Both the position numbers and the translations under genes were made by a program. A stretch of DNA of 64,000 nucleotides. Origin: Rahnella woolbedingensis (lineage in GTDB: Bacteria; Pseudomonadota; Gammaproteobacteria; Enterobacterales; Enterobacteriaceae). The notes under the pieces are model-generated. The model did not search any database, was not told where the DNA came from, and saw only the letters and a list, made by a program, of their open reading frames with translations. This document shows positions 1 to 64,000 of the stretch, piece by piece (the stretch's first letter is position 1; the number at the start of each line of letters is the position of its first letter). The stretch lies in the NCBI RefSeq assembly GCF_003602095.1, contig NZ_RAHH01000010.1:62001-126000 (forward strand), in the 5' to 3' direction.

Positions 1-368
1 TGTTCACGTCGTAAATCAATATCCAGCGGATGCTGCGCGGTATAAATTTGCACGTCAGGCCCGATAAAAACGTTATTCCCAATCGTGACAGGTGCACAAT
101 CGAGTAAGACAAAATTAAAATTGATGAAAACATTATTGCCGAGAACGGTATTGATGCCGTAATCAATGCGCATTCCCTTCTCGAAATGAACATTACTGCC
201 CACCTCACTAAATATTTTTCTGATAAGCGTATCTTTCTCAGCCCCCTGACGGGCGTTCAGCGCATTAAATTCATCCACTTTATCGCGGGTCTGAAAACGG
301 ATTTCCCGCAGCTCTTCATCATTAATGTGGTAATCCAAACCACGTGTCATTTTTTCTAATTCACGCAT
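1..368 (-). CDS. Sugar O-acetyltransferase, maltose acetyltransferase-like (partial, 3' end outside window)
   Basis: Acyltransferase of the LacA/NodL/Maa family, which moves acetyl from acetyl-CoA to a sugar hydroxyl. The visible 122 residues hold the N-terminal Mac domain (around MTRGLDYHINDEELREIR, residues 7-24) followed by the start of the left-handed beta-helix with hexapeptide repeats (GNNVFIGPDVQIYTAQHPLD near the cut). The start ATG is the complement of 366-368. The C-terminal half lies left of position 1, so the exact substrate cannot be judged. Family assignment is firm; maltose versus another sugar is inference. Confidence 0.85.
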   Translation of the reverse strand, partial: MRELEKMTRGLDYHINDEELREIRFQTRDKVDEFNALNARQGAEKDTLIRKIFSEVGSNVHFEKGMRIDYGINTVLGNNVFINFNFVLLDCAPVTIGNNVFIGPDVQIYTAQHPLDIDLRRE

Positions 369-542
369 TAGCCGCTCCCTGAAAGTATTCAACGGTTACG
401 ATAGGCAAAAGTCACCGGCAGGGTGAGAGCAGGAAAGGCACATATATACACAATCGTGCTATGCGGGATTTTTTGTGACGGGGATCAACCGAAGGGAAAG
501 AAAAACGCCCGCAAAAAGCAGGCGCTGATTCATATTGCCATT

Positions 543-1424
543 TTATTTAACGGCATCAATAAAGGGTAAAGTTCCGTTCGGAAGAACGGTGGTGGGTAAT
601 ACCCCGTTCCAGCGTTCGGCCTTGGTTAACTCCACCAGATTCTGATTGCTGGCCAGCGCTTGTGCACGGGCTTTGATTGCGGTGGCTTCCGCCTCGCCCC
701 GCAGACGCGTACTTTCGGCCTGCGCTTTGGCCTGAACCAGTTGTGCATCCGCTTCAGCTTGTGCCTGAGTGACACGGATTTGCGCCTGTACCTGCTCTGT
801 CGACAGTTCCTGCTCACGAGTTTTCACCTGGACTTCTGCCGTCATTCGGGCTTCCACCGCGCGTTCATAAGCTTCGCTAAAATCGATATTTTCGACCTGA
901 ACGCTGTCTATTGTGACCGGGCCTACCACATTCTTTTTAATGGCGTTCGCAATATCCGTGACCAGCTGTCCGCGATGCTGGACAGCATCCACTGCCGTAT
1001 AGCCACCGAATACATTCTCGACCTGAGTGGGAACCTGACGACTGATTAAACGATCGTTTAATCCGACATTATTCTGATACTGGCTGTAAACTTTCGCGAC
1101 TTCTGTCGGCGGCACATGCCATGACACCGAGACTTTCAGCGTTGCGGCCTGCTGATCTTTACTGTACGCCTGCATCTGGTCGTAGACGCTGACCTGACTT
1201 TGCACAGAAATAAACTTCACTTTTTCAAATAAAGGCATTTTGAACGATAAGCCAGGCTCAATAACTCCGACGAGCGCACCATTACGTAACAAAACACCGC
1301 GCTCAGTTTCATCAACGGAATACCATGCTCCAAACATAATAATAACAAACAGAATTCCCCCTGTGATTAAAGCAGAGAGTTTTAATTTACTCATTGATAA
1401 ACCATCCATATCTATCTTTAGCAT
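543..1424 (-). CDS. SPFH/prohibitin (band 7) membrane protein
   Basis: Membrane-anchored scaffold-type protein of the prohibitin family. An N-terminal transmembrane segment (about residues 16-36) is followed by the SPFH domain (VDETERGVLLRNG onward, about 38-200) and an Ala/Gln/Glu-rich coiled coil (about 195-265) typical of oligomerising prohibitins. Length 293 aa from this start. A second ATG at 1394 (283 aa) places the membrane helix closer to the N-terminus; both have only modest ribosome sites, an AGGG lying before 1424. The family organises membrane microdomains or modulates membrane proteases; no protease gene is adjacent, so the role here is open. Confidence 0.85.
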   Translation of the reverse strand: MLKIDMDGLSMSKLKLSALITGGILFVIIMFGAWYSVDETERGVLLRNGALVGVIEPGLSFKMPLFEKVKFISVQSQVSVYDQMQAYSKDQQAATLKVSVSWHVPPTEVAKVYSQYQNNVGLNDRLISRQVPTQVENVFGGYTAVDAVQHRGQLVTDIANAIKKNVVGPVTIDSVQVENIDFSEAYERAVEARMTAEVQVKTREQELSTEQVQAQIRVTQAQAEADAQLVQAKAQAESTRLRGEAEATAIKARAQALASNQNLVELTKAERWNGVLPTTVLPNGTLPFIDAVK

Positions 1425-1483
1425 TTCAGCACCCTAGCATTGACAATAAGAATATTACCTTCGGGTTAATGTTTTCTGAAGCC

Positions 1484-2047
1484 TTAACGGAAAGGTGAAT
1501 CCAATGGCACTTCTGCATCCGGCTGACGCGTTATTCTGTTTCGCAAATCGCGGCGGATCATTTCAATCGTCCAGAACCAGAAGATATGTCCCAGCAATTC
1601 TGAAATATATTCATCCAGCGGGATCCCTGATAATGGCGGTGACAGGTGCAGTAACGGGATAAACATCCAATGTACAGCAACGGTCGCAATGATACCGGCC
1701 ATCGCACCTTGCCATAATTTCACTTTCGGAAAGACTTCAGCAACCAGACACTAGCCAATCGCGAAAGTCAGAGAGAAAATGATATGCGTAATATGCACAG
1801 GATTAATAATGTGTTCGGAAAAGTGAAAAATAGTCTGCGTCGGATCGATACCCAGATAATCCCTCAGGAACAGATACGGTGGATTAAATTCATCGCGTCC
1901 TCCGGAGAAAGTGCGTGGTGGTAAAGGCACCTCAGCGCCCCATTTTACAAATGCCGACAAGATACCGGCAATAATACCGACAAATAAGGCGACACCGTAC
2001 CGGCGACGATCAGGCGTTGTCATAGCAAAAAACTCTTTTATTTTCAT
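1484..2047 (-). pseudogene. yagU: yagU homolog interrupted by an in-frame UAG codon
   Basis: YagU is an inner-membrane protein (DUF1440) linked to acid resistance in E. coli. Reading from 2047 gives the YagU N-terminus (PDRRRYGVALFVGIIAGILS, then WGAEVPLPPR) up to HIIFSLTFAIG, then TAG at 1751-1753, and the same frame continues [15 protein letters not shown]... to [20 protein letters not shown] at 1484. E. coli YagU has Tyr at the stop position, so one base change (TAT or TAC to TAG) accounts for it. The remaining 187 codons are clean and conserved, which points to a recent nonsense mutation, a sequencing error, or suppression. The downstream half has an internal ATG at 1723. Confidence 0.85.
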
Positions 2048-2364
2048 AAATCCCCCAGTTGTAATGTAAAAACCCTCCGAGAGAGTAAGACCTTACTGTT
2101 CTGCCTGGTTGATCTTTGTCAGTATTTAATTATATTTTTCGACAGAAAAAGATATTAATTCCATTATCGGTAGGATTATATTCACTATAAAATAAACCTA
2201 ACCGCTAACTATCACATTAACTAATTAATATCCTAACCATGCTTAGCCTGGATATTACCCATGCAAATCGGGCTTATACTGTCTAAGCCCGTAGCAGATG
2301 CGCTGAAAACTCGCTAACATTCCCTAAGGCATCATCCATTGGCAGCAAGAAAGGTTCATCGATA
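2048..2364. other. Intergenic, AT-rich promoter region between yagU and the DUF2461 gene
   Basis: About 317 bases without a gene between two divergent coding regions. The stretch 2110-2240 is very AT-rich and fits a divergent promoter region, but I cannot single out a reliable -10/-35 pair, operator or RNA gene. Confidence 0.4.
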
Positions 2365-3078
2365 ATGACGACTCAGACACCTGAAACGCCGGTTGCGGCA
2401 GGGACAATTTTTAGCGCAGCCGGTCTGCAATTTCTCAATAAGCTCGGACAAAACAACACCCGTGACTGGTTTAAAGCTAATCAGGATGAATACGAGAACA
2501 CGCTGAGAACCCCTGCCCTGCAGTTTATTGAGCAAATGCAGCCAGAGATTATTGCCATTTCGCCGAGGCTGACCGCCGTTTCGAAGAAAGTCGGCGGAAG
2601 CCTTATGCGCCCGCAGCGCGACAGCCGGTTCAGCAAAGACAAAACGCCTTACAAGACCAATGTCGGGATTCAGTTTCGTCATTTTCAGGGTAAAGATGTT
2701 CACGCTCCGGGGCTCTATCTGCACATCGCCGAAGACGGATGTTTTATTGCGGCAGGGATCTGGCATCCGGAATCGAAAGCATTAAACGCCATTCGCGCAT
2801 GCATTGACGAAAATCCGAACGCTTATCAGAAAGCATTGAAGACATTGCACGATAACGGATTTGTGATGGATGGCGACAGCCTGAGTCGTCCGCCAAGAGG
2901 CTTTGATAAAAATCATCCGTTGCTGACAGAGTTAAAACGCAAAGATTTCATCGCGGTTAAAAACATCGCCTTTGAGGATCTGTGCAAGCCAGATGTTGTC
3001 GATTTTTGCGCTGAGCAGTTCAGACACTGCGCGCCACTGATGGCATATCTGTGTTTTGCGCTTGAGCTGGATTTCTGA
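2365..3078 (+). CDS. DUF2461 (TIGR02453) family protein
   Basis: Conserved cytosolic protein of unknown biochemical role. The family signature is present: LNKLGQNNTRDWFKANQDEY near residues 24-43, SKKVGGSLMRPQRDSRFSKD around 75-94 and KTPYKTNVGIQFRH just after. At 237 aa it is the usual length and complete. It stands alone between yagU and an unknown gene, divergent from yagU. No catalytic residues are established for the family, so no function is assigned. Confidence 0.85.
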   Translation: MTTQTPETPVAAGTIFSAAGLQFLNKLGQNNTRDWFKANQDEYENTLRTPALQFIEQMQPEIIAISPRLTAVSKKVGGSLMRPQRDSRFSKDKTPYKTNVGIQFRHFQGKDVHAPGLYLHIAEDGCFIAAGIWHPESKALNAIRACIDENPNAYQKALKTLHDNGFVMDGDSLSRPPRGFDKNHPLLTELKRKDFIAVKNIAFEDLCKPDVVDFCAEQFRHCAPLMAYLCFALELDF

Positions 3079-3214
3079 GCCACTATGAAATAATTCGTTG
3101 TGGAAGACATTTTCTGTCCCCGCGATGAGGCCTTTATGAAAGCTTCCGGTGATAACCTGACGCGGTCATAAAGTAAGCAACCGATATTGAAATATGACCA
3201 GAGGGGAATTCGGT

Positions 3215-3844
3215 GTGACTGGACGCATTGACTACCAGATTGAGAAATACCTTTTTTCTGAAGCGGCAAAACACCCTCGCCTTATCCAGCAATGGAAAGA
3301 TGTCATTGCCGAATGTCAGGAGAATAAGGCGGGTGCAGCAGAGCGTCTGCGTATCGCACTTCTCAATGTAGATTATGTCACCAGCTTTGAGCTTCCTTTC
3401 AGGCTTCTGCTTACCCGAGCCCCCCAACTCATTGACAGCGTGCGCGATGAATTGCAACTCAGTCAAAAAAATGTGCTGTTTAATGGCAAGCGCTTTGGCT
3501 GCGTCTACAGTCTCAAAATGGATCTGGGTGGGATACCGGACGAGTTTCAATACCATCTTACGACGCGAATCCGGCGCATTGATGCGACAGGTTTAACGGA
3601 AGCCACTTACCGGGAAATAGCGCAACAAACAAAAGCACCGCGTGAACGTCTTCGTTTGTCGCTGGAGGCCGGGCTGGAGGTCAATCCGCTGGATGGGCTT
3701 TTTTGGTTCGGACTTCAGCGTATTGCGGCTGATGTACAAAGGCTGAGAAAAACAGGGATGGCAATAGCAACGTCTGAAGTCGAGGTATTTGATACTCTGA
3801 CAGGAACAACAAGGCGCATTCCGGCGTACAGGCTGAAGGCGTAA
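3215..3844 (+). CDS. Conserved hypothetical protein next to the satellite boundary
   Basis: A 209-residue soluble protein I do not recognise. I chose the GTG at 3215 because a strong ribosome site (AGAGGGGA, 3200-3207) sits 7 bases before it; the upstream ATG at 3194 has none. The protein is charged and mostly helical by composition, with no signal peptide or membrane segment. It ends about 107 bases before the proposed left attachment site, so it belongs to the host flank. A role in DNA transactions or regulation cannot be argued from sequence. Confidence 0.6.
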   Translation: MTGRIDYQIEKYLFSEAAKHPRLIQQWKDVIAECQENKAGAAERLRIALLNVDYVTSFELPFRLLLTRAPQLIDSVRDELQLSQKNVLFNGKRFGCVYSLKMDLGGIPDEFQYHLTTRIRRIDATGLTEATYREIAQQTKAPRERLRLSLEAGLEVNPLDGLFWFGLQRIAADVQRLRKTGMAIATSEVEVFDTLTGTTRRIPAYRLKA

Positions 3845-3950
3845 ATACGCATTCAACAATATGAATTTCAAATAATTAAGTTATCTGTGTGATGTTGAAT
3901 CTGGTAGTAGCGGCTGGTGTGTTCTGACTGGTGAGAAATTTTTTTCTTCG

Positions 3951-3967
3951 AAATGGTCCCTACAGGG
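3951..3967. repeat. Candidate left attachment site (attL/R core)
   Basis: The bases AAATGGT then CCCTACAGGG match the tRNA-Arg 3' end on the other side of the element (AAATGGTacgCCCTACAGGG, 21255-21274) apart from a 3-base gap. The position just outside the TACCCCCA boxes fits a degraded duplicated tRNA 3' end. The short core and the gap leave some doubt. Confidence 0.6.
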
Positions 3968-4028
3968 TTAGATATAAATAGCTAATAAGCTGTTATTAAA
4001 CACAATATAAATACAATATCTTTCTACA

Positions 4029-4048
4029 TACCCCCAAAGATACCCCCA
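4029..4048 (+). repeat. Left pair of TACCCCCA boxes (candidate integrase arm sites)
   Basis: Two TACCCCCA octamers at 4029-4036 and 4041-4048, joined by AAGA. The same arrangement in the same orientation recurs at 21125-21144 beside the integrase gene. Direct repeats at both ends of an element that uses a P4-type integrase with an N-terminal arm-binding domain are best read as arm-type binding sites. Confidence 0.65.
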
Positions 4049-4254
4049 ATTGTTTTTGTGTGGCTCTTTTTATGACGTTTTCCATCTGTTTTGAAGGTAG
4101 AAAAATCATGACTAAAATTTTCTCGTACCCTTATTGTAGGATAGATGTATCCACAGTATGTAATCAGCCAGCCATGAGAATGGTAGCCCTCAAAAAAGAA
4201 ACACTCAGCTACTTTGCATCAGATAAACCCAGCTCACTAAGGATCCATTATTCA

Positions 4255-4719
4255 ATGAAACATAAACTTTTAGCCGCCGCCCTTATGTTCGCCTTGCCTG
4301 CAGGAGCAACCACCACTCACTTAATAGTCTGCGAACCTGCCAATAAAAATGACCAATCAGCTACTGGTATTTGGCCTGCCCCGTATCTATCGCAAAGTAA
4401 ACTTTGCTTTAACATGAAAGCTCAGTCAGGAAGTACATGCGTCAAAAATGGGCTTACAACAACATGGTTCAGCGAGGCAGTTATAGTATCCATCGATGGT
4501 GAGTCGCAAGGTCGGGACGATACATGGTTTAGAGTGGTAAGGCCGGTTATTACTGATAAAGAAATTGAGTACACAATTGAAGCATCTAGAAATAGGAAAA
4601 CTTGGGGTGCGATGACCCATGTCTCAATAAATCGAATCTCGGGGCATGCTGTGGATTGGTTGATCAATGAACACGGGGGTACATCTTACGATTGCCATCT
4701 GGAAGGGAAAAAAATCTGA
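4255..4719 (+). CDS. Exported hypothetical protein, satellite cargo
   Basis: A 154-residue protein with a clear signal peptide (MKHKLLAAALMFALPAGA, cleavage expected after Ala near residue 18) and four cysteines in the mature part that could form two disulfides, so it is probably periplasmic. The frame is open further upstream to 4060, but the ATG at 4255 is the one that starts the signal peptide, with AAGGA 11 bases before it. It is the only long plus-strand gene in the left half of the element and lies just inside the left end, a usual place for cargo. I do not recognise a family. Confidence 0.65.
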   Translation: MKHKLLAAALMFALPAGATTTHLIVCEPANKNDQSATGIWPAPYLSQSKLCFNMKAQSGSTCVKNGLTTTWFSEAVIVSIDGESQGRDDTWFRVVRPVITDKEIEYTIEASRNRKTWGAMTHVSINRISGHAVDWLINEHGGTSYDCHLEGKKI

Positions 4720-4804
4720 TACAGCTTTGCTTTAACACTGTGCTGATGGTTATTGCGATGGAGTCCATACGTTCTTTTGTCTGGCGCTTGTGTTATTCGG
4801 GGGC

Positions 4805-4947
4805 GGTACGCACTTCTTTATCCGTTTCGTATTTCCCGGAAACTCGCTTTCACTTTGCGTACCATGCTCGCTGCGTTCAGGTCTGGCGCGGGATTATGCG
4901 GTACGCACTTTGCGGTTGCGTTCTCACTGCGTACCAGTTTGCGTACC
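4805..4947. repeat. Cluster of TGCGTACC repeats, left of the Abi cassette
   Basis: Five copies of TGCGTACC or its complement GGTACGCA at 4805, 4856, 4900, 4928 and 4940. The last two form ACTGCGTACCAG-TT-TGCGTACC, almost repeated at 6784-6805 on the other side of the abi gene. The region 4720-5021 holds no convincing gene. The repeats could bind a protein (terminase or replication) or be recombination points for cargo exchange. Confidence 0.55.
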
Positions 4948-5021
4948 GAGTAAGTTACCGGCGCGGCGCAGTTGGTAAGCAAGCAATTCCTTACATCTAT
5001 ACGTTGAAGCTGCCATGATTC

Positions 5022-5198
5022 ATGATATTGATTGTCACAGTACATGCAGGTTTCGAGAACAGGTGTGTTATTGCTGAACGGCTCAATGAGGCCGGTTATC
5101 AGAGTAAAGCGGGTAAAGCGTGGGATAAGGACATTTACAGCGCGTGGAAGCGGCACGGGGACAATGCCAACCTAATTACTGCCGCCCTGATCGGATAA
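5022..5198 (+). CDS. Small ORF resembling a recombinase helix-turn-helix, probably a remnant
   Basis: A 58-codon frame whose second half (VIAERLNEAGYQSKAGKAWD) follows the pattern seen in serine-recombinase C-terminal regions, where a helix is followed by a Gly-Tyr and Thr/Lys-Gly-Lys-Pro/Ala-Trp turn. There is no good ribosome site before the ATG and the upstream part is unrelated, so it may be a fragment of a larger lost gene. It sits tail-to-tail with the abi gene, 12 bases apart. Confidence 0.35.
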   Translation: MILIVTVHAGFENRCVIAERLNEAGYQSKAGKAWDKDIYSAWKRHGDNANLITAALIG

Positions 5199-5210
5199 CA
5201 CAAAGCTAAT

Positions 5211-6173
5211 TTATTGAATATCAAATAATTCCCGGGGGAATCCTTCATTGTTAGGGAACCCCATCGCCGTCAAATTACACCCGGGCAAGTATGGTTTTTT
5301 ATCTATCAAATCAGCAACATCTCTGACCCAATTAGAGCCAGGGCCTATCTCCTTCACCAATAACCATAGCACGGCTATCATCCCGTACATCCTTTCGTAA
5401 GCATCGTCGTTCATGCGTAAACGTTCGAAATAAGGATGGTTTGGTAATGGCATTATCTTAGGCTCGTTAACTTTGTTCCAGATACGTGAGTGATGAGCGC
5501 ACCGATTTCTAAGTACGTTCATGGCACTAAGCCAGTTTTGAAAGATAGCTCCATTACCAGGAGCTATACCAAGCCTAGAAAGTATCCCATTGCGGTGACC
5601 ATCCTTCAGCATGGCGTAGTATTTTGACATTAAGCCAAAATCCCAAACCTCAATAGCTACCCAGAACGGCAATCCTTCGTATTTACCTTCGTGCCACTTG
5701 ATACAATCCTCTCTGCTTTTGGCTATTTCTTTTGAATGCTTGGTAAGCCATTCATCTCTTGCGCTACAACGACCCCCGCGCCGAGGCGTCAAATGCTTGG
5801 GATTGATCAGCGTATCGTCCAAGTACCCAAGAGGGGATATTTTGCCAATTTCATGTGCAATGACGGAGCGAACATAAACCTCGACTCGCTCCAAGGCATT
5901 CATCATCAAAAGGCGTAGATTTTTATCGAACAAATACAGGTCGTATACATCCCGGAAGTTTGTCCCTTGGCGCACCTGATCCAATCGCGTTCTGATGTTT
6001 TCAGGGGTTATGTGAGGGATTCGACACGGATACCAAAAGCCCGAGAGGCGGTAATAGCCTACCTGCGAGATTTTTTTTATTGCATGGGGACGGTCGGGAA
6101 CATTCATGCCACGGGAAAGTAGCAGATCGATTAGTTGGTCATATTCTTTATGAACCTTTACCGGATCAGTCAT
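5211..6173 (-). CDS. Abi_2 (AbiD/AbiF) family abortive infection protein
   Basis: Candidate phage-defence effector of 320 aa. The N-terminus (YDQLIDLLLSRGM, then GYYRLSGFWYP near 40-50) and central FRDVYDLYLFDKNLRLLMMN are Abi_2 hallmarks. Near residue 222 the motif RNRCAHHSRIWN provides the R-x4-6-H of HEPN RNase-type domains, which act by cutting RNA. It is expressed from its own promoter with a structured leader and lies at the end of the satellite behind terS, a cargo position. The family is well known; the activity of this member and its trigger are inferred. A weak ribosome site (GGAAA) precedes the ATG. Confidence 0.9.
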   Translation of the reverse strand: MTDPVKVHKEYDQLIDLLLSRGMNVPDRPHAIKKISQVGYYRLSGFWYPCRIPHITPENIRTRLDQVRQGTNFRDVYDLYLFDKNLRLLMMNALERVEVYVRSVIAHEIGKISPLGYLDDTLINPKHLTPRRGGRCSARDEWLTKHSKEIAKSREDCIKWHEGKYEGLPFWVAIEVWDFGLMSKYYAMLKDGHRNGILSRLGIAPGNGAIFQNWLSAMNVLRNRCAHHSRIWNKVNEPKIMPLPNHPYFERLRMNDDAYERMYGMIAVLWLLVKEIGPGSNWVRDVADLIDKKPYLPGCNLTAMGFPNNEGFPRELFDIQ

Positions 6174-6196
6174 TCAGCGTTTCCATGCCCCAGATA

Positions 6197-6263
6197 TGAG
6201 AAGGCCCGGCCATAACAATCACCCATCTATGATGGGATCAAGCCAGTGGGCCGGGCTCAGTTG
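6197..6263 (-). ncRNA. Structured leader upstream of abi, candidate abiF-type RNA
   Basis: On the minus strand, right after a strong promoter, an 8-bp GC-rich stem (6249-6256 with 6204-6211) encloses a second perfect stem of 6 bp with a 3-base loop (6222-6227 with 6231-6236). No U-run follows, so it is not a plain terminator. Structured RNAs called abiF motifs are known upstream of abiF genes; the position and gene partner fit, but I compared no covariance model. It could be a separate small RNA, an RNA antitoxin, or a translational leader. Confidence 0.55.
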
Positions 6264-6269
6264 CTGCTA

Positions 6270-6297
6270 AATCTACACTACGTTGCTTTTATGTCAA
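6270..6297 (-). promoter_or_regulatory. Sigma-70 promoter for the abi leader RNA and gene
   Basis: On the minus strand TTGACA (6292-6297, perfect -35) is followed after 16 bases by TAGATT (6270-6275, -10). The predicted start near 6263 falls directly before the first stem of the structured leader. Confidence 0.7.
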
Positions 6298-6298
6298 T

Positions 6299-6337
6299 GT
6301 GACTGGTCACGCTAAATTGTGTACAGCTGGCTGTACA
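6299..6337. promoter_or_regulatory. Two dyad operators upstream of the abi promoter
   Basis: GTGAC-TG-GTCAC (6299-6310) touches the -35 box, and TGTACAGC-TG-GCTGTACA (6320-6337) is a perfect 8-bp dyad 22 bases further out. The larger dyad has TGT and ACA separated by 12 bases, the spacing used by Ogr/Delta activators of P2/P4-type phages, but its centre lies near -65 rather than -55. Helper-phage-responsive control is therefore only a suggestion. Confidence 0.5.
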
Positions 6338-6515
6338 TCAGATAGAAACACTATATGTAGTTGTTATAACTAATCACCGCCCCTACAGAGAGGGCTAAAT
6401 GTTTTTACCTATCAATGTTTATACTTTATCCGATTTCACTTGCATATGAGGATGGAGTCTCTGCCCAACCTAGGGGCTATTTCAAAATCTTATATCCATT
6501 TAGTAACAATCTGGT

Positions 6516-6704
6516 TCATCTCAGTGGTACATGTTTCTTCCACTGGTAGGCCGGTGCGGTCATTCGTTGACGCTGGCGCTCTTTCACCGCCAGAACATTT
6601 CTAATCTCATTTCTCACCTCGTATAGCGTCTGACTGTCCATCGGCTCACCGCTCTGGCTGGCTACCTGTAACATGGCGAGTTCTAACGTGTGCTGGCTTC
6701 GCAT
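6516..6704 (-). CDS. Small hypothetical protein downstream of terS
   Basis: A 62-residue basic protein (MRSQHTLELAMLQVASQSGE... ending KKHVPLR). A GAGG site sits 7 bases before the ATG at 6704, which supports translation. It follows the small terminase gene on the same strand and may be part of the late module. No family recognised. Confidence 0.5.
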   Translation of the reverse strand: MRSQHTLELAMLQVASQSGEPMDSQTLYEVRNEIRNVLAVKERQRQRMTAPAYQWKKHVPLR

Positions 6705-6783
6705 GATGTGGCCTCATGTTGTAGTGTGATTTCGCAATGCCTGCTTGCCAGGTGCTAAGGTTCGCATAGAGAACTGTCTTTTG

Positions 6784-6805
6784 ACTGCGTACCAGAATGC
6801 GTACT
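6784..6805. repeat. Right copy of the TGCGTACC double repeat
   Basis: ACTGCGTACCAG-AA-TGCGTAC, differing from 4926-4946 only in the two linker bases within the shared span. With the left cluster it brackets the abi gene, its leader and the small gene at 6516-6704. Confidence 0.55.
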
Positions 6806-6851
6806 TTTCTTAATCTGGAAATCATCATGCGGGATTACCCCGCATCTACAT

Positions 6852-7454
6852 CTATCCCATCAGCTTGCGGTACGCTTCGGCGGCTTCGTCAGCGGTAAGA
6901 TTGGTTGTCTGAATTGCTCCGCCATTCGGCCCGCTAAGTTCGGTTTTCTTCGGTGCTTCCCAGCCGCGCATTTCTGCCAGTTGTTTGATGGCCGCCTTCG
7001 GGTCGTGAAGTTTCAGTTTAATGCCGTCTTTACCCGTTGATAGTTCAGCGATAGCGGACAGGTGCTCTGGCTTTATTTCTTCGATAGGTTTGAATTTCCA
7101 TGATGCCTGATAGACCGGCTCGCCGTTCTCGTCCTCGCCTATCTGAAAATTCCCCCAGGTCACGATATCCTGAATGGTCGTGCGTCCCATCGCTGAGAGT
7201 CGTGAGATAGACTCTTCGTAGGTCATGAAGGCTTCATTCAACGTTTCATACTGAACGGCTTTCAAAAAGGCCTGCACGTTCCTATTTGAACCTATCTGGC
7301 TGGCTTTAGAGCGTTCAGTATCGCCTTTGGCTTTGCCACCTGCGTTCCGGTATGCCTGCGTTTGATTGTCGCCATTAAGCAGCTGGGTAACGAAGCGCTT
7401 CTGTAATCTCGTAAGGGTATCGAAAAGCGTTTTTTGTTCATCTGATAGGGTCAT
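6852..7454 (-). CDS. terS: Phage terminase small subunit
   Basis: A 200-residue TerS of the Terminase_2 type. The N-terminus has the helix-turn-helix DNA-binding pattern (LQKRFVTQLLNGDNQTQAYR, about 17-36, then KASQIGSNRNVQAFLKA), the middle carries an alpha/beta oligomerisation region, and the C-terminus ends in a short helix suited to contact the large subunit. No large subunit is present in the element, so it would have to partner with the helper phage enzyme, as PICI-encoded TerS proteins do to divert packaging to satellite DNA. It is the last structural gene before the abi cassette. Confidence 0.85.
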   Translation of the reverse strand: MTLSDEQKTLFDTLTRLQKRFVTQLLNGDNQTQAYRNAGGKAKGDTERSKASQIGSNRNVQAFLKAVQYETLNEAFMTYEESISRLSAMGRTTIQDIVTWGNFQIGEDENGEPVYQASWKFKPIEEIKPEHLSAIAELSTGKDGIKLKLHDPKAAIKQLAEMRGWEAPKKTELSGPNGGAIQTTNLTADEAAEAYRKLMG

Positions 7455-7593
7455 TCCAACTCCTTAAAACCTTGCGCATGACCTGCTGGCGCATTGGTTT
7501 TTTGCATAACGGACTCAATTTTTAAAGCGGCTCACGATAAGTAACAAAGTCCAAATAGAATTAACCTCCGTCACTTTCTTGGGTGGCGCATCT

Positions 7594-8358
7594 TTACTGC
7601 GGCTTTCCGGTCTGTCCGCTGCCCGTCTGTACGCCGCTGTGAACATGATTCTGTAAGCTCTTGCCGCCAGCGGTAACGTCGTTGGTAACGGTGATCGGCC
7701 CTAGCATCGTCGCGGCGCCGCCGCCATCGCCCATACCCTGTGAGAGATTGCCGTTAATCGTCACGTCGCCGTTGAGCGTGATGGTCGGTGCGGTAACGGT
7801 GATGCTACCAGCGGCCTGTGCCGTGAGGTTGCCGGATGTTTTGAGATTGATAGCGTGGTTGCCCGGATTCAGCTCAACATAGGCACCAGCATCATCGGTG
7901 CGCAATTGCACGGCGCTGGTGCTGATACCGCTGATTTTCTTTGTCTGAGACTGCGGCCCGGGGATAACGAACGCATCAGAGATGTCTAAAACTCTGCTAT
8001 CTGCTCTCTCCTGTACGCCTCCGTTTTGCCACCAGAAATCAATACTACGCGACGAAAAAACAATCAGGCATTCGTCACCTTCTTTGAGGGGGAAAGTTAA
8101 CGTAACCCCGCCTCCGCGAGGGAATATGACGGGTAAATCAGTGAGGATTGGATACCGGACAGATTCATACTGGCAATCTTCACTAACAGTACCCGGCTTG
8201 GTGAGCTTTGCTATAATGGCTATATCAACATCGCAGGTTACTGTTTCTGGGTCGAATGAACGAATTATGCCGGGCAACACATTGTTTACGTACGCTTTGC
8301 TATTGTTAATAATAAGCTGCGTTACATCCTGTTCGCCTGCTGGTCGAATGAATGGCAT
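7594..8358 (-). CDS. Baseplate spike protein, Gp138 N-terminal domain family
   Basis: A 254-residue tail-spike protein. The N-terminal half (about 15-115) fits the Gp138 OB-fold: VNNVLPGIIRSFDPETVTCD, then FPRGGGVTLTFPLKEGDECL, IVFSSRSIDFWW. The rest is a beta-helical needle built of Thr/Asn/Gly repeats (LTAQAAGSITVTAPTITLNG) and ends in HVHSGVQTGSGQTG, where His-Val-His could hold a metal at the tip. Such spikes pierce the outer membrane on myophage baseplates. It lies 10 bases downstream of the exported protein gene and in one run with the hub gene. A stand-alone spike in a satellite is unusual. Confidence 0.85.
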   Translation of the reverse strand: MPFIRPAGEQDVTQLIINNSKAYVNNVLPGIIRSFDPETVTCDVDIAIIAKLTKPGTVSEDCQYESVRYPILTDLPVIFPRGGGVTLTFPLKEGDECLIVFSSRSIDFWWQNGGVQERADSRVLDISDAFVIPGPQSQTKKISGISTSAVQLRTDDAGAYVELNPGNHAINLKTSGNLTAQAAGSITVTAPTITLNGDVTINGNLSQGMGDGGGAATMLGPITVTNDVTAGGKSLQNHVHSGVQTGSGQTGKPQ

Positions 8359-8368
8359 TTTATTCCCC

Positions 8369-8713
8369 TCAGCCCTTTACTCGCGAACAGTCAAATGTGC
8401 CAATAATCCGACCCTGATTCATATTGGTGCGGATAAGTTCGACGTTCAGCCAGCGTTTATTACTACCGTCTGGGTGAATGTATTCGAAGCCATACATGTT
8501 ACCGTCACTGGCAGGCATGAGCGTCATTTCCACTTTGGCGCCATTTTTGCCGAACTCGGTTATTTTCTGAGATGTAACAAACTCCCCGTTAATTTTTGAC
8601 ATTGAGTTTTCGATTATTTCAAATCGAAATCCCCCGCACTGCATAGTGATAATCTGCGCGGCATGACTTGCCCCCGCACTTAAAATACCAACCAGCAATA
8701 TGATTTTTTTCAT
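8369..8713 (-). CDS. Exported small protein between hub and spike genes
   Basis: A 114-residue protein with a signal peptide (MKKIILLVGILSAGASHA, cleavage after Ala 18) and two cysteines in the mature part that may pair (CGGFRF and FDCSR). It starts 2 bases after the hub gene and ends 10 bases before the spike gene, so it is co-transcribed with tail parts. I do not recognise a family. A lysogenic-conversion or superinfection-exclusion role is possible because periplasmic moron proteins often sit within tail operons, but nothing in the residues shows it. Confidence 0.7.
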   Translation of the reverse strand: MKKIILLVGILSAGASHAAQIITMQCGGFRFEIIENSMSKINGEFVTSQKITEFGKNGAKVEMTLMPASDGNMYGFEYIHPDGSNKRWLNVELIRTNMNQGRIIGTFDCSRVKG

Positions 8714-8715
8714 TC

Positions 8716-9810
8716 TTAACCCTGTTTATTCATAAATGAGCTAGAAGGCACATCCGTACTTCCTCGAGCCTCACAGGCCAGATCCATGTACCATGCCTGC
8801 CCGCGAGTGTCGCCCGTGTAACTGATATATCGAACCTTATAAACTCCATCGGTGGCTACGCTGGCAGGTTGGGATGTTGCCGGGGCATTAATCAGGTTAC
8901 CGTTTTCATCTCTAATCTTGGTTATCGGTACCAGATTGCCGTTTATATCTTTCTCAACGAAACGGCCACTGAATAAATCCTGTTCTGTTAACTTATTGCG
9001 ATACACCGAAGCCTGATCCAGCTGAATAAGCCCGTTCAGGAGTATTTCGGAATTAATCAGGCACCGCACATTGACGCCTGCGCCGATGGTCTGCTGTGGC
9101 ATTCCAATCAGACCGGTGTTTGAATTTAGGACTACAGCCTCATGCGTTGCTCTGTCCCTTGCCACAATATCGACTTTTCCGTAATTGAATTGCCAGGTAG
9201 CTTTACACTGCGTCGCTATTTCATCGAGATAATTATGGACGTAACCAAAGAGTGCGCGACCACGTGGAAACACCGTCGACGGGAATTCGGGGACGATGCC
9301 ACGGGAAATTCCGTAAGGTTCTAACCTTCTCATAAGCTCGATATAAATATCTTCCGTGGTGTAACCCTTGCTGATAGAGGTGTTGATAAACGCATTGGTA
9401 AACGCTTCTACAGAGTCGCACGCCTGTACCTGAACCCACGAATCAACAGGATTGTCCTTTCCGGTCACCGTAAAGCGAATATCTCCGCTAAAAATGACAC
9501 CATAATTTGAGCCGTTGGAATTCCCGACTTCACTGGTGGGTATGTCCCGCGCGATACCAACATCGCTGGTACGAACATCTGGCGCAAGGCCGTCATAGCC
9601 TGCGATTAGTACAATTTTGGCAAACTCTCTCTGCATAATGCGGTTTTGCGTCTGAGGTGAAAGGTTGTAAATCTTGACCGTGCCAACAGCTGGCCACTTG
9701 TTGTCATTACGCTCTACTTCAAAAGTAACTTTGAAATCACTGAGGCTGATACCTTTTCCATTTTCATCGAGTAGCCTTAACTCGAAGTGACGCATCCAGT
9801 TCTGACTCAT
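8716..9810 (-). CDS. Putative baseplate hub protein
   Basis: A 364-residue phage tail protein. The N-terminus (FELRLLDENGKGISLSDFKV, then FEVERNDNKWPAVGTVKIYN LSPQT) is the beta-barrel pattern of hub proteins in small myophages, followed by a stretch on RFTVTGKDNPVDSWVQVQAC and a module with IYIELMRRLEPYGISRG and DEIATQCKATWQFNYGKVDI typical of gp44/gpD-like hubs that clasp the spike. It precedes the Gp138-type spike gene with only the exported gene between, which is the expected hub-spike order. Its ATG overlaps the stop of the small gene upstream (ATGA). Family placement rests on pattern, not on a search. Confidence 0.75.
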   Translation of the reverse strand: MSQNWMRHFELRLLDENGKGISLSDFKVTFEVERNDNKWPAVGTVKIYNLSPQTQNRIMQREFAKIVLIAGYDGLAPDVRTSDVGIARDIPTSEVGNSNGSNYGVIFSGDIRFTVTGKDNPVDSWVQVQACDSVEAFTNAFINTSISKGYTTEDIYIELMRRLEPYGISRGIVPEFPSTVFPRGRALFGYVHNYLDEIATQCKATWQFNYGKVDIVARDRATHEAVVLNSNTGLIGMPQQTIGAGVNVRCLINSEILLNGLIQLDQASVYRNKLTEQDLFSGRFVEKDINGNLVPITKIRDENGNLINAPATSQPASVATDGVYKVRYISYTGDTRGQAWYMDLACEARGSTDVPSSSFMNKQG

Positions 9811-9974
9811 GCTTTCAGCCCCTCCAGCGCTTTATCCATCAATCCACGGGCAATGACGTGAATAGTTGGCGCAACACCCAGCGGTGATTTTATGCGCTCT
9901 TGTTCCTGAATCTTTTTGATAGCGTCTAACTGGTCACTGCTCAGTAAGACGACTTTAACGTTTGTTTTACTCAT
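9807..9974 (-). CDS. Small protein, probable ribbon-helix-helix regulator
   Basis: A 55-residue product (MSKTNVKVVLLSSDQLDAIK...) with a perfect ribosome site (AGGGGG, 5 bases before ATG). The order strand (VKVVLLS), helix (SDQLDAIKKIQEQERI), helix (VAPTIHVIARGLMDKALEG) is that of Arc/MetJ-type DNA-binding proteins. It is the first gene behind the late promoter and is translationally coupled to the hub gene (ATGA), so it may autoregulate the tail-terS module. Confidence 0.65.
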   Translation of the reverse strand: MSKTNVKVVLLSSDQLDAIKKIQEQERIKSPLGVAPTIHVIARGLMDKALEGLKA

Positions 9975-9999
9975 GGCACCCCCTGATATTTATACAGGT

Positions 10000-10027
10000 A
10001 TTATAGTTTCATTTATCGCAATAACAA
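10000..10027 (-). promoter_or_regulatory. Promoter of the tail-terS module
   Basis: On the minus strand a perfect TATAAT (10000-10005) with TTGTTA (10022-10027) 16 bases upstream; predicted start near 9993, about 20 bases before the first gene. A small dyad AACG-CTAT-CGTT (10027-10038) adjoins the -35 box and could bind the small regulator. Confidence 0.6.
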
Positions 10028-10103
10028 ACGCTATCGTTGCGTTTTGTGAAAGGCTGGGTGATTTTGAAGCTTGTGCCCAAAGGCCATTAATCGAACACCG
10101 CAC

Positions 10104-10322
10104 TTATCCTGCGTATCGCGCCATCGCTTTATATTCCCGCCTGCGTCTGGCTCTGTCAGCCAGCGGATCACCAACCTTTGAAAGGCATTGTTCACGGCGT
10201 TTTATGAGCCACTCGCGGGCATCTTCGCTTTGGTGCTGATCGAATACTGCCAGCCACCGGCTAGCCGCTCTGTAGTAAAGCCCGGACTCTTCCAAATGCT
10301 CGGCCTTATCGTCTCTTATCAC
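10104..10322 (-). CDS. PerC-like transcriptional regulator
   Basis: A 72-residue protein with the PerC family pattern: AEHLEESGLYYRAASRWLAV early, then DAREWLIKRREQCL and an Arg-rich tail. PerC proteins are small DNA-binding regulators named after the EPEC plasmid activator and common in prophages. I prefer GTG at 10322 (GGAG 6 bases before); TTG at 10328 is possible. It follows ssb by 29 bases and could switch between the replication and late modules. Confidence 0.7.
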   Translation of the reverse strand: MIRDDKAEHLEESGLYYRAASRWLAVFDQHQSEDAREWLIKRREQCLSKVGDPLADRARRRREYKAMARYAG

Positions 10323-10351
10323 TGGCAACTCCAGTAGCCTTAAAGCCCGGA

Positions 10352-10801
10352 TTAATCATCAAACGGTGGGCGTTGGTCAAACTCGTTTTGGTAAACTTCC
10401 CAACCCGGCGCGTGGTTTGGCGGTGTGCCTTGTGGGGTGGGTGGCTGTCCTTGCGCCGTGCCTGCGGTCTTCTGCGCGCCAGCGTGAACTGTACGTGCGC
10501 TGATAACACTATCGGCAATAACCTGTGGCGCTTCTTGCTGGGTGCCGTCCTGCGCCTTCCACTGGTTAAGCTGCATATTACCGGCAACACTTATCAGGTC
10601 GCCCTTCTGGTGCTGCGCCAGCAATTCCGCCTGCTTTCCGAAAGCCACTACGCCCAGCCAGTAAGTGGCCTCGCCGTTCTGTGCTGAATGGCAGGGAAGC
10701 GCAACGGCCAGGCGAGCCATCGCCATATGTTTATTGTTCGCTGTGGTGCGCGTCTGTGGATCTGCGACTAAGCGCCCGTATGCTGATATTTGTGCGGTCA
10801 T
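10352..10801 (-). CDS. ssb: Single-stranded DNA-binding protein
   Basis: A 149-residue SSB for satellite replication. The OB-fold runs from residue 1 to about 105 (ISAYGRLVADPQTRTTANNK; ATYWLGVVAFGKQAELLAQH; KGDLISVAGNMQLNQW). A Gln/Pro-rich linker follows, and the tail RPPFDD is an acidic tip that differs from the usual DDDIPF end. Its ATG overlaps the stop of the upstream gene (ATGA at 10798-10801). Together with the primase it forms the replication module. Confidence 0.9.
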   Translation of the reverse strand: MTAQISAYGRLVADPQTRTTANNKHMAMARLAVALPCHSAQNGEATYWLGVVAFGKQAELLAQHQKGDLISVAGNMQLNQWKAQDGTQQEAPQVIADSVISARTVHAGAQKTAGTAQGQPPTPQGTPPNHAPGWEVYQNEFDQRPPFDD

Positions 10802-11184
10802 TGTGTTTTTTCCTTTTCGGTATATTCACCGATTATTGCCAGTGTCATATCAAACAGTTCATCAGCAGCACACCTGGCATCAGGGATACTCAAATCGTAT
10901 AGCGTCATAAACGAGTAGGTTATTGCTCTGGCTGTTTTTGCTGTGGCATATCTGAGATAGATTTTCTCTGCGCGCGCCTCGATGTCCTGCCTGAAATCAT
11001 CACGACAGAATAACCAGTTATGCGAACACTGATAGGGTTCATTAATCCAGGTGATATCTGCTTTTGTGGTTCGGTACCAGACAATGAGCACCGGGTATTT
11101 ATGTTCATCACAGTAATCCAAATGATCTCCCGGAACATACAGGCACGGACGCCCTTTAGCTTCAACATACTTCTTGATAGTCAT
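10798..11184 (-). CDS. Hypothetical protein coupled to ssb
   Basis: A 128-residue soluble protein, unrecognised. The ATG at 11184 is chosen because GGGGTGGGA sits just before it; the ATG at 11196 lacks a site. Features are a Cys/His/Trp-rich first half (RPCLYVPGDHLDYCDEHKYP, then SHNWLFCRDDF) and a helical second half. It lies between the iteron origin and ssb in one operon, so a replication role is likely but not shown. Confidence 0.6.
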   Translation of the reverse strand: MTIKKYVEAKGRPCLYVPGDHLDYCDEHKYPVLIVWYRTTKADITWINEPYQCSHNWLFCRDDFRQDIEARAEKIYLRYATAKTARAITYSFMTLYDLSIPDARCAADELFDMTLAIIGEYTEKEKTQ

Positions 11185-11229
11185 TTCCCACCCCATATTT
11201 TATATTTTTTGTATATATGCAAAAGCAGT

Positions 11230-11519
11230 CGGTTCAGTCGGTTTTCCGGTTCACTATTGCCAACCACTTGAATCATAATAAAAATCACGTCTTTCTTTGA
11301 ACCGGAAATGCTGTTTTCCGAGTCGGTTCACCCGGTTCAAATCCGGTTTACGGTGCCTTCTGTCCAATTTGCTAGCCAGTAAATAATCCGGTTCAGAATA
11401 GTATAAAGTCGGTTCATTTAACGATAAATCCGGTTCATAGTCGGTTCATTTAAAATGAATTATTTTATTTAATATCAGCCACTTGTTCATTTATATCTGT
11501 ATCTGAACCGACTGAACCG
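11230..11519. other. Replication origin with CGGTTCA iterons
   Basis: Eight direct CGGTTCA copies (11230, 11247, 11324, 11333, 11389, 11410, 11431, 11442) and three inverted TGAACCG copies (11298, 11504, 11513), plus the variant CGGTTTA at 11344, in 290 gene-free bases. Three copies from 11410 to 11448 lie about one or two helical turns apart beside AT-rich DNA (11449-11500). The array directly follows the 3' end of the primase-helicase gene, the arrangement of P4/PICI origins where the initiator binds iterons. Confidence 0.85.
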
Positions 11520-11545
11520 GATGATTTTACTCGTGTGGGCGCATA

Positions 11546-14323
11546 TTATTCACTTTCCGCACTGTCCGGTGCGTACATCAACACATAAAATCGTTGCTGT
11601 TTATCTCCAACACGCAGTGTTTTCCGTGTATGCCCCCCGTCATGATCTGCCCACAACATGCCAGCATCAATTAGCACACTAGCGAATGTTTTATAGTTAA
11701 CGCCCTGTGATATTTCTTCCTGGAAGGCTTGCCGGAAGGTGTGAAACTTCATGCGTCCAGTAACTTTATCTTCTTCACGATAACCCGCCAGTTTCTTAAT
11801 CGGCAGATCACGCGCATCCGTCTCAGGGTGTGGAAGATAACGGCTAAACCCATAAGCATTTAGGAATCCCTCTGCCTGCTCGATAATGCGCTGAATCTCT
11901 TTATTGCCGGTACCGAATTCCTGCACCCAAAGATTGAAGTTGTACTGGATGGCATCCCGGCATTCCTGTTCACTCCAGCCGGTGATCACTCTACCCATCA
12001 ACAATGCCGCCTCCAGAATGGCAAAGCGGTCAGCTACGCGGTGAACTTGCTCACCATAGTCAGCAGGGATCAGAGATAGCCAACGGGTTGCTGCGGTTTT
12101 CAGTGCGTCGTTGACCTCCTGTTTGTGTTCTGCCAGCCAGCGGATCCATTCCCGGCCTGCGGCTCCGTGGTTGGCTTCCCAGCTCTGTTTCAGGGCCCAA
12201 GCATGTTGCTTACCATCTTTGTGTTCATGGTGAACGACAGATTTTTCCATTGGCACATTCAGCAGGCGTACCAGCTGGCCCGCATTAGGGCGAATCCCTT
12301 CATTAAGCAAAAATGTTTCGATATCGTGCTCACCGGTACTGATAGCCACCGTTCGCCAGTGTCGTAGTGCCCGGTTACCGCCTTCAGCTTTTGATTGGAG
12401 CTTCCCTTTGCCGTTGAACAGGGTATAGGCGCTGGTTGCTACATCCTGTGCCCGTGCGCCCTGCCCGACTTCATCCAAAGGCAATAGGCCGTCATTGTGG
12501 GCCTCTGCTTCATTAGCGATACCCAGCGCCGTTCCGTACCATGTCAAACGCAGTAAATCAGGCTGACCATAAAGGCTGGTAGCAATATTGGCAGTGGTAG
12601 TTTTCCCTGCACTGGAACGGGCAAATAGGTGAACGCCAAACCCATCAGCTTGTACCAGTCCCACCAGCGGCGCAGCAAGCGCGGTGGCAATTCCCAGCAT
12701 CATAGATGGATTGCCCCGAACCAGACGGGCCACGCTATCCCGCCAACTTTCAACAGTTCCATGTACGGAATAACCAGCAGCGGCAGCACTGCCACCACGA
12801 AACAATACGGGCTGGTCGGGTGTGCCGATAACTTCACCATCCGGCATGATATAGGCACCACAGTGCCAGCCAGAACGAGGCGTTACACTCCATAGTTCAC
12901 GGGTGCCGGTACGTTGTAACCAGTCTGCCAGTACGGCTCGCAACTGGTTTTTGGTTGTGACGCTTACCCCACCAGCTTTCAGTGAGCGCCAACCCTCACG
13001 TTCGCCAATATCTGCGGCAGGAATAGAACGGGTAACTGGTTTATCTGCCCCGACAGGGATCCAGCAGAGAATGAGATAATCGTCGGACTCGTAACGTCCC
13101 AATCCGACGACTTCCAGTGGTGAGCAAAGCCACGCTTCATTGTTGATGATCTCGCCACTCTCTTTGTCCACCTTGGGTGTTATCCAAAAAACGCCATCTT
13201 TTCGGCTTACAACGTGAGGCTTAAGAGGATCAGCGCCCTGATGGTCTTTTTTACCGCCTTCAATGGCTTTAAGTTGAACGGTCACGGCTTTCCCCTGCGG
13301 TTGATACATGGATTCGTTAAAAGCGGTTATGGCGGCGTCAAGCCCGTTTTGATGGCGGTAATCATCCCAATCGGCCTCGTGCTCTGTCGGTGGTAGTGAT
13401 GCCCACCCGTTCACTGATTTTGCGGATTTTTCGGTGGAGATAAGCCCAATGTTTTGTTTCGGCTTTCCGTTTTCGTCAAGTTCTCCCGGCATGTGCCAAT
13501 CGTTATCACCGGCAATGATGATTTGCGCGTCTGGGTGTTGCTGGCGCATGAGTTGAGCCACGGGTAGCAGATTGCCCGCGTCGATTGCTGCCACTGTGAG
13601 GGCATCAGGCCGCATCAGGTGTGCCGTCAGTGCTGAGGCTAACCCTTCGGCAATGATTATGCTCTGTGGCTTCTCCTGTGCGTTGACGGCGTGAAAGGCG
13701 CCTTTCTTCGCAGAACCAGTTAAAAGACGCTTTACCCCCATTGGGGTAATAGTCTGCGCGGCGGTCACCGTCCCAAATTCGTCATAGAGCGCCAGCAATA
13801 GCGAACCGTCGGGCAGAACTGGATATGTGAAACCATCCAGCCCCTTAGCAATGAGGTATGCGCTTTCGCCCGGCTTTGCCTGCGCTGCCATTGCCTGATA
13901 TTTTCCTGTGAAGACTTTGCGGCGTTTCGATGTTTCTGTGTCCGCCCGCTGCTGGCGCTCCTGCTCACGCTGCAGACGTCTGGCTTCCATTTGCTCACGC
14001 CTTTGGCTGGCTGCTTCGTGGTTGGTTTCTGTTACCCGGTAATCAATACCTATCGTGTCAGCAACAATCCGCGCCGCTTCTGAAGTGTCGCAGCGGTTCA
14101 CCTTCGCTACTAAATCCAGCCCGTCACCAGCACCGCATTGGTTGCAGAAATGGGAACCACGCCCGCCATCGTCAAAGCGGAAACGGTCATTTCCACCACA
14201 CGCCGGGCAGGTTGAGTGCTGGCGCGGTGATTGCGGAACGGTAATGCCAGCCAATGACAAAACGTCAGGCCAGCGCCCTGCGGCTGCGGCGGTCACTTCG
14301 CGAATTAGGTCAATATTTCTCAT
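11546..14323 (-). CDS. Toprim primase / DUF927 helicase replication protein
   Basis: Satellite initiator of about 925 aa joining primase and helicase. A zinc-binding domain comes first (CPACGGNDRFRF and HFCNQCGAGDGLDL, about 40-72), then a Toprim region (SIIIAEGLASALTAHLMRP, then IIIAGDNDWH, about 220-275), then the DUF927 ATPase with a Walker A motif (ARSSAGKTTTANIA) and a Walker B-like LPLDEVGQGA. The start at 14323 has AAGGGA 6 bases before it; the frame is open to 14416 without support. The gene sits next to the iteron array it should recognise. It is longer than P4 alpha (777 aa), which has a different helicase end. Confidence 0.9.
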   Translation of the reverse strand: MRNIDLIREVTAAAAGRWPDVLSLAGITVPQSPRQHSTCPACGGNDRFRFDDGGRGSHFCNQCGAGDGLDLVAKVNRCDTSEAARIVADTIGIDYRVTETNHEAASQRREQMEARRLQREQERQQRADTETSKRRKVFTGKYQAMAAQAKPGESAYLIAKGLDGFTYPVLPDGSLLLALYDEFGTVTAAQTITPMGVKRLLTGSAKKGAFHAVNAQEKPQSIIIAEGLASALTAHLMRPDALTVAAIDAGNLLPVAQLMRQQHPDAQIIIAGDNDWHMPGELDENGKPKQNIGLISTEKSAKSVNGWASLPPTEHEADWDDYRHQNGLDAAITAFNESMYQPQGKAVTVQLKAIEGGKKDHQGADPLKPHVVSRKDGVFWITPKVDKESGEIINNEAWLCSPLEVVGLGRYESDDYLILCWIPVGADKPVTRSIPAADIGEREGWRSLKAGGVSVTTKNQLRAVLADWLQRTGTRELWSVTPRSGWHCGAYIMPDGEVIGTPDQPVLFRGGSAAAAGYSVHGTVESWRDSVARLVRGNPSMMLGIATALAAPLVGLVQADGFGVHLFARSSAGKTTTANIATSLYGQPDLLRLTWYGTALGIANEAEAHNDGLLPLDEVGQGARAQDVATSAYTLFNGKGKLQSKAEGGNRALRHWRTVAISTGEHDIETFLLNEGIRPNAGQLVRLLNVPMEKSVVHHEHKDGKQHAWALKQSWEANHGAAGREWIRWLAEHKQEVNDALKTAATRWLSLIPADYGEQVHRVADRFAILEAALLMGRVITGWSEQECRDAIQYNFNLWVQEFGTGNKEIQRIIEQAEGFLNAYGFSRYLPHPETDARDLPIKKLAGYREEDKVTGRMKFHTFRQAFQEEISQGVNYKTFASVLIDAGMLWADHDGGHTRKTLRVGDKQQRFYVLMYAPDSAESE

Positions 14324-14333
14324 TTCAATTCCC

Positions 14334-14933
14334 TTAGTGAGCCGTTGGTGTTTCCGGCCAGCCTTCGGCGTTAACCTTCTGAATGAAGCCGTCATGTAAA
14401 ATTGCCAACGACTCACGCCCCCACTGAGACAAACGCAAATTACCGTTGAGGGGATCGGCTTCGGCCATGTGTTGATAGAGCTTCACTATTTGGTCATGGG
14501 CCTTAACAGCGCTGAACCTCTCAAAAGCCATACCCTCGATATGGTTTGCCAAAGCGAAACGCTCAGTTGCCGGGTAAATAACAATGCCGCCGTACTGCCC
14601 GCGATAGACTGCTGCTTTCTCTGTCGTTCCATCCATTTTGGTGGCATCAATGGTGCCGTGTTTCGCCAACTGTTCATCGATAAACAGGCAGGCCACCAGC
14701 CAGCGCCAGACGATTACCGCCTGCTCGTCGGACTGCTTAAACCAGCCTTTTTTACTCGCCTGAGCGATTTCCGATACCACACGCAGCCCATCAGACAGGT
14801 AGTGGTCATAGTGACCCTCCTCAAGCTGTCTGATAGCCGCTGAGTATCCGATCTGCTGTTTGCCTGCGTCGGCGCGTAACACAATGCTGATACCGGCCGG
14901 GGTTGCTTTAATGTGGATAAATTTGCTCTTCAT
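14334..14933 (-). CDS. Hypothetical protein upstream of the primase
   Basis: A 199-residue soluble protein without a recognised family. Its start overlaps the stop of the DUF4222 gene (ATGA at 14930-14933) and it ends 10 bases before the primase start, so it is translated as part of the replication operon. The C-terminal half (LRLSQWGRESLAILHDGFIQ) looks helical. A replication accessory role is inferred from position only. Confidence 0.7.
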   Translation of the reverse strand: MKSKFIHIKATPAGISIVLRADAGKQQIGYSAAIRQLEEGHYDHYLSDGLRVVSEIAQASKKGWFKQSDEQAVIVWRWLVACLFIDEQLAKHGTIDATKMDGTTEKAAVYRGQYGGIVIYPATERFALANHIEGMAFERFSAVKAHDQIVKLYQHMAEADPLNGNLRLSQWGRESLAILHDGFIQKVNAEGWPETPTAH

Positions 14934-15103
14934 TTGACCTCCGGGATCAGCGTGTATTGTTCAGTAAAGTGATGGACTAGCATAAATGCCGGGCTGGTAT
15001 AGCCCTCGCGAACGAAAGTCACACGACGGAATGACACCGACCGGACTGTGACCACGTCGCCCTGTTTATCCTGATAACGTTCATTTGGCATTGGCTCACG
15101 CAT
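14930..15103 (-). CDS. DUF4222 family small protein
   Basis: A 57-residue protein starting MREPMPNERYQDKQGDVVTV, followed by a short strand-rich part (RRVTFVREGY) and a closing FTEQYTL. This matches the DUF4222 pattern of small prophage and satellite proteins: a Tyr-x-Asp-x-x-Gly start, central basic strand and aromatic end. It overlaps the gene on each side (8 bases upstream, ATGA downstream). Function unknown. Confidence 0.7.
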   Translation of the reverse strand: MREPMPNERYQDKQGDVVTVRSVSFRRVTFVREGYTSPAFMLVHHFTEQYTLIPEVK

Positions 15104-15296
15104 GGGCTTTCTCCCTCTGTGCTTGCTCTTCGATAAGCCATGCCGCGACTGAACCCACCAGATCGCAGGCTATAACTACCGCAGTTTCAATATCGCAAGT
15201 GTCCATATCGTCGATTACCTTGCGAAGCATCAGCAGGGTTACATTCGCCTGGTCAGCGCGATTAGCTGCCTGCTGGATTGTGATTTCATGCGACAT
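15096..15296 (-). CDS. Small helical protein in the pre-primase cluster
   Basis: A 66-residue, strongly helical protein (MSHEITIQQAANRADQANVT...). The stop overlaps the next start in the sequence ATGCGTGA, so translation is coupled. Its size and design resemble the two genes upstream, and the cluster may have grown by duplication. No family recognised. Confidence 0.6.
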   Translation of the reverse strand: MSHEITIQQAANRADQANVTLLMLRKVIDDMDTCDIETAVVIACDLVGSVAAWLIEEQAQREKAHA

Positions 15297-15480
15297 GGTT
15301 CACCCCCGTTGCCGCCCTCAGGGATTGATGAACCTCTTGGTTGATATCGCATGCGAGACTAATCAGGTCGATAAGCTGCGGCGAACACTCGTTGCAGGCT
15401 TTTTCCATAATGGTTTCGTAAAGCGAACAGGCAAGGCCGGCGCGGTATTCGGCAACGTCTAAAGCAATTGGCTCACGCAT
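15286..15480 (-). CDS. Small hypothetical protein
   Basis: A 64-residue protein from the ATG at 15480 (MREPIALDVAEYRAGLACSL...). The frame runs further to 15549 but the ATG at 15480 has a GGAGGT site and overlaps the preceding stop. It holds three cysteines and is mainly helical. It overlaps the next gene by 11 bases. Function unknown. Confidence 0.6.
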   Translation of the reverse strand: MREPIALDVAEYRAGLACSLYETIMEKACNECSPQLIDLISLACDINQEVHQSLRAATGVNHVA

Positions 15481-15676
15481 GGCGTACCTCCGTGGCTTTT
15501 TGAAGGTGTGATAGCGCTTCATGCATAAGACTGTGCACAGCGGCCACACGATTAGCTTCGTAGTTGTCGTTTATCGTCAGGGTGTCCATCCACATATCCA
15601 GTACTGCGATGGCCTGATTACCGTATGCCAGTGCGTTTTCAGCATGGGTGACTACTTCAAAGGTTTCTTTATGCAT
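15473..15676 (-). CDS. Small helical hypothetical protein
   Basis: A 67-residue helical protein (MHKETFEVVTHAENALAYGN...; ends VRHA). The end overlaps the next start as ATGCGTGA, the same junction used between the 15286-15480 relatives and DUF4222. It overlaps the Icd-like gene upstream by 8 bases. No family recognised. Confidence 0.6.
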   Translation of the reverse strand: MHKETFEVVTHAENALAYGNQAIAVLDMWMDTLTINDNYEANRVAAVHSLMHEALSHLQKATEVRHA

Positions 15677-15854
15677 GGCGCACCTCCACCGGAAGGCGAG
15701 CGGTGAAGACCATCACAAAACCAGTGGGAGACATTTCACGTGCTGCGTGCTCGTCAGGCGCGGTGATGTGGATAATGGCACTGCCAGTCGCGCAGAGAGC
15801 CAGAAAACGAAAGCGGTACTGATATTTCGGGTGAGTTTGGGTATGCTCTTTCAT
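15669..15854 (-). CDS. Host cell division inhibitor Icd-like protein
   Basis: A 61-residue protein (MKEHTQTHPKYQYRFRFLAL ... SPTGFVMVFTARLPVEVRHA). This pattern, with HPKYxYRFRFLAL, a beta-rich middle containing ITAPDEHAARE and a closing F-x-ARLPV, is the C-terminal module of Icd-like/Ash proteins found in P4-type elements. The ATG at 15854 has GAGG 6 bases before it. The frame is open much further (to 17114), but a plus-strand gene pair and a chain of hairpins lie across that extension, so I take the short form. Division inhibition is known for phage P1 Icd and is only inferred here. Confidence 0.7.
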   Translation of the reverse strand: MKEHTQTHPKYQYRFRFLALCATGSAIIHITAPDEHAAREMSPTGFVMVFTARLPVEVRHA

Positions 15855-15977
15855 AGCTGCCTCGATACTTATTCTATCGTTGGTGGTAAGACGCCTCGGT
15901 ACTGCTCGAACAGTCCGGGGCGTTGCCTTTTGGTATGCACCTGTCATACACTTGGTTGCCATTTCAAAGTAATCAGG

Positions 15978-15997
15978 TGTCAACCAAATGTCAACCA
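15978..15997 (+). repeat. Tandem TGTCAACCA repeat over a start codon
   Basis: TGTCAACCA at 15978-15986 and 15989-15997, 11 bases apart, about one helical turn. The second copy includes the ATG of the ribbon-helix-helix gene. Such spacing suits cooperative binding of that dimeric repressor to its own start region, also covering the promoter of the divergent Icd-like gene. Confidence 0.5.
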
Positions 15998-16167
15998 TCG
16001 AAATCAAAGGTAAAGGTAACAAGCAGATCGCTTTGCGCGTGGAGCCAGGTTTAGAAGAAGGCATCAAGCAAGCATTGGCGCAAGATGGAGACGCCTCTGT
16101 ATCCGCTTGGATTAAGAGAATCATCCGCAAGGAATTACAATCACGCGGCATCGAGCCAAAAGGATGA
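15988..16167 (+). CDS. Ribbon-helix-helix DNA-binding protein (Arc/CopG type)
   Basis: A 59-residue protein on the strand opposite to its neighbours. Strand QIALRVEPG, helix LEEGIKQALAQDG, and helix SVSAWIKRIIRKELQSRG give the RHH fold used by small repressors. It is divergent from the Icd-like gene with a 133-base gap, the arrangement of a genetic switch. The membrane peptide gene starts 3 bases after its stop. A repressor of the minus-strand early operon is the likely role, by analogy. Confidence 0.75.
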   Translation: MSTIEIKGKGNKQIALRVEPGLEEGIKQALAQDGDASVSAWIKRIIRKELQSRGIEPKG

Positions 16168-16170
16168 GCA

Positions 16171-16323
16171 ATGAAAAAAATTGTCTTAGGGTTAGCAGTA
16201 ATAATAATCGCACTCATTATTTTTAAATCGTGTTCTTCCTCCGCTTCTGTGTGTGGAAGTAAAGAGCATGATTTATTGCGTTCCGTTTGTGAAAAGTCTC
16301 TTGGTGTGGATCCAAAGGGCTGA
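16171..16323 (+). CDS. Small single-span membrane peptide or lipoprotein
   Basis: A 50-residue peptide starting MKKIVLGLAVIIIALIIFKS followed by CSSSASVCGS and a short soluble tail. One hydrophobic helix (about 4-18) is followed by a cysteine at 21; a lipobox is poor, so a membrane-anchored peptide with two or three cysteines is equally likely. A strong AAGGA site sits 7 bases before the ATG, within the end of the RHH gene. It could be a toxin or exclusion peptide paired with the regulator. Confidence 0.65.
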   Translation: MKKIVLGLAVIIIALIIFKSCSSSASVCGSKEHDLLRSVCEKSLGVDPKG

Positions 16324-16414
16324 ACAGGCTTACTCCGGGTAAGGCTGTTAACCGACTCGCTTAGAGACAGGAGGTTTTGCGCGTATCTTTTAGCGATGCA
16401 CAAATGCCGAGCTG

Positions 16415-16992
16415 ACCCTCTTAAAGAGGGTTGGTTATCCTGCAACTTTGCAACTTCATGATTTGTAAGGTAAGCCAGAGTTGGCTTACGAGCACTGTAC
16501 ATACTTCTACGGTGTTTATTTTCTTGATGACTGAAAAAATAGCCATTCTCCAATGCTGGATGCTCTTGATTTCCTTCATGATTCAAAAATGGCACCATCT
16601 CAAGGGCAGCATTCGCAGTGCTGCCTTTTTCTTTGCCTATAGGTTGCTGATTTACATAGGTACATCCGCAACGGATGACCAGCGAACCTAAGTAATGATT
16701 ATGTTCAGTCGAACCGGAATAGTTTTCCGGTTTAAGTGAACACGAACAGTAATCGTGTTTGATTGCCCGACGCCCTGCAACGCAGGTTTTAGAAGAAATC
16801 AACGGGTTAGCTGATTCCGTCGATTCACCGGAATTAAACAAAATCATCCAGTTAGTCTTTTCTCGCGTTTCGCGATAATCAAAACTAGGGCGGTACGTTA
16901 GACTCCCGGGCAGAGATCGGGAAACTCCGAAAGAGTTGCGTAAAGTTTGCGCGGGTCTAAAAGAGACGCGCAACTGACCGGAAATAACCGGG
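16415..16992. other. Hairpin-rich stretch, candidate immunity/leader RNA region
   Basis: Between the membrane peptide and antirepressor genes lie at least seven perfect short hairpins: 16415-16431, 16470-16489 (8-bp stem), 16605-16625, 16712-16732 (8-bp), 16739-16759 (7-bp), 16774-16786 and 16863-16875. Several copies of ATT(T)CCGGT occur on the minus strand. P4 keeps its immunity in a small RNA (CI) transcribed from the untranslated leader of the replication operon, and this region holds that place. The RNA itself is not identified. Confidence 0.5.
16604..16630 (+). terminator. Rho-independent terminator on the plus strand
   Basis: GGCAGCA (16605-16611), 7-base loop, TGCTGCC (16619-16625), then five T. 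It would end transcription of the RHH/membrane-peptide pair or of a small RNA made from 16330-16600. Confidence 0.7.
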
Positions 16993-17106
16993 GCTGTTCC
17001 CATGTCAGGTTTTGTGAGGCTCAACATGCTAAGTTTGGCTAAGGTCTGAACGTTAACCGGTGTTAACCCGCCAGCCAATGGAAGGGCTTCTTTCTGGACG
17101 GCCGCA

Positions 17107-17943
17107 TTAGTCATGATCAGCCCCCAGGTGCTTAGCTAACCAGCGCTGAGAAAGGCGCATCAATTCGGCTTTACGCTGGTCGTAGGCCATGCCCATATCG
17201 ATCAGGGTCGTGTTAGTGCTTTCCAGATAGGAGAGATGCTCCAGTTGAACGGCGTTCATAGCGTCGCGCGGTTCCCCGGTAATGCTATTCGCCTTCGCCC
17301 ACTGTTTAGCTGTCAGCCCACCCAGCACGATGCGTGCGATCATGTTGCTTTCAAGGGTGTAGTGGTGCTGTAACGTCTGCTTCCCCTGCTCGGCACGATA
17401 GGCCTCTAACGCGGCACACATCGGTTTAAATAGGTTTGCCGCACCAATACGGGCTTTGAGCTGGTGGCGGTATTTGGCCGCTATAGCTGGCGCACTGATC
17501 TGTAATGCTTCTTCGCACTGGATGAAGTAACGGCGAACGGCGCGGCCTTGTTCATTGCGTTCTACCATCGCCAGCTCTTTAGCCATGGTAATAGTCGGGT
17601 AGTAGTCTTTCTGAGGTCGTCCCTTACCTTTATTTTTCCCCGAAATGGGGGAGTATTGGTCGTTTGATAACCATGTTGCCGTCAAATCATCTTCGGTGAA
17701 ATAATCTACGCCACGAACAAAGGCATAGTCTTCGGCTCGATCACCAAACCAGGTAGAAAAGTCACGACCAACGCCCAGCGTTTTATGCAAAGCTCGCGCA
17801 CTAACAATATTGGTTTCACGTCCGCCAATTTGACCAGAAATAACCGGAACAATAGCGGCGAACTCATTTCCGGAAATAGTGCTCTGGCTAGATTCAGAGT
17901 GAGTGAATCCCTGCCCCATGACGGGCATATTTTTCATCTTCAT
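17107..17943 (-). CDS. AntA/AntB antirepressor-type protein
   Basis: A 278-residue phage antirepressor. The AntA/AntB domain runs from about residue 42 to 115 (NIVSARALHKTLGVGRDFST, then DYAFVRGVDYFTEDDL), with the insert KGRPQKDYYPTITMAKELAM and RAVRRYFIQCEEAL closing it. The C-terminal half is a different helical module. Antirepressors bind and disable repressors, so this one could help induce a helper or resident prophage, or the satellite itself. It ends where the hairpin-rich stretch begins, and starts 14 bases behind the gene at 17958. Confidence 0.8.
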   Translation of the reverse strand: MKMKNMPVMGQGFTHSESSQSTISGNEFAAIVPVISGQIGGRETNIVSARALHKTLGVGRDFSTWFGDRAEDYAFVRGVDYFTEDDLTATWLSNDQYSPISGKNKGKGRPQKDYYPTITMAKELAMVERNEQGRAVRRYFIQCEEALQISAPAIAAKYRHQLKARIGAANLFKPMCAALEAYRAEQGKQTLQHHYTLESNMIARIVLGGLTAKQWAKANSITGEPRDAMNAVQLEHLSYLESTNTTLIDMGMAYDQRKAELMRLSQRWLAKHLGADHD

Positions 17944-17957
17944 ATTTTCAGGCTCCG

Positions 17958-18377
17958 TTATGCGGCGTGAAAAGCGTCAGGGTAAAGACTGAGGATATCA
18001 GCAATCTCAGGTTGAGAAAGGCCACGATAGCCGCCAGTAACGGCGTTATAGTTCACTAACTGGATCACGCGCAGTACGTCGCCACGGCAGGAAAAGCGAT
18101 AACGGAAATGGCTACCGATGCCGTCCGGGTTCTTTTCGTCAATGCGTTCCAAATTAATATCCAGCTGGCGCTCTAATTCAGTAGCGTAGTTGCGGCCAGA
18201 CGATAAGCGGCAGTAGCGGAGAATATCATTTTCAGTCCAGCCCTCAACGCCGGTACGCATCATGTAGCAGCGTGCGCGGAATTTCTTAGGCGCTGGTCTG
18301 ATAGAAGGAATAGCGGTATTATCGTTGGCGCTAACCTGTTCGATAATGCCCGCCTCTGTGCGGGTTTTCTTTTGCAT
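17958..18377 (-). CDS. Hypothetical protein between alpA and the antirepressor
   Basis: A 139-residue protein, probably DNA-binding: WTENDILRYCRLSSGRNYAT suggests a helix-turn-helix, followed by FSCRGDVLRVIQLVNYNAVT and GLSQPEIADILSLYPDAFHA, the last again HTH-like. It abuts alpA with no gap and precedes the antirepressor, so it is an early operon member. No family name can be given. Confidence 0.65.
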   Translation of the reverse strand: MQKKTRTEAGIIEQVSANDNTAIPSIRPAPKKFRARCYMMRTGVEGWTENDILRYCRLSSGRNYATELERQLDINLERIDEKNPDGIGSHFRYRFSCRGDVLRVIQLVNYNAVTGGYRGLSQPEIADILSLYPDAFHAA

Positions 18378-18575
18378 TTAGGCAGCCTCCCCGCGTGACT
18401 CAGTGATCCGCTGAGTGATCCATTCGTCAATTTCACTTTCGATAAAAGCGATAGCACGTATGCCGATCTTTACGGAACGAGGAAAACGGTTCTGACTGAT
18501 GAGGCGATAAATCCACGCCTTGCTATAGCCAGTACGGCGCTGTACTTCAGGGAGGCGGATTAAATTTTGAGACAT
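18378..18575 (-). CDS. alpA: AlpA family transcriptional regulator
   Basis: A 65-residue MerR-like winged-helix regulator: IRLPEVQRRTGYSKAWIYRL then ISQNRFPRSVKIGIRAIAFI and ESEIDEWITQRI are the AlpA signature. Start at 18575 has AGGAG 9 bases before it; the frame is open to 18626. In Gram-negative PICIs AlpA switches on the replication operon, and in P4-type elements it acts on excision. It heads the leftward early operon here. Confidence 0.9.
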   Translation of the reverse strand: MSQNLIRLPEVQRRTGYSKAWIYRLISQNRFPRSVKIGIRAIAFIESEIDEWITQRITESRGEAA

Positions 18576-18666
18576 TGATATAACTCCTGTCGGTGTTTGC
18601 GGTCTACAGGAGCAATTCTGTATCAATGAAAATGATGAACAAAGGGATGAAAAAAAAAGAAAACTT

Positions 18667-18702
18667 ACCGGAAGATTTTTCTAAAATTTTCTTCCGGTAA
18701 TA
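18667..18702 (-). terminator. Terminator between the DUF6387 gene and alpA
   Basis: TTACCGGAAGA (18667-18677) pairs perfectly with TCTTCCGGTAA (18692-18702). T-rich runs flank both sides, so it works in either direction. On the minus strand it ends the DUF6387 gene and insulates alpA. Confidence 0.8.
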
Positions 18703-18711
18703 TTTTTTTGG

Positions 18712-19734
18712 CTAAATTTCCGAAAGTACTTTTTTTAGCAAATTATTAAGATACCCACTTCCCATAACTTCATTTGCCATTGGGATTACAGTTTTCCTAA
18801 CTTTCTCTGTGGTATCAACGTCATAATCATCATAAAATAATATGTCACCATAATTTTTCATCGTTAACTTCGTGTTCGTCACCGTTGAAATTATTTTTAA
18901 ATCAAAGTATGCCAACAGCCTCAGAGAGTACCATTTATTAATATGTGAAGACTTAACAACACCATCTGAAAATGAGCTATATGGTATTGAATCATCTTGA
19001 AACACTGATAGCCCCCTTGCCTCAGTAACAAACTTTTTAAAGCTATCAAATAAAATATCGTCAGGTGTATTTAAATCCACCTCAGCCCAAACCCTTTGAT
19101 TAAGACCATAGCGGGGCCAACCATAGCCATCACGAATCTCTCGCAATGCTTTTATGTCAGCCCCCGTTGGATTACCTGAGATAATCTCACAAATTAATTT
19201 ATTGTTAGCTTCATTTTCCATGCCGCCCAAATGCCCGTTTAATCGGTTCTCAAACGTTATATGCTTCATATCAATAAGTTTTACCGGCATCTGACGCTGC
19301 CACCCAAGTGAGTACTGTAGATCCTCATGGCGGATGCTTATATTGTCTCCTTCCATAATCCTAGTGATTGTCCCGGATATATCGAAAAGCTCTGAGTATA
19401 TTTTTTCTTTTTTTTCGCTCTCATATTCCTCAACGCTTAAAAAATCACTGCCTGAATCAATATAATCCTCATAGGTTTCCGCTTTAAGTTCATCTATATA
19501 TTCTAAAGCGTAAAAAACCTCACTCCTTCTCTCAAATGAGACTAAGTATTGAATTGGTTCAAAGTCTTTGGTTAGTTCATCATATTTTTTTACATCAATT
19601 ATTTCAGCAATCCCTTGCGGTGTTAATTTGTTTTCGTTTAACGTAGAAAAAAAGTCCTTAGAAGAGTTTATCTTATTCTCAATTTCTCTCATTTGTGCTT
19701 TAAATTCTTCTTCACTGCTCGGTATTTCGCCCAT
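18712..19734 (-). CDS. DUF6387-like protein, AT-rich cargo gene
   Basis: A 340-residue soluble protein whose C-terminal half (NQRVWAEVDLNTPDDILFDS, then INKWYSLRLLAYFDLKI and DTTEKVRKTVIPMANEVMGS) fits the DUF6387 family often found next to alpA and int in integrated elements. The N-terminus is acidic and coiled-coil-like. Base composition is clearly more AT-rich than its neighbours, and it has its own terminator, both signs of separate acquisition. The position between integrase and alpA is a favourite cargo site for defence genes; no catalytic motif is visible and no function is assigned. Confidence 0.65.
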   Translation of the reverse strand: MGEIPSSEEEFKAQMREIENKINSSKDFFSTLNENKLTPQGIAEIIDVKKYDELTKDFEPIQYLVSFERRSEVFYALEYIDELKAETYEDYIDSGSDFLSVEEYESEKKEKIYSELFDISGTITRIMEGDNISIRHEDLQYSLGWQRQMPVKLIDMKHITFENRLNGHLGGMENEANNKLICEIISGNPTGADIKALREIRDGYGWPRYGLNQRVWAEVDLNTPDDILFDSFKKFVTEARGLSVFQDDSIPYSSFSDGVVKSSHINKWYSLRLLAYFDLKIISTVTNTKLTMKNYGDILFYDDYDVDTTEKVRKTVIPMANEVMGSGYLNNLLKKVLSEI

Positions 19735-19877
19735 AAAACCACCTCAAGCCCTCTAAGCATCGGGCTATGCCAGCCAGTAGAGGCGTACTGGTTTTCGGGG
19801 ATCAGCCTAGACATAGCCTGTTTTTCGTTCGTCTACAGAAGTCTACTATCAACCACCAGCACTGTCTATCCATCCAG

Positions 19878-21107
19878 TTATGCGCTTTTCCCAAATTTCC
19901 CATGCACCACACTTTCTCCGCCTTCGAGACTGTCCATATAGTCGGCGTACCATTGAAGCATCTCTCGACGTCCATCCAGATATTGAGCGTGATTGTAGGT
20001 GCCTCGGATACTGTTTTTATCAACGTGCGCGAGCTGGGTTTCAATCCACGCAGTGTTATAGCCCTGTTCGTGGAGAATGGTACTCATGGTATGACGGAAG
20101 CCGTGGCCTGTAGCTCGACCGCCGTAACCTATACGCTTAATCACCTGGTTAATGCTGGCTTCACTCATTGGTTTGGCGCTGTCATTGCGGCCAGGGAAAA
20201 CAAACTTAAAACGCCCTGTTATCTCCTGAAGCTGGTGGAGTAATAACATCACCTGTTCAGATAGCGGCACTAAGTGTGGGCGGCGCATCTTCATTCGGCT
20301 TTGCGGGACTTCCCAAACACCTTTGTCGAGGTCAAACTCAGCCCACTCCGCTGCACGCAGCTCAATCGTACGAACGCCGGTCAGCATTAGCAGGCGCGTT
20401 GCCATCTGCGTGACAATGCTTCCAGAGTAATCACTCAGGGATTGCAGGAATTCAGGGAATTCAGAGGCGACCAGGTGCGGGTAATGCTTATGCTTCTGAA
20501 CCACCAAGGCGCCGGCCAACTCACTGGCTGGATTATTTTCAGCTCTGCCGGTGACAATGGCATAACGGAACGTCTGACTACACGCCTGACGAATCTTGCG
20601 CATCTTATCGATAACTCCACGCTTCTCTAACTTTCTAAGCGCGTCGAGCACATGTAGAGGCTTGATTTCATCTATGGGCTTCTTGCCGATATACGGGAAA
20701 ATATCGTTTTCGAATGCCTCCATCAAATCCTCAGCATACCCTTTTGACCAGTTTGGCTCTTTGTAAGCATGCCACTCTCTGGCGAGAGCTTCGAAGGTGT
20801 TTTCTATACTGGCTTTCTTTGCCAGCTTTTCCGTTTTCTTTTCTTCACCGGGATCGCCACCAGCAGCCAGTATCTTTTTCGCCTCGTCACGCTTGCCCCT
20901 GGCATCAGCCAATGACACGTCAGGATATACACCCACGGCTAATAACTTTTCTTTACCACTGACGCGGTACTTCAAGCGCCAGTATTTGGTCGCATTAGGA
21001 TTTACCAATAGATACAGACCGCCACCATCAGCGAGTTTATAGGGCTTCTCTTTGCCTTTGGCGGTATCAACCTGGCGGGCATTTAGCTTCACTTGGGGGT
21101 ATCTCAC
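19878..21107 (-). CDS. int: P4-family tyrosine integrase
   Basis: Site-specific recombinase of 409 aa that inserts the element at tRNA-Arg. The N-terminal arm-binding DUF4102 domain (KLADGGGLYLLVNPNATKYW, residues 24-43, and ARGKRDEAKKIL) is followed by the SAM-like core-binding domain and the catalytic domain with Arg in TGVRTIELR, HGFRHTMST, the second His in LAHVDKNSIRGTYNH and Tyr of GTYNHAQYL as nucleophile. The GTG at 21107 gives the full frame but lacks a ribosome site; GTG at 21092 is an alternative. One TACCCCCA box overlaps its start on the minus strand, suggesting autoregulation by arm binding. Confidence 0.95.
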   Translation of the reverse strand: MRYPQVKLNARQVDTAKGKEKPYKLADGGGLYLLVNPNATKYWRLKYRVSGKEKLLAVGVYPDVSLADARGKRDEAKKILAAGGDPGEEKKTEKLAKKASIENTFEALAREWHAYKEPNWSKGYAEDLMEAFENDIFPYIGKKPIDEIKPLHVLDALRKLEKRGVIDKMRKIRQACSQTFRYAIVTGRAENNPASELAGALVVQKHKHYPHLVASEFPEFLQSLSDYSGSIVTQMATRLLMLTGVRTIELRAAEWAEFDLDKGVWEVPQSRMKMRRPHLVPLSEQVMLLLHQLQEITGRFKFVFPGRNDSAKPMSEASINQVIKRIGYGGRATGHGFRHTMSTILHEQGYNTAWIETQLAHVDKNSIRGTYNHAQYLDGRREMLQWYADYMDSLEGGESVVHGKFGKSA

Positions 21108-21124
21108 TTTATTGAACGGGCGCG

Positions 21125-21144
21125 TACCCCCAAAGATACCCCCA
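21125..21144 (+). repeat. Right pair of TACCCCCA boxes (candidate integrase arm sites)
   Basis: TACCCCCA at 21125-21132 and 21137-21144, with AAGA between, same orientation and spacing as at 4029-4048. A further copy in reverse orientation lies at 21094-21101 over the integrase start. The distance to the tRNA core is about 120 bases. Confidence 0.7.
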
Positions 21145-21257
21145 CTTGACTGTAGATTTCAATAGATGTTAGTAGACGTCAAGAGAGGGAGATATGGCTA
21201 TGTAGCCTTATTTTATGGGATTTTATAGACTTTAGGAGACGCGCAGAGAAGTGAAAA

Positions 21258-21334
21258 TGGTACGCCCTACAGGGCTCGAACCTGTGACCTACGGCTTAGA
21301 AGGCCGTTGCTCTATCCAACTGAGCTAAGGGCGC
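21258..21334 (-). tRNA. argU: tRNA-Arg (anticodon UCU)
   Basis: A complete 77-nt tRNA with encoded CCA. Acceptor GCGCCCT pairs with AGGGCGT (first pair is G-U), anticodon loop CTTCTAA gives UCU, and the T arm is ACAGG-TTCGAGC-CCTGT. It matches E. coli argU, the DLP12 integration site near folD. Its 3' end is the right attachment site of the satellite. Confidence 0.95.
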
Positions 21335-21480
21335 ATTGCTTGTCCCTTTCGGGAGCGTTGCGGGTTCGGATTATACGGGCAGACCGGGATGAGTCAATGG
21401 CTTTCGAACTCACTGCTTAATGCCTGAACAATTTGCAGCTATTCCCGGTGAGCCTTGCAACGTTTTTTATTGAGTATTGG

Positions 21481-22392
21481 CTATTTTTCGGATTTCAGCG
21501 CGGCAGCGATAACGCGGGCGCAAGCGTGATACGCCACACCTTCGTAAGCGGTCAGTTCCGGTTGCAACGTTTGCACGATACCTTTCTTGCCGATGACGGC
21601 GGGCTGACCAATATAAACACCCAGCTCTTCATCCAGAGCGGAAACCGGATAGACGCTGTTCGCATCCGACAAAATCGCATCAACCAGGCGCGCCGTGGCG
21701 GTGGCGATACCAAAACTGGTCCAGCCCTTCCCTTGCAGGATTTCCCAGCCACCGCCGCGTACGGCATCGTCCATTTTGGCCCAGTCGACGTCACGGTCGC
21801 CCGCCAGTTCAGCGACCGGACGACCGCCCAGCGTTACCGTGCTCCAGGCGACAAACTGTGATTCGCCGTGTTCGCCCATCACATATCCGGTCACGCTTTT
21901 CGGATCGAAGCCGAAGAATTCACCGACCACGCGTTTCATGCGTGCGGTATCGAGCGACGTACCGGTACCAAATACCTGCGAGTCAGGGAATCCGCTGGTC
22001 TGCTGGATAATCTGGGTAATGACATCGCACGGATTGGTGATGTTGACGATGACGCCGCTGAAGCCGCTGGCAATCACGCGGGGGATGACTTCCCGCACGG
22101 CAACGCGGGTCTCTGCGAGTTCTTCGAGGCGGTCTTCGCGCTGTAAGGTTTTCGGACCCACGGCGATCACCAGAACGTCGGCGTCTTGCAGTTCGCTGTA
22201 ATCATTGGCGATAACCTGCACGCGGGAAGCGGTCAGCGATGCCATATCGCGTAACTCCAGCGCCTGACTGGCGGCTTTAGGTTCGTTCTCATCGAGCAGA
22301 ACAATCACGTCACACAATCCCTGTGTGACTAAAGAAAATGCAACGTCAGCACCGACATGACCGGCACCGATGATCCCCACTTTACGCGCCAT
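21481..22392 (-). CDS. NAD-dependent lactate/malate (2-hydroxyacid) dehydrogenase
   Basis: A 303-residue L-2-hydroxyacid dehydrogenase. The Rossmann start GIIGAGHVGADVAFSL (6-21), NITNPCDV near 118, GTSLDTARMKR and the catalytic GEHGESQF (His about 176) are visible. In the substrate loop (VGPKTLQREDRLEELAETR) the aligned discriminating position looks like neither a clear Gln (lactate) nor Arg (malate), so a bulkier 2-oxoacid is possible. It is a monocistronic gene between tRNA-Arg and folD, with no partner enzymes adjacent. Confidence 0.8.
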   Translation of the reverse strand: MARKVGIIGAGHVGADVAFSLVTQGLCDVIVLLDENEPKAASQALELRDMASLTASRVQVIANDYSELQDADVLVIAVGPKTLQREDRLEELAETRVAVREVIPRVIASGFSGVIVNITNPCDVITQIIQQTSGFPDSQVFGTGTSLDTARMKRVVGEFFGFDPKSVTGYVMGEHGESQFVAWSTVTLGGRPVAELAGDRDVDWAKMDDAVRGGGWEILQGKGWTSFGIATATARLVDAILSDANSVYPVSALDEELGVYIGQPAVIGKKGIVQTLQPELTAYEGVAYHACARVIAAALKSEK

Positions 22393-22602
22393 TCTTTCCT
22401 TTCCTTATGATTTAAAAAGACCTGATTCTAAAATAGACAGTTTTTCCGCCACTGTCTCAGCTTAAATCTTCGCCGGTATTCGTTGCTGGTATTCTTTACC
22501 GGTATAAAACAAGCAATTCGCATTCAGCGCCTGACAGCGCGCGCCGCTTCTGCCAAAATAGGCGCATCCCCTGCATTTATTAATTGATGGATTTATTCCC
22601 TG

Positions 22603-23475
22603 ATGGCAGCAAAGATTATTGACGGTAAAACGATTGCGCAGCAAGTCAGAAGCGAAGTTGCAGCGCATGTTCAACAACGACTGGCCGAAGGAAAACGTGC
22701 TCCGGGTCTGGCGGTAGTGCTGGTGGGTGAAAACCCGGCGTCGCAAATTTATGTCGCCAGCAAACGCCGTTCGTGTGAAGAAGTCGGGTTCATCTCCCGC
22801 TCTTACGATTTACCCGCCACCACCACCGAAGGCGAGTTGCTGGGTTTAATTGATAAACTCAATAACGACAGCGAAATCGACGGCATTCTGGTTCAGCTTC
22901 CGCTACCAGCCGGTATCGATAACATTAAAGTGCTGGAACGTATTCATCCGGATAAAGACGTCGATGGTTTCCATCCGTATAACGTGGGTCGTCTGTGCCA
23001 GCGTGCGCCAACACTGCGCCCTTGTACGCCGCGCGGTATCGTGACCCTGCTCGAGCGTTACGGTATCGATACTTTCGGTCTGAACGCGGTGGTGATTGGC
23101 GCGTCCAACATTGTTGGCCGTCCGATGAGCATGGAATTACTGCTGGCCGGTTGCACGACGACCGTCACGCACCGTTTCACCAAAAATTTGCGTCATCATG
23201 TTGAGAATGCCGATCTGGTGGTTGTCGCCGTCGGTAAACCGGGCTTTATTCCTGGTGAATGGATTAAACCGGGCGCGATTGTCATTGATGTCGGTATTAA
23301 CCGTCTGGAAAGTGGTAAAGTTGTCGGCGATGTGGAATATGATGCCGCCGCTGAGCGCGCTTCCTTTATCACACCGGTGCCGGGCGGCGTTGGCCCGATG
23401 ACGGTCGCGACGCTGATTCAGAATACCTTGCAGGCGTGCGAGGAATATCACGACATCAGCGCCAGTAAGCCTTAA
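22603..23475 (+). CDS. folD: Methylenetetrahydrofolate dehydrogenase / cyclohydrolase FolD
   Basis: Bifunctional cytosolic enzyme that interconverts 5,10-methylene-, methenyl- and 10-formyl-THF with NADP. At 290 aa it has the family's usual size. [14 protein letters not shown] contains the catalytic Lys (about 54), [14 protein letters not shown] and [14 protein letters not shown] follow, and [20 protein letters not shown] plus the [15 protein letters not shown] end are diagnostic. It precedes ybcJ by 32 bases, as in E. coli. Confidence 0.97.
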
Positions 23476-23507
23476 ACAATTCGCACTACACAAAAAGTCA
23501 GGAACAC

Positions 23508-23726
23508 ATGGAAACTTTCTTTCTCGAAAAACACCCGCACGTAGAACTGTGCGACCTGCTCAAATTTATGGGCTGGTGTGACAGCGGCGGTACTGCGAAA
23601 GCAGTGATTGCTGAAGGCCAGGTTATGGTCAACGGTAAAGTCGAAACCCGTAAACGCTGCAAAATCGTTGCTGATATGAACGTTGAGTTCGCCAGCAATA
23701 AAGTCGTCGTTAAAGCATCCGAGTAA
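23508..23726 (+). CDS. ybcJ: S4-like RNA-binding protein YbcJ
   Basis: A 72-residue ribosome-associated protein with an S4-type fold: LCDLLKFMGWCDSGGTAKAV, then AEGQVMVNGKVETRKRCKI, the alpha-L motif for RNA binding. E. coli YbcJ is 70 aa. It follows folD in the same operon (gap 32 bases). Confidence 0.93.
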   Translation: METFFLEKHPHVELCDLLKFMGWCDSGGTAKAVIAEGQVMVNGKVETRKRCKIVADMNVEFASNKVVVKASE

Positions 23727-23759
23727 AATTACTCCGCGCTTTTATCGTAAAAAGACGAC

Positions 23760-23800
23760 AAAAAGCCCTGCAAGCTTCGCGCTGACAGGGCTTTTTGTTT
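23760..23800. terminator. Bidirectional terminator after ybcJ
   Basis: AAAAAGCCCTG pairs with CAGGGCTTTTT across a 15-base loop, with T runs on both strands; it serves ybcJ (plus) and the DUF1176 gene (minus). Confidence 0.85.
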
Positions 23801-23813
23801 TTATACGTTCAAA

Positions 23814-24884
23814 TTACGGGGTTTGTGTCACCCAAAGTACCGGCCATTCGCCCCCGCTGCTGTAACCATCGCAGCTCGGTTCAGAAGCAAACGCTGCCAG
23901 GCGGAACGCGTTACCGTCAAATATCCAGCGTGATGAAACACCGCAATCTCCGATACCGCGTCCCTTGTCATACGTCGAAAGCATGCCCGTTTTAGGGTCG
24001 AAATCGGCATTGATCAGTTCCGGTGACTCCTCATCTTCGCCCAGTTTAAACGGCATATTCAGCGCCAGATCATCCATCTTATAAGGTGCCTGCCGGCTGA
24101 CCAGAAAACCCAGCGCGAACAGGTTATAGGCACCCATATCGCAGTTAACGGTCATCAGGGCTTTGTCGCTGCTCAGGGCAAAAATATGCACTTCACGTTC
24201 AGAAGGATCCAGGCTGCAATCGTTATTCTCAATGGTGGTGGCAGCATTTTGCGTGATGGCGGAAATTTCAGATTCGGTTAACGCCTGCGGCTCGCTGAAA
24301 CGTGGCAGAACAGGCGTGGCCGGAACAGGCGGTACGGTATTTGCCGGTTTGGCCCCGCGGTTAATCCATGCTGTTTTGGTGCCCGCGCGCCCCTGCCGGG
24401 CATCAATCGCCAGCAAAGCGGCTTTTATCCCTTTCAGGGAAATCACCGGAGGCACCGGCTGTGCCGGATCCGCTTTCCCCGCCAGCGAAATCGCACTTCC
24501 CTCGCGAATGGCGGCGATAAAGTCATTCACCACCAGGCGATTATTGGTGGAAAGATGTTTTTTACTGACATCCCATTCGCGGTGATTAAAACTCAGGGTT
24601 TTGCCATTCATTTGCAGGCGGTTGCCAATCGGCGCATCAGCAGTCTGTTCATCGCTGTTACGCTGATAATCAATGCTGACCGACGATTTCCCTTCCGGTC
24701 CGGCTTCACGGGAAATTTTCATGACCAGTTCCTGGCCATCCTGAGAATTGCGCGCGACACAATGGTTAAGGTTGTCACAACTGACCTGCCAGTCGCTATA
24801 AATGGCCTGTAACGGCTCAGCCTGCGCGCTAAAAGCCAGCATTGTGGCCAGCAGGCATAAAGGGGCGGTTATCCATCTGCACAT
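23814..24884 (-). CDS. DUF1176 family periplasmic protein
   Basis: A 356-residue exported protein. The signal peptide (WITAPLCLLATMLAFSAQA, cleaved near residue 22) is followed by IYSDWQVSCDNLNHCVARN, the typical DUF1176 start, and the middle and end contain paired cysteines (NNDCSLDP, VNCDMG, GDCGVSSRW, EPSCDGYSSGGEWPVLW). The family is periplasmic and of unknown role. A Pro-rich stretch at about 180-195 separates the two halves. Confidence 0.85.
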   Translation of the reverse strand: MCRWITAPLCLLATMLAFSAQAEPLQAIYSDWQVSCDNLNHCVARNSQDGQELVMKISREAGPEGKSSVSIDYQRNSDEQTADAPIGNRLQMNGKTLSFNHREWDVSKKHLSTNNRLVVNDFIAAIREGSAISLAGKADPAQPVPPVISLKGIKAALLAIDARQGRAGTKTAWINRGAKPANTVPPVPATPVLPRFSEPQALTESEISAITQNAATTIENNDCSLDPSEREVHIFALSSDKALMTVNCDMGAYNLFALGFLVSRQAPYKMDDLALNMPFKLGEDEESPELINADFDPKTGMLSTYDKGRGIGDCGVSSRWIFDGNAFRLAAFASEPSCDGYSSGGEWPVLWVTQTP

Positions 24885-24908
24885 TTTGAGTTTCAGCTCT
24901 GTTTGGAT

Positions 24909-25121
24909 TTATCTTTCTGATAATAGCGTAACGCCCGACAAGAGACTGCCAACAATGCAGCATTTTTTATTCGAAATAAGAAAGAGATACCCGGTCAGAT
25001 TGTACTTTGACAGAGGATAATTTTTCGCCTGATAAGAAATCACGTAATGGTGACGTAACGAAACATTCAGTACACTGGCAAAGCCAATAACAAAAATAAT
25101 GGCGCAAAGGATGACTTTCAT
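24909..25121 (-). CDS. Possible small membrane protein
   Basis: A 70-residue frame starting MKVILCAIIFVIGFASVLNV with one clear hydrophobic helix and a basic middle. GGAG lies 3 bases before the ATG, but that site is part of the palindrome CTCCGGGAG that also serves the divergent gene at 25139. It may be a real short membrane protein or an accident of an AT-rich gap. Confidence 0.3.
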   Translation of the reverse strand: MKVILCAIIFVIGFASVLNVSLRHHYVISYQAKNYPLSKYNLTGYLFLISNKKCCIVGSLLSGVTLLSER

Positions 25122-25138
25122 TTCTCCGGGAGATTCAG

Positions 25139-26314
25139 ATGAAGTTATGGATTTGGCTGATAGCCTTGTTTTCACTACCCGCACTGGCTGAAGAACCACC
25201 GGTCGTGTACTCCGGCACGCTGGGTAAAAGCAGCATTGTGCTCGAGCTGGATTTAAATAAACCAGACGAAGTCACTGGCCGCTATTTCTATCAGAAATAT
25301 CATTTAGATTTGCCCCTGAACGGTACGCTGGATGGTCAGGAACTCAAACTTCAGGAAGGCCTCGACGATTTTGACGATACGCCGCGTCCTGAGCTGACCC
25401 TGACGAAAGGTGAGAATGGCAGTTGGCAAGGCAACTGGACCAATCCGCAAGGAAAAACGTTGCCGGTATTGCTGCAACCCGTGCAACTGCCTGCGGCGAG
25501 CACGGACGACGGCTATCTGAGTGCGCTTATTCATACCGATGCATACGAGTATCTGCGGTTATCTGCGCTGCAACTCAAAGCAGGTAAAAGCGAAAATTTC
25601 ATGGGTTACCAGCTGCAATGGTGGACGGAACCGCAGTCCAAAATTAGCCTGTTTGAAATCGTTTCGGGCTATCCGGAAACCGAGATACAGGCGATTAACC
25701 AGAAATTGCGCACCCGTTTATGGCAGGAAGTCAGCGGCTGGCATGCCTGTATGCTCGGTGCGAGCCGGTTTGGTCAGGGTGAATATCAGCAGACCGTCAC
25801 ACCGGAATATCTGAGTGACGAAATCGTCAGTGTCAGCGTGTTTACCTCTTATGACTGCGGCGGCGCACATCCCGATTTCGGTGAAGCGCCAGTTAACCTC
25901 AATGCCAAAACCGCAGAAACACTGACGCTGGAAGATGTAGTTTGGGTCGGTGAAGGCGCGCCTTTCCATTATCTGAACGCAGAAGACCGTACGCTGACGG
26001 GCAAAAATGACGTCGATTTTGATACGTTTGCTGAGTATCGCGATAAAAAATGGGCACCGTGGCTGGTGAAACAGCTGACTGCGGCGCATCCGCAGCAAAT
26101 GAAAAAGCCGACCGAAGAAAGCGACGACGATTGTGATTATTCAGAACCGTCGGTCTGGCAATTCCCGGCGTGGTATTTCACGAAGAAAGGACTGTATTTT
26201 GATCCAACCTTTGCCCGGGTATTACGTTCATGCGAAAGCCCGGAATGGACAGTTCTGCCGTGGTCAGCGATGAAAGGTCACGCTGGCAGCGTCGCCATCA
26301 GCCAGGAACAGTAA
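25139..26314 (+). CDS. Periplasmic protein with a DUF3298/RsiV-like domain
   Basis: A 391-residue exported protein. The signal peptide (MKLWIWLIALFSLPALAEE) cuts near residue 17. The C-terminal part (VFTSYDCGGAHPDFGEAPVN, then AKTAETLTLEDVVW) follows the pattern of DUF3298 domains, where a Tyr-x-x-Gly-Gly-Ala-His motif precedes a Gly-x-x-Leu-x-Leu-x-Asp segment. The N-terminal 100 residues form a separate beta-rich part. Function unknown; likely cell-envelope related. Confidence 0.7.
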   Translation: MKLWIWLIALFSLPALAEEPPVVYSGTLGKSSIVLELDLNKPDEVTGRYFYQKYHLDLPLNGTLDGQELKLQEGLDDFDDTPRPELTLTKGENGSWQGNWTNPQGKTLPVLLQPVQLPAASTDDGYLSALIHTDAYEYLRLSALQLKAGKSENFMGYQLQWWTEPQSKISLFEIVSGYPETEIQAINQKLRTRLWQEVSGWHACMLGASRFGQGEYQQTVTPEYLSDEIVSVSVFTSYDCGGAHPDFGEAPVNLNAKTAETLTLEDVVWVGEGAPFHYLNAEDRTLTGKNDVDFDTFAEYRDKKWAPWLVKQLTAAHPQQMKKPTEESDDDCDYSEPSVWQFPAWYFTKKGLYFDPTFARVLRSCESPEWTVLPWSAMKGHAGSVAISQEQ

Positions 26315-26319
26315 AAGAC

Positions 26320-26345
26320 AAAAGGCACCGCAGGTGCCTTTTTTA
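26320..26345 (+). terminator. Terminator after the DUF3298-like gene
   Basis: AAAGGCACC and GGTGCCTTT form a 9-bp stem with a 3-base loop followed by T residues; it lies just before the nudK stop on the other strand. Confidence 0.85.
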
Positions 26346-26366
26346 CTGAAACTCAGTAGTGAACTG

Positions 26367-26957
26367 TTACGCCAGCCAGCCCTGAATTTGCGCGTGTTGT
26401 AACAGCATGATGGTTTTGCCGTCTTTAATGCGCCCGTCCTTGATCATCGCCAGCGCTTCGGTGAACGGCACTTCGAGCACATCAATATCTTCATCTTCCA
26501 CACCCCCACCGGCGTTCTGACGCTGCGACTCATCGTATTCTGCGGCAAAAAAGTGAACAATCTCCGTCACGCTACCCGGCGACATATAGGCCTCGAACAA
26601 TTTATCTACCCTGCCCACCGCAAAACCCGTTTCTTCAATCGCTTCTTTACGGATACAGTCTTCCGGCGAATCGTTGTCCAGTAAACCCGCACAGGTCTCC
26701 AGCAGCATACCGGTCGGGTTGCCATTGACGTAGGTCGGCATACGGAATTGTTTGATCAGCAGGACCGTTTTTTTAGGCCGGTTATAAAGCAGGATAGTCG
26801 CCCCGTTCCCCCGGTCATACACTTCGCGGGACTGCGGCTGGCGTTCGCCATTGCGCTTGATTAAATCGTAGGTGTATTTACGAAGAACATACCAGTTATC
26901 AGAGAGTAACTGGTTCCGGACGTTTTCGATTCTGGATGACTTGTCATGAGATGACAT
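26367..26957 (-). CDS. nudK: GDP-mannose pyrophosphatase NudK
   Basis: A Nudix hydrolase of 196 aa that splits GDP-mannose to GMP and mannose 1-phosphate. [16 protein letters not shown] (44-59) and the Nudix box ([22 protein letters not shown], Glu residues for Mg2+) are conserved, as is [18 protein letters not shown]. The residues match E. coli NudK closely. It lies beside the HTH gene and acrD, matching E. coli order. Confidence 0.95.
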
Positions 26958-27029
26958 ATTGCGTGCCTCCGCTCAGAAGTGGTGAGAGAAGCCAGACAGC
27001 ATAGCCGGATTCAGCCGCAGCCGCTACCG

Positions 27030-27320
27030 TCAACCGTGCTCAATCGCGGCCAGAAGTTGTTCACTATGGCGCTCAATCCAATGGGGATCTAACGGCCCCC
27101 AGCTCGAGAGCTGATAATAGCCGTCGTTGTTGCGCACACCCTGCTGCACAAACTCCAGCCCGACGCCCATTCCGGGCAGGGCTTTCAGCACATCCTGCAA
27201 AGTGCGCCGCGGCCAGCCGGTGATTTCCATCAGTTTTGGTACATTCGGTTTTTGTTCATTATTGAGCAACCAGCAAAGATATAAACGACGGGCAAAGACG
27301 GAATTCATGGACAAACTCAT
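27030..27320 (-). CDS. Winged-helix transcriptional regulator, conserved, unnamed
   Basis: A 96-residue protein with a HTH core: RLYLCWLLNNEQKPNVPKLM, then ITGWPRRTLQDVLKALPGMG, and a wing (RNNDGYYQLSSWGP). It looks like a one-domain regulator with the recognition helix at WPRRTLQDVLKAL. Divergent from acrD across a 329-base gap. Target unknown. The ATG at 27308 is an alternative start. Confidence 0.65.
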   Translation of the reverse strand: MSLSMNSVFARRLYLCWLLNNEQKPNVPKLMEITGWPRRTLQDVLKALPGMGVGLEFVQQGVRNNDGYYQLSSWGPLDPHWIERHSEQLLAAIEHG

Positions 27321-27649
<329 letters not shown>

Positions 27650-30600
27650 ATGGCTAACTTTTTTATCGATCGCCCGATCTTTGCCTGGGTTTTAGCGATC
27701 ATCATTTCCCTGACCGGGGCGCTCGCGATCTATTTTCTGCCGGTTGAGCAGTATCCGGATCTGGCTCCGCCAAACGTCAGAATCTCTGCAACGTATCCCG
27801 GCGCATCAGCACAAACATTAGAAAACACCGTTACCCAGATTATCGAACAGAACATGACTGGCCTCGATAATCTGATGTACATGTCGTCGCAAAGCAGTAA
27901 CGACGGTAAATCACAGATAACCCTGAGTTTTACTGCCGGTACCGATCCCAATGAAGCGCTTCAGCAGGTGCAAAACCAGCTGCAACAGGCGCTGAAACGT
28001 CTGCCGCAGGATGTGCAGACGCAAGGCGTGACCGTCTCAAAAACCGGTGATACCAACCTGATGATGGTGGCGTTTGTTTCCACAGACGGCAGCATGGATA
28101 AGCAGGATATTGCCGATTACGTGGCGTCCAATATTCAGGATCCGCTGAGCCGCGTGCCCGGTGTCGGCAGCATCGATGCTTACGGTTCGCAGTACGCCAT
28201 GCGTATCTGGCTCGATCCGGATAAGCTGAATAATTATCAGCTGACCACTGCCGATGTCGTCACGGCGATTAAAGCGCAGAACAGTCAGGTGGCCGTCGGT
28301 CAGCTTGGCGGTGCGCCTTCGGTCGATTTTCAGGCGCTGAATGCCACCATTAATGCGCAGGCGCAGTTGCAGACGCCGGAGCAGTTTCGCCAGATCACGT
28401 TGAAAGTGAATCAGGACGGATCACAGGTCAAACTCGGCGATGTCTCCACTATCGGTCTCGGCGCGGAAAACTACGCCCTGCTCAGCCGTTATAACGGGCA
28501 GGCCGCATCCGGTATGGGTGTGAAGCTGGCGTCCGGTGCCAACGAACTGCAAACGGACAAAGCCGTCCGTGCGCGCCTCGATGAGCTTTCTCATTATTAT
28601 CCGCACGGGCTGAAAGCTGAAATCGCCTACGAAACCACGCCATTTGTTAAAGCGGCAATCACCGACGTGGTGAAAACGCTGTTTGAAGCCATTGTGCTGG
28701 TGTTCCTGGTGATGTACCTGTTCCTGCAAAACTTCCGCGCCACGCTTATCCCGACGATTGCCGTACCGGTAGTATTGCTGGGGACATTCGCCGTGCTGCA
28801 TCAGTTCGGTTACAGCATTAATACCCTGACGATGTTCGCGATGGTGCTCGCCATCGGCCTGCTGGTGGATGACGCCATCGTGGTGGTGGAAAACGTCGAG
28901 CGCGTGATGAGCGAGGAAGGCCTCAGCCCCAGAGAGGCCACGCGAAAATCGATGGGACAAATTCAGAGCGCGCTGGTCGGCATTACCATGGTGCTGTCGG
29001 CAGTATTTGTGCCAATGGCCTTCTTCGGCGGCACCACCGGCGCAATTTACCGTCAGTTCTCCATCACGATTGTTTCCGCAATGGTGCTGTCCGTGTTCGT
29101 CGCCCTGACGCTGACACCGGCGCTGTGTTCAACCATTCTCAAACCTATCGCACAGGGTCATCATCACGGTAAACGCGGCTTCTTCGGCTGGTTTAACCGC
29201 ATGTTCGACCGCAATGCCCGTCGTTATGAAAGCGGCGTGGCGCGGGTTCTGCGTAACAGCGTGCGCTACATGCTGGGGTATGCCGCGCTGGTCGCCGTGC
29301 TGGCGGTGATGTTTATCAAACTGCCAACATCGTTCCTGCCGCTGGAAGACCGTGGCGTATTCACAGTTCAGGTGCAATTGCCCCCAGGCTCGACGCTGCA
29401 GCAAACGCAAAAAGTCGTGGAAAAGGTCGAGAAGTATTTCCTGACTGAAGATAAGAAAGACGTGCTTTCGGTGTTCTCTACCATTGGTGCAGGGCCCGGC
29501 GGTAACGGGCAGAACGTCGCGCGTATGTTCGTGCGCCTGACGCCGTGGGATGACCGCACGGGTGCAGACGACTCTTCTTTTGCGCTGATTGAACGGGCAA
29601 CCAAAGCATTTAACAAAATCACAGAAGCCCGCGTCATCGCCAGCAGCCCGCCCGCCATCAACGGCCTGGGCAGTGCGACCGGCTTTGATATGGAATTACA
29701 GGATCACGCCGGTCTCGGCCATGACGCCCTGATGGCGGCGCGCGATCAGTTACTGGCGATGACCTCAAAAGACAGCAACCTGACCCGCGTACGTCACAAC
29801 GGTCTGGATGACAGCCCGCAGCTACAGATCGACATCGATCAGGTGAAAGCGCAGGCGCTGGGTGTGGCTATTGCCGATATCAACAGCACGCTGAGCACCG
29901 CGTGGGGTTCGACCTACGTCAATGACTTCGTTGACCGTGGCCGTGTTAAGAAAGTCTATGTGCAGGCCGGTGCGCAATACCGCATGTTGCCGGATGATAT
30001 TGACCGCTGGTATGTGCGAAATTCTGCCGGAACCATGGTGCCCTTCTCCGCTTTCGCCACGTCGAAATGGCTGACCGGTTCACCGCGTCTGGAACGTTAC
30101 AACGGCTATTCCGCACTGGAAATTGTGGGTGAACCGGCGACGGGCATCAGCAGCGGTACCGCGATGGATGACATGGAAAAACTGGTTGCGAAACTGCCGG
30201 TGGGTATTGGCCTCGAATGGACTGGTCTGTCGTATCAGGAAAGATTATCAGGCTCACAGGCTCCGGCGCTGTATGCTATTTCCCTGCTGGTGGTCTTCCT
30301 GTGTCTCGCCGCATTGTATGAGAGCTGGTCAATTCCGTTCTCGGTGATGCTGGTGGTGCCGCTCGGTGTTCTGGGCGCAGTGATTGCGACCTGGCTGCGC
30401 GGGCTGGAAAACGATGTGTATTTCCAGGTCGGGATGCTGACCATCATCGGGTTATCGGCGAAGAACGCCATTCTGATTGTCGAATTTGCCAATGACCTGA
30501 ATGTTCGTGGCAAGGAGTTGCTGGAGGCCACGCTCGAAGCGTCGAGAATGCGTCTGCGACCGATTCTGATGACGTCACTGGCATTTGTTTTCGGTGTTCT

Positions 30601-30805
30601 GCCGATGGCGACCAGCACCGGTGCCGGTTCCGGCAGCCAGCACGCGGTCGGTACCGGCGTCATCGGCGGGATGATTTCCGCGACCATTCTGGCCATCTTC
30701 TTCGTGCCGCTGTTCTTCGTGCTGATCCGCCGTCGTTTCCCCGGCAAGCACGCGCATCCGGTGATTGCTGATATCGTCGAAACGGTGCCGGGCGAGCACC
30801 GCTAA
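27650..30805 (+). CDS. acrD: RND multidrug efflux transporter AcrD
   Basis: Inner-membrane drug/proton antiporter of 1051 aa that works with AcrA and TolC. The start [20 protein letters not shown] is typical of the HAE1 family. TM4 carries the proton-relay pair in [18 protein letters not shown], and TM10 the Lys in [17 protein letters not shown]. The full 12-helix layout with two large periplasmic loops is present. Assignment as AcrD rather than AcrB rests on the neighbours nudK and ypfM-yffB-dapE, as in E. coli, and on the lack of an acrA gene alongside. AcrD extrudes aminoglycosides and bile salts. Confidence 0.9.
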
Positions 30806-30825
30806 AACGCAGAATCTCAGGCAAC

Positions 30826-30861
30826 AAAAAAGGCGTTAATGTGAATTAACGCCTTTTTTAT
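30826..30861. terminator. Terminator after acrD
   Basis: AAAAAAGGCGTTAAT pairs with ATTAACGCCTTTTTT over a 4-base loop; a long stem with T runs on both strands, also suited to end the ypfM transcript. Confidence 0.9.
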
Positions 30862-30993
30862 TAATGATTTACTGGCTGTGAGAATCGTCGCTAAATCGGA
30901 CGTAATGGTCTTCCTGAACAAACGTTTTTTATAATGACGTGCTGCACTGAGAATAAATCTTTTCTTTGCTTTAACGGTAACGATGTGGGGCAA

Positions 30994-31053
30994 TTACGCT
31001 TTCAACATACGGTCGATAAAGTCTTTCCAGTGACCTAACTCTTGCTCTAACAT
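30994..31053 (-). CDS. ypfM: YpfM microprotein
   Basis: A 19-residue peptide, MLEQELGHWKDFIDRMLKA, that matches E. coli YpfM, a tiny amphipathic-helix protein encoded between acrD and yffB. A perfect AGGGGAG site lies just upstream of the ATG. Small size puts it below usual gene-calling limits. Function unknown; the position is identical to E. coli. Confidence 0.85.
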   Translation of the reverse strand: MLEQELGHWKDFIDRMLKA

Positions 31054-31252
31054 TTTACTCCCCTTGATTGGACGGACGGATTATACGTCTGTTTTTTGAC
31101 CATGTAAAAACTCCGTCATTATTTTTTAAGCACGATCACAATCCCGCCCCGTCTGGATCCTGCGGGCGTTTTGCCTCATTATGTCTCCCATCCTTACGCC
31201 CGTTTTTATGCGGGTAAAAAGTTCTTATTTTACTGACAGGTTAAGTTTTTCT

Positions 31253-31636
31253 ATGGCAACGACTTCCGCTTCCACCTCTTTTATTCTCTACGGCATAAAA
31301 AATTGCGATACCGTCAAAAAGGCCCGTCGCTGGCTGGAAGATAACGGGGTTGACTATCAGTTTCATGATTACCGGGTCGAAGGGCTGGATGACTCGCTAT
31401 TGCAGAAGCTGCTGGATAAACAAGGCTGGGAAGCCATGCTCAATACCCGCGGGACGACGTGGCGTAAACTCGATGAAGCCACGCGCTCAGCCTGCGATAA
31501 CGAAGCCCGCGCTAAAGCCGTAATGCTTGAGCAACCTGCGGTAATCAAACGCCCGTTTTTACTGGCCGCCGATGGTCAGTCCCTGCTGGGATTCAAACCA
31601 GAAACCTATCAGCAATTCCTCGCACAGGTGAAGTAA
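31253..31636 (+). CDS. yffB: ArsC/Spx-family reductase YffB
   Basis: A 127-residue thioredoxin-fold protein of the ArsC family. [20 protein letters not shown] contains the single Cys (about 16), and the end ([20 protein letters not shown]) is the YffB type. Start at 31253; the frame is open upstream to 31181. It lacks the three-Arg arsenate pocket of true ArsC as far as can be judged, so a glutathione-linked reductase role is likely. It precedes dapE by one base. Confidence 0.88.
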
Positions 31637-31637
31637 C

Positions 31638-32765
31638 ATGAGTTGTCCGGTTCTCGATTTAGCCCAACAGTTAATCCGCCGACCTTCCCTCAGCCCGGAC
31701 GATGCAGGCTGTCAGGAAATTATGATTGCCCGCCTCGAAGCCGCTGGCTTTCACGTGGAGCCGATGCATTTTGGCGATACCCTGAATTTCTGGGCCACAC
31801 GCGGACAAGGTAAAACGCTGGCCTTTGCCGGTCATACCGATGTCGTGCCGACCGGCGATCACAAGCTGTGGGTGACCGGTCCGTTCGAGCCTACGCTGCG
31901 CGACGGCATGCTGTATGGTCGCGGCGCGGCAGATATGAAAGGTTCGCTGGCGGCGATGGTGGTCGCAGCAGAACGTTTCGTCGCCGCCAATCCGAATCAT
32001 CAGGGCCGTCTGGCGTTTCTTATCACCTCAGATGAAGAAGCCAGCGCTGTAAACGGCACCGTCAAAGTGGTCAACGCGCTGATGGAACGCAATGAGCGCC
32101 TCGATTATTGTCTGGTCGGCGAGCCTTCCAGCACCACACGCGTCGGCGATATTGTCAAAAATGGCCGCCGCGGATCCATGACCGCCAATCTGCACGTTCA
32201 CGGCGTTCAGGGACATGTGGCCTATCCGCATCTGGCGGACAATCCGGTGCACCGCGCCATGCCTGCGCTGAACGAACTGGTCGCCACCGAGTGGGATAAT
32301 GGCAACGAATTCTTCCCGCCGACCAGCATGCAAATCGCCAATATCAATGCCGGTACCGGCAGCAATAACGTGATCCCCGGCGAGCTGTATGTGCAGTTCA
32401 ATTTCCGTTTCAGCACCGAACTGACCGATGCCATCATCAAACAGCGCGTGGCTGAATTACTCGACCGCCATAACCTGCAATACACCCTGAACTGGGTGGT
32501 TTCCGGTCAGCCGTTCCTGACGTCACGCGGTGCGCTGGTGGATGCCGTGGTGAACGCCGTGCGTCACTACAGTGAAATTACGCCGGAATTGCAAACGACC
32601 GGCGGCACCTCTGACGGGCGTTTCATCGCGCTGATGGGCGCTCAGGTCGTCGAACTGGGGCCGGTCAACGCCACCATCCATAAAATCAATGAATGCGTTC
32701 ACGCAGCGGATTTGCAGGTTCTCAGCCGCATGTATCAGCGCATCATGGAACAGTTAGTCGCATGA
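31638..32765 (+). CDS. dapE: Succinyl-diaminopimelate desuccinylase DapE
   Basis: Dinuclear zinc hydrolase of 375 aa in lysine and meso-DAP synthesis. Metal-binding residues are seen in [12 protein letters not shown] (His, Asp), [23 protein letters not shown] (catalytic Glu-Glu) and the terminal [15 protein letters not shown] (His). The start follows the yffB stop by one base, and its stop overlaps the ATG of the M15 peptidase (ATGA). Confidence 0.97.
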
Positions 32766-33436
32766 TGAGCCATGAAATGCTGACCGGTCGCTCCGATGCG
32801 CATCTGGTGACACTGGGCGAAGGCCCGCACCGGTTGCAAAAAGAGGCGGCACAGGCATTTGAAAAAATGCGTCAGGCCGCCGGTGTTGCGGGATTTGATT
32901 TGCAGCCAGCCAGCACTTTTCGTGATTTCAGTCGCCAACTGGCTATCTGGAATGGCAAATTTCGCGGCGAGCGACCAGTATTAGATAAGAACAGCCAGCC
33001 GGTGGATATCAGTGAGTTAACCACAGCGGAACGTTGTCAGTTGATTTTGCGCTGGTCTGCGCTGCCGGGCGCCAGCCGCCATCACTGGGGCAGTGATCTG
33101 GATGTGTACGATCCTTCACTGTTACCGGCCGATAAAAAGTTGCAACTGGAGCCGTGGGAATACGAAGAAGGCGGCTATTTTTATCCGCTGAATCAGTGGC
33201 TTTCGGCACATATGGCGGAATTTGGTTTTTACCGCCCGTACGCAGAAGATACCGGTGGCGTCGCTGTTGAACCCTGGCATCTGAGTTACCGTCCGCTGGC
33301 GCAGGAATGCGAGAAGTTGCTTTCACCGCAGGTTCTCATCAGCGCCTGGACAGGACAGGAAGTCGCCGCCGCTGACTGGTTAGCCAGTCAGATGACGGAA
33401 ATATTTCCGCGATTTATCGCCCTCTCACCCCTTTAA
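32762..33436 (+). CDS. M15 family D-alanyl-D-alanine carboxypeptidase
   Basis: A 224-residue VanY-type peptidase. Zinc ligands are visible in [14 protein letters not shown] (His and Asp) and [10 protein letters not shown] (His), the usual M15 pair. It has no signal peptide, so cytoplasmic action on peptidoglycan fragments such as recycled peptides is plausible. The gene overlaps dapE by 4 bases and is followed by ypfN at 10 bases, so it is part of the DAP operon. It is absent from the same place in E. coli. Confidence 0.85.
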
Positions 33437-33446
33437 GGAGCACACC

Positions 33447-33632
33447 ATGGAGTGGATCAAAGATTACTGGTGGATCGTTCTGATCATACTGGTCGGGATG
33501 TTAATCAGCGGGATCAAAGAGCTGAACCGTGTTGATGTGAAGAAGTTTTTGAAAGACAAACCGGAGATCCCCCCGCACCGCGACAACAATGCGGAATGGG
33601 ATAACGATGACGACTGGCCGAAGAAAAAGTAA
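33447..33632 (+). CDS. ypfN: YpfN family small membrane protein
   Basis: A 61-residue UPF0370 protein with one transmembrane helix ([15 protein letters not shown], about 9-23) and a charged tail ending [11 protein letters not shown]. The start has an AAGGAG site 7 bases before. It follows dapE and the M15 gene as in related species. Function unknown. Confidence 0.92.
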
Positions 33633-33762
33633 GCCCGGCCTGTCTTGTTGGATCTCCTAATCAGTATTAGTCGGCGGAAAATGTAGCGATTCTCCGCCGA
33701 TTGACTTTCTCCCCTGCCGGTAACATGCAACGTGAAACCGATGCACGGAGAGAACAAGTCCT

Positions 33763-35043
33763 TTGCAAACACTACCTATTTCCCCCGCCGGTCAGGCTGC
33801 GTCTGAGAATTTCGACGCCACGCAATTTCTGGGGCTGGCTCCGTTTTTACGTATGAGCATCGCCGGTGATGAATGCACTGACATCGCACAGGAGCTGGTG
33901 ACGCGCGCACAGCAAAACCCCGATGACGCCGTACTGTGGATGAACCTTTCCACCGTCATACTGTGCCTGCAACGCACCGAACTCGGCCTGACCATTCAGG
34001 AACAAGCGCTGGCCATGCAGCAGGTTTATACCCTCAGCGCCGCGCAACAACCGGCAAAACTGCGTCTGCTGATGCTGATGGTGCCTGGTACGTTGTCTGC
34101 CAACGTACCGCTCGACTGTCTGCTGGAAAACAGCGATATCGAGCTGATTTATTACTACATCACGCCCGAAGCGCCGTTTGAAGCGCCGATCCCGGAGCAT
34201 GATTTACTGATGGTCGGTATCAGCGCCACCACCGAAAACTTATTCCTGCTACAGCAGCTGGAAAGCATCACCCGCCAGTGGCCGGTGCCGGTGATCAATG
34301 CGCCGCAACATATCCCCAGCTCCGAGCGCCATACCGCCAGCACGCTGTTGCAGAATCAGCCGGGATTAACCATTGCGCAGGCGCATCCGGTGACGTTTTC
34401 CGCGCTGTCGGCGGTCGCGGAAGGCAAAATCACCCTGAGCAGCACCCTGTCCGGCAGCGATTTCCCGGTGATCCTGCGCCCTGCCGGTTCACACGGCGGT
34501 CACGGTCTGGAAAAAGTCACCCGTCAGGAAGAACTGGTGAGTTATCTGACCCGCGTGCAGGTGGAAGATTATTTCCTGTCGCAGTTCATCGATTACAGCA
34601 ACGCCGACGGCCAGTTCCGCAAATACCGTATTTCGCTGATCGACGGCGTGCCTTATGCCTGTCATATGGCGATTTCGTCGCACTGGATGGTGCATTACGT
34701 CAACGCGTTCATGTATGAAGATCAGAAAAAACGCGAAGAAGAAGCCACATTTCTGAATAACTTCGGCGAATTCGTTGCCCGTCATCAGCAGGCGCTGAAG
34801 GCCATTTTTGAGACCACCCGGCTCGATTATCTGGGCATTGATTGCAGCGAAGCACCCGACGGCAGTCTGCTGGTCTTTGAAATCGATCCGGCCATGGTCG
34901 TACACGCGATGGACCTGGAAGTGATGTTCCCACACAAACAAGTCCATATGAATAAAGTTAAAACAGCATGCCGCGAGTTGCTGTTATCCCGTGCTTTTGC
35001 GCACAGCGGCGCATCGGCTGATGCGCCAGAAGGAAAAGAATAA
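33763..35043 (+). CDS. ATP-grasp protein with N-terminal TPR-like region
   Basis: A 426-residue probable amide ligase or kinase. Residues 1-120 form a helical repeat region (AQELVTRAQQNPDDAVLWMN, LGLTIQEQALAMQQVY); the C-terminal 240 carry an ATP-grasp fold: PVILRPAGSHGGHGLEKV (about 234-251, ATP-binding loop), FRKYRISLIDGVPYACHMAI, and DYLGIDCSEAPDG then LLVFEIDPAMVVHA with the metal-binding acids. A TTG at 33763 with GGAGAG 9 bases before is the best start. Its stop is 2 bases before the SerC-like gene. The substrate is unknown. Confidence 0.75.
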   Translation: MQTLPISPAGQAASENFDATQFLGLAPFLRMSIAGDECTDIAQELVTRAQQNPDDAVLWMNLSTVILCLQRTELGLTIQEQALAMQQVYTLSAAQQPAKLRLLMLMVPGTLSANVPLDCLLENSDIELIYYYITPEAPFEAPIPEHDLLMVGISATTENLFLLQQLESITRQWPVPVINAPQHIPSSERHTASTLLQNQPGLTIAQAHPVTFSALSAVAEGKITLSSTLSGSDFPVILRPAGSHGGHGLEKVTRQEELVSYLTRVQVEDYFLSQFIDYSNADGQFRKYRISLIDGVPYACHMAISSHWMVHYVNAFMYEDQKKREEEATFLNNFGEFVARHQQALKAIFETTRLDYLGIDCSEAPDGSLLVFEIDPAMVVHAMDLEVMFPHKQVHMNKVKTACRELLLSRAFAHSGASADAPEGKE

Positions 35044-35045
35044 TC

Positions 35046-36146
35046 ATGATTTCACGTAACGCTCTGAATTTCTCCGGTGGTCCCGGCGCATTGCCGGAAA
35101 CGGTACTCGCGCAGGTTGAAGCCGCGATCAAAGAAGTCCCGGAAATGGGCCTGTCGATCCTCGGCATCAGCCACCGCTCTGACTGGTTTGCCAGCGTTGT
35201 TGAAGAAACCGAAAACAACATCCGCACGCTGCTTGGCCTGTCGAAAGATTTCCATATTCTGTTCCTGCAGGGCGGCGCGACGCAGCAATTCTCGATGGTG
35301 CCGATGACGCTGCTGCGTGGTCAGAAACAGGCGGCGGAATATCTGGATACCGGTTACTGGAGCAGTAAAGTCGTGACCGAAGCGCGTCGCGAAGGGCCGG
35401 TGAAAGTGCTGTGGAGCGGCGAGTCTTGCGGCTTCAACCGCCTGCCAGCGGATGAGGAACTGGAGTTTTCTCCGGACGCACCTTATCTGCATTACGTTTC
35501 CAACGAGACGGTGGAAGGATTGCAGTTCCAGCGCGTTCTGGGTCGCGACGACGTGCCGCGTGTCTGCGATATGTCTTCTGATTTCCTGTCCAAACCCTGC
35601 GATGCCAATAAATTCTCAGTGATTTACGCCCATGCCCAGAAAAATATCGGCCCGGCAGGCGTCACTATCGTACTGGTACATGACACCGTGGTGAAAGCCT
35701 CGTCTGACGAATTGCCATCGTTCCTGAATTACCGTCGTCAGGTGGAATCCCATTCCAACCTCAATACTCCGCCGGTATTCGCAATTTATGTGGTGCTGCT
35801 GGTCACGCGCTGGCTGCTCAATGACGTCGGCGGCCTGGAGAATATGGAACAGACCAACCGCCACAAAGCGGAACTGCTGTATGCGATGCTCGATAACAGC
35901 GACGGTTTCTATAATGGCTGGAGCAGCAAAGCAGACCGTTCACAAATGAACGTCGCGTTTAAACTGCCGGATGAAGAGCTGGAGAAGAAATTCCTGGCAG
36001 AAAGCCATGAAGCCGGTTTCTCGGGGCTGTCAGGGCATCGTGCCATCGGCGGCATTCGTGCGTCTATCTACAACGCATTGTCGCTGCCAGCGGCAGAGAA
36101 GCTGACTCACTTCATGGATGATTTCATGCGAAAAAACCGCAAATAA
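35046..36146 (+). CDS. SerC-like PLP aminotransferase, diverged phosphoserine aminotransferase
   Basis: A 366-residue PLP enzyme of the SerC type. The PLP lysine lies in YAHAQKNIGPAGVTIVLV (Lys about 198) and NFSGGPGALPETV starts the protein. Compared with E. coli SerC, GISHRSDWF keeps His-Arg and LSGHRAIGGIRASIYNA keeps the second His-Arg, but the Gly-Gly-Arg-Gly-Gln site (Arg77 in E. coli) reads GGATQQFS here. So a phosphate-binding Arg is missing and the substrate has probably changed. It forms a tight pair with the ATP-grasp gene, not with aroA, where the canonical serC sits. Confidence 0.8.
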   Translation: MISRNALNFSGGPGALPETVLAQVEAAIKEVPEMGLSILGISHRSDWFASVVEETENNIRTLLGLSKDFHILFLQGGATQQFSMVPMTLLRGQKQAAEYLDTGYWSSKVVTEARREGPVKVLWSGESCGFNRLPADEELEFSPDAPYLHYVSNETVEGLQFQRVLGRDDVPRVCDMSSDFLSKPCDANKFSVIYAHAQKNIGPAGVTIVLVHDTVVKASSDELPSFLNYRRQVESHSNLNTPPVFAIYVVLLVTRWLLNDVGGLENMEQTNRHKAELLYAMLDNSDGFYNGWSSKADRSQMNVAFKLPDEELEKKFLAESHEAGFSGLSGHRAIGGIRASIYNALSLPAAEKLTHFMDDFMRKNRK

Positions 36147-36163
36147 TCGCCATAAGCAGAAAT

Positions 36164-36205
36164 AAAAACGCCCCGGTTGTAATGCAGACGGGGGCGTTTC
36201 TTTTT
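36164..36205. terminator. Terminator between the SerC-like gene and ypfH
   Basis: ACGCCCC pairs with GGGGCGT with A and T runs on either side, ending the ATP-grasp/aminotransferase operon and the convergent ypfH gene. Confidence 0.8.
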
Positions 36206-36219
36206 AGCGTCGCAAGGAA

Positions 36220-36870
36220 TCAGTGCTGATGCGATTTCGGCTGGTAGTTCTTCAGATGCGCGATAGCAGTATTGATCATATGTGAATCCAGCCCGTGTCC
36301 CATACCCGCCTGCAGATCCAGAGTACAGTCACAGCCCAGGGATTTCAGGCGCTCCGCCGCACTTTTCGACTGGAACGGGTTGATCACCGGATCCTGTTCG
36401 CCATGAATGAAATGCACCACCGTGGCTGCGGTAATCGGTATTTCCGGAAGTGAGGAAAAACGCCCGCTGAACGCGACAATACGCGATGCCAGATGTTCTT
36501 CCACCTTGGTTGATTCCAGCGCCATGATCGTACCCTGAGAGAAGCCGACCAAAGTAGTGTGCTCCGGCGTAACACCGGTTTTCTGCTGCCAGTCGCGGAC
36601 AATCTGCACGAAAGCAGGCATCGCGGCATCCACACGCGGCTGACGGTTTTGCTCAGTCACACCCTGCACGGAGAACCACTGAAAGCCGCGGCCAAAATCA
36701 CAAATATCCGGGCTGCCGACACTGATCACCTGCGCCTGCGGGAACGAAACAGCGAAAAACTTACCGATTTCGCCCATGGAAATCGGGTTATCACCCACGC
36801 CATGAAATAATAAAATCAGCTGGTTAGCTCTTTCTTCCGGCTGCTGGACGATAATCTGTTCTGAGCTCAT
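36220..36870 (-). CDS. ypfH: Serine esterase YpfH
   Basis: A 216-residue alpha/beta hydrolase with carboxylesterase activity in E. coli YpfH. The nucleophile is in GFSQGTIM (Ser about 111), the acid in GEQDPVINPF (Asp) and the His in AGMGHGLDSH. The oxyanion part is LFHGVGDN. Convergent to the SerC-like gene and upstream neighbour of tmcA, as in E. coli. Confidence 0.93.
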   Translation of the reverse strand: MSSEQIIVQQPEERANQLILLFHGVGDNPISMGEIGKFFAVSFPQAQVISVGSPDICDFGRGFQWFSVQGVTEQNRQPRVDAAMPAFVQIVRDWQQKTGVTPEHTTLVGFSQGTIMALESTKVEEHLASRIVAFSGRFSSLPEIPITAATVVHFIHGEQDPVINPFQSKSAAERLKSLGCDCTLDLQAGMGHGLDSHMINTAIAHLKNYQPKSHQH

Positions 36871-36978
36871 TGCTCTCTCCCGTTGTAAATTTATGGGTTC
36901 ACTATACGCCGCCTGCCGGTCAGTGAAATTGGGATTTATTGAACGAGTCTTTCCATTTTTTGCAATGAAACCGCTGAC

Positions 36979-38973
36979 TTATTCCGCCATTCCCGCGGCT
37001 TTCAGCGCCTGTTGTGTTTCCTGACGCCAGTGGCTGAGCAAGGCTTTGCGGCCGGAAAGCTTCAGCGCCACGACAATTTGTGCCACGCTCTGCCCCTGTT
37101 GCAAATGAGCACGCAGCGCGGTCAGCGGCAAAGCGCTGTGTAACAGAAGGCGGCTGAGCGCCGGTAAACTGCTTTCCAGCGGACGATGGGCAAAGGCGAA
37201 TCCGTTCAGTTCGCGCCAGTCAGCATCATCAGGCTGCGTGTCTGCCGCGCCGTTTAACGGCAACTCAAGCACCATCAGCGGCGCCAGCCAGCGCCAGTCG
37301 CGGTTAAGCTGATGCTCTGCAATATCTGCCAGCTTCTGCCCCGCCGCACTGAGCGGCAATATCGCCATCGCGGCATAACATCCGCTGCTGGCTTCTTTCT
37401 GCGTACTGATGCGCACCAGCCGGAATCCGGCCTGCTGCCATAACGACGCCAGATCTGAAGTGTAGCCAAAACTCACCGACAGAAAATCCAGCCCCGCCTG
37501 CTGCGCACGCTGTTTTTGTTCCGCTAGCAAATCGCGGGCGATACCCTGACGGCGAAATGCGGGATGTACCGCAATCCGGCTGACGCGCCGTGAACGCAAT
37601 ACGGCGGCGTCGGGGGATCCCGCGTGAGCGGCGAGCGACTGCGCGACCAGATTGCCGCGCGGACGCCGCCTGCCCGCCCAGACTTCCTGCGCCAGTTCAG
37701 TGCTCAGCCCGCCCTCATCCACCAGCCATAGCGCGCCGGTCAGCGTGTTTTTCATTCGTGACGCGCTGAACGTCATGCCCGTCGCATCCAGCAGACGGCG
37801 TAAATCCAGCGGTGAGGTGCGGTAATGCGCGCTGGTCAGCAGCCCGTAGAAATCTTCTAACAGCGCCGGTTCTGTCAGCCAGTCGTCCGCCTGAATAGGG
37901 AATATTTCTGATGTGCCGCCCGTCGCATCTGCATCTGGCAGATGCTCATCAAACAGCAATAAATCGCTGATGAACGGCTCGAGCGTGTCGACGGATGACC
38001 AGCGGATCGGGACATTCAGACGCAGATCCTGCCACTGCGGCAAAGACGCACAGAATTTGAGTAAGAATCCGCGCCCGGTGCCTTCGTATCCCTGAACCGT
38101 CGTGGTCAGTAAAACACGCGGAAATGCCGCAATCAGTTCTGACAGCATCGGCGTTGGAATTGCCGCCGCTTCATCGATAATCAGCCAGTCAGCGTCAGTC
38201 ACCACGCCTTCGCGACATAACGAAAGTAAGGCATCCGGCGCGATAAAACGGGCCGATTCTGTCTGCTGATTAAGGATCTGGCTGGCTGAGACTTTAGCCG
38301 GGGCGGTCACAAGGCAAATGCCCGGCCATTGCAACGTGAGCATGCCTGCCAGAGTCGATTTTCCCCGGCCACGCGGCGCCGTCAGCACCCAGACGCCAGA
38401 TTTAGCCTGCATCAGCTGCTGTAAAATTTGCTGCTGCGCGGGTGTGGGCTGGCCGTCAGGTACCTGCCAGCCGGGTGCAGCAGGCAGCGGCACGAGTTCA
38501 AAAGGCTGCCCCTGACGCCATACCGCAATGGTGCGGTCTTGTCCGAGCAAAGACTGAAAACGCTGAATAAAACGGGGAGCCGGAATGGCCTGGGGCTGTT
38601 CGCTCCAGCGCAGGCTGTCGGCGTCGGGGCGTTCAGGCCACTGGTTCCATTCCGGCACCAGCAAGATCAGCCAGCTTCCGGCTTTCAGCGTGCCGGAAAA
38701 TGCCGCCAGCGCCTGGGCGTTCAGACCGTCGCGCGCATCAAACACGCCATGCAGAATATCTTGTCCGAGCAGCGTATGCGCCGCTGAGGCCGAACAGGCG
38801 TTCACGTTATCAGGCGGTGAATCGCTCAGCCACAGCCAGTCCCCCGCTTGCCCGTCGCAAAACTTCGTCGCCTGAACGGCAGACCAGCGGGCATCGCCGC
38901 TGATAACCAGTAACCGGCGCACGCCTTGTTTTTGCATCTGCTGTTGCAGGCCGTTTTTCAGCGCGATATCCAT
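36979..38973 (-). CDS. tmcA: tRNA(Met) cytidine acetyltransferase TmcA
   Basis: A 664-residue enzyme that makes N4-acetylcytidine at the wobble position of tRNA-Met. A DUF1726 N-terminus is followed by an ATPase (Walker A in APRGRGKSTLAGML, about 205; LIIDEAAAIPTPML), then a GNAT domain (IAVHPAFRRQGIARDLLAEQ) and a tRNA-binding end. Size and order match E. coli. It ends 108 bases from ypfH on the same strand; the DUF441 gene lies directly upstream. Confidence 0.96.
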   Translation of the reverse strand: MDIALKNGLQQQMQKQGVRRLLVISGDARWSAVQATKFCDGQAGDWLWLSDSPPDNVNACSASAAHTLLGQDILHGVFDARDGLNAQALAAFSGTLKAGSWLILLVPEWNQWPERPDADSLRWSEQPQAIPAPRFIQRFQSLLGQDRTIAVWRQGQPFELVPLPAAPGWQVPDGQPTPAQQQILQQLMQAKSGVWVLTAPRGRGKSTLAGMLTLQWPGICLVTAPAKVSASQILNQQTESARFIAPDALLSLCREGVVTDADWLIIDEAAAIPTPMLSELIAAFPRVLLTTTVQGYEGTGRGFLLKFCASLPQWQDLRLNVPIRWSSVDTLEPFISDLLLFDEHLPDADATGGTSEIFPIQADDWLTEPALLEDFYGLLTSAHYRTSPLDLRRLLDATGMTFSASRMKNTLTGALWLVDEGGLSTELAQEVWAGRRRPRGNLVAQSLAAHAGSPDAAVLRSRRVSRIAVHPAFRRQGIARDLLAEQKQRAQQAGLDFLSVSFGYTSDLASLWQQAGFRLVRISTQKEASSGCYAAMAILPLSAAGQKLADIAEHQLNRDWRWLAPLMVLELPLNGAADTQPDDADWRELNGFAFAHRPLESSLPALSRLLLHSALPLTALRAHLQQGQSVAQIVVALKLSGRKALLSHWRQETQQALKAAGMAE

Positions 38974-38978
38974 TGCCG

Positions 38979-39431
38979 TCAGGTTTTACCGACAATCATC
39001 GATAATAGGCCGGCGGCGATCAGCGGCCCGACCGGCACGCCTTTAAACATCGCCACGCCCAGCACGGTGCCCACCAGTAAACCCGCCACCAGATGCGGCT
39101 GCGTGCCCATCAGCGTCAGGCCACGTCCGCCAAGCCAGGACACCAGAACGCCGACCAGAATGGCGACAATGGATTTCCAGTGGAAGAAAGAATGCACCAC
39201 AGTGCTGGCGCTGATTTTTCCGCTGGCAATCGGTGCCATCACGCCAATGGTCAGAATAATAATGCCGATAGTCAGGCCATATTTTTCTATCCATGGGAAA
39301 AAGTTGTTCAGCGGCGTAATCCGCACAGTAAGGAGGAAGAACATTGCGATGGTGACGGCGCTGTTATGGCTGATGATGCCCAGACCGGCGAAGACGAGTA
39401 AAATCAATAGGGTTGGATCGAGAAAAGCCAT
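38979..39431 (-). CDS. DUF441 family membrane protein
   Basis: A 150-residue inner-membrane protein with four or five helices ([53 protein letters not shown]). It is of the YeaL type, unknown function, and probably a small transporter. It runs ahead of tmcA with 5 bases between them. Confidence 0.85.
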
Positions 39432-39455
39432 GGCAATCCCAGCGGTTCAACATGA

Positions 39456-39485
39456 GGAAAAAAGAGAGGCTCACAGAGCCTCTCT
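39456..39485 (-). terminator. Terminator after ypfJ
   Basis: AGAGAGGCTC (39463-39472) pairs with GAGCCTCTCT (39476-39485), loop ACA, followed on the minus strand by a run of T. Confidence 0.85.
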
Positions 39486-39545
39486 GGATCGGTCATTGAT
39501 TATTGAACAGTTTTTACCGGCAGACCAGAGCTTATTGCCTCTAAA

Positions 39546-40424
39546 TCAGCGACTGGCGAACGTGTTGCACTGGTCAGGATTGCCGGTATCAAATCCGCGT
39601 TTGAACCAGGTATAACGCTGCTCAGACGTTCCGTGAGTGAAGCTGTCCGGCACAACACGCCCCTGACTTTGCTGCTGTAAGCGGTCATCGCCGATGGCCC
39701 GCGCGGCATCCAGCGCTTCTTTCAGGTCGCCCTCTTCCAGAACATTTTGCTGCTGCATGGCGTGTCCCCAGACACCGGCGTAGCAGTCAGCCTGCAATTC
39801 CATTTTCACCGACAGCTGATTCACCACCGTCTGCGATGCACCCTGCTGCATCTGGCGAACTTTACGTTCGGTGCCCAGCAAATTCTGCACATGGTGGCCG
39901 ACTTCGTGCGCCACGACATACCCCTGGGCAAAATCACCGCCTGCGCCGAGTTTGTTTTGTAATTCCTGATAGAAAGACAAATCGATATACACCGTGCTGT
40001 CCGCCGGGCAATAGAACGGGCCCATTACGGACTGGCCGGTACCGCAACCGGTACGGGTTGCCCCGCGATACATTACCAGTTTCGGCTCACGATAGGTCAT
40101 GCCCTGTTTCTGGAAAATTCCTTTCCAGGTGTCTTCTGTCGAGGCGAGGATCACCGAGGTGAATTTAGCCTGTTCATCATCTTTCGGGCTGATGGATTGC
40201 GACTGTGTCTGTTGCTGCATACCGCCGGACTGCCCGCCGTCAATCAGCGGACTCAGGTCGATACCATAATAACCGGCAACCAGCACCACAATAATGATCA
40301 CAATACCGCTTTTGCCGCGAATAGGCAGACGCATTCCCCCGCCGCCTAAACCGCCGCCGCCGTTAGATCCCTGTCCGCGTCTGTCTTCTACATTGTCGCT
40401 TTCGCGACGCCCTTGCCAACGCAT
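39546..40424 (-). CDS. ypfJ: Neutral zinc metallopeptidase YpfJ
   Basis: A 292-residue membrane-anchored protease of the KPN_02809 family. The N-terminus is Gly-rich and polar, then one transmembrane helix ([15 protein letters not shown], about 38-52), and the peptidase domain holds HEVGH in [24 protein letters not shown] lies just before the ATG at 40424; the frame runs on to 40463 without a site. It lies upstream of purC in the E. coli order, on the same strand. Confidence 0.93.
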
Positions 40425-40644
40425 AATCCACCTCCAGACTGTTTTTTTAAGACTAGCCAGCACATGCAGTTAATACCATCTGCGAAAGGAGGTAATTTTA
40501 GGGGTCGGGGAATTAAATGAAAGAAAACAGTTTGAAAAGAGGAAAATTAAAAGCACGAAAGAGCACGGGTGACGAAAATCATCACCCGTTTAGAGCATAC
40601 CGCGTAAACGATTGCGCAGTCTGGCTAAAAAAAAGTTACTGCGC

Positions 40645-41358
40645 TTAGTCCAGTTTCACACCGATACGGTGAGCCACTTCTTCATAAGCTTCGATCAGGC
40701 CACCGAGGCTCTGGCGATAACGGTCTTTGTCCATCTTGTTCAGAGTTTCTTTATCCCAAAGACGGCTGCCGTCTGGAGAGAACTCATCACCCAGCACCAC
40801 TTCGCCGTTGAACAGACCGAATTCCAGTTTGAAATCGACCAGGATCAGACCGGCATCATCAAACAATTTGCTCAGCACGTCGTTGGCTTTGTAGCTAAGC
40901 TCTTTCATGCGCGCGAGGTTTTCTTCGTTCACCCAGCCAAACGTCTTACAGTAAGATTCGTTGACCATCGGATCGTGCATCGCATCGTTTTTCAGGAACA
41001 GATCGAACAACGGCGGATTCAGTTCCAGACCTTCTTCAATGCCCAGACGTTTTACCAGCGAACCTGCAGCACGGTTACGGATAACGCATTCAACCGGGAC
41101 CATATCCAGTTTTTTCACCAGCACTTCAGTGTCAGACAACAGGCGTTCCATCTGAGTAGGAATACCGGCTTCTTCCAGCTTAGCCATGATGAAATGGTTA
41201 AATTTGTTGTTAACCATACCTTTACGGTCGAACTGCTCAATACGCTGACCATCCAGTGCTGACGTATCGTTACGGAACTCCAGTACCAGAAGGTCCGGGT
41301 TTTCGGTGGTGTAGACGGTTTTCGCCTTGCCGCGATACAACTCAGCTAACTTTTGCAT
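40645..41358 (-). CDS. purC: Phosphoribosylaminoimidazole-succinocarboxamide synthase PurC
   Basis: SAICAR synthetase (237 aa), the ATP-dependent step of purine synthesis that joins CAIR and aspartate. [20 protein letters not shown] contains the ATP loop; [18 protein letters not shown] and DFKLEFGL are SAICAR-synthetase hallmarks. It follows bamC by 56 bases with a terminator between, so it should have its own promoter inside or just after that hairpin. No clear PurR box was seen there. Confidence 0.97.
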
Positions 41359-41389
41359 CTTTACTTACTCCAGTGGAAAAAACAGATGT

Positions 41390-41412
41390 AAAAAGGGGCC
41401 GGAGCCCCTTGG
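41390..41412 (-). terminator. Terminator between bamC and purC
   Basis: AAGGGGC (41393-41399) pairs with GCCCCTT (41404-41410) over 4 bases, with a T run on the minus strand; it ends the dapA-bamC operon. Confidence 0.8.
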
Positions 41413-41414
41413 TA

Positions 41415-42494
41415 TTATTTTGCGCTGCTCTGGCTAAACGCGGCCTGCATGACCGCCACCATCGCGTCGTTCTGCGACTGGCTGAGAGCATGTCCTTTCG
41501 GATCAAGGAACTGCAAGCTACTACGGTTGTCGAGGTCGCCAACCTGAAGTTTGTAATCACCGGAGCTAAGGCCCGGATCTTTCGCACCCAGCGTCTGCCA
41601 CGCATCGTCATTAAGCGGTTTGTAAGTCACAGAAATTGTGCCTTGCGGACGGCTGCTGTCGGTTACTTTCATGCCCGCTTTCGCCAGGGCATTCGGTAAG
41701 CGATCCCACACTACGCCATAGCTGGAACGCACAATCAGCACCGGTAAGCCGGTATCATCAGCGCCACTCTGCACGTCGATTTCACCTACGCGACGGTTAT
41801 CGAGACGCGCCTGAGTATCCTGCTGAACCTTATCCAGGTTCGCTGTGATGGCGTTCATCATCTGGCTGTTGTAACGCTGGATTTCAGCTGTAGAGGTCAC
41901 CGCTTTATCTTGCTGTTTCAGCTCAAGCGTTTTCACTGTCAGTGCCAGCTGGTAGCTCTGCTGTTTCACGCTGATCTGATAACGGCCCTGATACTGGAAG
42001 TCTTCATCGGCACGATTCCAGTCAACGAAATCGGTTGAGAGGGTCTGATTCGCGTCATCACGGTTGGCAATTTTGAATTTATTTTGCTCAACAGCTTTAA
42101 CAACGTTGTTCCACAAATCGCGGTTTTGCGGCGTGTTTTCCAGCAATACTGTGCTGCTGTCGCCCGCTAATTGAGTCTGAGAACCGTTAAGCAAGGCCAG
42201 CGGCTGAGCTGGTGGACGAATGTCTAGCTGTTTGCCCACAGCGCCCTGCATTGCGCCTGACTGAATATCATAAGTGCCGTTCTGCACTGGCAGGATCATA
42301 CCTGATGGTGCTTTCAGCTCATGCAGAGCTGGCGCATCCAGGTAGGCTTCATCACCGCTCACCTGGCGCTTGTAGCGCTGGTCGCTGGAACAGGCTGCCA
42401 GCAGCATAATCAGGGAAACACCCACGACTTTCGCTACGGCAGTCTTCTGCAATCGGGTCATCTGGAAACTATTCTTGTCAAATAAAGAGGCCAT
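41415..42494 (-). CDS. bamC: Outer-membrane assembly lipoprotein BamC
   Basis: A 359-residue BAM-complex lipoprotein. The signal ends in [11 protein letters not shown] (lipid Cys about 34), then [19 protein letters not shown], the unstructured stretch that binds BamD. Two helix-grip domains follow, ending [20 protein letters not shown]. The ATG at 42494 has AGGAAGA before it. It runs in an operon with dapA (16-base gap), the E. coli order. Confidence 0.95.
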
Positions 42495-42510
42495 CAAATC
42501 TTCCTAAGAG

Positions 42511-43392
42511 TTACAGCAAACCGGCGCTTTTTAATGCTTCTTCCACGACCGGACGGGCAGCATCTGTTAACGGCGTCATAGGCAGACGCATCGTATCGGT
42601 TGCCATCAAGCCCAGTGCCTTACAGGCCCATTTCACCGGGATTGGGTTTGCTTCTACAAACAAATTCTGATGCAAAGGCATCAGGCGCTGATTCAGGCGA
42701 CGCGCCTCGGCAAAGTTGCCAAGAGCAGCCAGCTCACAAAGTTGTGCCATTTCACGGGCAGCGACGTTAGCAGTAACGGAAATAACGCCTTTGCCTCCGA
42801 GCTGCATAAAGTCCAGACCACTGGCGTCATCGCCGCTCAGCAGAATGAAATCTTCATCATCAACCAGCACTTGGATCTGACTTACACGACTTAAGTTCCC
42901 TGTTGCCTCTTTAACAGCAACAATATTCTTCAATTTTGCTAAACGCGCGATGGTCGGCGGCAGCATATCGCAGCCGGTACGTGAGGGCACGTTGTAGAGA
43001 ATTTGCGGCAGGGAGGTGTTTTCAGCGATAGCTTTAAAGTGCTGATACAGGCCTTCCTGAGTCGGACGGTTGTAATAAGGGGTGACTGTCAGACAGCCAA
43101 CAACGCCACTATTTTCAAAACGTTGCGTAAGAGAAATCGCTTCAGCGGTGGCATTTGCACCTGTGCCTGCGATCACCGGAATGCGGCCGTCGGCCAGTTC
43201 CAGTGTTTGTAAGACCACGTCACCGTGCTCATCGTGGCTCAGCGTTGCCGACTCGCCGGTTGTGCCAACGGAAACGATCGCCGCAGTACCACTGGACACA
43301 TGATAATCAATCAGTTTTTTCAGACTTGCGCGATCGACGGCACCTTTGGTGTCCATCGGCGTAACCAGTGCAACAATACTTCCCGTAAACAT
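42511..43392 (-). CDS. dapA: 4-hydroxy-tetrahydrodipicolinate synthase DapA
   Basis: A 293-residue TIM-barrel aldolase of the lysine/DAP pathway. [17 protein letters not shown] contains the Thr of the proton relay, [11 protein letters not shown] the Tyr and the Arg for pyruvate, and [15 protein letters not shown] the Schiff-base Lys (161). The ATG at 43392 has GGAGGGGA before it. It is divergent from gcvR with a 145-base gap and leads the bamC operon. Confidence 0.97.
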
Positions 43393-43537
43393 TGACCTTC
43401 CCCTCCACAAACAGGTCACTCATGGTACTTTTGACACCACTGCAAAAGCAAGCAATCAACGAGCGGTAACCGCTTGTCCGGCGGTTTTTTTTATGTTTAC
43501 CTTGGGAATACTCCAAAGCACGACAGGAAGACTCATT

Positions 43538-44104
43538 TTGCCGCAGCCACAACAACATTATCTGGTCATCACCGCGTTAGGTGCCGACCGCCCTGGTATC
43601 GTAAACACGATTACCCGTCAGGTGAGCAGCTGCGGCTGTAATATTGAGGACAGCCGGCTGGCAATGCTGGGCGATGAGTTTACGTTCATCATGCTGCTTT
43701 CCGGCAGCTGGAACGCCATCACCCTGATTGAATCCACCCTGCCACAAAAAGGGGCGGAGCTTGAATTGCTGATTGTGATGAAACGCACCAGCGCCCATGA
43801 ACGTCCGCCGATGCCCGCGACCGTGTGGGTGAAAGTGGAAGTGAAAGACTCCCCTCATCTGATTGAGCGTTTTACCGATTTATTCCATACACATCAGATG
43901 AATATCGCCGAACTTGCGTCAAAAACCCGTCCGGCAGACGCGACCCTGCCCGCGCAGCTTTCCATTCAGATCACCGCCCACAGTGCGGCGAATACCGATC
44001 CGACAATTATTGAGCAGGCGTTTCATCAGCTATGTACAGAACTGAAAGCGCAAGGCAGTATTAACGTCGTTAGTTATTCTGAGAATGAAGATAAACTGCA
44101 GTAA
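43538..44104 (+). CDS. gcvR: Glycine cleavage system repressor GcvR
   Basis: A 188-residue protein with two ACT domains (ITALGADRPGIVNTITRQVS, then VKVEVKDSPHLIERFTDLFH) that sequesters GcvA when glycine is low. The start is TTG at 43538, with AGGAAG 8 bases before it; the frame is open to 43346 across the dapA start, which is not believable. It precedes bcp by 25 bases, as in E. coli. Confidence 0.93.
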   Translation: MPQPQQHYLVITALGADRPGIVNTITRQVSSCGCNIEDSRLAMLGDEFTFIMLLSGSWNAITLIESTLPQKGAELELLIVMKRTSAHERPPMPATVWVKVEVKDSPHLIERFTDLFHTHQMNIAELASKTRPADATLPAQLSIQITAHSAANTDPTIIEQAFHQLCTELKAQGSINVVSYSENEDKLQ

Positions 44105-44129
44105 CAGCTGAAAGATACGGAGAAAGACA

Positions 44130-44597
44130 ATGAGCCCACTGAAAGCCGGTGATCCTGCGCCGCAATTTAGTTTACCCGACCAAGACGGTGAACAAATTAA
44201 TCTGGCCGACTTCCAGGGACAGAAAGTCCTGGTCTATTTCTATCCAAAAGCCATGACCCCGGGTTGTACGGTACAGGCCTGCGGACTGCGCGATAACATG
44301 GATCAGTTGAAAAGTGCAGGCGTTGAAGTGCTGGGGATCAGCACCGATAAGCCAGAAAAACTGTCGCGTTTTGCTGAAAAAGAACTGCTGAACTTCACCT
44401 TGCTTTCCGATGAAGATCATCAGGTTTGTGAGCAGTTTGGCGTCTGGGGTGAAAAATCCTTTATGGGTAAAACCTACGACGGCATCCACCGCATCAGCTT
44501 CCTGCTCGACGGCAATGGCAAAGTTGAGAAAGTGTTCGACGACTTCAAAACCACTAACCACCATGACATTGTGATGGCGTACTTAAACGGTAAATAA
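44130..44597 (+). CDS. bcp: Thiol peroxidase Bcp
   Basis: A 155-residue atypical peroxiredoxin (PrxQ) that reduces hydroperoxides with thioredoxin. The motif YPKAMTPGCTVQACGLRD holds the peroxidatic Cys (about 46) and the resolving Cys five residues on. GEKSFMGKTYDGIHRISF is typical. It is followed by a terminator. Confidence 0.96.
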   Translation: MSPLKAGDPAPQFSLPDQDGEQINLADFQGQKVLVYFYPKAMTPGCTVQACGLRDNMDQLKSAGVEVLGISTDKPEKLSRFAEKELLNFTLLSDEDHQVCEQFGVWGEKSFMGKTYDGIHRISFLLDGNGKVEKVFDDFKTTNHHDIVMAYLNGK

Positions 44598-44637
44598 CCG
44601 TTACAGTAAACAGCCTAAATGGCAGGTTTGTGGACAT

Positions 44638-44666
44638 AAAAAAAAGCGCAGACGCGCTTTTTTTAT
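44638..44666. terminator. Terminator between bcp and perM
   Basis: AAAAAAGCGC and GCGCTTTTTTT across a 4-base loop; the position suits both convergent genes. Confidence 0.85.
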
Positions 44667-44685
44667 TTTTACCCGGTGCCGGTTT

Positions 44686-45750
44686 TCAGACCGTTTCGTT
44701 CAGTGATTCATCTGGCCAGACGTGCACCACGGCTTTCACCAGCGTCGCCAGCGGTATCGCAAAGAACACGCCCCAGAATCCCCAAAGGCCGCCAAAGACC
44801 ACCACCGCCAGAATAATGACCAGCGGATGCAGGTTCACCGCCTCTGAGAACAACAGCGGCACTATCACGTTGCCATCCAGACCCTGAACGACCAGATAGG
44901 CGACGATCAGCGTCCAGAAATCTGCACCGAGTCCCCACTGGAACATCGCCACAATCACCACCGGAATAGTCACCAGCATCGCGCCGATATAGGGGATCAG
45001 CACCGACACGCCAACCAGCACCGCCATCAGCAGCGAATAACGCATGTCCATCACCACAAACACCAGATAAGTCGCGATACCGACGATGATCATCTCCAGC
45101 ACTTTTCCGCGAATATAATTAGTGATCTGCTGATTCATCTCCTCCCAGACCTGCCCTGCCAGCCCGCGGTCTCGCGGCAAAATACGGCGGACGGCGTTGA
45201 GCATTTGCTCTTTATCCTTGAGCAGGAAGAACACCATCATTGGCACCAGAATCAGGTAAATCGCCAGCGTCAGTAAGCCGACCAGCGACGCCAGTGAATA
45301 TTTCACCACCGATTCGCCAAGACCAGATAATTTACTGCGCATGTTTTCAGCCATCATATCGATGATACCGGCATCGACCAGCGCCGGATAACGCTTGGGT
45401 AAGGTGGCCGCAAAATCGTAAAAACGGTTAAGCATACTGGGTAAATCTGTCATCAGATTCACACCTTGCTGCCAGGTGACAGGCGCAACAACGAAGATAC
45501 CTAACATCAGAATACCGGCAAAAAGGATCAGTACCACGCTCACGGAAAGCGTGCGCGAAAGCCCGAGATGTTGCAGCCGGACGGTTGGCCATTCCAGTAA
45601 ATACGCCAGAACAATCGCCACCAGAAGCGGAGCAAGAATGCCATTGAGGAAATAAAGAATACAAAAACCCGCAACCAGGATGGCCAGCAGGGCGATGGCC
45701 TGCGGGTCAGTAAAGCGACGGCGATACCACTGTAATAACATGTCCAACAT
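44686..45750 (-). CDS. perM: AI-2E family transporter PerM
   Basis: A 354-residue permease of the PerM/AI-2E exporter family, with eight hydrophobic segments (IALLAILVAGFCILYFLNGI; SVSVVLILFAGILMLGIFVV; YSLLMAVLVGVSVLIPYIGA). The conserved SVLIPYIGAMLVTIP and LDGNVIVPLLFSEAVNLHP are seen. It is divergent from bepA. The carried substrate is not known for PerM. Confidence 0.92.
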   Translation of the reverse strand: MLDMLLQWYRRRFTDPQAIALLAILVAGFCILYFLNGILAPLLVAIVLAYLLEWPTVRLQHLGLSRTLSVSVVLILFAGILMLGIFVVAPVTWQQGVNLMTDLPSMLNRFYDFAATLPKRYPALVDAGIIDMMAENMRSKLSGLGESVVKYSLASLVGLLTLAIYLILVPMMVFFLLKDKEQMLNAVRRILPRDRGLAGQVWEEMNQQITNYIRGKVLEMIIVGIATYLVFVVMDMRYSLLMAVLVGVSVLIPYIGAMLVTIPVVIVAMFQWGLGADFWTLIVAYLVVQGLDGNVIVPLLFSEAVNLHPLVIILAVVVFGGLWGFWGVFFAIPLATLVKAVVHVWPDESLNETV

Positions 45751-46004
45751 CAGATAACGCTCCTGTAATTTCCCGGCCTGACGAGTTTGCGCTGTTCGTT
45801 CCCTGCGCGCTCAGACACAAGTAACTATCTTCAAAATTCGTTGTCACACAACTGTAGCTGCACAGTATTTTAAACTCTCACGAGGATAGCTACTATAGAG
45901 AGCGGCGCAAAGAAAAGCGCCACAAAATAACGGTCTGCAATGCAGTTCATGGAAGAAAGGCTTTAAAAGCTTATTAGTAACGCGGTTAACTCATTGGGAA
46001 GCAA

Positions 46005-47540
46005 ATGTTTATGGTAATGCGGTTGAAAAAAACGGTGATTGCCCTGTGTCTGGGCAGCCTGTTTGCTGGCAGTATTCTGCCGGCAGGCGCTGATGACAGC
46101 TCATTCTGGTCAAAGCCAGTGAGTTCTGCCAAAACCAGTTCACCTTTGGCACCGCCGGTGAGCGACCAGTTACCGGACATCGGCACCACAGCCGGTGGCA
46201 CGCTGAGTATTAATCAGGAATTGCAGATGGGCGATTTTTACGTCCGTCAGATGCGCGCCAGCACGCCGTTAATCAACGATCCGTTGCTCAATCAATACAT
46301 CAACGAGCTGGGGCAACGTCTGGTCGCTCACGCTTATTCCGTTCGTACCCCTTTTCACTTTTTCATCGTCAATAACGATGAGCTGAACGCCTTCGCTTTC
46401 TTCGGCGGCAACGTGGTGATCCACTCCTCCCTGTTCCGCTATACCGATAATGAAAGCCAGCTGGCTTCGGTTATGGCGCACGAAATTTCCCATGTGACCC
46501 AGCGCCATCTGGCGCGTGCGATGGAAGATCAGCAGCGTAATGCGCCGCTGACCTGGGTCGGCGCACTGGGCTCGATTCTTCTGGCGATGGCCAGCCCGCA
46601 AATGGGGATGGCGGCGCTGACCGGTACGCTGGCGGGAACGCAACAAGGGATGATCAGCTTTACGCAGGGCAATGAACAGGAAGCTGACCGTATCGGCATT
46701 CAGGTGCTGCAGCGCTCCGGTTTTGATCCGCAGGCCATGCCCGCGTTCCTGCAAAAACTCGCCGACCAGGCAACCTATTCGACCCGTCCGCCGGAAATGC
46801 TGCTGACGCATCCCCTGCCGGACAGCCGTCTGGCCGATATCCGTAACCGCGCGAACCAGATGCCGCACCCGATTGTGCAATCGTCACAAGATTACACCAT
46901 GGCAAAAGTGCGCATATTGGGGATGTACGGTTCCGATAGTTTTCCGCTCTCCGATGACTATTTACTGAAACTGAGCAACGGCAATATCCGTGAGCAACTG
47001 GCGGCAAAATACGGTCATGCGCTGCAATTCTACAAAGCCAAAAAATACGATCAGGCACGTGCGATCCTCGATCCGCTGCTGGCACAAAATCCCGGTAATG
47101 AATGGTTACTGGATTTAGCGACCGATACCGATATCGACAGCAAACGTGCACCGCAGGCCATCGCACGTCTGGAACAGGCGGGCGCGGCGACCAGTTCTAA
47201 CGCCGTACTGCAACTCAACCTGGCCAACGCCTACCTCGAAGGGGCGAAACCGGCCAATGCCATGAAGATCCTCAACCGCTATACTTTCAATTATCCGGGC
47301 GACCCGAATGGCTGGGATTTATTATCTCAGGCCGCCGCCGCGCAGGGTTTACGCGCGCAGGAACTGGCCGCCAGAGCCGAAAGCATGGCGTTAATCGGCC
47401 GTCTGGATCAGGCGATTGAAATGCTGAGCAACGCCAGCGCATTACAAAAATTAGGCAGTCTGGAACAGGCCAGATATGACGCACGCATCGACCAGCTTCG
47501 TCAGTTACAGGGGCGATTCCGTCAGTATCAGAAAGGCTGA
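46005..47540 (+). CDS. bepA: Beta-barrel assembly-enhancing protease BepA
   Basis: A 511-residue periplasmic M48 peptidase and chaperone for LptD assembly. The signal peptide ([23 protein letters not shown]) ends near residue 29. The zinc site is [17 protein letters not shown] (HExxH), with the third ligand in [11 protein letters not shown]. The last third has tetratricopeptide repeats ([20 protein letters not shown]). GGGAAG lies before the first ATG; an ATG at 46017 is possible. arsC follows by 27 bases. Confidence 0.95.
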
Positions 47541-47567
47541 TTTCAGCACAAGAATGGAGAAATTTTA

Positions 47568-47924
47568 ATGCCGCATGATGTCGCGATTTACCACAACCCG
47601 GCTTGTTCTAAAAGCCGTGAGACCCTGAAGTTACTGGAAGCAGAAGGCATTGAGCCGCAAGTGATTTTGTATCTGGAAACGCAGCCTTCGGTGGATAAGC
47701 TGAAAGAACTGATCAGTTTGTTGGGCTTTAGCTCGGCGCGGGAACTGATGCGAAAAGGTGAACAGATTTACAAGGATCTGAACCTGAAGGATACCAGCCT
47801 GAGCGAGGAACAACTGCTACAGGCGATGGCTGAACATCCGCGGCTGATTGAACGCCCGATTGTGGTCGCCAACGGCAAAGCGCGATTAGGGCGTCCGCCG
47901 GAACAGGTCACAGAGATTTTATAA
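47568..47924 (+). CDS. arsC: Arsenate reductase, glutaredoxin type
   Basis: A 118-residue ArsC (YfgD type). The catalytic Cys is in YHNPACSKSRETLKL (about 12), and the arginines in LMRKGEQIY and ERPIVVANGKARLGRP match the arsenate pocket. It follows bepA as in E. coli and lacks arsR or arsB partners, so it may act in general redox metabolism. Confidence 0.9.
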   Translation: MPHDVAIYHNPACSKSRETLKLLEAEGIEPQVILYLETQPSVDKLKELISLLGFSSARELMRKGEQIYKDLNLKDTSLSEEQLLQAMAEHPRLIERPIVVANGKARLGRPPEQVTEIL

Positions 47925-47987
47925 CTCCGCCGTCACATTCGGGTTCGGTTCACGAACCCGGCTGTCCCTTCCGGTTACAGCCTTCAG

Positions 47988-48689
47988 TTACAGCCCGAGA
48001 ATTTCTTTCACAAACGGGATAGTCAGTTTGCGCTGCGCAGTAATAGATGCGCGATCCAGCTGATCCAGAGTCATAAACAGCGTACGCATTTCCCTGTCCA
48101 GACGTTTCAACAGGAAACGGCCCACGTCTTCCGGCAGTTCAAAACCACGCAGTTTGGCGCGCAGCTGCAATGCCTGAAGTTTTTCTTCGTCAGAAAGAGG
48201 CTGAAGTTTATAGATTTGACCCCAGTCGAGACGGGAAGCCAGATCCGGCAGGCTGAGATTCAGCTGACGCGGAGGACGATCGCCGGTAATAAACAGACGC
48301 GTGCGACCGGTTTCAAGAATGCGGTTATAAAGATGAAAAACCGCGGCTTCCCATTCATCATCACCGGCAATGCCTTCGATATTATCGATACACACCAGCG
48401 CCAGATGCTCCATGCCGTCCAGAACTTCCGGCACGAAATAAGCCCGCTTGTCTAAGGGTACGTACCCCACCGCTTCTCCGCGCTGCGATAATTCTGCGCA
48501 GGCTGCGTGTAACAGATGGCTGCGGCCGCCGCCTTCGCGTGACCAGAAATATATATAGGTGCCGTGTTCCTGATGCAATGCGCTCTGAATGGCAGATAGC
48601 AGAGAAGGGTTTTCCCCCGGATAAAAACTGGCAAAGGTTTCATCATCGGGTAGATAAAGTGGCAGGGAAAGCTGTGCCGGCGTATTCAG
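47988..48689 (-). CDS. hda: DnaA regulatory inactivator Hda
   Basis: A 233-residue AAA+ protein that promotes hydrolysis of DnaA-bound ATP with the clamp. The clamp-binding peptide (QLSLPLYLP) is at the N-terminus, then a Walker A variant ([15 protein letters not shown]) and [16 protein letters not shown] place the start at a CTG (48689) with GAGG a few bases before, the start proposed for E. coli Hda; GTG at 48695 is an alternative. It lies behind upp-uraA, as in E. coli. Confidence 0.93.
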
Positions 48690-48859
48690 AAGCACCTCAA
48701 CCGAAGCGGCATGAAGACCGCAGATGTTGTCACGTCAATAAAAGGAACTGCCGAATTCTAGCAAGGATCCGTTGTGAAATGAACTGTGTGCGGTGCGAAC
48801 GCTTGCGATCCGAGCACCTGACCGGTAAGCGGCTGCCTGCCGGTCAGGAATGATCATGA

Positions 48860-50152
48860 TCAGACTGGCGGATTTTCCCGCTCATCTTCAACGTCAATGA
48901 TCTGTTCTTCGCCGCGGAAAATCTCGATGACTTTGAACAACAGGCTCAGGAAGATGCCGACGATCGTCGCCAGCGCCATGCCTTTCAGCTCAGCAGCACC
49001 GATGTGGATCTTCGCACCGCTGACGCCGATGATAAGGATCACCGCAGTCAGGATCAGGTTCTGCGCTTTGTTGTAATCGACTTTCGATTCAATCAGCACG
49101 CGGATACCTGAAGCACCAATCACGCCGTAAAGCAGCAGTGAAACGCCGCCCATCACCGGAACCGGTACTGCCTGAATAGCCGCCGCCAGTTTCCCGATAC
49201 AGGAAAGCAGAATAGCCAGAATAGCCGCGCCGCCGATGACCCAGGTACTGTAAACCTTGGTGATCGCCATCACGCCGATGTTTTCGCCATACGTAGTGTT
49301 CGGCGTAGAACCGAAGAAACCGGACAATACGGTCGACAGACCATTCGCCAGCATCGAACGGTGCAGGCCCGGATCACGCAGCAAATCTTTCTTCACGATA
49401 TTGGCCGTGACAACCAGATGCCCGACGTGCTCAGCGATGACCACCAGCGCCGCAGGCAGGATCGTGAGGATAGCGACCCATTCAAAACGCGGCGTATAGA
49501 AGGTTGGCAGCGCAAACCAGTGCGCATTGGCGATGGCAGAAACATCGACCACGCCCATAAAGAACGACAGCGCGTAGCCCACCAGCACGCCGATGAGGAT
49601 CGGGATAATCGCCAGGAAACCGCGGAATAATACGGATCCCAGAATCGTCACCGACAGCGTCACCAGAGAAATGGTGATGGTAGTGGTATCTACCGGTGCG
49701 CCATCCGCAGGCAGTAATCCGGCCATATTCGCCGCCACACCCGCCAGCTCCAGCCCGATAACAGCCACAATTGCGCCCATCGCCGCGGGCGGGAACATCA
49801 CGTTAATCCAGCCAATTCCGGCTTTCTTAACAATCAGCGCCACCAGACAGAACAGCACGCCGCAGGCAATAAATCCGCCGAGCGCCACTTCATACCCCAT
49901 CGGCAACAGCAAAAGCACCGGAGAAATAAACGCGAAGCTTGAACCGAGGTATGCCGGTATTTTCCCCTTACAGACAAATAAATACAGCAAAGTCCCTATG
50001 CCATTGAACAGCAGCACCGTCGCCGGGTTTATCTTGAACAGAATGGGAACCAGAACGGTGGCACCAAACATGGCAAACAGATGCTGGAAACTCAGGGGGA
50101 TTGTCTGCAGCAATGGCGGACGTTCGCTTACCCCGATGACACGACGGGTCAT
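48860..50152 (-). CDS. uraA: Uracil permease UraA
   Basis: A 430-residue proton-uracil symporter of the NAT/NCS2 family with 14 helices. Conserved acids lie in VIAEHVGHLVVTANI (Glu about 241) and in the NTTYGENIGVMAITKVYS motif (Glu about 290). The start MTRRVIGVSERPPLLQTIPL is standard. It follows upp by 99 bases with a terminator between. Confidence 0.96.
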   Translation of the reverse strand: MTRRVIGVSERPPLLQTIPLSFQHLFAMFGATVLVPILFKINPATVLLFNGIGTLLYLFVCKGKIPAYLGSSFAFISPVLLLLPMGYEVALGGFIACGVLFCLVALIVKKAGIGWINVMFPPAAMGAIVAVIGLELAGVAANMAGLLPADGAPVDTTTITISLVTLSVTILGSVLFRGFLAIIPILIGVLVGYALSFFMGVVDVSAIANAHWFALPTFYTPRFEWVAILTILPAALVVIAEHVGHLVVTANIVKKDLLRDPGLHRSMLANGLSTVLSGFFGSTPNTTYGENIGVMAITKVYSTWVIGGAAILAILLSCIGKLAAAIQAVPVPVMGGVSLLLYGVIGASGIRVLIESKVDYNKAQNLILTAVILIIGVSGAKIHIGAAELKGMALATIVGIFLSLLFKVIEIFRGEEQIIDVEDERENPPV

Positions 50153-50211
50153 GAATGTGATCCTCTTAAAGGTGTGATGTTGTGTTGTGTATGACGTGCA
50201 AAAAAAACTCC

Positions 50212-50240
50212 AAAAAAAAGCCGACTGCTTAGTCGGCTTA
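50212..50240 (-). terminator. Terminator/attenuator between upp and uraA
   Basis: AAGCCGACT (50219-50227) pairs with AGTCGGCTT (50231-50239), loop GCT, followed by eight U on the minus strand. It would allow separate control of uraA. Confidence 0.9.
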
Positions 50241-50251
50241 TTGCTTGCTGC

Positions 50252-50878
50252 TTACTTGGTACCAAATATCTTGTCGCCCGCATCGCCGAGCCCCGGGATG
50301 ATGTAGCCTTTCTCATTGAGTCCTTGATCCACCGAGGCGGTATAGAGCTCAACGTCCGGGTGCGCGGCTTCAAGAGCGGCGATCCCTTCCGGAGCGGCAA
50401 CCAGCACCAGCACTTTAATGCTCTGGCAGCCGGCTTTTTTCAGCAGGTCGATGGTGGCAATCATAGAACCACCGGTGGCCAGCATCGGGTCAACGACCAG
50501 CGCCAGACGTTCTTCGATGTTAGAAACCAGCTTCTGGAAATACGGCACAGGCTTAAGGGTTTCTTCATCACGGTACACGCCGACGACGCTGATACGCGCG
50601 CTCGGAACGTGTTCCAGTACGCCTTCCATCATGCCCAGACCGGCACGCAGGATAGGGACTACGGTAATTTTCTTGCCTTTGATCTGTTCGATTTCCACCG
50701 GGCCATTCCAGCCTTCGATGGTCACTTTTTCAGTTTCTAAATCGGCAGTTGCTTCATAGGTCAGCAGACTTCCCACCTCAGAAGCCAGTTCGCGAAAACG
50801 TTTCGTGCTGATGTCGTTCTCACGCATCAGGCCCAGCTTGTGTTTCACCAGCGGGTGTTTCACCTCGACGATCTTCAT
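50252..50878 (-). CDS. upp: Uracil phosphoribosyltransferase Upp
   Basis: A 208-residue enzyme that makes UMP from uracil and [22 protein letters not shown] is the PRPP loop and [15 protein letters not shown] the flexible loop; [18 protein letters not shown] ends the protein. It leads the upp-uraA-hda order and is divergent from purM. Confidence 0.97.
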
Positions 50879-51030
50879 TGTTTATTCTCCTAAGGTGGTT
50901 GAGCTGCAAAAAAAAATCGCGAGATTATAACGCCATTTTTTTTCAACGCCATATCAAATAGCCTGATCCAGATCATTAGGAACCCGGTTAGAGTATAGAC
51001 AGCCTGAAAATCATCATCGAATAAGGCGCT

Positions 51031-51045
51031 CGCAAACGTTTGCTT
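51031..51045. promoter_or_regulatory. PurR operator upstream of purM
   Basis: CGCAAACGTTTGCTT is a near-perfect PurR box (consensus ACGCAAACGTTTGCGT), about 66 bases before the purM start and inside the divergent upp-purM region. Purine repression of purMN is expected. Confidence 0.85.
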
Positions 51046-51110
51046 CCACTGTTAGAATTGCCGCGCTTTATTCTTCAACCACCAACCCAAACCGCCGTGG
51101 GGACTTCGCA

Positions 51111-52148
51111 GTGACCGACAAAACCTCTCTCAGCTATAAAGACGCAGGCGTAGATATCGATGCCGGTAACGCATTGGTAGACCGCATTAAAGGTGTAGTA
51201 AAACAGACCCGTCGCCCGGAAGTCATGGGTGGATTGGGCGGTTTTGGTGCTCTCTGCGCGCTGCCGCAAAAATATCGTGAACCCGTGCTGGTTTCGGGTA
51301 CCGACGGCGTTGGCACCAAGCTGCGTCTGGCGATGGATTTAAAGCGCCACGATACTATCGGTATCGACCTGGTCGCGATGTGCGTCAACGATTTGATTGT
51401 TCAGGGCGCTGAACCGCTGTTCTTCCTCGACTATTACGCCACCGGCAAACTGGACGTCGATATCGCCGCCAGTGTGATCACCGGAATTGCAGAAGGCTGT
51501 AAACAGTCTGGCTGCGCGTTAGTCGGCGGCGAAACCGCTGAAATGCCGGGCATGTACCACGGCGAAGATTACGACGTCGCCGGATTCTGCGTTGGCGTGG
51601 TGGAAAAATCAGAAATTATCGACGGCAGCAAAGTGGCTGACGGCGATGTGCTGATCGGCCTCGCCGCCAGTGGCCCGCACTCGAATGGTTATTCTCTGGT
51701 GCGCAAAATTCTGGAAGTCAGCAAAACTGACCCGGAAACCACCACACTGGCAGGCAAGTCTCTGGCCGATCACCTGCTGGCACCGACCAAAATTTACGTG
51801 AAGTCGATCCTCAATCTGATCGAAAACGTGGAAGTTCACGGCATCGTTCACCTGACCGGTGGCGGCTTCTGGGAAAACATTCCGCGCGTGCTGCCGGAAA
51901 ATACTCAGGTCATCATCGAAGAAGCCAGCTGGCAATGGCCGGACGTCTTCACCTGGTTGCAGACTACCGGTAACGTCAGCCGTCACGAAATGTACCGCAC
52001 CTTTAACTGTGGCGTGGGCATGGTTGTTGCACTTCCGGCTGAGCTTGCCGACCAGGCCATTGCGTTGCTGAATGACAATGGTGAAAAAGCGTGGAAAATT
52101 GGCTATGTTAAGGCCTCTGACTCCGCTGAGCGCGTCGTTATCGGGTAA
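51111..52148 (+). CDS. purM: Phosphoribosylformylglycinamidine cyclo-ligase PurM
   Basis: AIR synthetase (345 aa). It starts with GTG at 51111 ([15 protein letters not shown]). [16 protein letters not shown] is the ATP loop, [20 protein letters not shown] and [14 protein letters not shown] are conserved. The PurR box lies upstream; purN follows by 45 bases. Confidence 0.97.
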
Positions 52149-52193
52149 GCAGGCGTCAGCTCACTTTTTTCACTGAAGACGACAGGTAGCGAT

Positions 52194-52832
52194 ATGAAAA
52201 GGATTGTGGTTCTGGTATCGGGCGAGGGAAGCAATTTACAGGCCCTGATCGATGCCTGCCAGCAGGGACGAATCAACGCAAAAATCAGTGCAGTCTTCAG
52301 TAATAAAGCGGCCGCATACGGGCTTGAAAGAGCCCGTTTAGCGGATATTCCGGCCCATGCGCTGGATGTCAAAGCCTATGAAGATCGCACCGCCTTTGAC
52401 GTTGCGCTGGCCGATGCTATTGAGACTTTCCAGCCCGATTTAGTGGTGCTCGCCGGTTACATGCGTATTCTGAGCGCAGAATTCGTTCAGCGATTTGCGG
52501 GACGCATGATCAACATCCACCCTTCCCTGTTGCCGAAATATCCGGGTTTACATACTCACCGTCAGGCGATTGAAAATCAGGATGCTGAACACGGTACCTC
52601 CGTGCACTTCGTGACGGAAGAACTCGACGGCGGCCCGGTTATTTTGCAGGCCAAAGTGCCGGTTTTTGCTGACGATACGCAAGAAGATTTGGTTGCCCGC
52701 GTGCAAACGCAGGAGCACAACATTTATCCGCTGGTGGTCGGCTGGTTCGCTGACGAACGTTTGTCACTGAAAAACGGTCAGGCAGTCCTCGATGATAATC
52801 CGCTGTCTGTGCAGGGTTACGCCGAAGATTAA
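52194..52832 (+). CDS. purN: Phosphoribosylglycinamide formyltransferase PurN
   Basis: A 212-residue GAR transformylase using 10-formyl-THF. SGEGSNLQALIDAC, MINIHPSLLPKYPGLHTHR (His and Asn of the active site) and HFVTEELDGGPVILQAKV (Asp) are visible. It is the second gene of purMN and is followed by a terminator. Confidence 0.97.
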   Translation: MKRIVVLVSGEGSNLQALIDACQQGRINAKISAVFSNKAAAYGLERARLADIPAHALDVKAYEDRTAFDVALADAIETFQPDLVVLAGYMRILSAEFVQRFAGRMINIHPSLLPKYPGLHTHRQAIENQDAEHGTSVHFVTEELDGGPVILQAKVPVFADDTQEDLVARVQTQEHNIYPLVVGWFADERLSLKNGQAVLDDNPLSVQGYAED

Positions 52833-52858
52833 GCTGCATACGCGCAAAGATTTCACTA

Positions 52859-52884
52859 CAAACCGGCCACGCGCCGGTTTTTTA
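52859..52884 (+). terminator. Terminator after purN
   Basis: AACCGGC (52861-52867) pairs with GCCGGTT (52873-52879), then T run. Confidence 0.9.
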
Positions 52885-53052
52885 TTTTCCGCTATTTGAC
52901 ATTTGTTTACATTTCACCCGATATAATGCACATCCCGGCGCACGTTTAAACGTCGTTTGTACGCCGACCTTCATCTGAAACACGGTTGTTTCAGACCTCA
53001 TATTTACGAAGGTTACCCTCATAAAACGGCTTTTATAGTTGAGGAACACCCC

Positions 53053-53628
53053 ATGTTTAGCAATAACAACGTCAGATTACGTCCACTGGAAAAGGACGAC
53101 CTGTCGTTTGTTCATCGTCTTGATAATAACGCCAGCATCATGCGTTACTGGTTTGAAGAACCTTACGAGGCTTTCGTCGAACTGACCGACTTGTATCACA
53201 AACATATCCACGACCAGAGCGAACGTCGCTTTATCATTGAATTCCAGGGCGGGCCGGTTGGCTTAGTGGAGCTGGTTGAAATTAATCACATCCACCGCCG
53301 TGCGGAGTTTCAGATAATCATTGACCCGCAGCATCAGGGCAAAGGTTTCGCCGGTGATGCCGTCCGTTTGGCAATGGATTATGCCTTCTCGGTTCTGAAC
53401 CTCTACAAACTGTATTTAATCGTCGATAAAGAGAACAAAAAGGCGATCCATATTTACAGCAAATTAGGGTTCGAGCTGGAAGGAGAACTGAAGCAGGAAT
53501 TCTTTGTGAATGGTGAATACCGCAGCGCTATCCGCATGTGTATTTTCCAGCCACAATTCCTGGCGAAGTACAAAACCAAACCGGTTCAGGCCAAACCTGA
53601 ATCACTGATTGGCGCCAGCGCGGTTTAA
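53053..53628 (+). CDS. speG: Spermidine N1-acetyltransferase SpeG
   Basis: A 191-residue GNAT enzyme that detoxifies spermidine with acetyl-CoA. [20 protein letters not shown] begins it, and [20 protein letters not shown] holds the acetyl-CoA loop; [19 protein letters not shown] is typical. The start at 53053 has GAGGAAC 7 bases before; the frame is open to 52957. It sits between purN and ppk, unlike E. coli. Confidence 0.95.
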
Positions 53629-53948
53629 TTTTACGCGGTAAAAATCACTCAATAAATTACCGGTGAGGGGGAGATGAACTCCTTCACCGCAAAGACTTTT
53701 CCCACCTTTTTCTCTCATTTGTTCCCCTGATATAAACTCTCCTGAAATCATCCCCAGTTATGTTGGACTTTCCTGTCAATCTTTCGCAATATTGATAGTA
53801 GACACTAGGCCCCTCTCACTGACGACTTTCTGTTGCGCTGATTTTAACAATAGCCCGCAACACGAAGAATAGGCTGAGCTAAATTGCGGTGTTTTCGGGC
53901 AAATTTGCCTGTATGGGCCAGGTTGCAAGCCAAATGAACGGAGTGAAA
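53629..53948. other. Intergenic region upstream of ppk
   Basis: About 320 bases without a gene. CTGTCAATCTTTCGCAATATTG (53774-53795) has a partial resemblance to a Pho box, which would suit ppk, but the match is weak. No hairpin with a clear T run was found. Confidence 0.3.
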
Positions 53949-56018
53949 ATGGGTCAGGAAAAGCTTTATATCGAGAAAGAACTAAGCTGGCTGTCCTTCA
54001 ATGAGCGCGTGTTGCAGGAAGCGGCAGACAAAAGTAATCCCCTGATCGAACGGATGCGTTTCTTAGGGATCTATTCCAATAATCTGGATGAGTTTTATAA
54101 AGTCCGTTTTGCCGATTTAAAGCGACGGATCCTCATCAGTGAAGAACAAGGCTTTCTGGGCGCATCACGCCATTTGCTGAAAAAAATTCAGGCAAAAGTT
54201 CTGCGTATTGATCAGGAATTTGACAGCCTTTACAACGACTTGCTGCTCGAAATGGCACGTAATCAGATCTTCCTGATTAACGAACGACAGGTTTCTGAAA
54301 ACCAGCAAGCCTGGTTGCGCCAGTATTTCAAACATCACCTGCGTCAGCACATCACACCGATTTTGATTAATCACGACACCAATCTGGTGCAGTTCCTTAA
54401 AGACGATTACACCTATCTGGCGGTTGAAATCATCCGTGGCGAAGAAATTCACTATGCGCTGCTGGAAATTCCTTCCGATAAAGTGCCGCGTTTCGTCAAT
54501 CTGCCGCCGGAAGCGCCACGTCGCCGTAAACCGATGATCCTGCTGGATAACATTCTGCGTTATTGTCTGGATGATATTTTCAAAGGCTTCTTTGATTACG
54601 ATGCACTGAATGCCTATTCGATGAAAATGACCCGTGATGCCGAATACGATCTGGTCACAGAGATGGAATCGAGCCTGCTGGAACTGATGTCATCGAGCCT
54701 GAAACAGCGTCTGACCGCCGAACCGGTACGCTTTGTATATCAGCGCGATATGCCCAATGAAATGGTGGAACTGCTGCGCGGCAAGCTGGGCATCTCCAAT
54801 TATGATTCCGTGATTGCCGGTGGCCGCTACCATAACTTCAAAGATTTCATCGGTTTCCCGAACGTCGGTAAAGCCAATCTGGTCAACCGTCCGCTGCCAC
54901 GTCTGCGCCATTTATGGTTCGATAAATTCCGTAACGGCTTCGCGGCGATCCGCGAGCAGGACGTGCTGCTGTATTATCCGTACCACACGTTTGAACACGT
55001 GCTGGAACTGCTGCGTCAGGCGTCGTTCGATCCGAACGTTTTATCCATAAAAATCAATATTTACCGTGTTGCGAAAGATTCACGCATCATCGAATCGATG
55101 ATCCACGCTGCGCATAACGGCAAGAAAGTGACGGTCGTCGTCGAACTTCAGGCACGCTTCGATGAGGAAGCTAACATTCACTGGGCGAAACGTCTGACAG
55201 AAGCCGGTGTACACGTTATTTTCTCTGCGCCGGGCCTGAAAATTCACGCAAAACTCTTTCTTATTTCCCGCCGCGAAGGCGATGAAATTGTCCGCTATGC
55301 TCATATTGGGACCGGCAACTTTAATGAGAAAACCGCCCGCCTTTATACCGACTATTCGCTGCTCACCGCCGATGCCCGCATCACCAACGAAGTCCGCCGG
55401 GTATTCAACTTTATTGAGAACCCGTACCGGCCGGTCTCTTTCGAGCATCTGATGGTGTCGCCGCAAAACTCGCGCGACATGCTGTATCGCCTGATCGACA
55501 AAGAAATTGCTAACGTACAGGCAGGTGGCACAGGCAGAATTACGCTTAAAATCAATAATCTGGTAGATAAAGGCCTGATTGACCGCCTTTACGTCGCGTC
55601 TAACGTCGGGGTGAAAATCCGTCTGCTGATCCGCGGCATGTGTTCGCTGGTACCGAATTTACCGGGCTTTAGCGAAAACATTCAGGTCACCAGTATTATT
55701 GACCGCTATCTTGAGCACGACCGTGTTTATGTCTTTGAAAATGGTGGCGATACCAAAGTATTCCTGTCTTCTGCTGACTGGATGACCCGCAATATCGATT
55801 ACCGAATTGAGGTTGCTGTCGCCCTGCTCGATCCACGCCTTAAACAGCGCGTTCTGGATATTCTCGAACTCCTGTTTAATGACACGGTAAAAGCCAGAGT
55901 GATTGATAAAGAACTGAGCAACCGGTATGTTCCACGCGGAAATCGTCGCAAGGTGCGTGCACAGCTGGCGATTTACGAATATCTGAAAGATCTGGAACAA
56001 CAAAGTCAGCAAGCCTGA
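53949..56018 (+). CDS. ppk: Polyphosphate kinase Ppk1
   Basis: A 689-residue membrane-associated kinase that makes polyphosphate from ATP; E. coli's is 688. [18 protein letters not shown] opens the N-domain, [16 protein letters not shown] contains the autophosphorylated His of the first PLD-like site and [20 protein letters not shown] the second. The start at 53949 has GGAG 6 bases before it; the ORF extends to 53889 without support. ppx follows by 22 bases. Confidence 0.97.
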
Positions 56019-56040
56019 TCCTCTGGAGCGCTACATAACT

Positions 56041-57591
56041 ATGCCCCTTAAAAACAGCCCAATGAACGCCAAGCCACAGGAAATTGCTGCAATCGACCTG
56101 GGTTCGAACAGTTTCCACATGGTCATCGCGCGCGTGGTTAACGGCGCGATGCAGGTCTTAGGTCGCCTGAAGCAACGCGTTCATCTGGCCGATGGTCTCG
56201 ATAATAAAAGTGTGCTCAGTGAAGAAGCCATTCAACGCGGGCTGGATTGCCTGGCGTTATTTGCAGAACGTCTGCAAGGTTTTCCGGACAGCAACGTCAC
56301 CATCGTGGGTACGCATACCCTGCGTCAGGCGGTGAATGCCGAGGAATTCCTCAAGCGCGCCAAAGAAGTGATCCCCTACCCGATTGAAATTATTTCCGGG
56401 CAGGAAGAAGCGCGTCTGATTTTTATGGGTGTTGAACATACGCAGCCGGAAAAAGGCCGCAAGCTGGTTGTCGACATCGGTGGCGGCTCTACGGAGCTGG
56501 TCATCGGCGAGGATTTCGAGCCTTTACTGGCGGAAAGCCGCCGCATGGGCTGTGTCAGTTTTGCGCAGATGTTTTTCCCGGAAGGTGAAATCACCCGCAG
56601 CAACTTCAAACGCGCGCAACTCGCTGCCGCGCAGAAGCTGGAAACTCTGGCCTGGCAGTACCGTCTGCAAGGCTGGCAGTATGCACTGGGCGCGTCAGGC
56701 AGTATCAAAGCGGCTCACGAAGTGCTGATCGCGATGGGTGAAAAAGACGGGCTGATCACCCCTGAACGGCTGGAAATGCTGACCGAAGCGGTGCTGAACT
56801 TTAAAAATTTCGATGCACTGGATCTGCCGGGTTTATCGGAAGACCGTCAGTCAGTGTTTGTGCCGGGACTGGCGATTTTGCGCGGCGTATTTGACGCGCT
56901 GGCCGTGAAAGAGTTGCGTCTTTCCGACGGTGCGCTGCGGGAAGGCGTGTTGTATGAGATGGAAGGCCGTTTCCGCCATCAGGACATCCGCACACGTACC
57001 GCGAAAAGTCTGGCCGATCATTACAATATCGACCGGGAACAGGCGCGCCGCGTGCTGGAAACTACCGAGCAGCTCTACAGTCAGTGGTTAGCGCAAAATA
57101 CCAAACTGGTGCAGCCACAGCTGGAATCTCTGCTGAAATTCAGCGCCATGTTGCATGAAGTCGGTCTGAGCATTAATCACACCGGTATGCATCGCCACTC
57201 TTCTTATATCCTGCAAAATACCAATTTGCCGGGCTTTAATCAGGAACAGCAAACGCTGCTGGCAACGCTGGTGCGTTTTCATCGTAAGGCCATCAAGCTG
57301 GAAGAATTGCCACGCCTGAACCTGTTTAAGAAGAAGCACTATATTCCTCTGATCCAGCTGCTGCGCCTGGGCGCGTTGCTCAATAACCAGCGCCAGTCGA
57401 CGACCACGCCGGAATCCCTGCGATTATCTACCGATGATAACCACTGGACACTGCGTTTCCCGGCCGGATATCTGGCGCAGAACAACCTGGTTCAGCTGGA
57501 TTTTGAGAAAGAACAGAGCTACTGGAATGACGTCACGGGCTGGAAACTGATGCTCGAAGAAGAAGAAGAAGACGCGACAGCGCAAGACTGA
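56041..57591 (+). CDS. ppx: Exopolyphosphatase Ppx
   Basis: A 516-residue ASKHA-fold phosphatase that trims polyphosphate. [20 protein letters not shown] (phosphate loop 1), [15 protein letters not shown] (loop 2) and the C-terminal HD-like part ([20 protein letters not shown]) are visible. It is the second gene of the ppk-ppx operon and is followed by a terminator. Confidence 0.97.
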
Positions 57592-57617
57592 TCAGCTGTT
57601 GTTTTAAGAAGTTGCTA

Positions 57618-57658
57618 TAAAAAAGCCCTCCGGCACAACGTGCTCAGAGGGCTTTCTA
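57618..57658. terminator. Terminator between ppx and pdeF
   Basis: AAAAGCCCTC pairs with GAGGGCTTTC over about 17 bases, serving the two convergent genes. Confidence 0.85.
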
Positions 57659-57686
57659 GTTTCTACGTCTCAATTTCGTGCAAAAA

Positions 57687-59918
57687 TCAGGAGGTCGGGA
57701 AATCGAGCAATGTGGCCAGTGGCTGCGGTTTACCCACCAGATAACCCTGCATGTAATCGACGCCCAGCGCATGAAGCGCGGCTTTCTGCTCTTCTGTCTC
57801 CACATACTCCGCCACAATCGACAGGTGCTTCATACGTGCAACCTGACAAATAGACTGCACGATGTAAGCATCCAGTGAATCGGTAAGCATATTGCGCACA
57901 AAACTGCCGTCAATTTTCAGGATATCGGCCTGAATGGCTTTGAGACGCCCGTAACTGGCATAACCCGTACCAAAATCGTCAATCGCAATCCGGCAGCCAT
58001 AGGCGCGCAATTCCCGCATCGCGAAATCGGCATATTTCATATTCTGCAAAAGATGCGATTCGGTGACTTCCAGTACGATCTGGAACGGCTCAATTTCATA
58101 TTCAAGCATCAGCGATTTAAAGTCGCGGGTAAATGTCGGGCGGCACAACGTTGATGGCGTGAAGTTCACGGCAAAACGCAGGCTCGGCAAACGGACACGG
58201 TTCTGATTGATAAACATCAGTGAATGTTTGAGCACCCACATATCCATCTGATAAGACAACCCAAACTCGTGGACGACTGGCAGGAATTTGTCTGGCGTCA
58301 CCAGTGCTTCCTGCGAGCCATCAAACATTCGCAACAGGATTTCGTGGTAGCTGTCACCGCGCACACCCAAAATCGGCTGAGCCATCAGCACAAAGCGATC
58401 GTCATCTAACGCGCGCTGAATTTTGTGCAGCATGTCGACTTTGTCTCTGATCTCAAGCTGAACCTGGCTGTGATCGCTTTTGTTCGATTCCGGCTGACCG
58501 GTGGTCAGTGAAACTTCTGCAATACCACTGAGTTCACCCAGCAAAATAGGCAGATGTTCGACAGGCGAATACACCGTGCAGTAAGACAAACCAATGTTGG
58601 GATGCAGCGGCAACCCGTTCCAGATCAGGCGGAAATCCTCAAGATAATCATGCAGCCCCTGCAACTTCATATCCGCATCCTCGCAGTTGAGGCGCAGGAC
58701 CAGATCATAGCCCGGTAAGTGATACACGCGTTCGCCGGGCTGGAGGAACGGTTTAAGTCCGACCGCCAGCTGCTGTTTAAACTGGATCCGCAGCTGCATC
58801 CCGTAGTTACGGCTGAGAACATCCATATCCGACACACGGATGAAGCAGAGCATGGAACGCGGATGGCGCGCTAAATCGCGGTTAAAGGCGCGCAGATTAG
58901 GCAAACCAAACACCGGATCCTGCAAAGCCGCTGATCTGAATTTCTTCATCAGCAGACGCTGACGGGAAGAAAGCGCCGCCATCAGCAACAGGGTGATGGT
59001 ATAAACCAGCATCAGCGCAGAGACAAATACCAGATTATGAACAAAACCGGTTTCTGAGATAAAGCCATGATAATTGAAGAACAAAATAGTGAGGGTAATA
59101 CTCCATACGATGCTGATGAAGTAATAGCCATAGCGCAATGCCCCGAACAGCATCACAGGGAAAAGCAGCGTCAGAGTGTAATCACTCAGCAAAATTTTAG
59201 TGAAAGGCTCGCTTATCCCCGGCACGCACAGCAGCGTCACCATGATCCCCATGATCAGAAACCAAAGCACCATTTCGGTGGTTTTCACGCCAGGTGCCCG
59301 TTGCTTACGCAGCATCATATGCAGCACTCGCCAGTAGCGGGGCTGACGAACCATGCGGATAATCAGGTAAATTACATGCGAATTGAGCAAAATACCGATG
59401 ATCATCGCCTGCAAATTGATAAGGGCGCGCAACGTTACGAAATCAACAGTGACCAGCCCCAGATAACCCGGCAGTAACCCGCTTTCCACCACAATTTGCA
59501 GCACAATCATGAAGAAAAAAGTGAGGAATACGAGCAACCACCCGACACGGATCCATGCCAGATTCATCAGGCCTAACGGTGCTGACCAGCGGTTCCCGGC
59601 CTGCCAGCGGTATCCGAGCCAGGCCAGAAAAAGAGAGGTGAAATAAATCACCGTCAGCAACGTCGCCATTTCCACGCCGACTCTGAAATAATAACGCAGG
59701 AATAAGGTCAGGACGATCCCGGGCAAAGCAGCCCAGTCAAAAACCATCAGCAACGCAACACTCGTCGCCAATGGCATATAAATCAGATAGGTGCGACCTT
59801 CTGGTAAATAGATGACCGGAGAAAGCCATGAGGTCAAGGGGATCAACACCAGCGCGCAAATGACGGGAAGTCCCCACCATTTATGGCGAATCTCATGCCA
59901 GGAAAAAAGTTTACGCAT
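57687..59918 (-). CDS. pdeF: Cyclic-di-GMP phosphodiesterase PdeF (YfgF)
   Basis: A 743-residue membrane protein: eight helices of a MASE1-type sensor (residues 1-315), then a GGDEF domain that has lost its signature (VYHLPGYDLVLRL in its place), then an EAL domain with EILLRMF, AIDDFGTGYASYGRL and YMQGYLVGKPQP. The EAL core residues are present, so phosphodiesterase activity is likely while cyclase activity is not. The E. coli homolog acts in anaerobic conditions under FNR. It is divergent from yfgG, with an FNR-like box between. Confidence 0.92.
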   Translation of the reverse strand: MRKLFSWHEIRHKWWGLPVICALVLIPLTSWLSPVIYLPEGRTYLIYMPLATSVALLMVFDWAALPGIVLTLFLRYYFRVGVEMATLLTVIYFTSLFLAWLGYRWQAGNRWSAPLGLMNLAWIRVGWLLVFLTFFFMIVLQIVVESGLLPGYLGLVTVDFVTLRALINLQAMIIGILLNSHVIYLIIRMVRQPRYWRVLHMMLRKQRAPGVKTTEMVLWFLIMGIMVTLLCVPGISEPFTKILLSDYTLTLLFPVMLFGALRYGYYFISIVWSITLTILFFNYHGFISETGFVHNLVFVSALMLVYTITLLLMAALSSRQRLLMKKFRSAALQDPVFGLPNLRAFNRDLARHPRSMLCFIRVSDMDVLSRNYGMQLRIQFKQQLAVGLKPFLQPGERVYHLPGYDLVLRLNCEDADMKLQGLHDYLEDFRLIWNGLPLHPNIGLSYCTVYSPVEHLPILLGELSGIAEVSLTTGQPESNKSDHSQVQLEIRDKVDMLHKIQRALDDDRFVLMAQPILGVRGDSYHEILLRMFDGSQEALVTPDKFLPVVHEFGLSYQMDMWVLKHSLMFINQNRVRLPSLRFAVNFTPSTLCRPTFTRDFKSLMLEYEIEPFQIVLEVTESHLLQNMKYADFAMRELRAYGCRIAIDDFGTGYASYGRLKAIQADILKIDGSFVRNMLTDSLDAYIVQSICQVARMKHLSIVAEYVETEEQKAALHALGVDYMQGYLVGKPQPLATLLDFPTS

Positions 59919-60434
59919 TCAGCCCATCTAAGTTTTGCGCATGATCTTCATGCTGCGGTGAATGATTCATCGTGTAACGGACGTCAGACAAGCAGGCTGA
60001 CAACCACAGTTGCAGGCTCAGTCTCAAATTATCGTATTAAAAACGTCATTTCACATAAAACAACTGAAGAAAAAAAGAATACAGCAGAGGCCAGAGTACA
60101 ACGCTTGAAAAATATGGCTGGATTCTAATGTGACTTATCTTAAATCTCTTGATGCAGATCATTAAACACAATCTTTGTGATTTCACATAAAAATCATCTT
60201 AAACAAATTTACCCCGAGATTAGCAAAAATGCTTTTGATATCCAGTCAGATAGAATAATCCTAAGAAGAAGGAAAACTCCTAATAGCCGGATTGTTTCCA
60301 AAAAAGGACACAACGCAAATTCGCCTTTATTTGATTATCTGGCTGCCCGTTTAGATGTGCTATATATTGTAAACGTTATCATTTGCAGTTCTTCATCCTT
60401 CCACCGGAGCAACGATTTACTAAGCGATCACACT
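59919..60434. other. Intergenic region between pdeF and yfgG with an FNR-like box
   Basis: About 515 bases without a convincing gene. TTGATGCAGATCATT at 60149-60163 matches the FNR consensus TTGAT-N4-ATCAA in 9 of 10 positions, and TGTGA-TT-TCACA follows at about 60175-60186. The DNA is AT-rich. Short frames here lack ribosome sites. Confidence 0.5.
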
Positions 60435-60653
60435 ATGTCTCGAAAAACCAACATCACAATGACGAAAATCGTTTTATCGATCAGCTTCATTATTTTGTTA
60501 GGACGCCTGGTCTATTCCGGTATCGGTGCGTATTCCCACCATCAGAACCAAAAACAACAGCAAACAGATGGGCAAACCGTCGCCCCTCAGGAACCGACTT
60601 CCGACAAAACGTGTACCGGCACACTCAAGACCTGCCGCTACCATAAGGATTAA
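60435..60653 (+). CDS. yfgG: DUF2633 family small membrane protein YfgG
   Basis: A 72-residue protein (MSRKTNITMTKIVLSISFII...) with one transmembrane helix (about 10-28, ending RLVYSGIGAYSHHQ) and a hydrophilic tail with two cysteines. The first 35 residues match E. coli YfgG, which aids nickel and cobalt tolerance. The position beside pdeF is conserved. mgtE follows by 9 bases. Confidence 0.85.
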   Translation: MSRKTNITMTKIVLSISFIILLGRLVYSGIGAYSHHQNQKQQQTDGQTVAPQEPTSDKTCTGTLKTCRYHKD

Positions 60654-60662
60654 GGATCCCGA

Positions 60663-62102
60663 ATGTCTGCCGAAAAACCGAGAAGTTACGGCCAAAAACT
60701 GGCCGAGAGCCGCGGCCGGATCCTCGATCTCCTTCTGAACACCGATGACCTCGCTGACAGCATTCTCGGTGAAGAAATTGACGTTGATGATACCACCCGC
60801 GCCCGGCTGATGGATTACACCGCTGAGCTGAGCTCGCGGGTGCAAAAGCTCCATGCCGCCGATGTGGCGGACGTGCTGGAAGCCTTACCTATTCACGAAC
60901 GCCTGGCGCTGTGGCGACTGGTGGAACCGGCTGCCCGCGGTAAGGCGCTGGTCGAAGTCTCAGAAACCGTCTGGGACAGCCTCATTGAAGAAATGAGCGA
61001 CAAAGACCTGCTGAAAACCATGTCGCTGCTGGATGTGGACGATCAGGTTTATCTGGCTGAATATCTGCCGCGTGACCTGACGGGCCGCGTTCTCACTTCA
61101 CTGGATCCGCGTCAGCGCGATAAAGTCCGCGAAGTGATGAAATTCAGTAAAGAGTGCGTGGGCAGGATCATGGACTTTGAGCTGCTGACAGTTCGCCCTG
61201 ACGTTTCGCTGGGCACCGTACAGCGCTTTCTGCGCCTGAATAAAGCCATTCCACAAGCTTCCGATAAGCTGTTTATTACTGACCGTAAAAATACGTTATT
61301 GGGCGAACTGCCGCTGACTGCGATTCTGCTTAACCCGCCGCATACACTGGTTGCAGACGTCATGGTGACCGATCTCACCAGTTTTGAGCCTGAAGATAAA
61401 GCCGAGGACGCCGCCAGTGCGTTCGAGCGTTATGACCTGATCACCGCTCCGGTGGTGGACAAAAAAGGCAAGCTGATGGGCCGCCTGACGGTGGAAGAAA
61501 TCGTCGATTTCGTCAATAACGACACTGACAGCAATTTACGCCGCATGGGTGGTCTGAGCCCTGAAGAGGATGTGTTTTCACCGGTCACCAAAGCCGTGCG
61601 CAACCGCTGGGCGTGGCTGGCGATCAATCTGTGTACCGCGTTTATCGCCTCGCGCGTGATTGGCCTGTTTGAGCATACGATTTCGCAACTGGTGGCGCTG
61701 GCCGCCCTGATGCCGATTGTTGCCGGCATCGGCGGGAATACCGGTAATCAGACCATCACGATGATTGTCCGCGGGCTGGCCCTGCACCATGTCCAGCTCG
61801 GTAATTTGAAATTCCTGATGTTCAGGGAACTGGGTGTGGCGCTGATCAATGGTCTGGTCTGGGGCGGACTGATGGGCGTCGTGACCTGGCTGCTGTACAG
61901 CGACTGGGAAATGGGCGCCGTGATGACGCTGGCAATGGTGCTGAATCTGCTGCTGGCGGCGCTGATGGGCGTAGTTATTCCGCTGACTATGGTGCGTGTG
62001 GGGCGCGACCCTGCGGTCGGTTCCAGCGTCATGATCACTGCACTGACCGACACCGGCGGATTCTTTATCTTCCTCGGCCTTGCCACCATTTTCCTGCTTT
62101 GA
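60663..62102 (+). CDS. mgtE: Magnesium transporter MgtE
   Basis: A 479-residue Mg2+ channel-transporter. An N-terminal helical domain (MSAEKP... LSSRVQKLHAADVADVLEAL) is followed by two CBS domains (about 155-290; VGRIMDFELLTVRPDVSLGT and DLITAPVVDKKGKLMGRLTV) and five membrane helices (FRELGVALINGLVWGG). AGIGGNTGNQTITMIVRGLAL is the signature at the pore. The E. coli genome lacks mgtE, whereas Serratia and Rahnella relatives have it. Confidence 0.95.
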   Translation: MSAEKPRSYGQKLAESRGRILDLLLNTDDLADSILGEEIDVDDTTRARLMDYTAELSSRVQKLHAADVADVLEALPIHERLALWRLVEPAARGKALVEVSETVWDSLIEEMSDKDLLKTMSLLDVDDQVYLAEYLPRDLTGRVLTSLDPRQRDKVREVMKFSKECVGRIMDFELLTVRPDVSLGTVQRFLRLNKAIPQASDKLFITDRKNTLLGELPLTAILLNPPHTLVADVMVTDLTSFEPEDKAEDAASAFERYDLITAPVVDKKGKLMGRLTVEEIVDFVNNDTDSNLRRMGGLSPEEDVFSPVTKAVRNRWAWLAINLCTAFIASRVIGLFEHTISQLVALAALMPIVAGIGGNTGNQTITMIVRGLALHHVQLGNLKFLMFRELGVALINGLVWGGLMGVVTWLLYSDWEMGAVMTLAMVLNLLLAALMGVVIPLTMVRVGRDPAVGSSVMITALTDTGGFFIFLGLATIFLL

Positions 62103-62109
62103 TCCCCGT

Positions 62110-62131
62110 ATTCCGGCCATCCGGCCGGAAT
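62110..62131. terminator. Hairpin after mgtE
   Basis: ATTCCGGCC pairs with GGCCGGAAT over 4 bases, a 9-bp perfect stem, but only a short T-rich tail follows; a weak terminator. Confidence 0.55.
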
Positions 62132-62327
62132 ATTCGTCAACTATTACAACGTAATGTAAAATTTATATTAATAATGAGTCACGCGTTCTTACGAGACTGA
62201 TTGCGATACTGATTGTACCTGTCACCGTAAGTGCTCATGGTGACGCGTAAGTGATAAAAAAAACAGAAAAACGATCATCACTGCAACTGTTCTGGATCCA
62301 AATTCCAGCCAGAAAAAGGTTTTCACC

Positions 62328-64000
62328 GTGGAAAAAAGCAAAGCACCCTCGATCTTAGTCAATCGGGCGAACTGGACATCTCACGTACTGTTAGGTATTT
62401 CAGTCTGCCTGCTGGCGCTCGCCTGCATGAGCGTGATTCAGAAATCATCGAGTCTGGCGGGTTTGTGGCTACCGACAGCGCTGATGATCCCGGTGCTGTT
62501 TCATCACCGCTACCGCGACTGGCTGCCTTTGCTGTGCGCCAGCGCCTTGGGTATTGCCGCCGCGAATACCGTTTTGGGCACGCCTTTCCTGCGCTATCTG
62601 CCCTATCTGCTCAACAACCTTTTTGAGGCCTCGCTTTGCGCGGCTCTTTTGCGCCGGATGTTACCGGCGCAGGATCCTCTTTCCGGCCTCGGTTACTGGG
62701 TCAGATTCCTGCTGATTGCAGTCATTTTCTGCCCGCTGGTCAGCTCATTTATCATGATGCTGTTTATCCTGCACGTTCATTCGCCGGTGGAACTGCAAAG
62801 TCGTTTTGCCACCTGGTTCATGTCTGAGGCTGTCGCCATTCTGGCACTCACCCCGCTCGGGCTGATTTATCAACGCGGTTATTTCAGGAAAAACCTGACT
62901 GCGAACCGTTTTTTCGGGTTACTTCTGACGCTTGTCATTACATTGGTTGCAGGTTTTCTGGCGCTCAAATGGCTGCCTTATACCTTCGCCTTTATCACCA
63001 TTCCGCTGTTATGGAGCGCCATCCGTTTACCCCGCGTCGAAGCGTTCATCATTTTTCTGTCGATGACGCTGATGATTGCTTTGCTACATACCAGCGGCAT
63101 TGTTTCCGTGCAGCCGCATACCGTCGTGCAAATTCCTCAGGGACTGATTTTCCTGCCGTTGCTGCTGATCCTGACTCCCGCAAACGCCATGGCGATGGCA
63201 ATGCACGCCCTGCGGGCAGAGAAATCGCATATCACGCAAAGCGAAAACCGCTTTCGCAACGCGATGGAATACTCAGCAATTGGCATGGCGCTGGTTTCCC
63301 CGCAGGGCAGACTGCTACAGGTGAATAAATCGCTGTGTAATTTGCTGGGGTATGAGGCGAACTACCTCACCACGCTGACCTTCCAGGAAATCACCTATCA
63401 GGACGATTTGGGTAAGGATCTGGCGTTGCTGGAACAGTTGCTCAATGATGAAATCCAGAACTACACCATGGAAAAACGCTACTTGTGCCGCAGCGGTGAA
63501 GTGATTTGGGTGTTACTGGCGGTGTCGCTGGTGCGCGATGAAGAACATAACCCGCTGTATTTCATTTCTCAGATTGAGGATATCAACGACCTCAAGCACA
63601 CCGAAGTGACCAATAAGCGTCTTTCGGAAGCGCTGCATGAAGAGAAAGAGCTGCTGCACATCACCCTCAACTCCATCAACGAAGCCGTGATTTCTACCGA
63701 CCGGAATATGAACATCACGTTCATGAATCCGGTGGCGGAGAAAATGACAGGATGGACGGAAGAACAGGCGCAGGGCCAGCCGGTGAACCGCATTGTGCTC
63801 ATCAGCAAGGGGCAGGATGGCCCGCTTATCGACAATCTGCTGCAATTTGATATCAATGAAAATCTTCACTCTTCCGTTGAGCGATCTCTGGTGCTGCACG
63901 GTCATCACACCGGCCTGTTTGATGTCCAGCTGGCGGTTTCCCCGCTGCGTACCCTGAAAGATGAGCCGATCGGCATCGTTTTGGTCATGCAGGACGTCAG
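62328..64000 (+). CDS. DgcE-like MASE1-PAS sensor, partial (3' end outside window)
   Basis: The first 557 residues of a membrane sensor. Eight helices of a MASE1 domain (about 15-300) are followed by a PAS domain (FRNAMEYSAIGMALVSPQGR, then YLCRSGEVIWVLLAVSLVRD) and directly by the next PAS (LLHITLNSINEAVISTDRNM, then MTGWTEEQAQG). This closely resembles E. coli DgcE (YegE), but the second PAS of DgcE is missing between them. GGDEF and EAL-like domains are expected beyond 64000. A GTG at 62328 with AAGG before it is the start. Confidence 0.8.
   Translation, partial: MEKSKAPSILVNRANWTSHVLLGISVCLLALACMSVIQKSSSLAGLWLPTALMIPVLFHHRYRDWLPLLCASALGIAAANTVLGTPFLRYLPYLLNNLFEASLCAALLRRMLPAQDPLSGLGYWVRFLLIAVIFCPLVSSFIMMLFILHVHSPVELQSRFATWFMSEAVAILALTPLGLIYQRGYFRKNLTANRFFGLLLTLVITLVAGFLALKWLPYTFAFITIPLLWSAIRLPRVEAFIIFLSMTLMIALLHTSGIVSVQPHTVVQIPQGLIFLPLLLILTPANAMAMAMHALRAEKSHITQSENRFRNAMEYSAIGMALVSPQGRLLQVNKSLCNLLGYEANYLTTLTFQEITYQDDLGKDLALLEQLLNDEIQNYTMEKRYLCRSGEVIWVLLAVSLVRDEEHNPLYFISQIEDINDLKHTEVTNKRLSEALHEEKELLHITLNSINEAVISTDRNMNITFMNPVAEKMTGWTEEQAQGQPVNRIVLISKGQDGPLIDNLLQFDINENLHSSVERSLVLHGHHTGLFDVQLAVSPLRTLKDEPIGIVLVMQDV

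Follow-up and report, generated by a model that had tools for sequence, protein, structure and literature searches.

Within the window, i.e. the whole stretch of 64,000 nucleotides of Rahnella woolbedingensis DNA that was analyzed, we found a satellite of ~17.3 kb that is inserted in a tRNA-Arg gene (which we take to be argU, with folD as the neighboring gene) and that holds genes for a baseplate hub, an exported protein (EXP), a central spike and a small terminase subunit (TerS; Table 1). We regard the element as a satellite because it combines an integrase, AlpA, AntA (presumably a member of the Bro network), a P4-like primase and a single-strand binding protein (SSB) with att cores inside the tRNA-Arg gene (CCCTACAGGG, 10 bp, at 3958-3967 and 21265-21274). 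The 20-bp repeats at 4029 and 21125 are probably arm-type sites. In a megablast search against E. coli genomes and phages, no match spanned 80% of the element; among the matches listed were the integrase region, in E. coli, and short segments of four phage records. In the frame of orf481 (15669-17114) the likeness to a phage repressor is confined to the C-terminal end, which makes the long frame doubtful.

Table 1. Positions of the satellite, its genes and its integration site in the window, with the supporting matches.
Feature	Position	Strand	Evidence or remark
Whole satellite	3958..21274	.	~17.3 kb, bounded by att cores
Abi_2 abortive-infection-like gene, cargo	5211..6173	-	Pfam 4.2e-50
orf62, small gene	6516..6704	-	phrog_7271 1.9e-10; near the end of many sisters
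Small terminase subunit TerS	6852..7454	-	Terminase_2 2.8e-14; phrog_51 2.8e-25
Central spike, apex motif	7594..8358	-	PF18352 N-terminal domain 8.5e-37; GpV Apex motif 5.9e-8
Exported protein EXP	8369..8713	-	phrog_3443 2.1e-39, family without assigned function
Baseplate hub	8716..9810	-	phrog_196 6.2e-77; within satellite hub clade
orf55, small late-zone leader gene	9807..9974	-	end overlaps hub start by 4 bases
Promoter-like site ahead of orf55	10000..10027	-	TTGTTA-16-TATAAT, 10/12 consensus positions
PerC-type activator	10104..10328	-	Pfam 3.9e-13
Single-strand binding protein	10352..10801	-	Pfam SSB 3.5e-17
P4-like primase-helicase (Zn ribbon, Toprim, DUF927)	11546..14416	-	Pfam; phrog_1139 2.4e-161
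AntA/AntB antirepressor	17107..17943	-	Pfam 5.6e-21
AlpA regulator	18378..18626	-	Pfam 5.9e-19
DUF6387 protein	18712..19734	-	E. coli UPEC132 satellite has one at the equivalent place
Tyrosine integrase	19878..21107	-	Pfam Phage_integrase 3e-26
tRNA-Arg(tct), integration site	21258..21334	-	ARAGORN

The hub, EXP, spike and TerS genes are all intact at these positions, as claimed in a preliminary description of this DNA. Its view of a satellite with its own hub, spike and TerS and no other recognized virion gene was also borne out, as no virion families beyond these and EXP were identified in 20 ORFs by PHROGs and in 18 of them by Pfam (small ORFs lie outside these scans), and only one of 19 SEN34 structural proteins matched the element, overlapping EXP. 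PF18352, the N-terminal domain of the spike, is taken here to be gp138. Core residues of the hub and apex residues of the spike are retained, and no tail fiber was found in the window. EXP has a signal peptide, judged by eye, and a predicted beta structure of seven strands (model pLDDT 86), for which a fold comparison with the PDB gave nothing at E <= 0.001 (best E 0.069). The EXP family is allele-swapped, the pairs compared not being mutually independent. A sub-threshold Pfam match of EXP to a toxin domain, Tox-HDC, was also seen (E 0.031, 14.9 bits, with a cut-off of 21).

The first gene of this late zone is orf55, whose product looks like a ribbon-helix-helix protein, the fold class being read by eye from an alignment. 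It occurs in satellites, no match to it was found in 50,697 phage records, and we used it as an independent handle. TerS starts 139 bases behind the spike gene, and a single transcript from orf55 to TerS is plausible. To that extent the operon described earlier stands, although its first gene had been missed and the TATAAT promoter assigned to it carries little weight: sites of the 10/12 type number 12 in the region versus 9.6 +/- 3.1 in shuffles, so that the promoter-like site is by itself not significant.

Membership among Gram-negative PICIs was tested by the four-zone definition of PMC10111431. An end zone with integrase and AlpA is present, next along lies a Bro/antirepressor zone with AntA, and there is also a replication zone (primase and SSB) and a downstream late zone with helper-type genes (hub, EXP, spike and TerS). 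The primase is 33% identical to P4 alpha over about one third of the protein, while its C-terminal part is a DUF927 domain. No matches of the type of sid, psu and delta, the capsid and regulation genes of P4, were obtained among 20 element ORFs with PHROGs and 18 with Pfam, small ORFs being outside the scan. Capsid-forming PICIs have their own capsid, portal and large terminase, none of which was detected in the element by PHROGs, Pfam or comparison with SEN34 proteins. Neither of the PLE-type genes for the tape measure protein (TMP) and TAC was found in the window (PHROGs, SEN34 proteins), while TMP is present in some sister satellites.

The tail genes of the satellite resemble those of SEN34-type myophages (Brunovirus), whose tail-tip operon holds homologs of hub, EXP and spike in the same order, but set among genes for the tape measure and the Dit-like, plug and wedge proteins. 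A candidate helper is a prophage on contig 6 of this genome: it has a full SEN34-type structural operon, and its genes of this type include TerS, TerL, portal, capsid, sheath, tape measure, hub and spike. The satellite TerS is 71% identical to that of this resident prophage and shares 54 of 57 residues with it at the C-terminus, a match that would fit a diversion of packaging, while the hubs and spikes are 57% and 52% identical, respectively. Genes for the tape measure, Dit-like and plug proteins are absent from the window, although some sisters have them, and its hub must therefore pair with helper partners in spite of the 57% identity.

A survey of gene order in related satellites, as proposed in the preliminary description, revealed that sister satellites keep the hub-exported-spike order with no tail operon of their own flanking it. 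The earlier remark that satellites rarely encode a baseplate tip is not true of this lineage. Some sisters have integrated into a capsid, portal or wedge gene of a SEN34-type prophage, and this links the lineage to that helper. Out of 82 loci from two scans of viral contigs, 68 contain two or more additional SEN34-type structural genes; in three of these 68 (L090, L106 and L145) the locus is a satellite embedded in a SEN34-type prophage.

In a hub tree of 112/123 distinct sequences, built after removal of identical copies and of rows below 320 aa, 23 satellite hubs formed one clade separate from 89 phage hubs (SH-aLRT 98, short search). This clade spans at least Serratia, Pantoea and the satellite's own genus, and two further hubs, found via orf55 alone, joined it to give 25 in one group (FastTree 0.997). 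The satellite spikes formed one group in IQ-TREE (99; one change) versus three groups and three changes in FastTree, and trees of EXP and the Dit-like, plug and tape measure proteins gave three to four changes each (FastTree: four for s17, three for s18 and three for TMP). A single satellite origin is therefore not supported by these other proteins. Both hub and spike are under purifying selection in the computed pairs, with dN/dS of 0.05-0.39 for the hub in 8 of 11 pairs and 0.06-0.39 for the spike in 9 of 11, the remaining pairs not being computable.

Using orf55 as the handle, we found it in 27 of 392 family genomes, 15 of which have a DNA-entry module behind it, two of these being broken. 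A hub, with or without a spike, occurs at our own locus and in L353, L367 and L346 (broken), a tape measure in L348, L351, L352, L355, L358, L359, L371 and L356 (broken), P22-like ejection proteins in L347 and L363, and internal virion proteins, which we read as T7-like, in L369. The remaining 12 genomes had no entry protein among the proteins scanned (the Pfam census covered 101 of 114 listed proteins and the best 25 of 35 families), and one of them, L365, has a tail-fiber-like protein instead. Some cassettes look decayed, namely L346, whose phage-like hub is 73.5% identical to a phage hub versus 51% to the best satellite hub, and L356, whose tape measure is cut after ~200 residues. The orf55 loci in IMG/VR show the same pattern, and in 13 loci there is a tape measure-hub-spike set with a hub nearest to that of phage ZF40. 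In IMG/VR, 69 of 97 orf55 loci lacked any of the marker genes tried first; many of these 69 turned out to encode a different tape measure, hub or ejection protein, but a group of 13 (L221) has only a 90-residue protein without a PHROG match and a TerS-like gene. Among 5426 complete E. coli genomes, 491 have a close relative of orf55. The modules linked to orf55 point to passage of the envelope more than to choice of receptor.

Taken together, we consider it fairly probable that satellite particles are chimeric, with heads and tails from the helper but entry parts encoded by the satellite, and that satellite TerS serves in their packaging. The genes from orf55 to TerS would form its late zone, the satellite being PICI-like, of the Gram-negative kind, and a parasite of a SEN34-type myophage. 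Upon helper induction, satellite hub and spike would be made and would displace the helper's in tails otherwise composed of helper parts, a replacement that we infer with Vibrio PLE11 as precedent, and satellite TerS together with the helper large terminase would bring satellite DNA into helper heads. The envelope-piercing and DNA-conducting parts of the resulting particle would then all be the satellite's. The advantage judged most likely would be entry into cells that block the helper's entry parts, above all helper lysogens, which would be the cells that the satellite needs. EXP would reach the periplasm, into which the tip also comes, and may act there as an exclusion factor that is matched to this tip and can be swapped. 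In favor of the entry reading we also count P22, in which changes in ejection proteins are reported to let the phage escape SieA exclusion. Furthermore, satellite relatives across gut-type bacteria have DNA-entry parts that belong to quite different viruses, and this suggests that they build hybrid particles with a cell-entry key of their own. More tentatively, and with rather more doubt than confidence, we propose a common Enterobacterales satellite family with a swappable entry cassette behind a satellite-specific leader gene, whatever the virion type of the helper, to which the hub class adds a small exported factor, and whose chimeric particles would thereby evade exclusion or defense against the helper's entry parts.

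The ejection proteins of short-tailed phages, for which we know of no role in tail assembly, also occur behind orf55, and this speaks against the notion that a chimeric tail evades an assembly antagonist, i.e. a factor, encoded by the satellite or by its host, that blocks the helper hub or TMP and to which the satellite copy is resistant. Such a Rta/TMP pair does exist in PLE11 (PMC12987554), Tai tail-assembly blockers are described from PICIs and P4-like satellites (PMC11364771), and in one E. coli satellite the entry genes are followed by a gene with the annotation 'Rap1a/Tai family immunity protein'. However, PLE1 and PLE4 are reported to require TMP yet to lack Rta (PMC12987554), and the genes in the window yielded no identified antagonist, which leaves this explanation unlikely. 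It is quite improbable that satellite hub and spike merely poison helper tails in a dominant-negative manner and are dispensable for satellite spread: their divergence from the resident hub and spike would suit such interference, but purifying selection keeps the modules functional, the apex and hub core residues are retained, and ejection proteins from short-tailed phages would be odd poisons. That the genes are a decaying remnant of captured late genes with no present use, although clusters of such genes have been described, with partial loss over time as a proposal (PMC10111431), and L346 and L356 appear decayed, is hardly credible, and a tail-operon remnant, already set aside in the preliminary description, was rejected as the main reading in view of the single satellite hub clade across genera, dN/dS well below 1, sisters without a flanking tail operon, and entry modules of unrelated virion types behind one leader gene.

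Until now, chimeric tails had been shown, in 2026, for one family, the Vibrio cholerae PLEs, which according to the authors are the first satellite family known for them (Mathur et al. 2026, PMC12987554). If the chimeric-particle reading is true, own entry machinery would be a wider satellite strategy in Enterobacterales, which would explain why such satellites retain mainly these late genes; each cargo-carrying satellite would get its own rules of spread, and the modules would form a natural set for probing how an exclusion system recognizes a tape measure, a hub or an ejection protein.

Capture of late genes by PICIs was already known (Tommasini, Mageeney, Williams 2023, PMC10111431). The PICIs described there share with our satellite this capture and the zone order of integration-AlpA, Bro/Ant, replication and late genes, and their helper-embedded members integrate in helper late genes like some sisters here, but at sites in genes cognate to the late genes of lambda. 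The main text of that paper does not contain the words 'tape', 'ejection' or 'injection', and we know of no statement in it on a conserved leader gene or on a theme of entry modules. EcCIMP1 of E. coli MP1 (helper Kapi1; PMC11773190) is similar in having AlpA, PerC and a primase, and, going by their description, the genes behind its primase resemble DNA transfer and DUF2824 proteins, as in an E. coli satellite here; its authors, however, propose a role in packaging. In mechanism, our reading resembles PLE11, whose particles are reported to contain the satellite's tape measure and hub and to be free of the helper's, and in which deletion of tmp lowers transduction by ~99.9% (PMC12987554). As PLE11 does with its baseplate hub, TMP and TAC, our satellite would combine a baseplate hub of its own with helper tail parts. 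PLE11 is nonetheless a separate satellite lineage with a separate helper, while the window has hub-EXP-spike behind orf55, its own TerS and no TMP or TAC found, and sister modules of this lineage include ejection proteins of short-tailed phages. What appears to be new here is thus an unrelated and common Enterobacterales lineage with a conserved leader gene and putative entry modules that span tail types.

The element measures about 17.3 kb between its two att cores and carries, in order from the tRNA, integrase, DUF6387, AlpA, AntA, a P4-like primase, SSB, PerC, the late cluster and an Abi_2 gene. The four late genes named in the preliminary description were all found intact and at the right coordinates, and family searches bore out their products as a phrog_196 baseplate hub, an exported protein of phrog_3443 (EXP), a spike with a PF18352 N-terminal domain and an apex motif, and a small terminase subunit (TerS) of the Terminase_2 type. 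One gene had been overlooked, the small leader gene orf55, which opens the cluster and whose end shares four bases with the start of the hub gene. Comparing 20 element ORFs with PHROGs, and 18 of these also with Pfam, added no other virion gene, as had been proposed, and out of 19 structural proteins of the reference myophage SEN34 only the one overlapping EXP matched the element. An exported-looking protein (phrog_26680) encoded next to the left att core is probably cargo. A 481-codon frame whose resemblance to phage repressors is confined to its C-terminal end may be a chance frame or a fusion.

Features of the element and of related loci (L numbers) with their positions
Feature	Locus	Position	Remark
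att core, left	window	3958-3967	
att core, right	window	21265-21274	matches left; inside tRNA-Arg
20-base repeats	window	4029 and 21125	
exported-looking protein	window	4060-4719	+ strand
TerS	window	6852-7454	
spike	window	7594-8358	
EXP	window	8369-8713	
hub	window	8716-9810	
orf55	window	9807-9974	
481-codon frame	window	15669-17114	
HTH protein, weak phrog_57 likeness	L138	12441-12956	
HTH protein, weak phrog_57 likeness	L099	12798-13325	
HTH protein, weak phrog_57 likeness	L017	2248-2775	
orf55, protease-like frame, exported protein	L357	2424-3436	
Rap1a/Tai family protein	L372	21457-21840	E. coli EC2001
satellite inside capsid gene	L145	1-15000	both halves seen
split capsid gene	L184, L261		both halves seen
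split capsid gene	L106, L185, L187		right half only
split wedge gene	L090		
split portal gene	L099		

Contig 6 of this genome has a second hub, 57% identical to that of the element, within a SEN34-type prophage, the candidate helper. Its operon, with structural gene names taken from the SEN34 record, reads TerS, large terminase subunit (TerL), portal, head, sheath, tube, tape measure, s17, s18, hub, EXP, spike and wedge. Pfam groups the s17 family, through its first member, with Dit-like proteins, and two unnamed members in the Pfam scan point to s18 as the tail plug. Frames resembling lysis, replication and repressor genes were seen by eye downstream, and the integrase frame of the prophage is a 26% match to the satellite integrase. 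EXP, spike and TerS are 32%, 52% and 71% identical, respectively, between element and prophage. In TerS, the last 57 residues agree at 54 positions and the remainder at 88 out of 143, a C-terminal likeness not common to a Pantoea satellite (31/55) or SEN34 (20/42), and the DNA of the last 60 codons is identical at 154 of 180 bases. This pattern fits a local recombination event, selection for working with a shared large terminase, or the two together. Four more loci of this genome, on contigs 7, 13 (two places) and 30, have primases related to the satellite's and are therefore probably further satellites.

A hub search of genomes gave 31 loci, the nearest four of which (L015-L018, two starting at a contig end) are satellites. 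At least two further structural genes were found in 26 of the remaining 27, and L035 (5.5 kb) was left unclassified. Two IMG/VR scans, with the best 80 of 580 taken for the hub alignment, yielded 82 loci. In 68 of these, at least two more structural genes of SEN34 type were present, and in 14 they were not. Two more scans, one using a TerS-like protein of a satellite as query and one the primase, added 135 loci, 20 of them with a hub match, in some cases to the helper's hub. Hub-bearing satellites have tape measure, Dit-like protein, plug, hub, EXP and spike in this order, the first three being optional; L230 has EXP and spike with no hub match. Related satellites (sisters) share the hub-EXP-spike order of the window, for which the preliminary description had proposed a survey. 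In many sisters the gene behind the spike encodes an HTH protein of 171-175 aa that weakly resembles a small terminase (phrog_57), in the place taken in the window by the Terminase_2 TerS.

A tree of 112 distinct hubs sets 23 satellite hubs apart, as a single group, from 89 phage hubs (SH-aLRT 98), many of the former having been fetched by likeness to the window hub. Hubs from other scans (L185, L223, L257, L267, L290 and L303) and from the orf55 census (L353 and L367) also fall inside this group, the exception being L346, whose hub is broken and phage-like. Hub dN/dS was 0.05-0.39 in the computable pairs (8 of 11). One SEN34-type prophage, L024, is on a contig labelled Chryseobacterium (Bacteroidota); the assembly is perhaps mislabelled or contaminated.

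EXP is predicted to form a 7-strand beta structure (mean pLDDT 86), with no significant match to the model in the PDB. Pairs whose hubs agree at 90% or more, which are not independent of each other, were compared for how often a neighboring protein fell below 75% identity. For EXP this was so in 5 of 6 satellite pairs and 412 of 653 phage pairs; for the spike the counts were 0 of 6 and 120 of 643, for s17 0 of 4 and 0 of 622, and for s18 0 of 3 and 13 of 622. Between L138 and L145, for example, the EXP identity is 54%, compared with 99% for the hubs and 100% for the spikes. EXP varies mainly in its N-terminal half. The exchange of this gene between constant neighbors suggests a specificity factor, and our guess is that EXP is an exclusion protein acting on the tip; a parallel is T4 Spackle, which inhibits the hub lysozyme in the periplasm.

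The proteins encoded by orf55 and its relatives look like ribbon-helix-helix proteins in an alignment inspected by eye. Two queries found no match in 50,697 phage records. A profile picked up such proteins in 27 of the 392 family genomes, the own genome among them, and in 4 of the 394 genomes drawn from the order, two draws that overlap; one match (L366) has a stop codon. Up to 20 kb was taken around orf55 in the other 26 genomes. Behind orf55 were found SEN34-type Dit-like and hub genes (L346, hub broken; L353, at a contig end; L367, with EXP and spike), a tape measure (L348, L351, L352, L355, L358, L359, L371, and L356, cut after about 200 residues), P22-like ejection proteins (L363 and L347, the latter identical to an annotated E. 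coli locus; in Pfam, two P22_gp7 and two injectosome translocase members) and proteins of internal-virion families that we read as T7-like (L369). With the window counted, 15 of the 27 genomes have entry proteins there, two of them broken. For the other 12 (L349, L350, L354, L357, L360, L361, L362, L364, L365, L366, L368, L370), the scanned proteins included no entry protein, and some of these loci lie at a contig end or seem decayed. A tail-fibre-like protein is encoded in L365 and a TerS-like one in L364, and L357 gave a weak EXP match. Pfam was run on 101 of the 114 proteins; of its 35 families, the 25 listed include none for a capsid, portal, large terminase, sheath or tube. In L357, orf55 precedes a HEAGH protease-like frame and the exported protein with the weak phrog_3443 match, with no hub match alongside. 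In L360, L365, L368 and L371, orf55 is followed by two uncharacterized proteins, one of about 225-270 aa and one of about 150-170 aa, which precede the tail-fibre-like protein in L365 and the tape measure in L371.

IMG/VR held 97 orf55 loci (redundant contigs included), 28 with the first-tried marker genes, and 13 of these had a tape measure-hub-spike set with a hub nearest to that of phage ZF40. Representatives of the remainder had tape measures of siphophage type, further hubs, and ejection or internal virion proteins like those of P22 and T7. A group of 13 loci (L221) has a TerS-like gene and a small uncharacterized protein. As a DNA query, one orf55 was found in 491 of 5426 complete E. coli genomes. 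Five annotated regions (one from an ejection-gene query, one the better of two matches of another, three from a spread list) have ejection, injection, DUF2824, transglycosylase or hypothetical proteins behind orf55, and integrase, HTH/AlpA and DUF927 primase upstream in all five, with AntA/AntB in four. In E. coli EC2001, the protein annotated as Rap1a/Tai family immunity that comes after the late genes of an orf55 satellite is a possible counterpart of EXP.

Some sisters interrupt a structural gene of a SEN34-type prophage, for the capsid, the wedge or the portal. The halves of the split genes share short identity blocks, of 8 bases by eye in the L145 capsid and L090 wedge genes; the capsid block is also present in L106, L184, L187 and L261, and was looked for but not found in L185. 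Helper-embedded PICIs, a satellite class, are already known from lambda-type late genes (PMC10111431), and these are further such sites, here in a contractile-tailed helper.

What hub and spike, tape measure, and P22 and T7 ejection proteins have in common is DNA passage through the recipient's envelope. A satellite depends on cells with its helper, and it is there that exclusion of the helper's own entry parts is most likely. P22 ejection proteins are linked to DNA passage through the envelope (PMC10883804) and SNIPE to the tape measure (PMC13190303). Among the papers listed in the literature searched, with bioRxiv and most subscription papers outside it, none presents entry modules as typical of satellites in Enterobacterales; the nearest is the E. 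coli satellite EcCIMP1, with DNA-transfer-like genes (PMC11773190). That a satellite can build a tail with its own entry parts is shown by PLE11 of Vibrio cholerae, which has chimeric tails and whose benefit is escape from its own antagonist Rta (PMC12987554).
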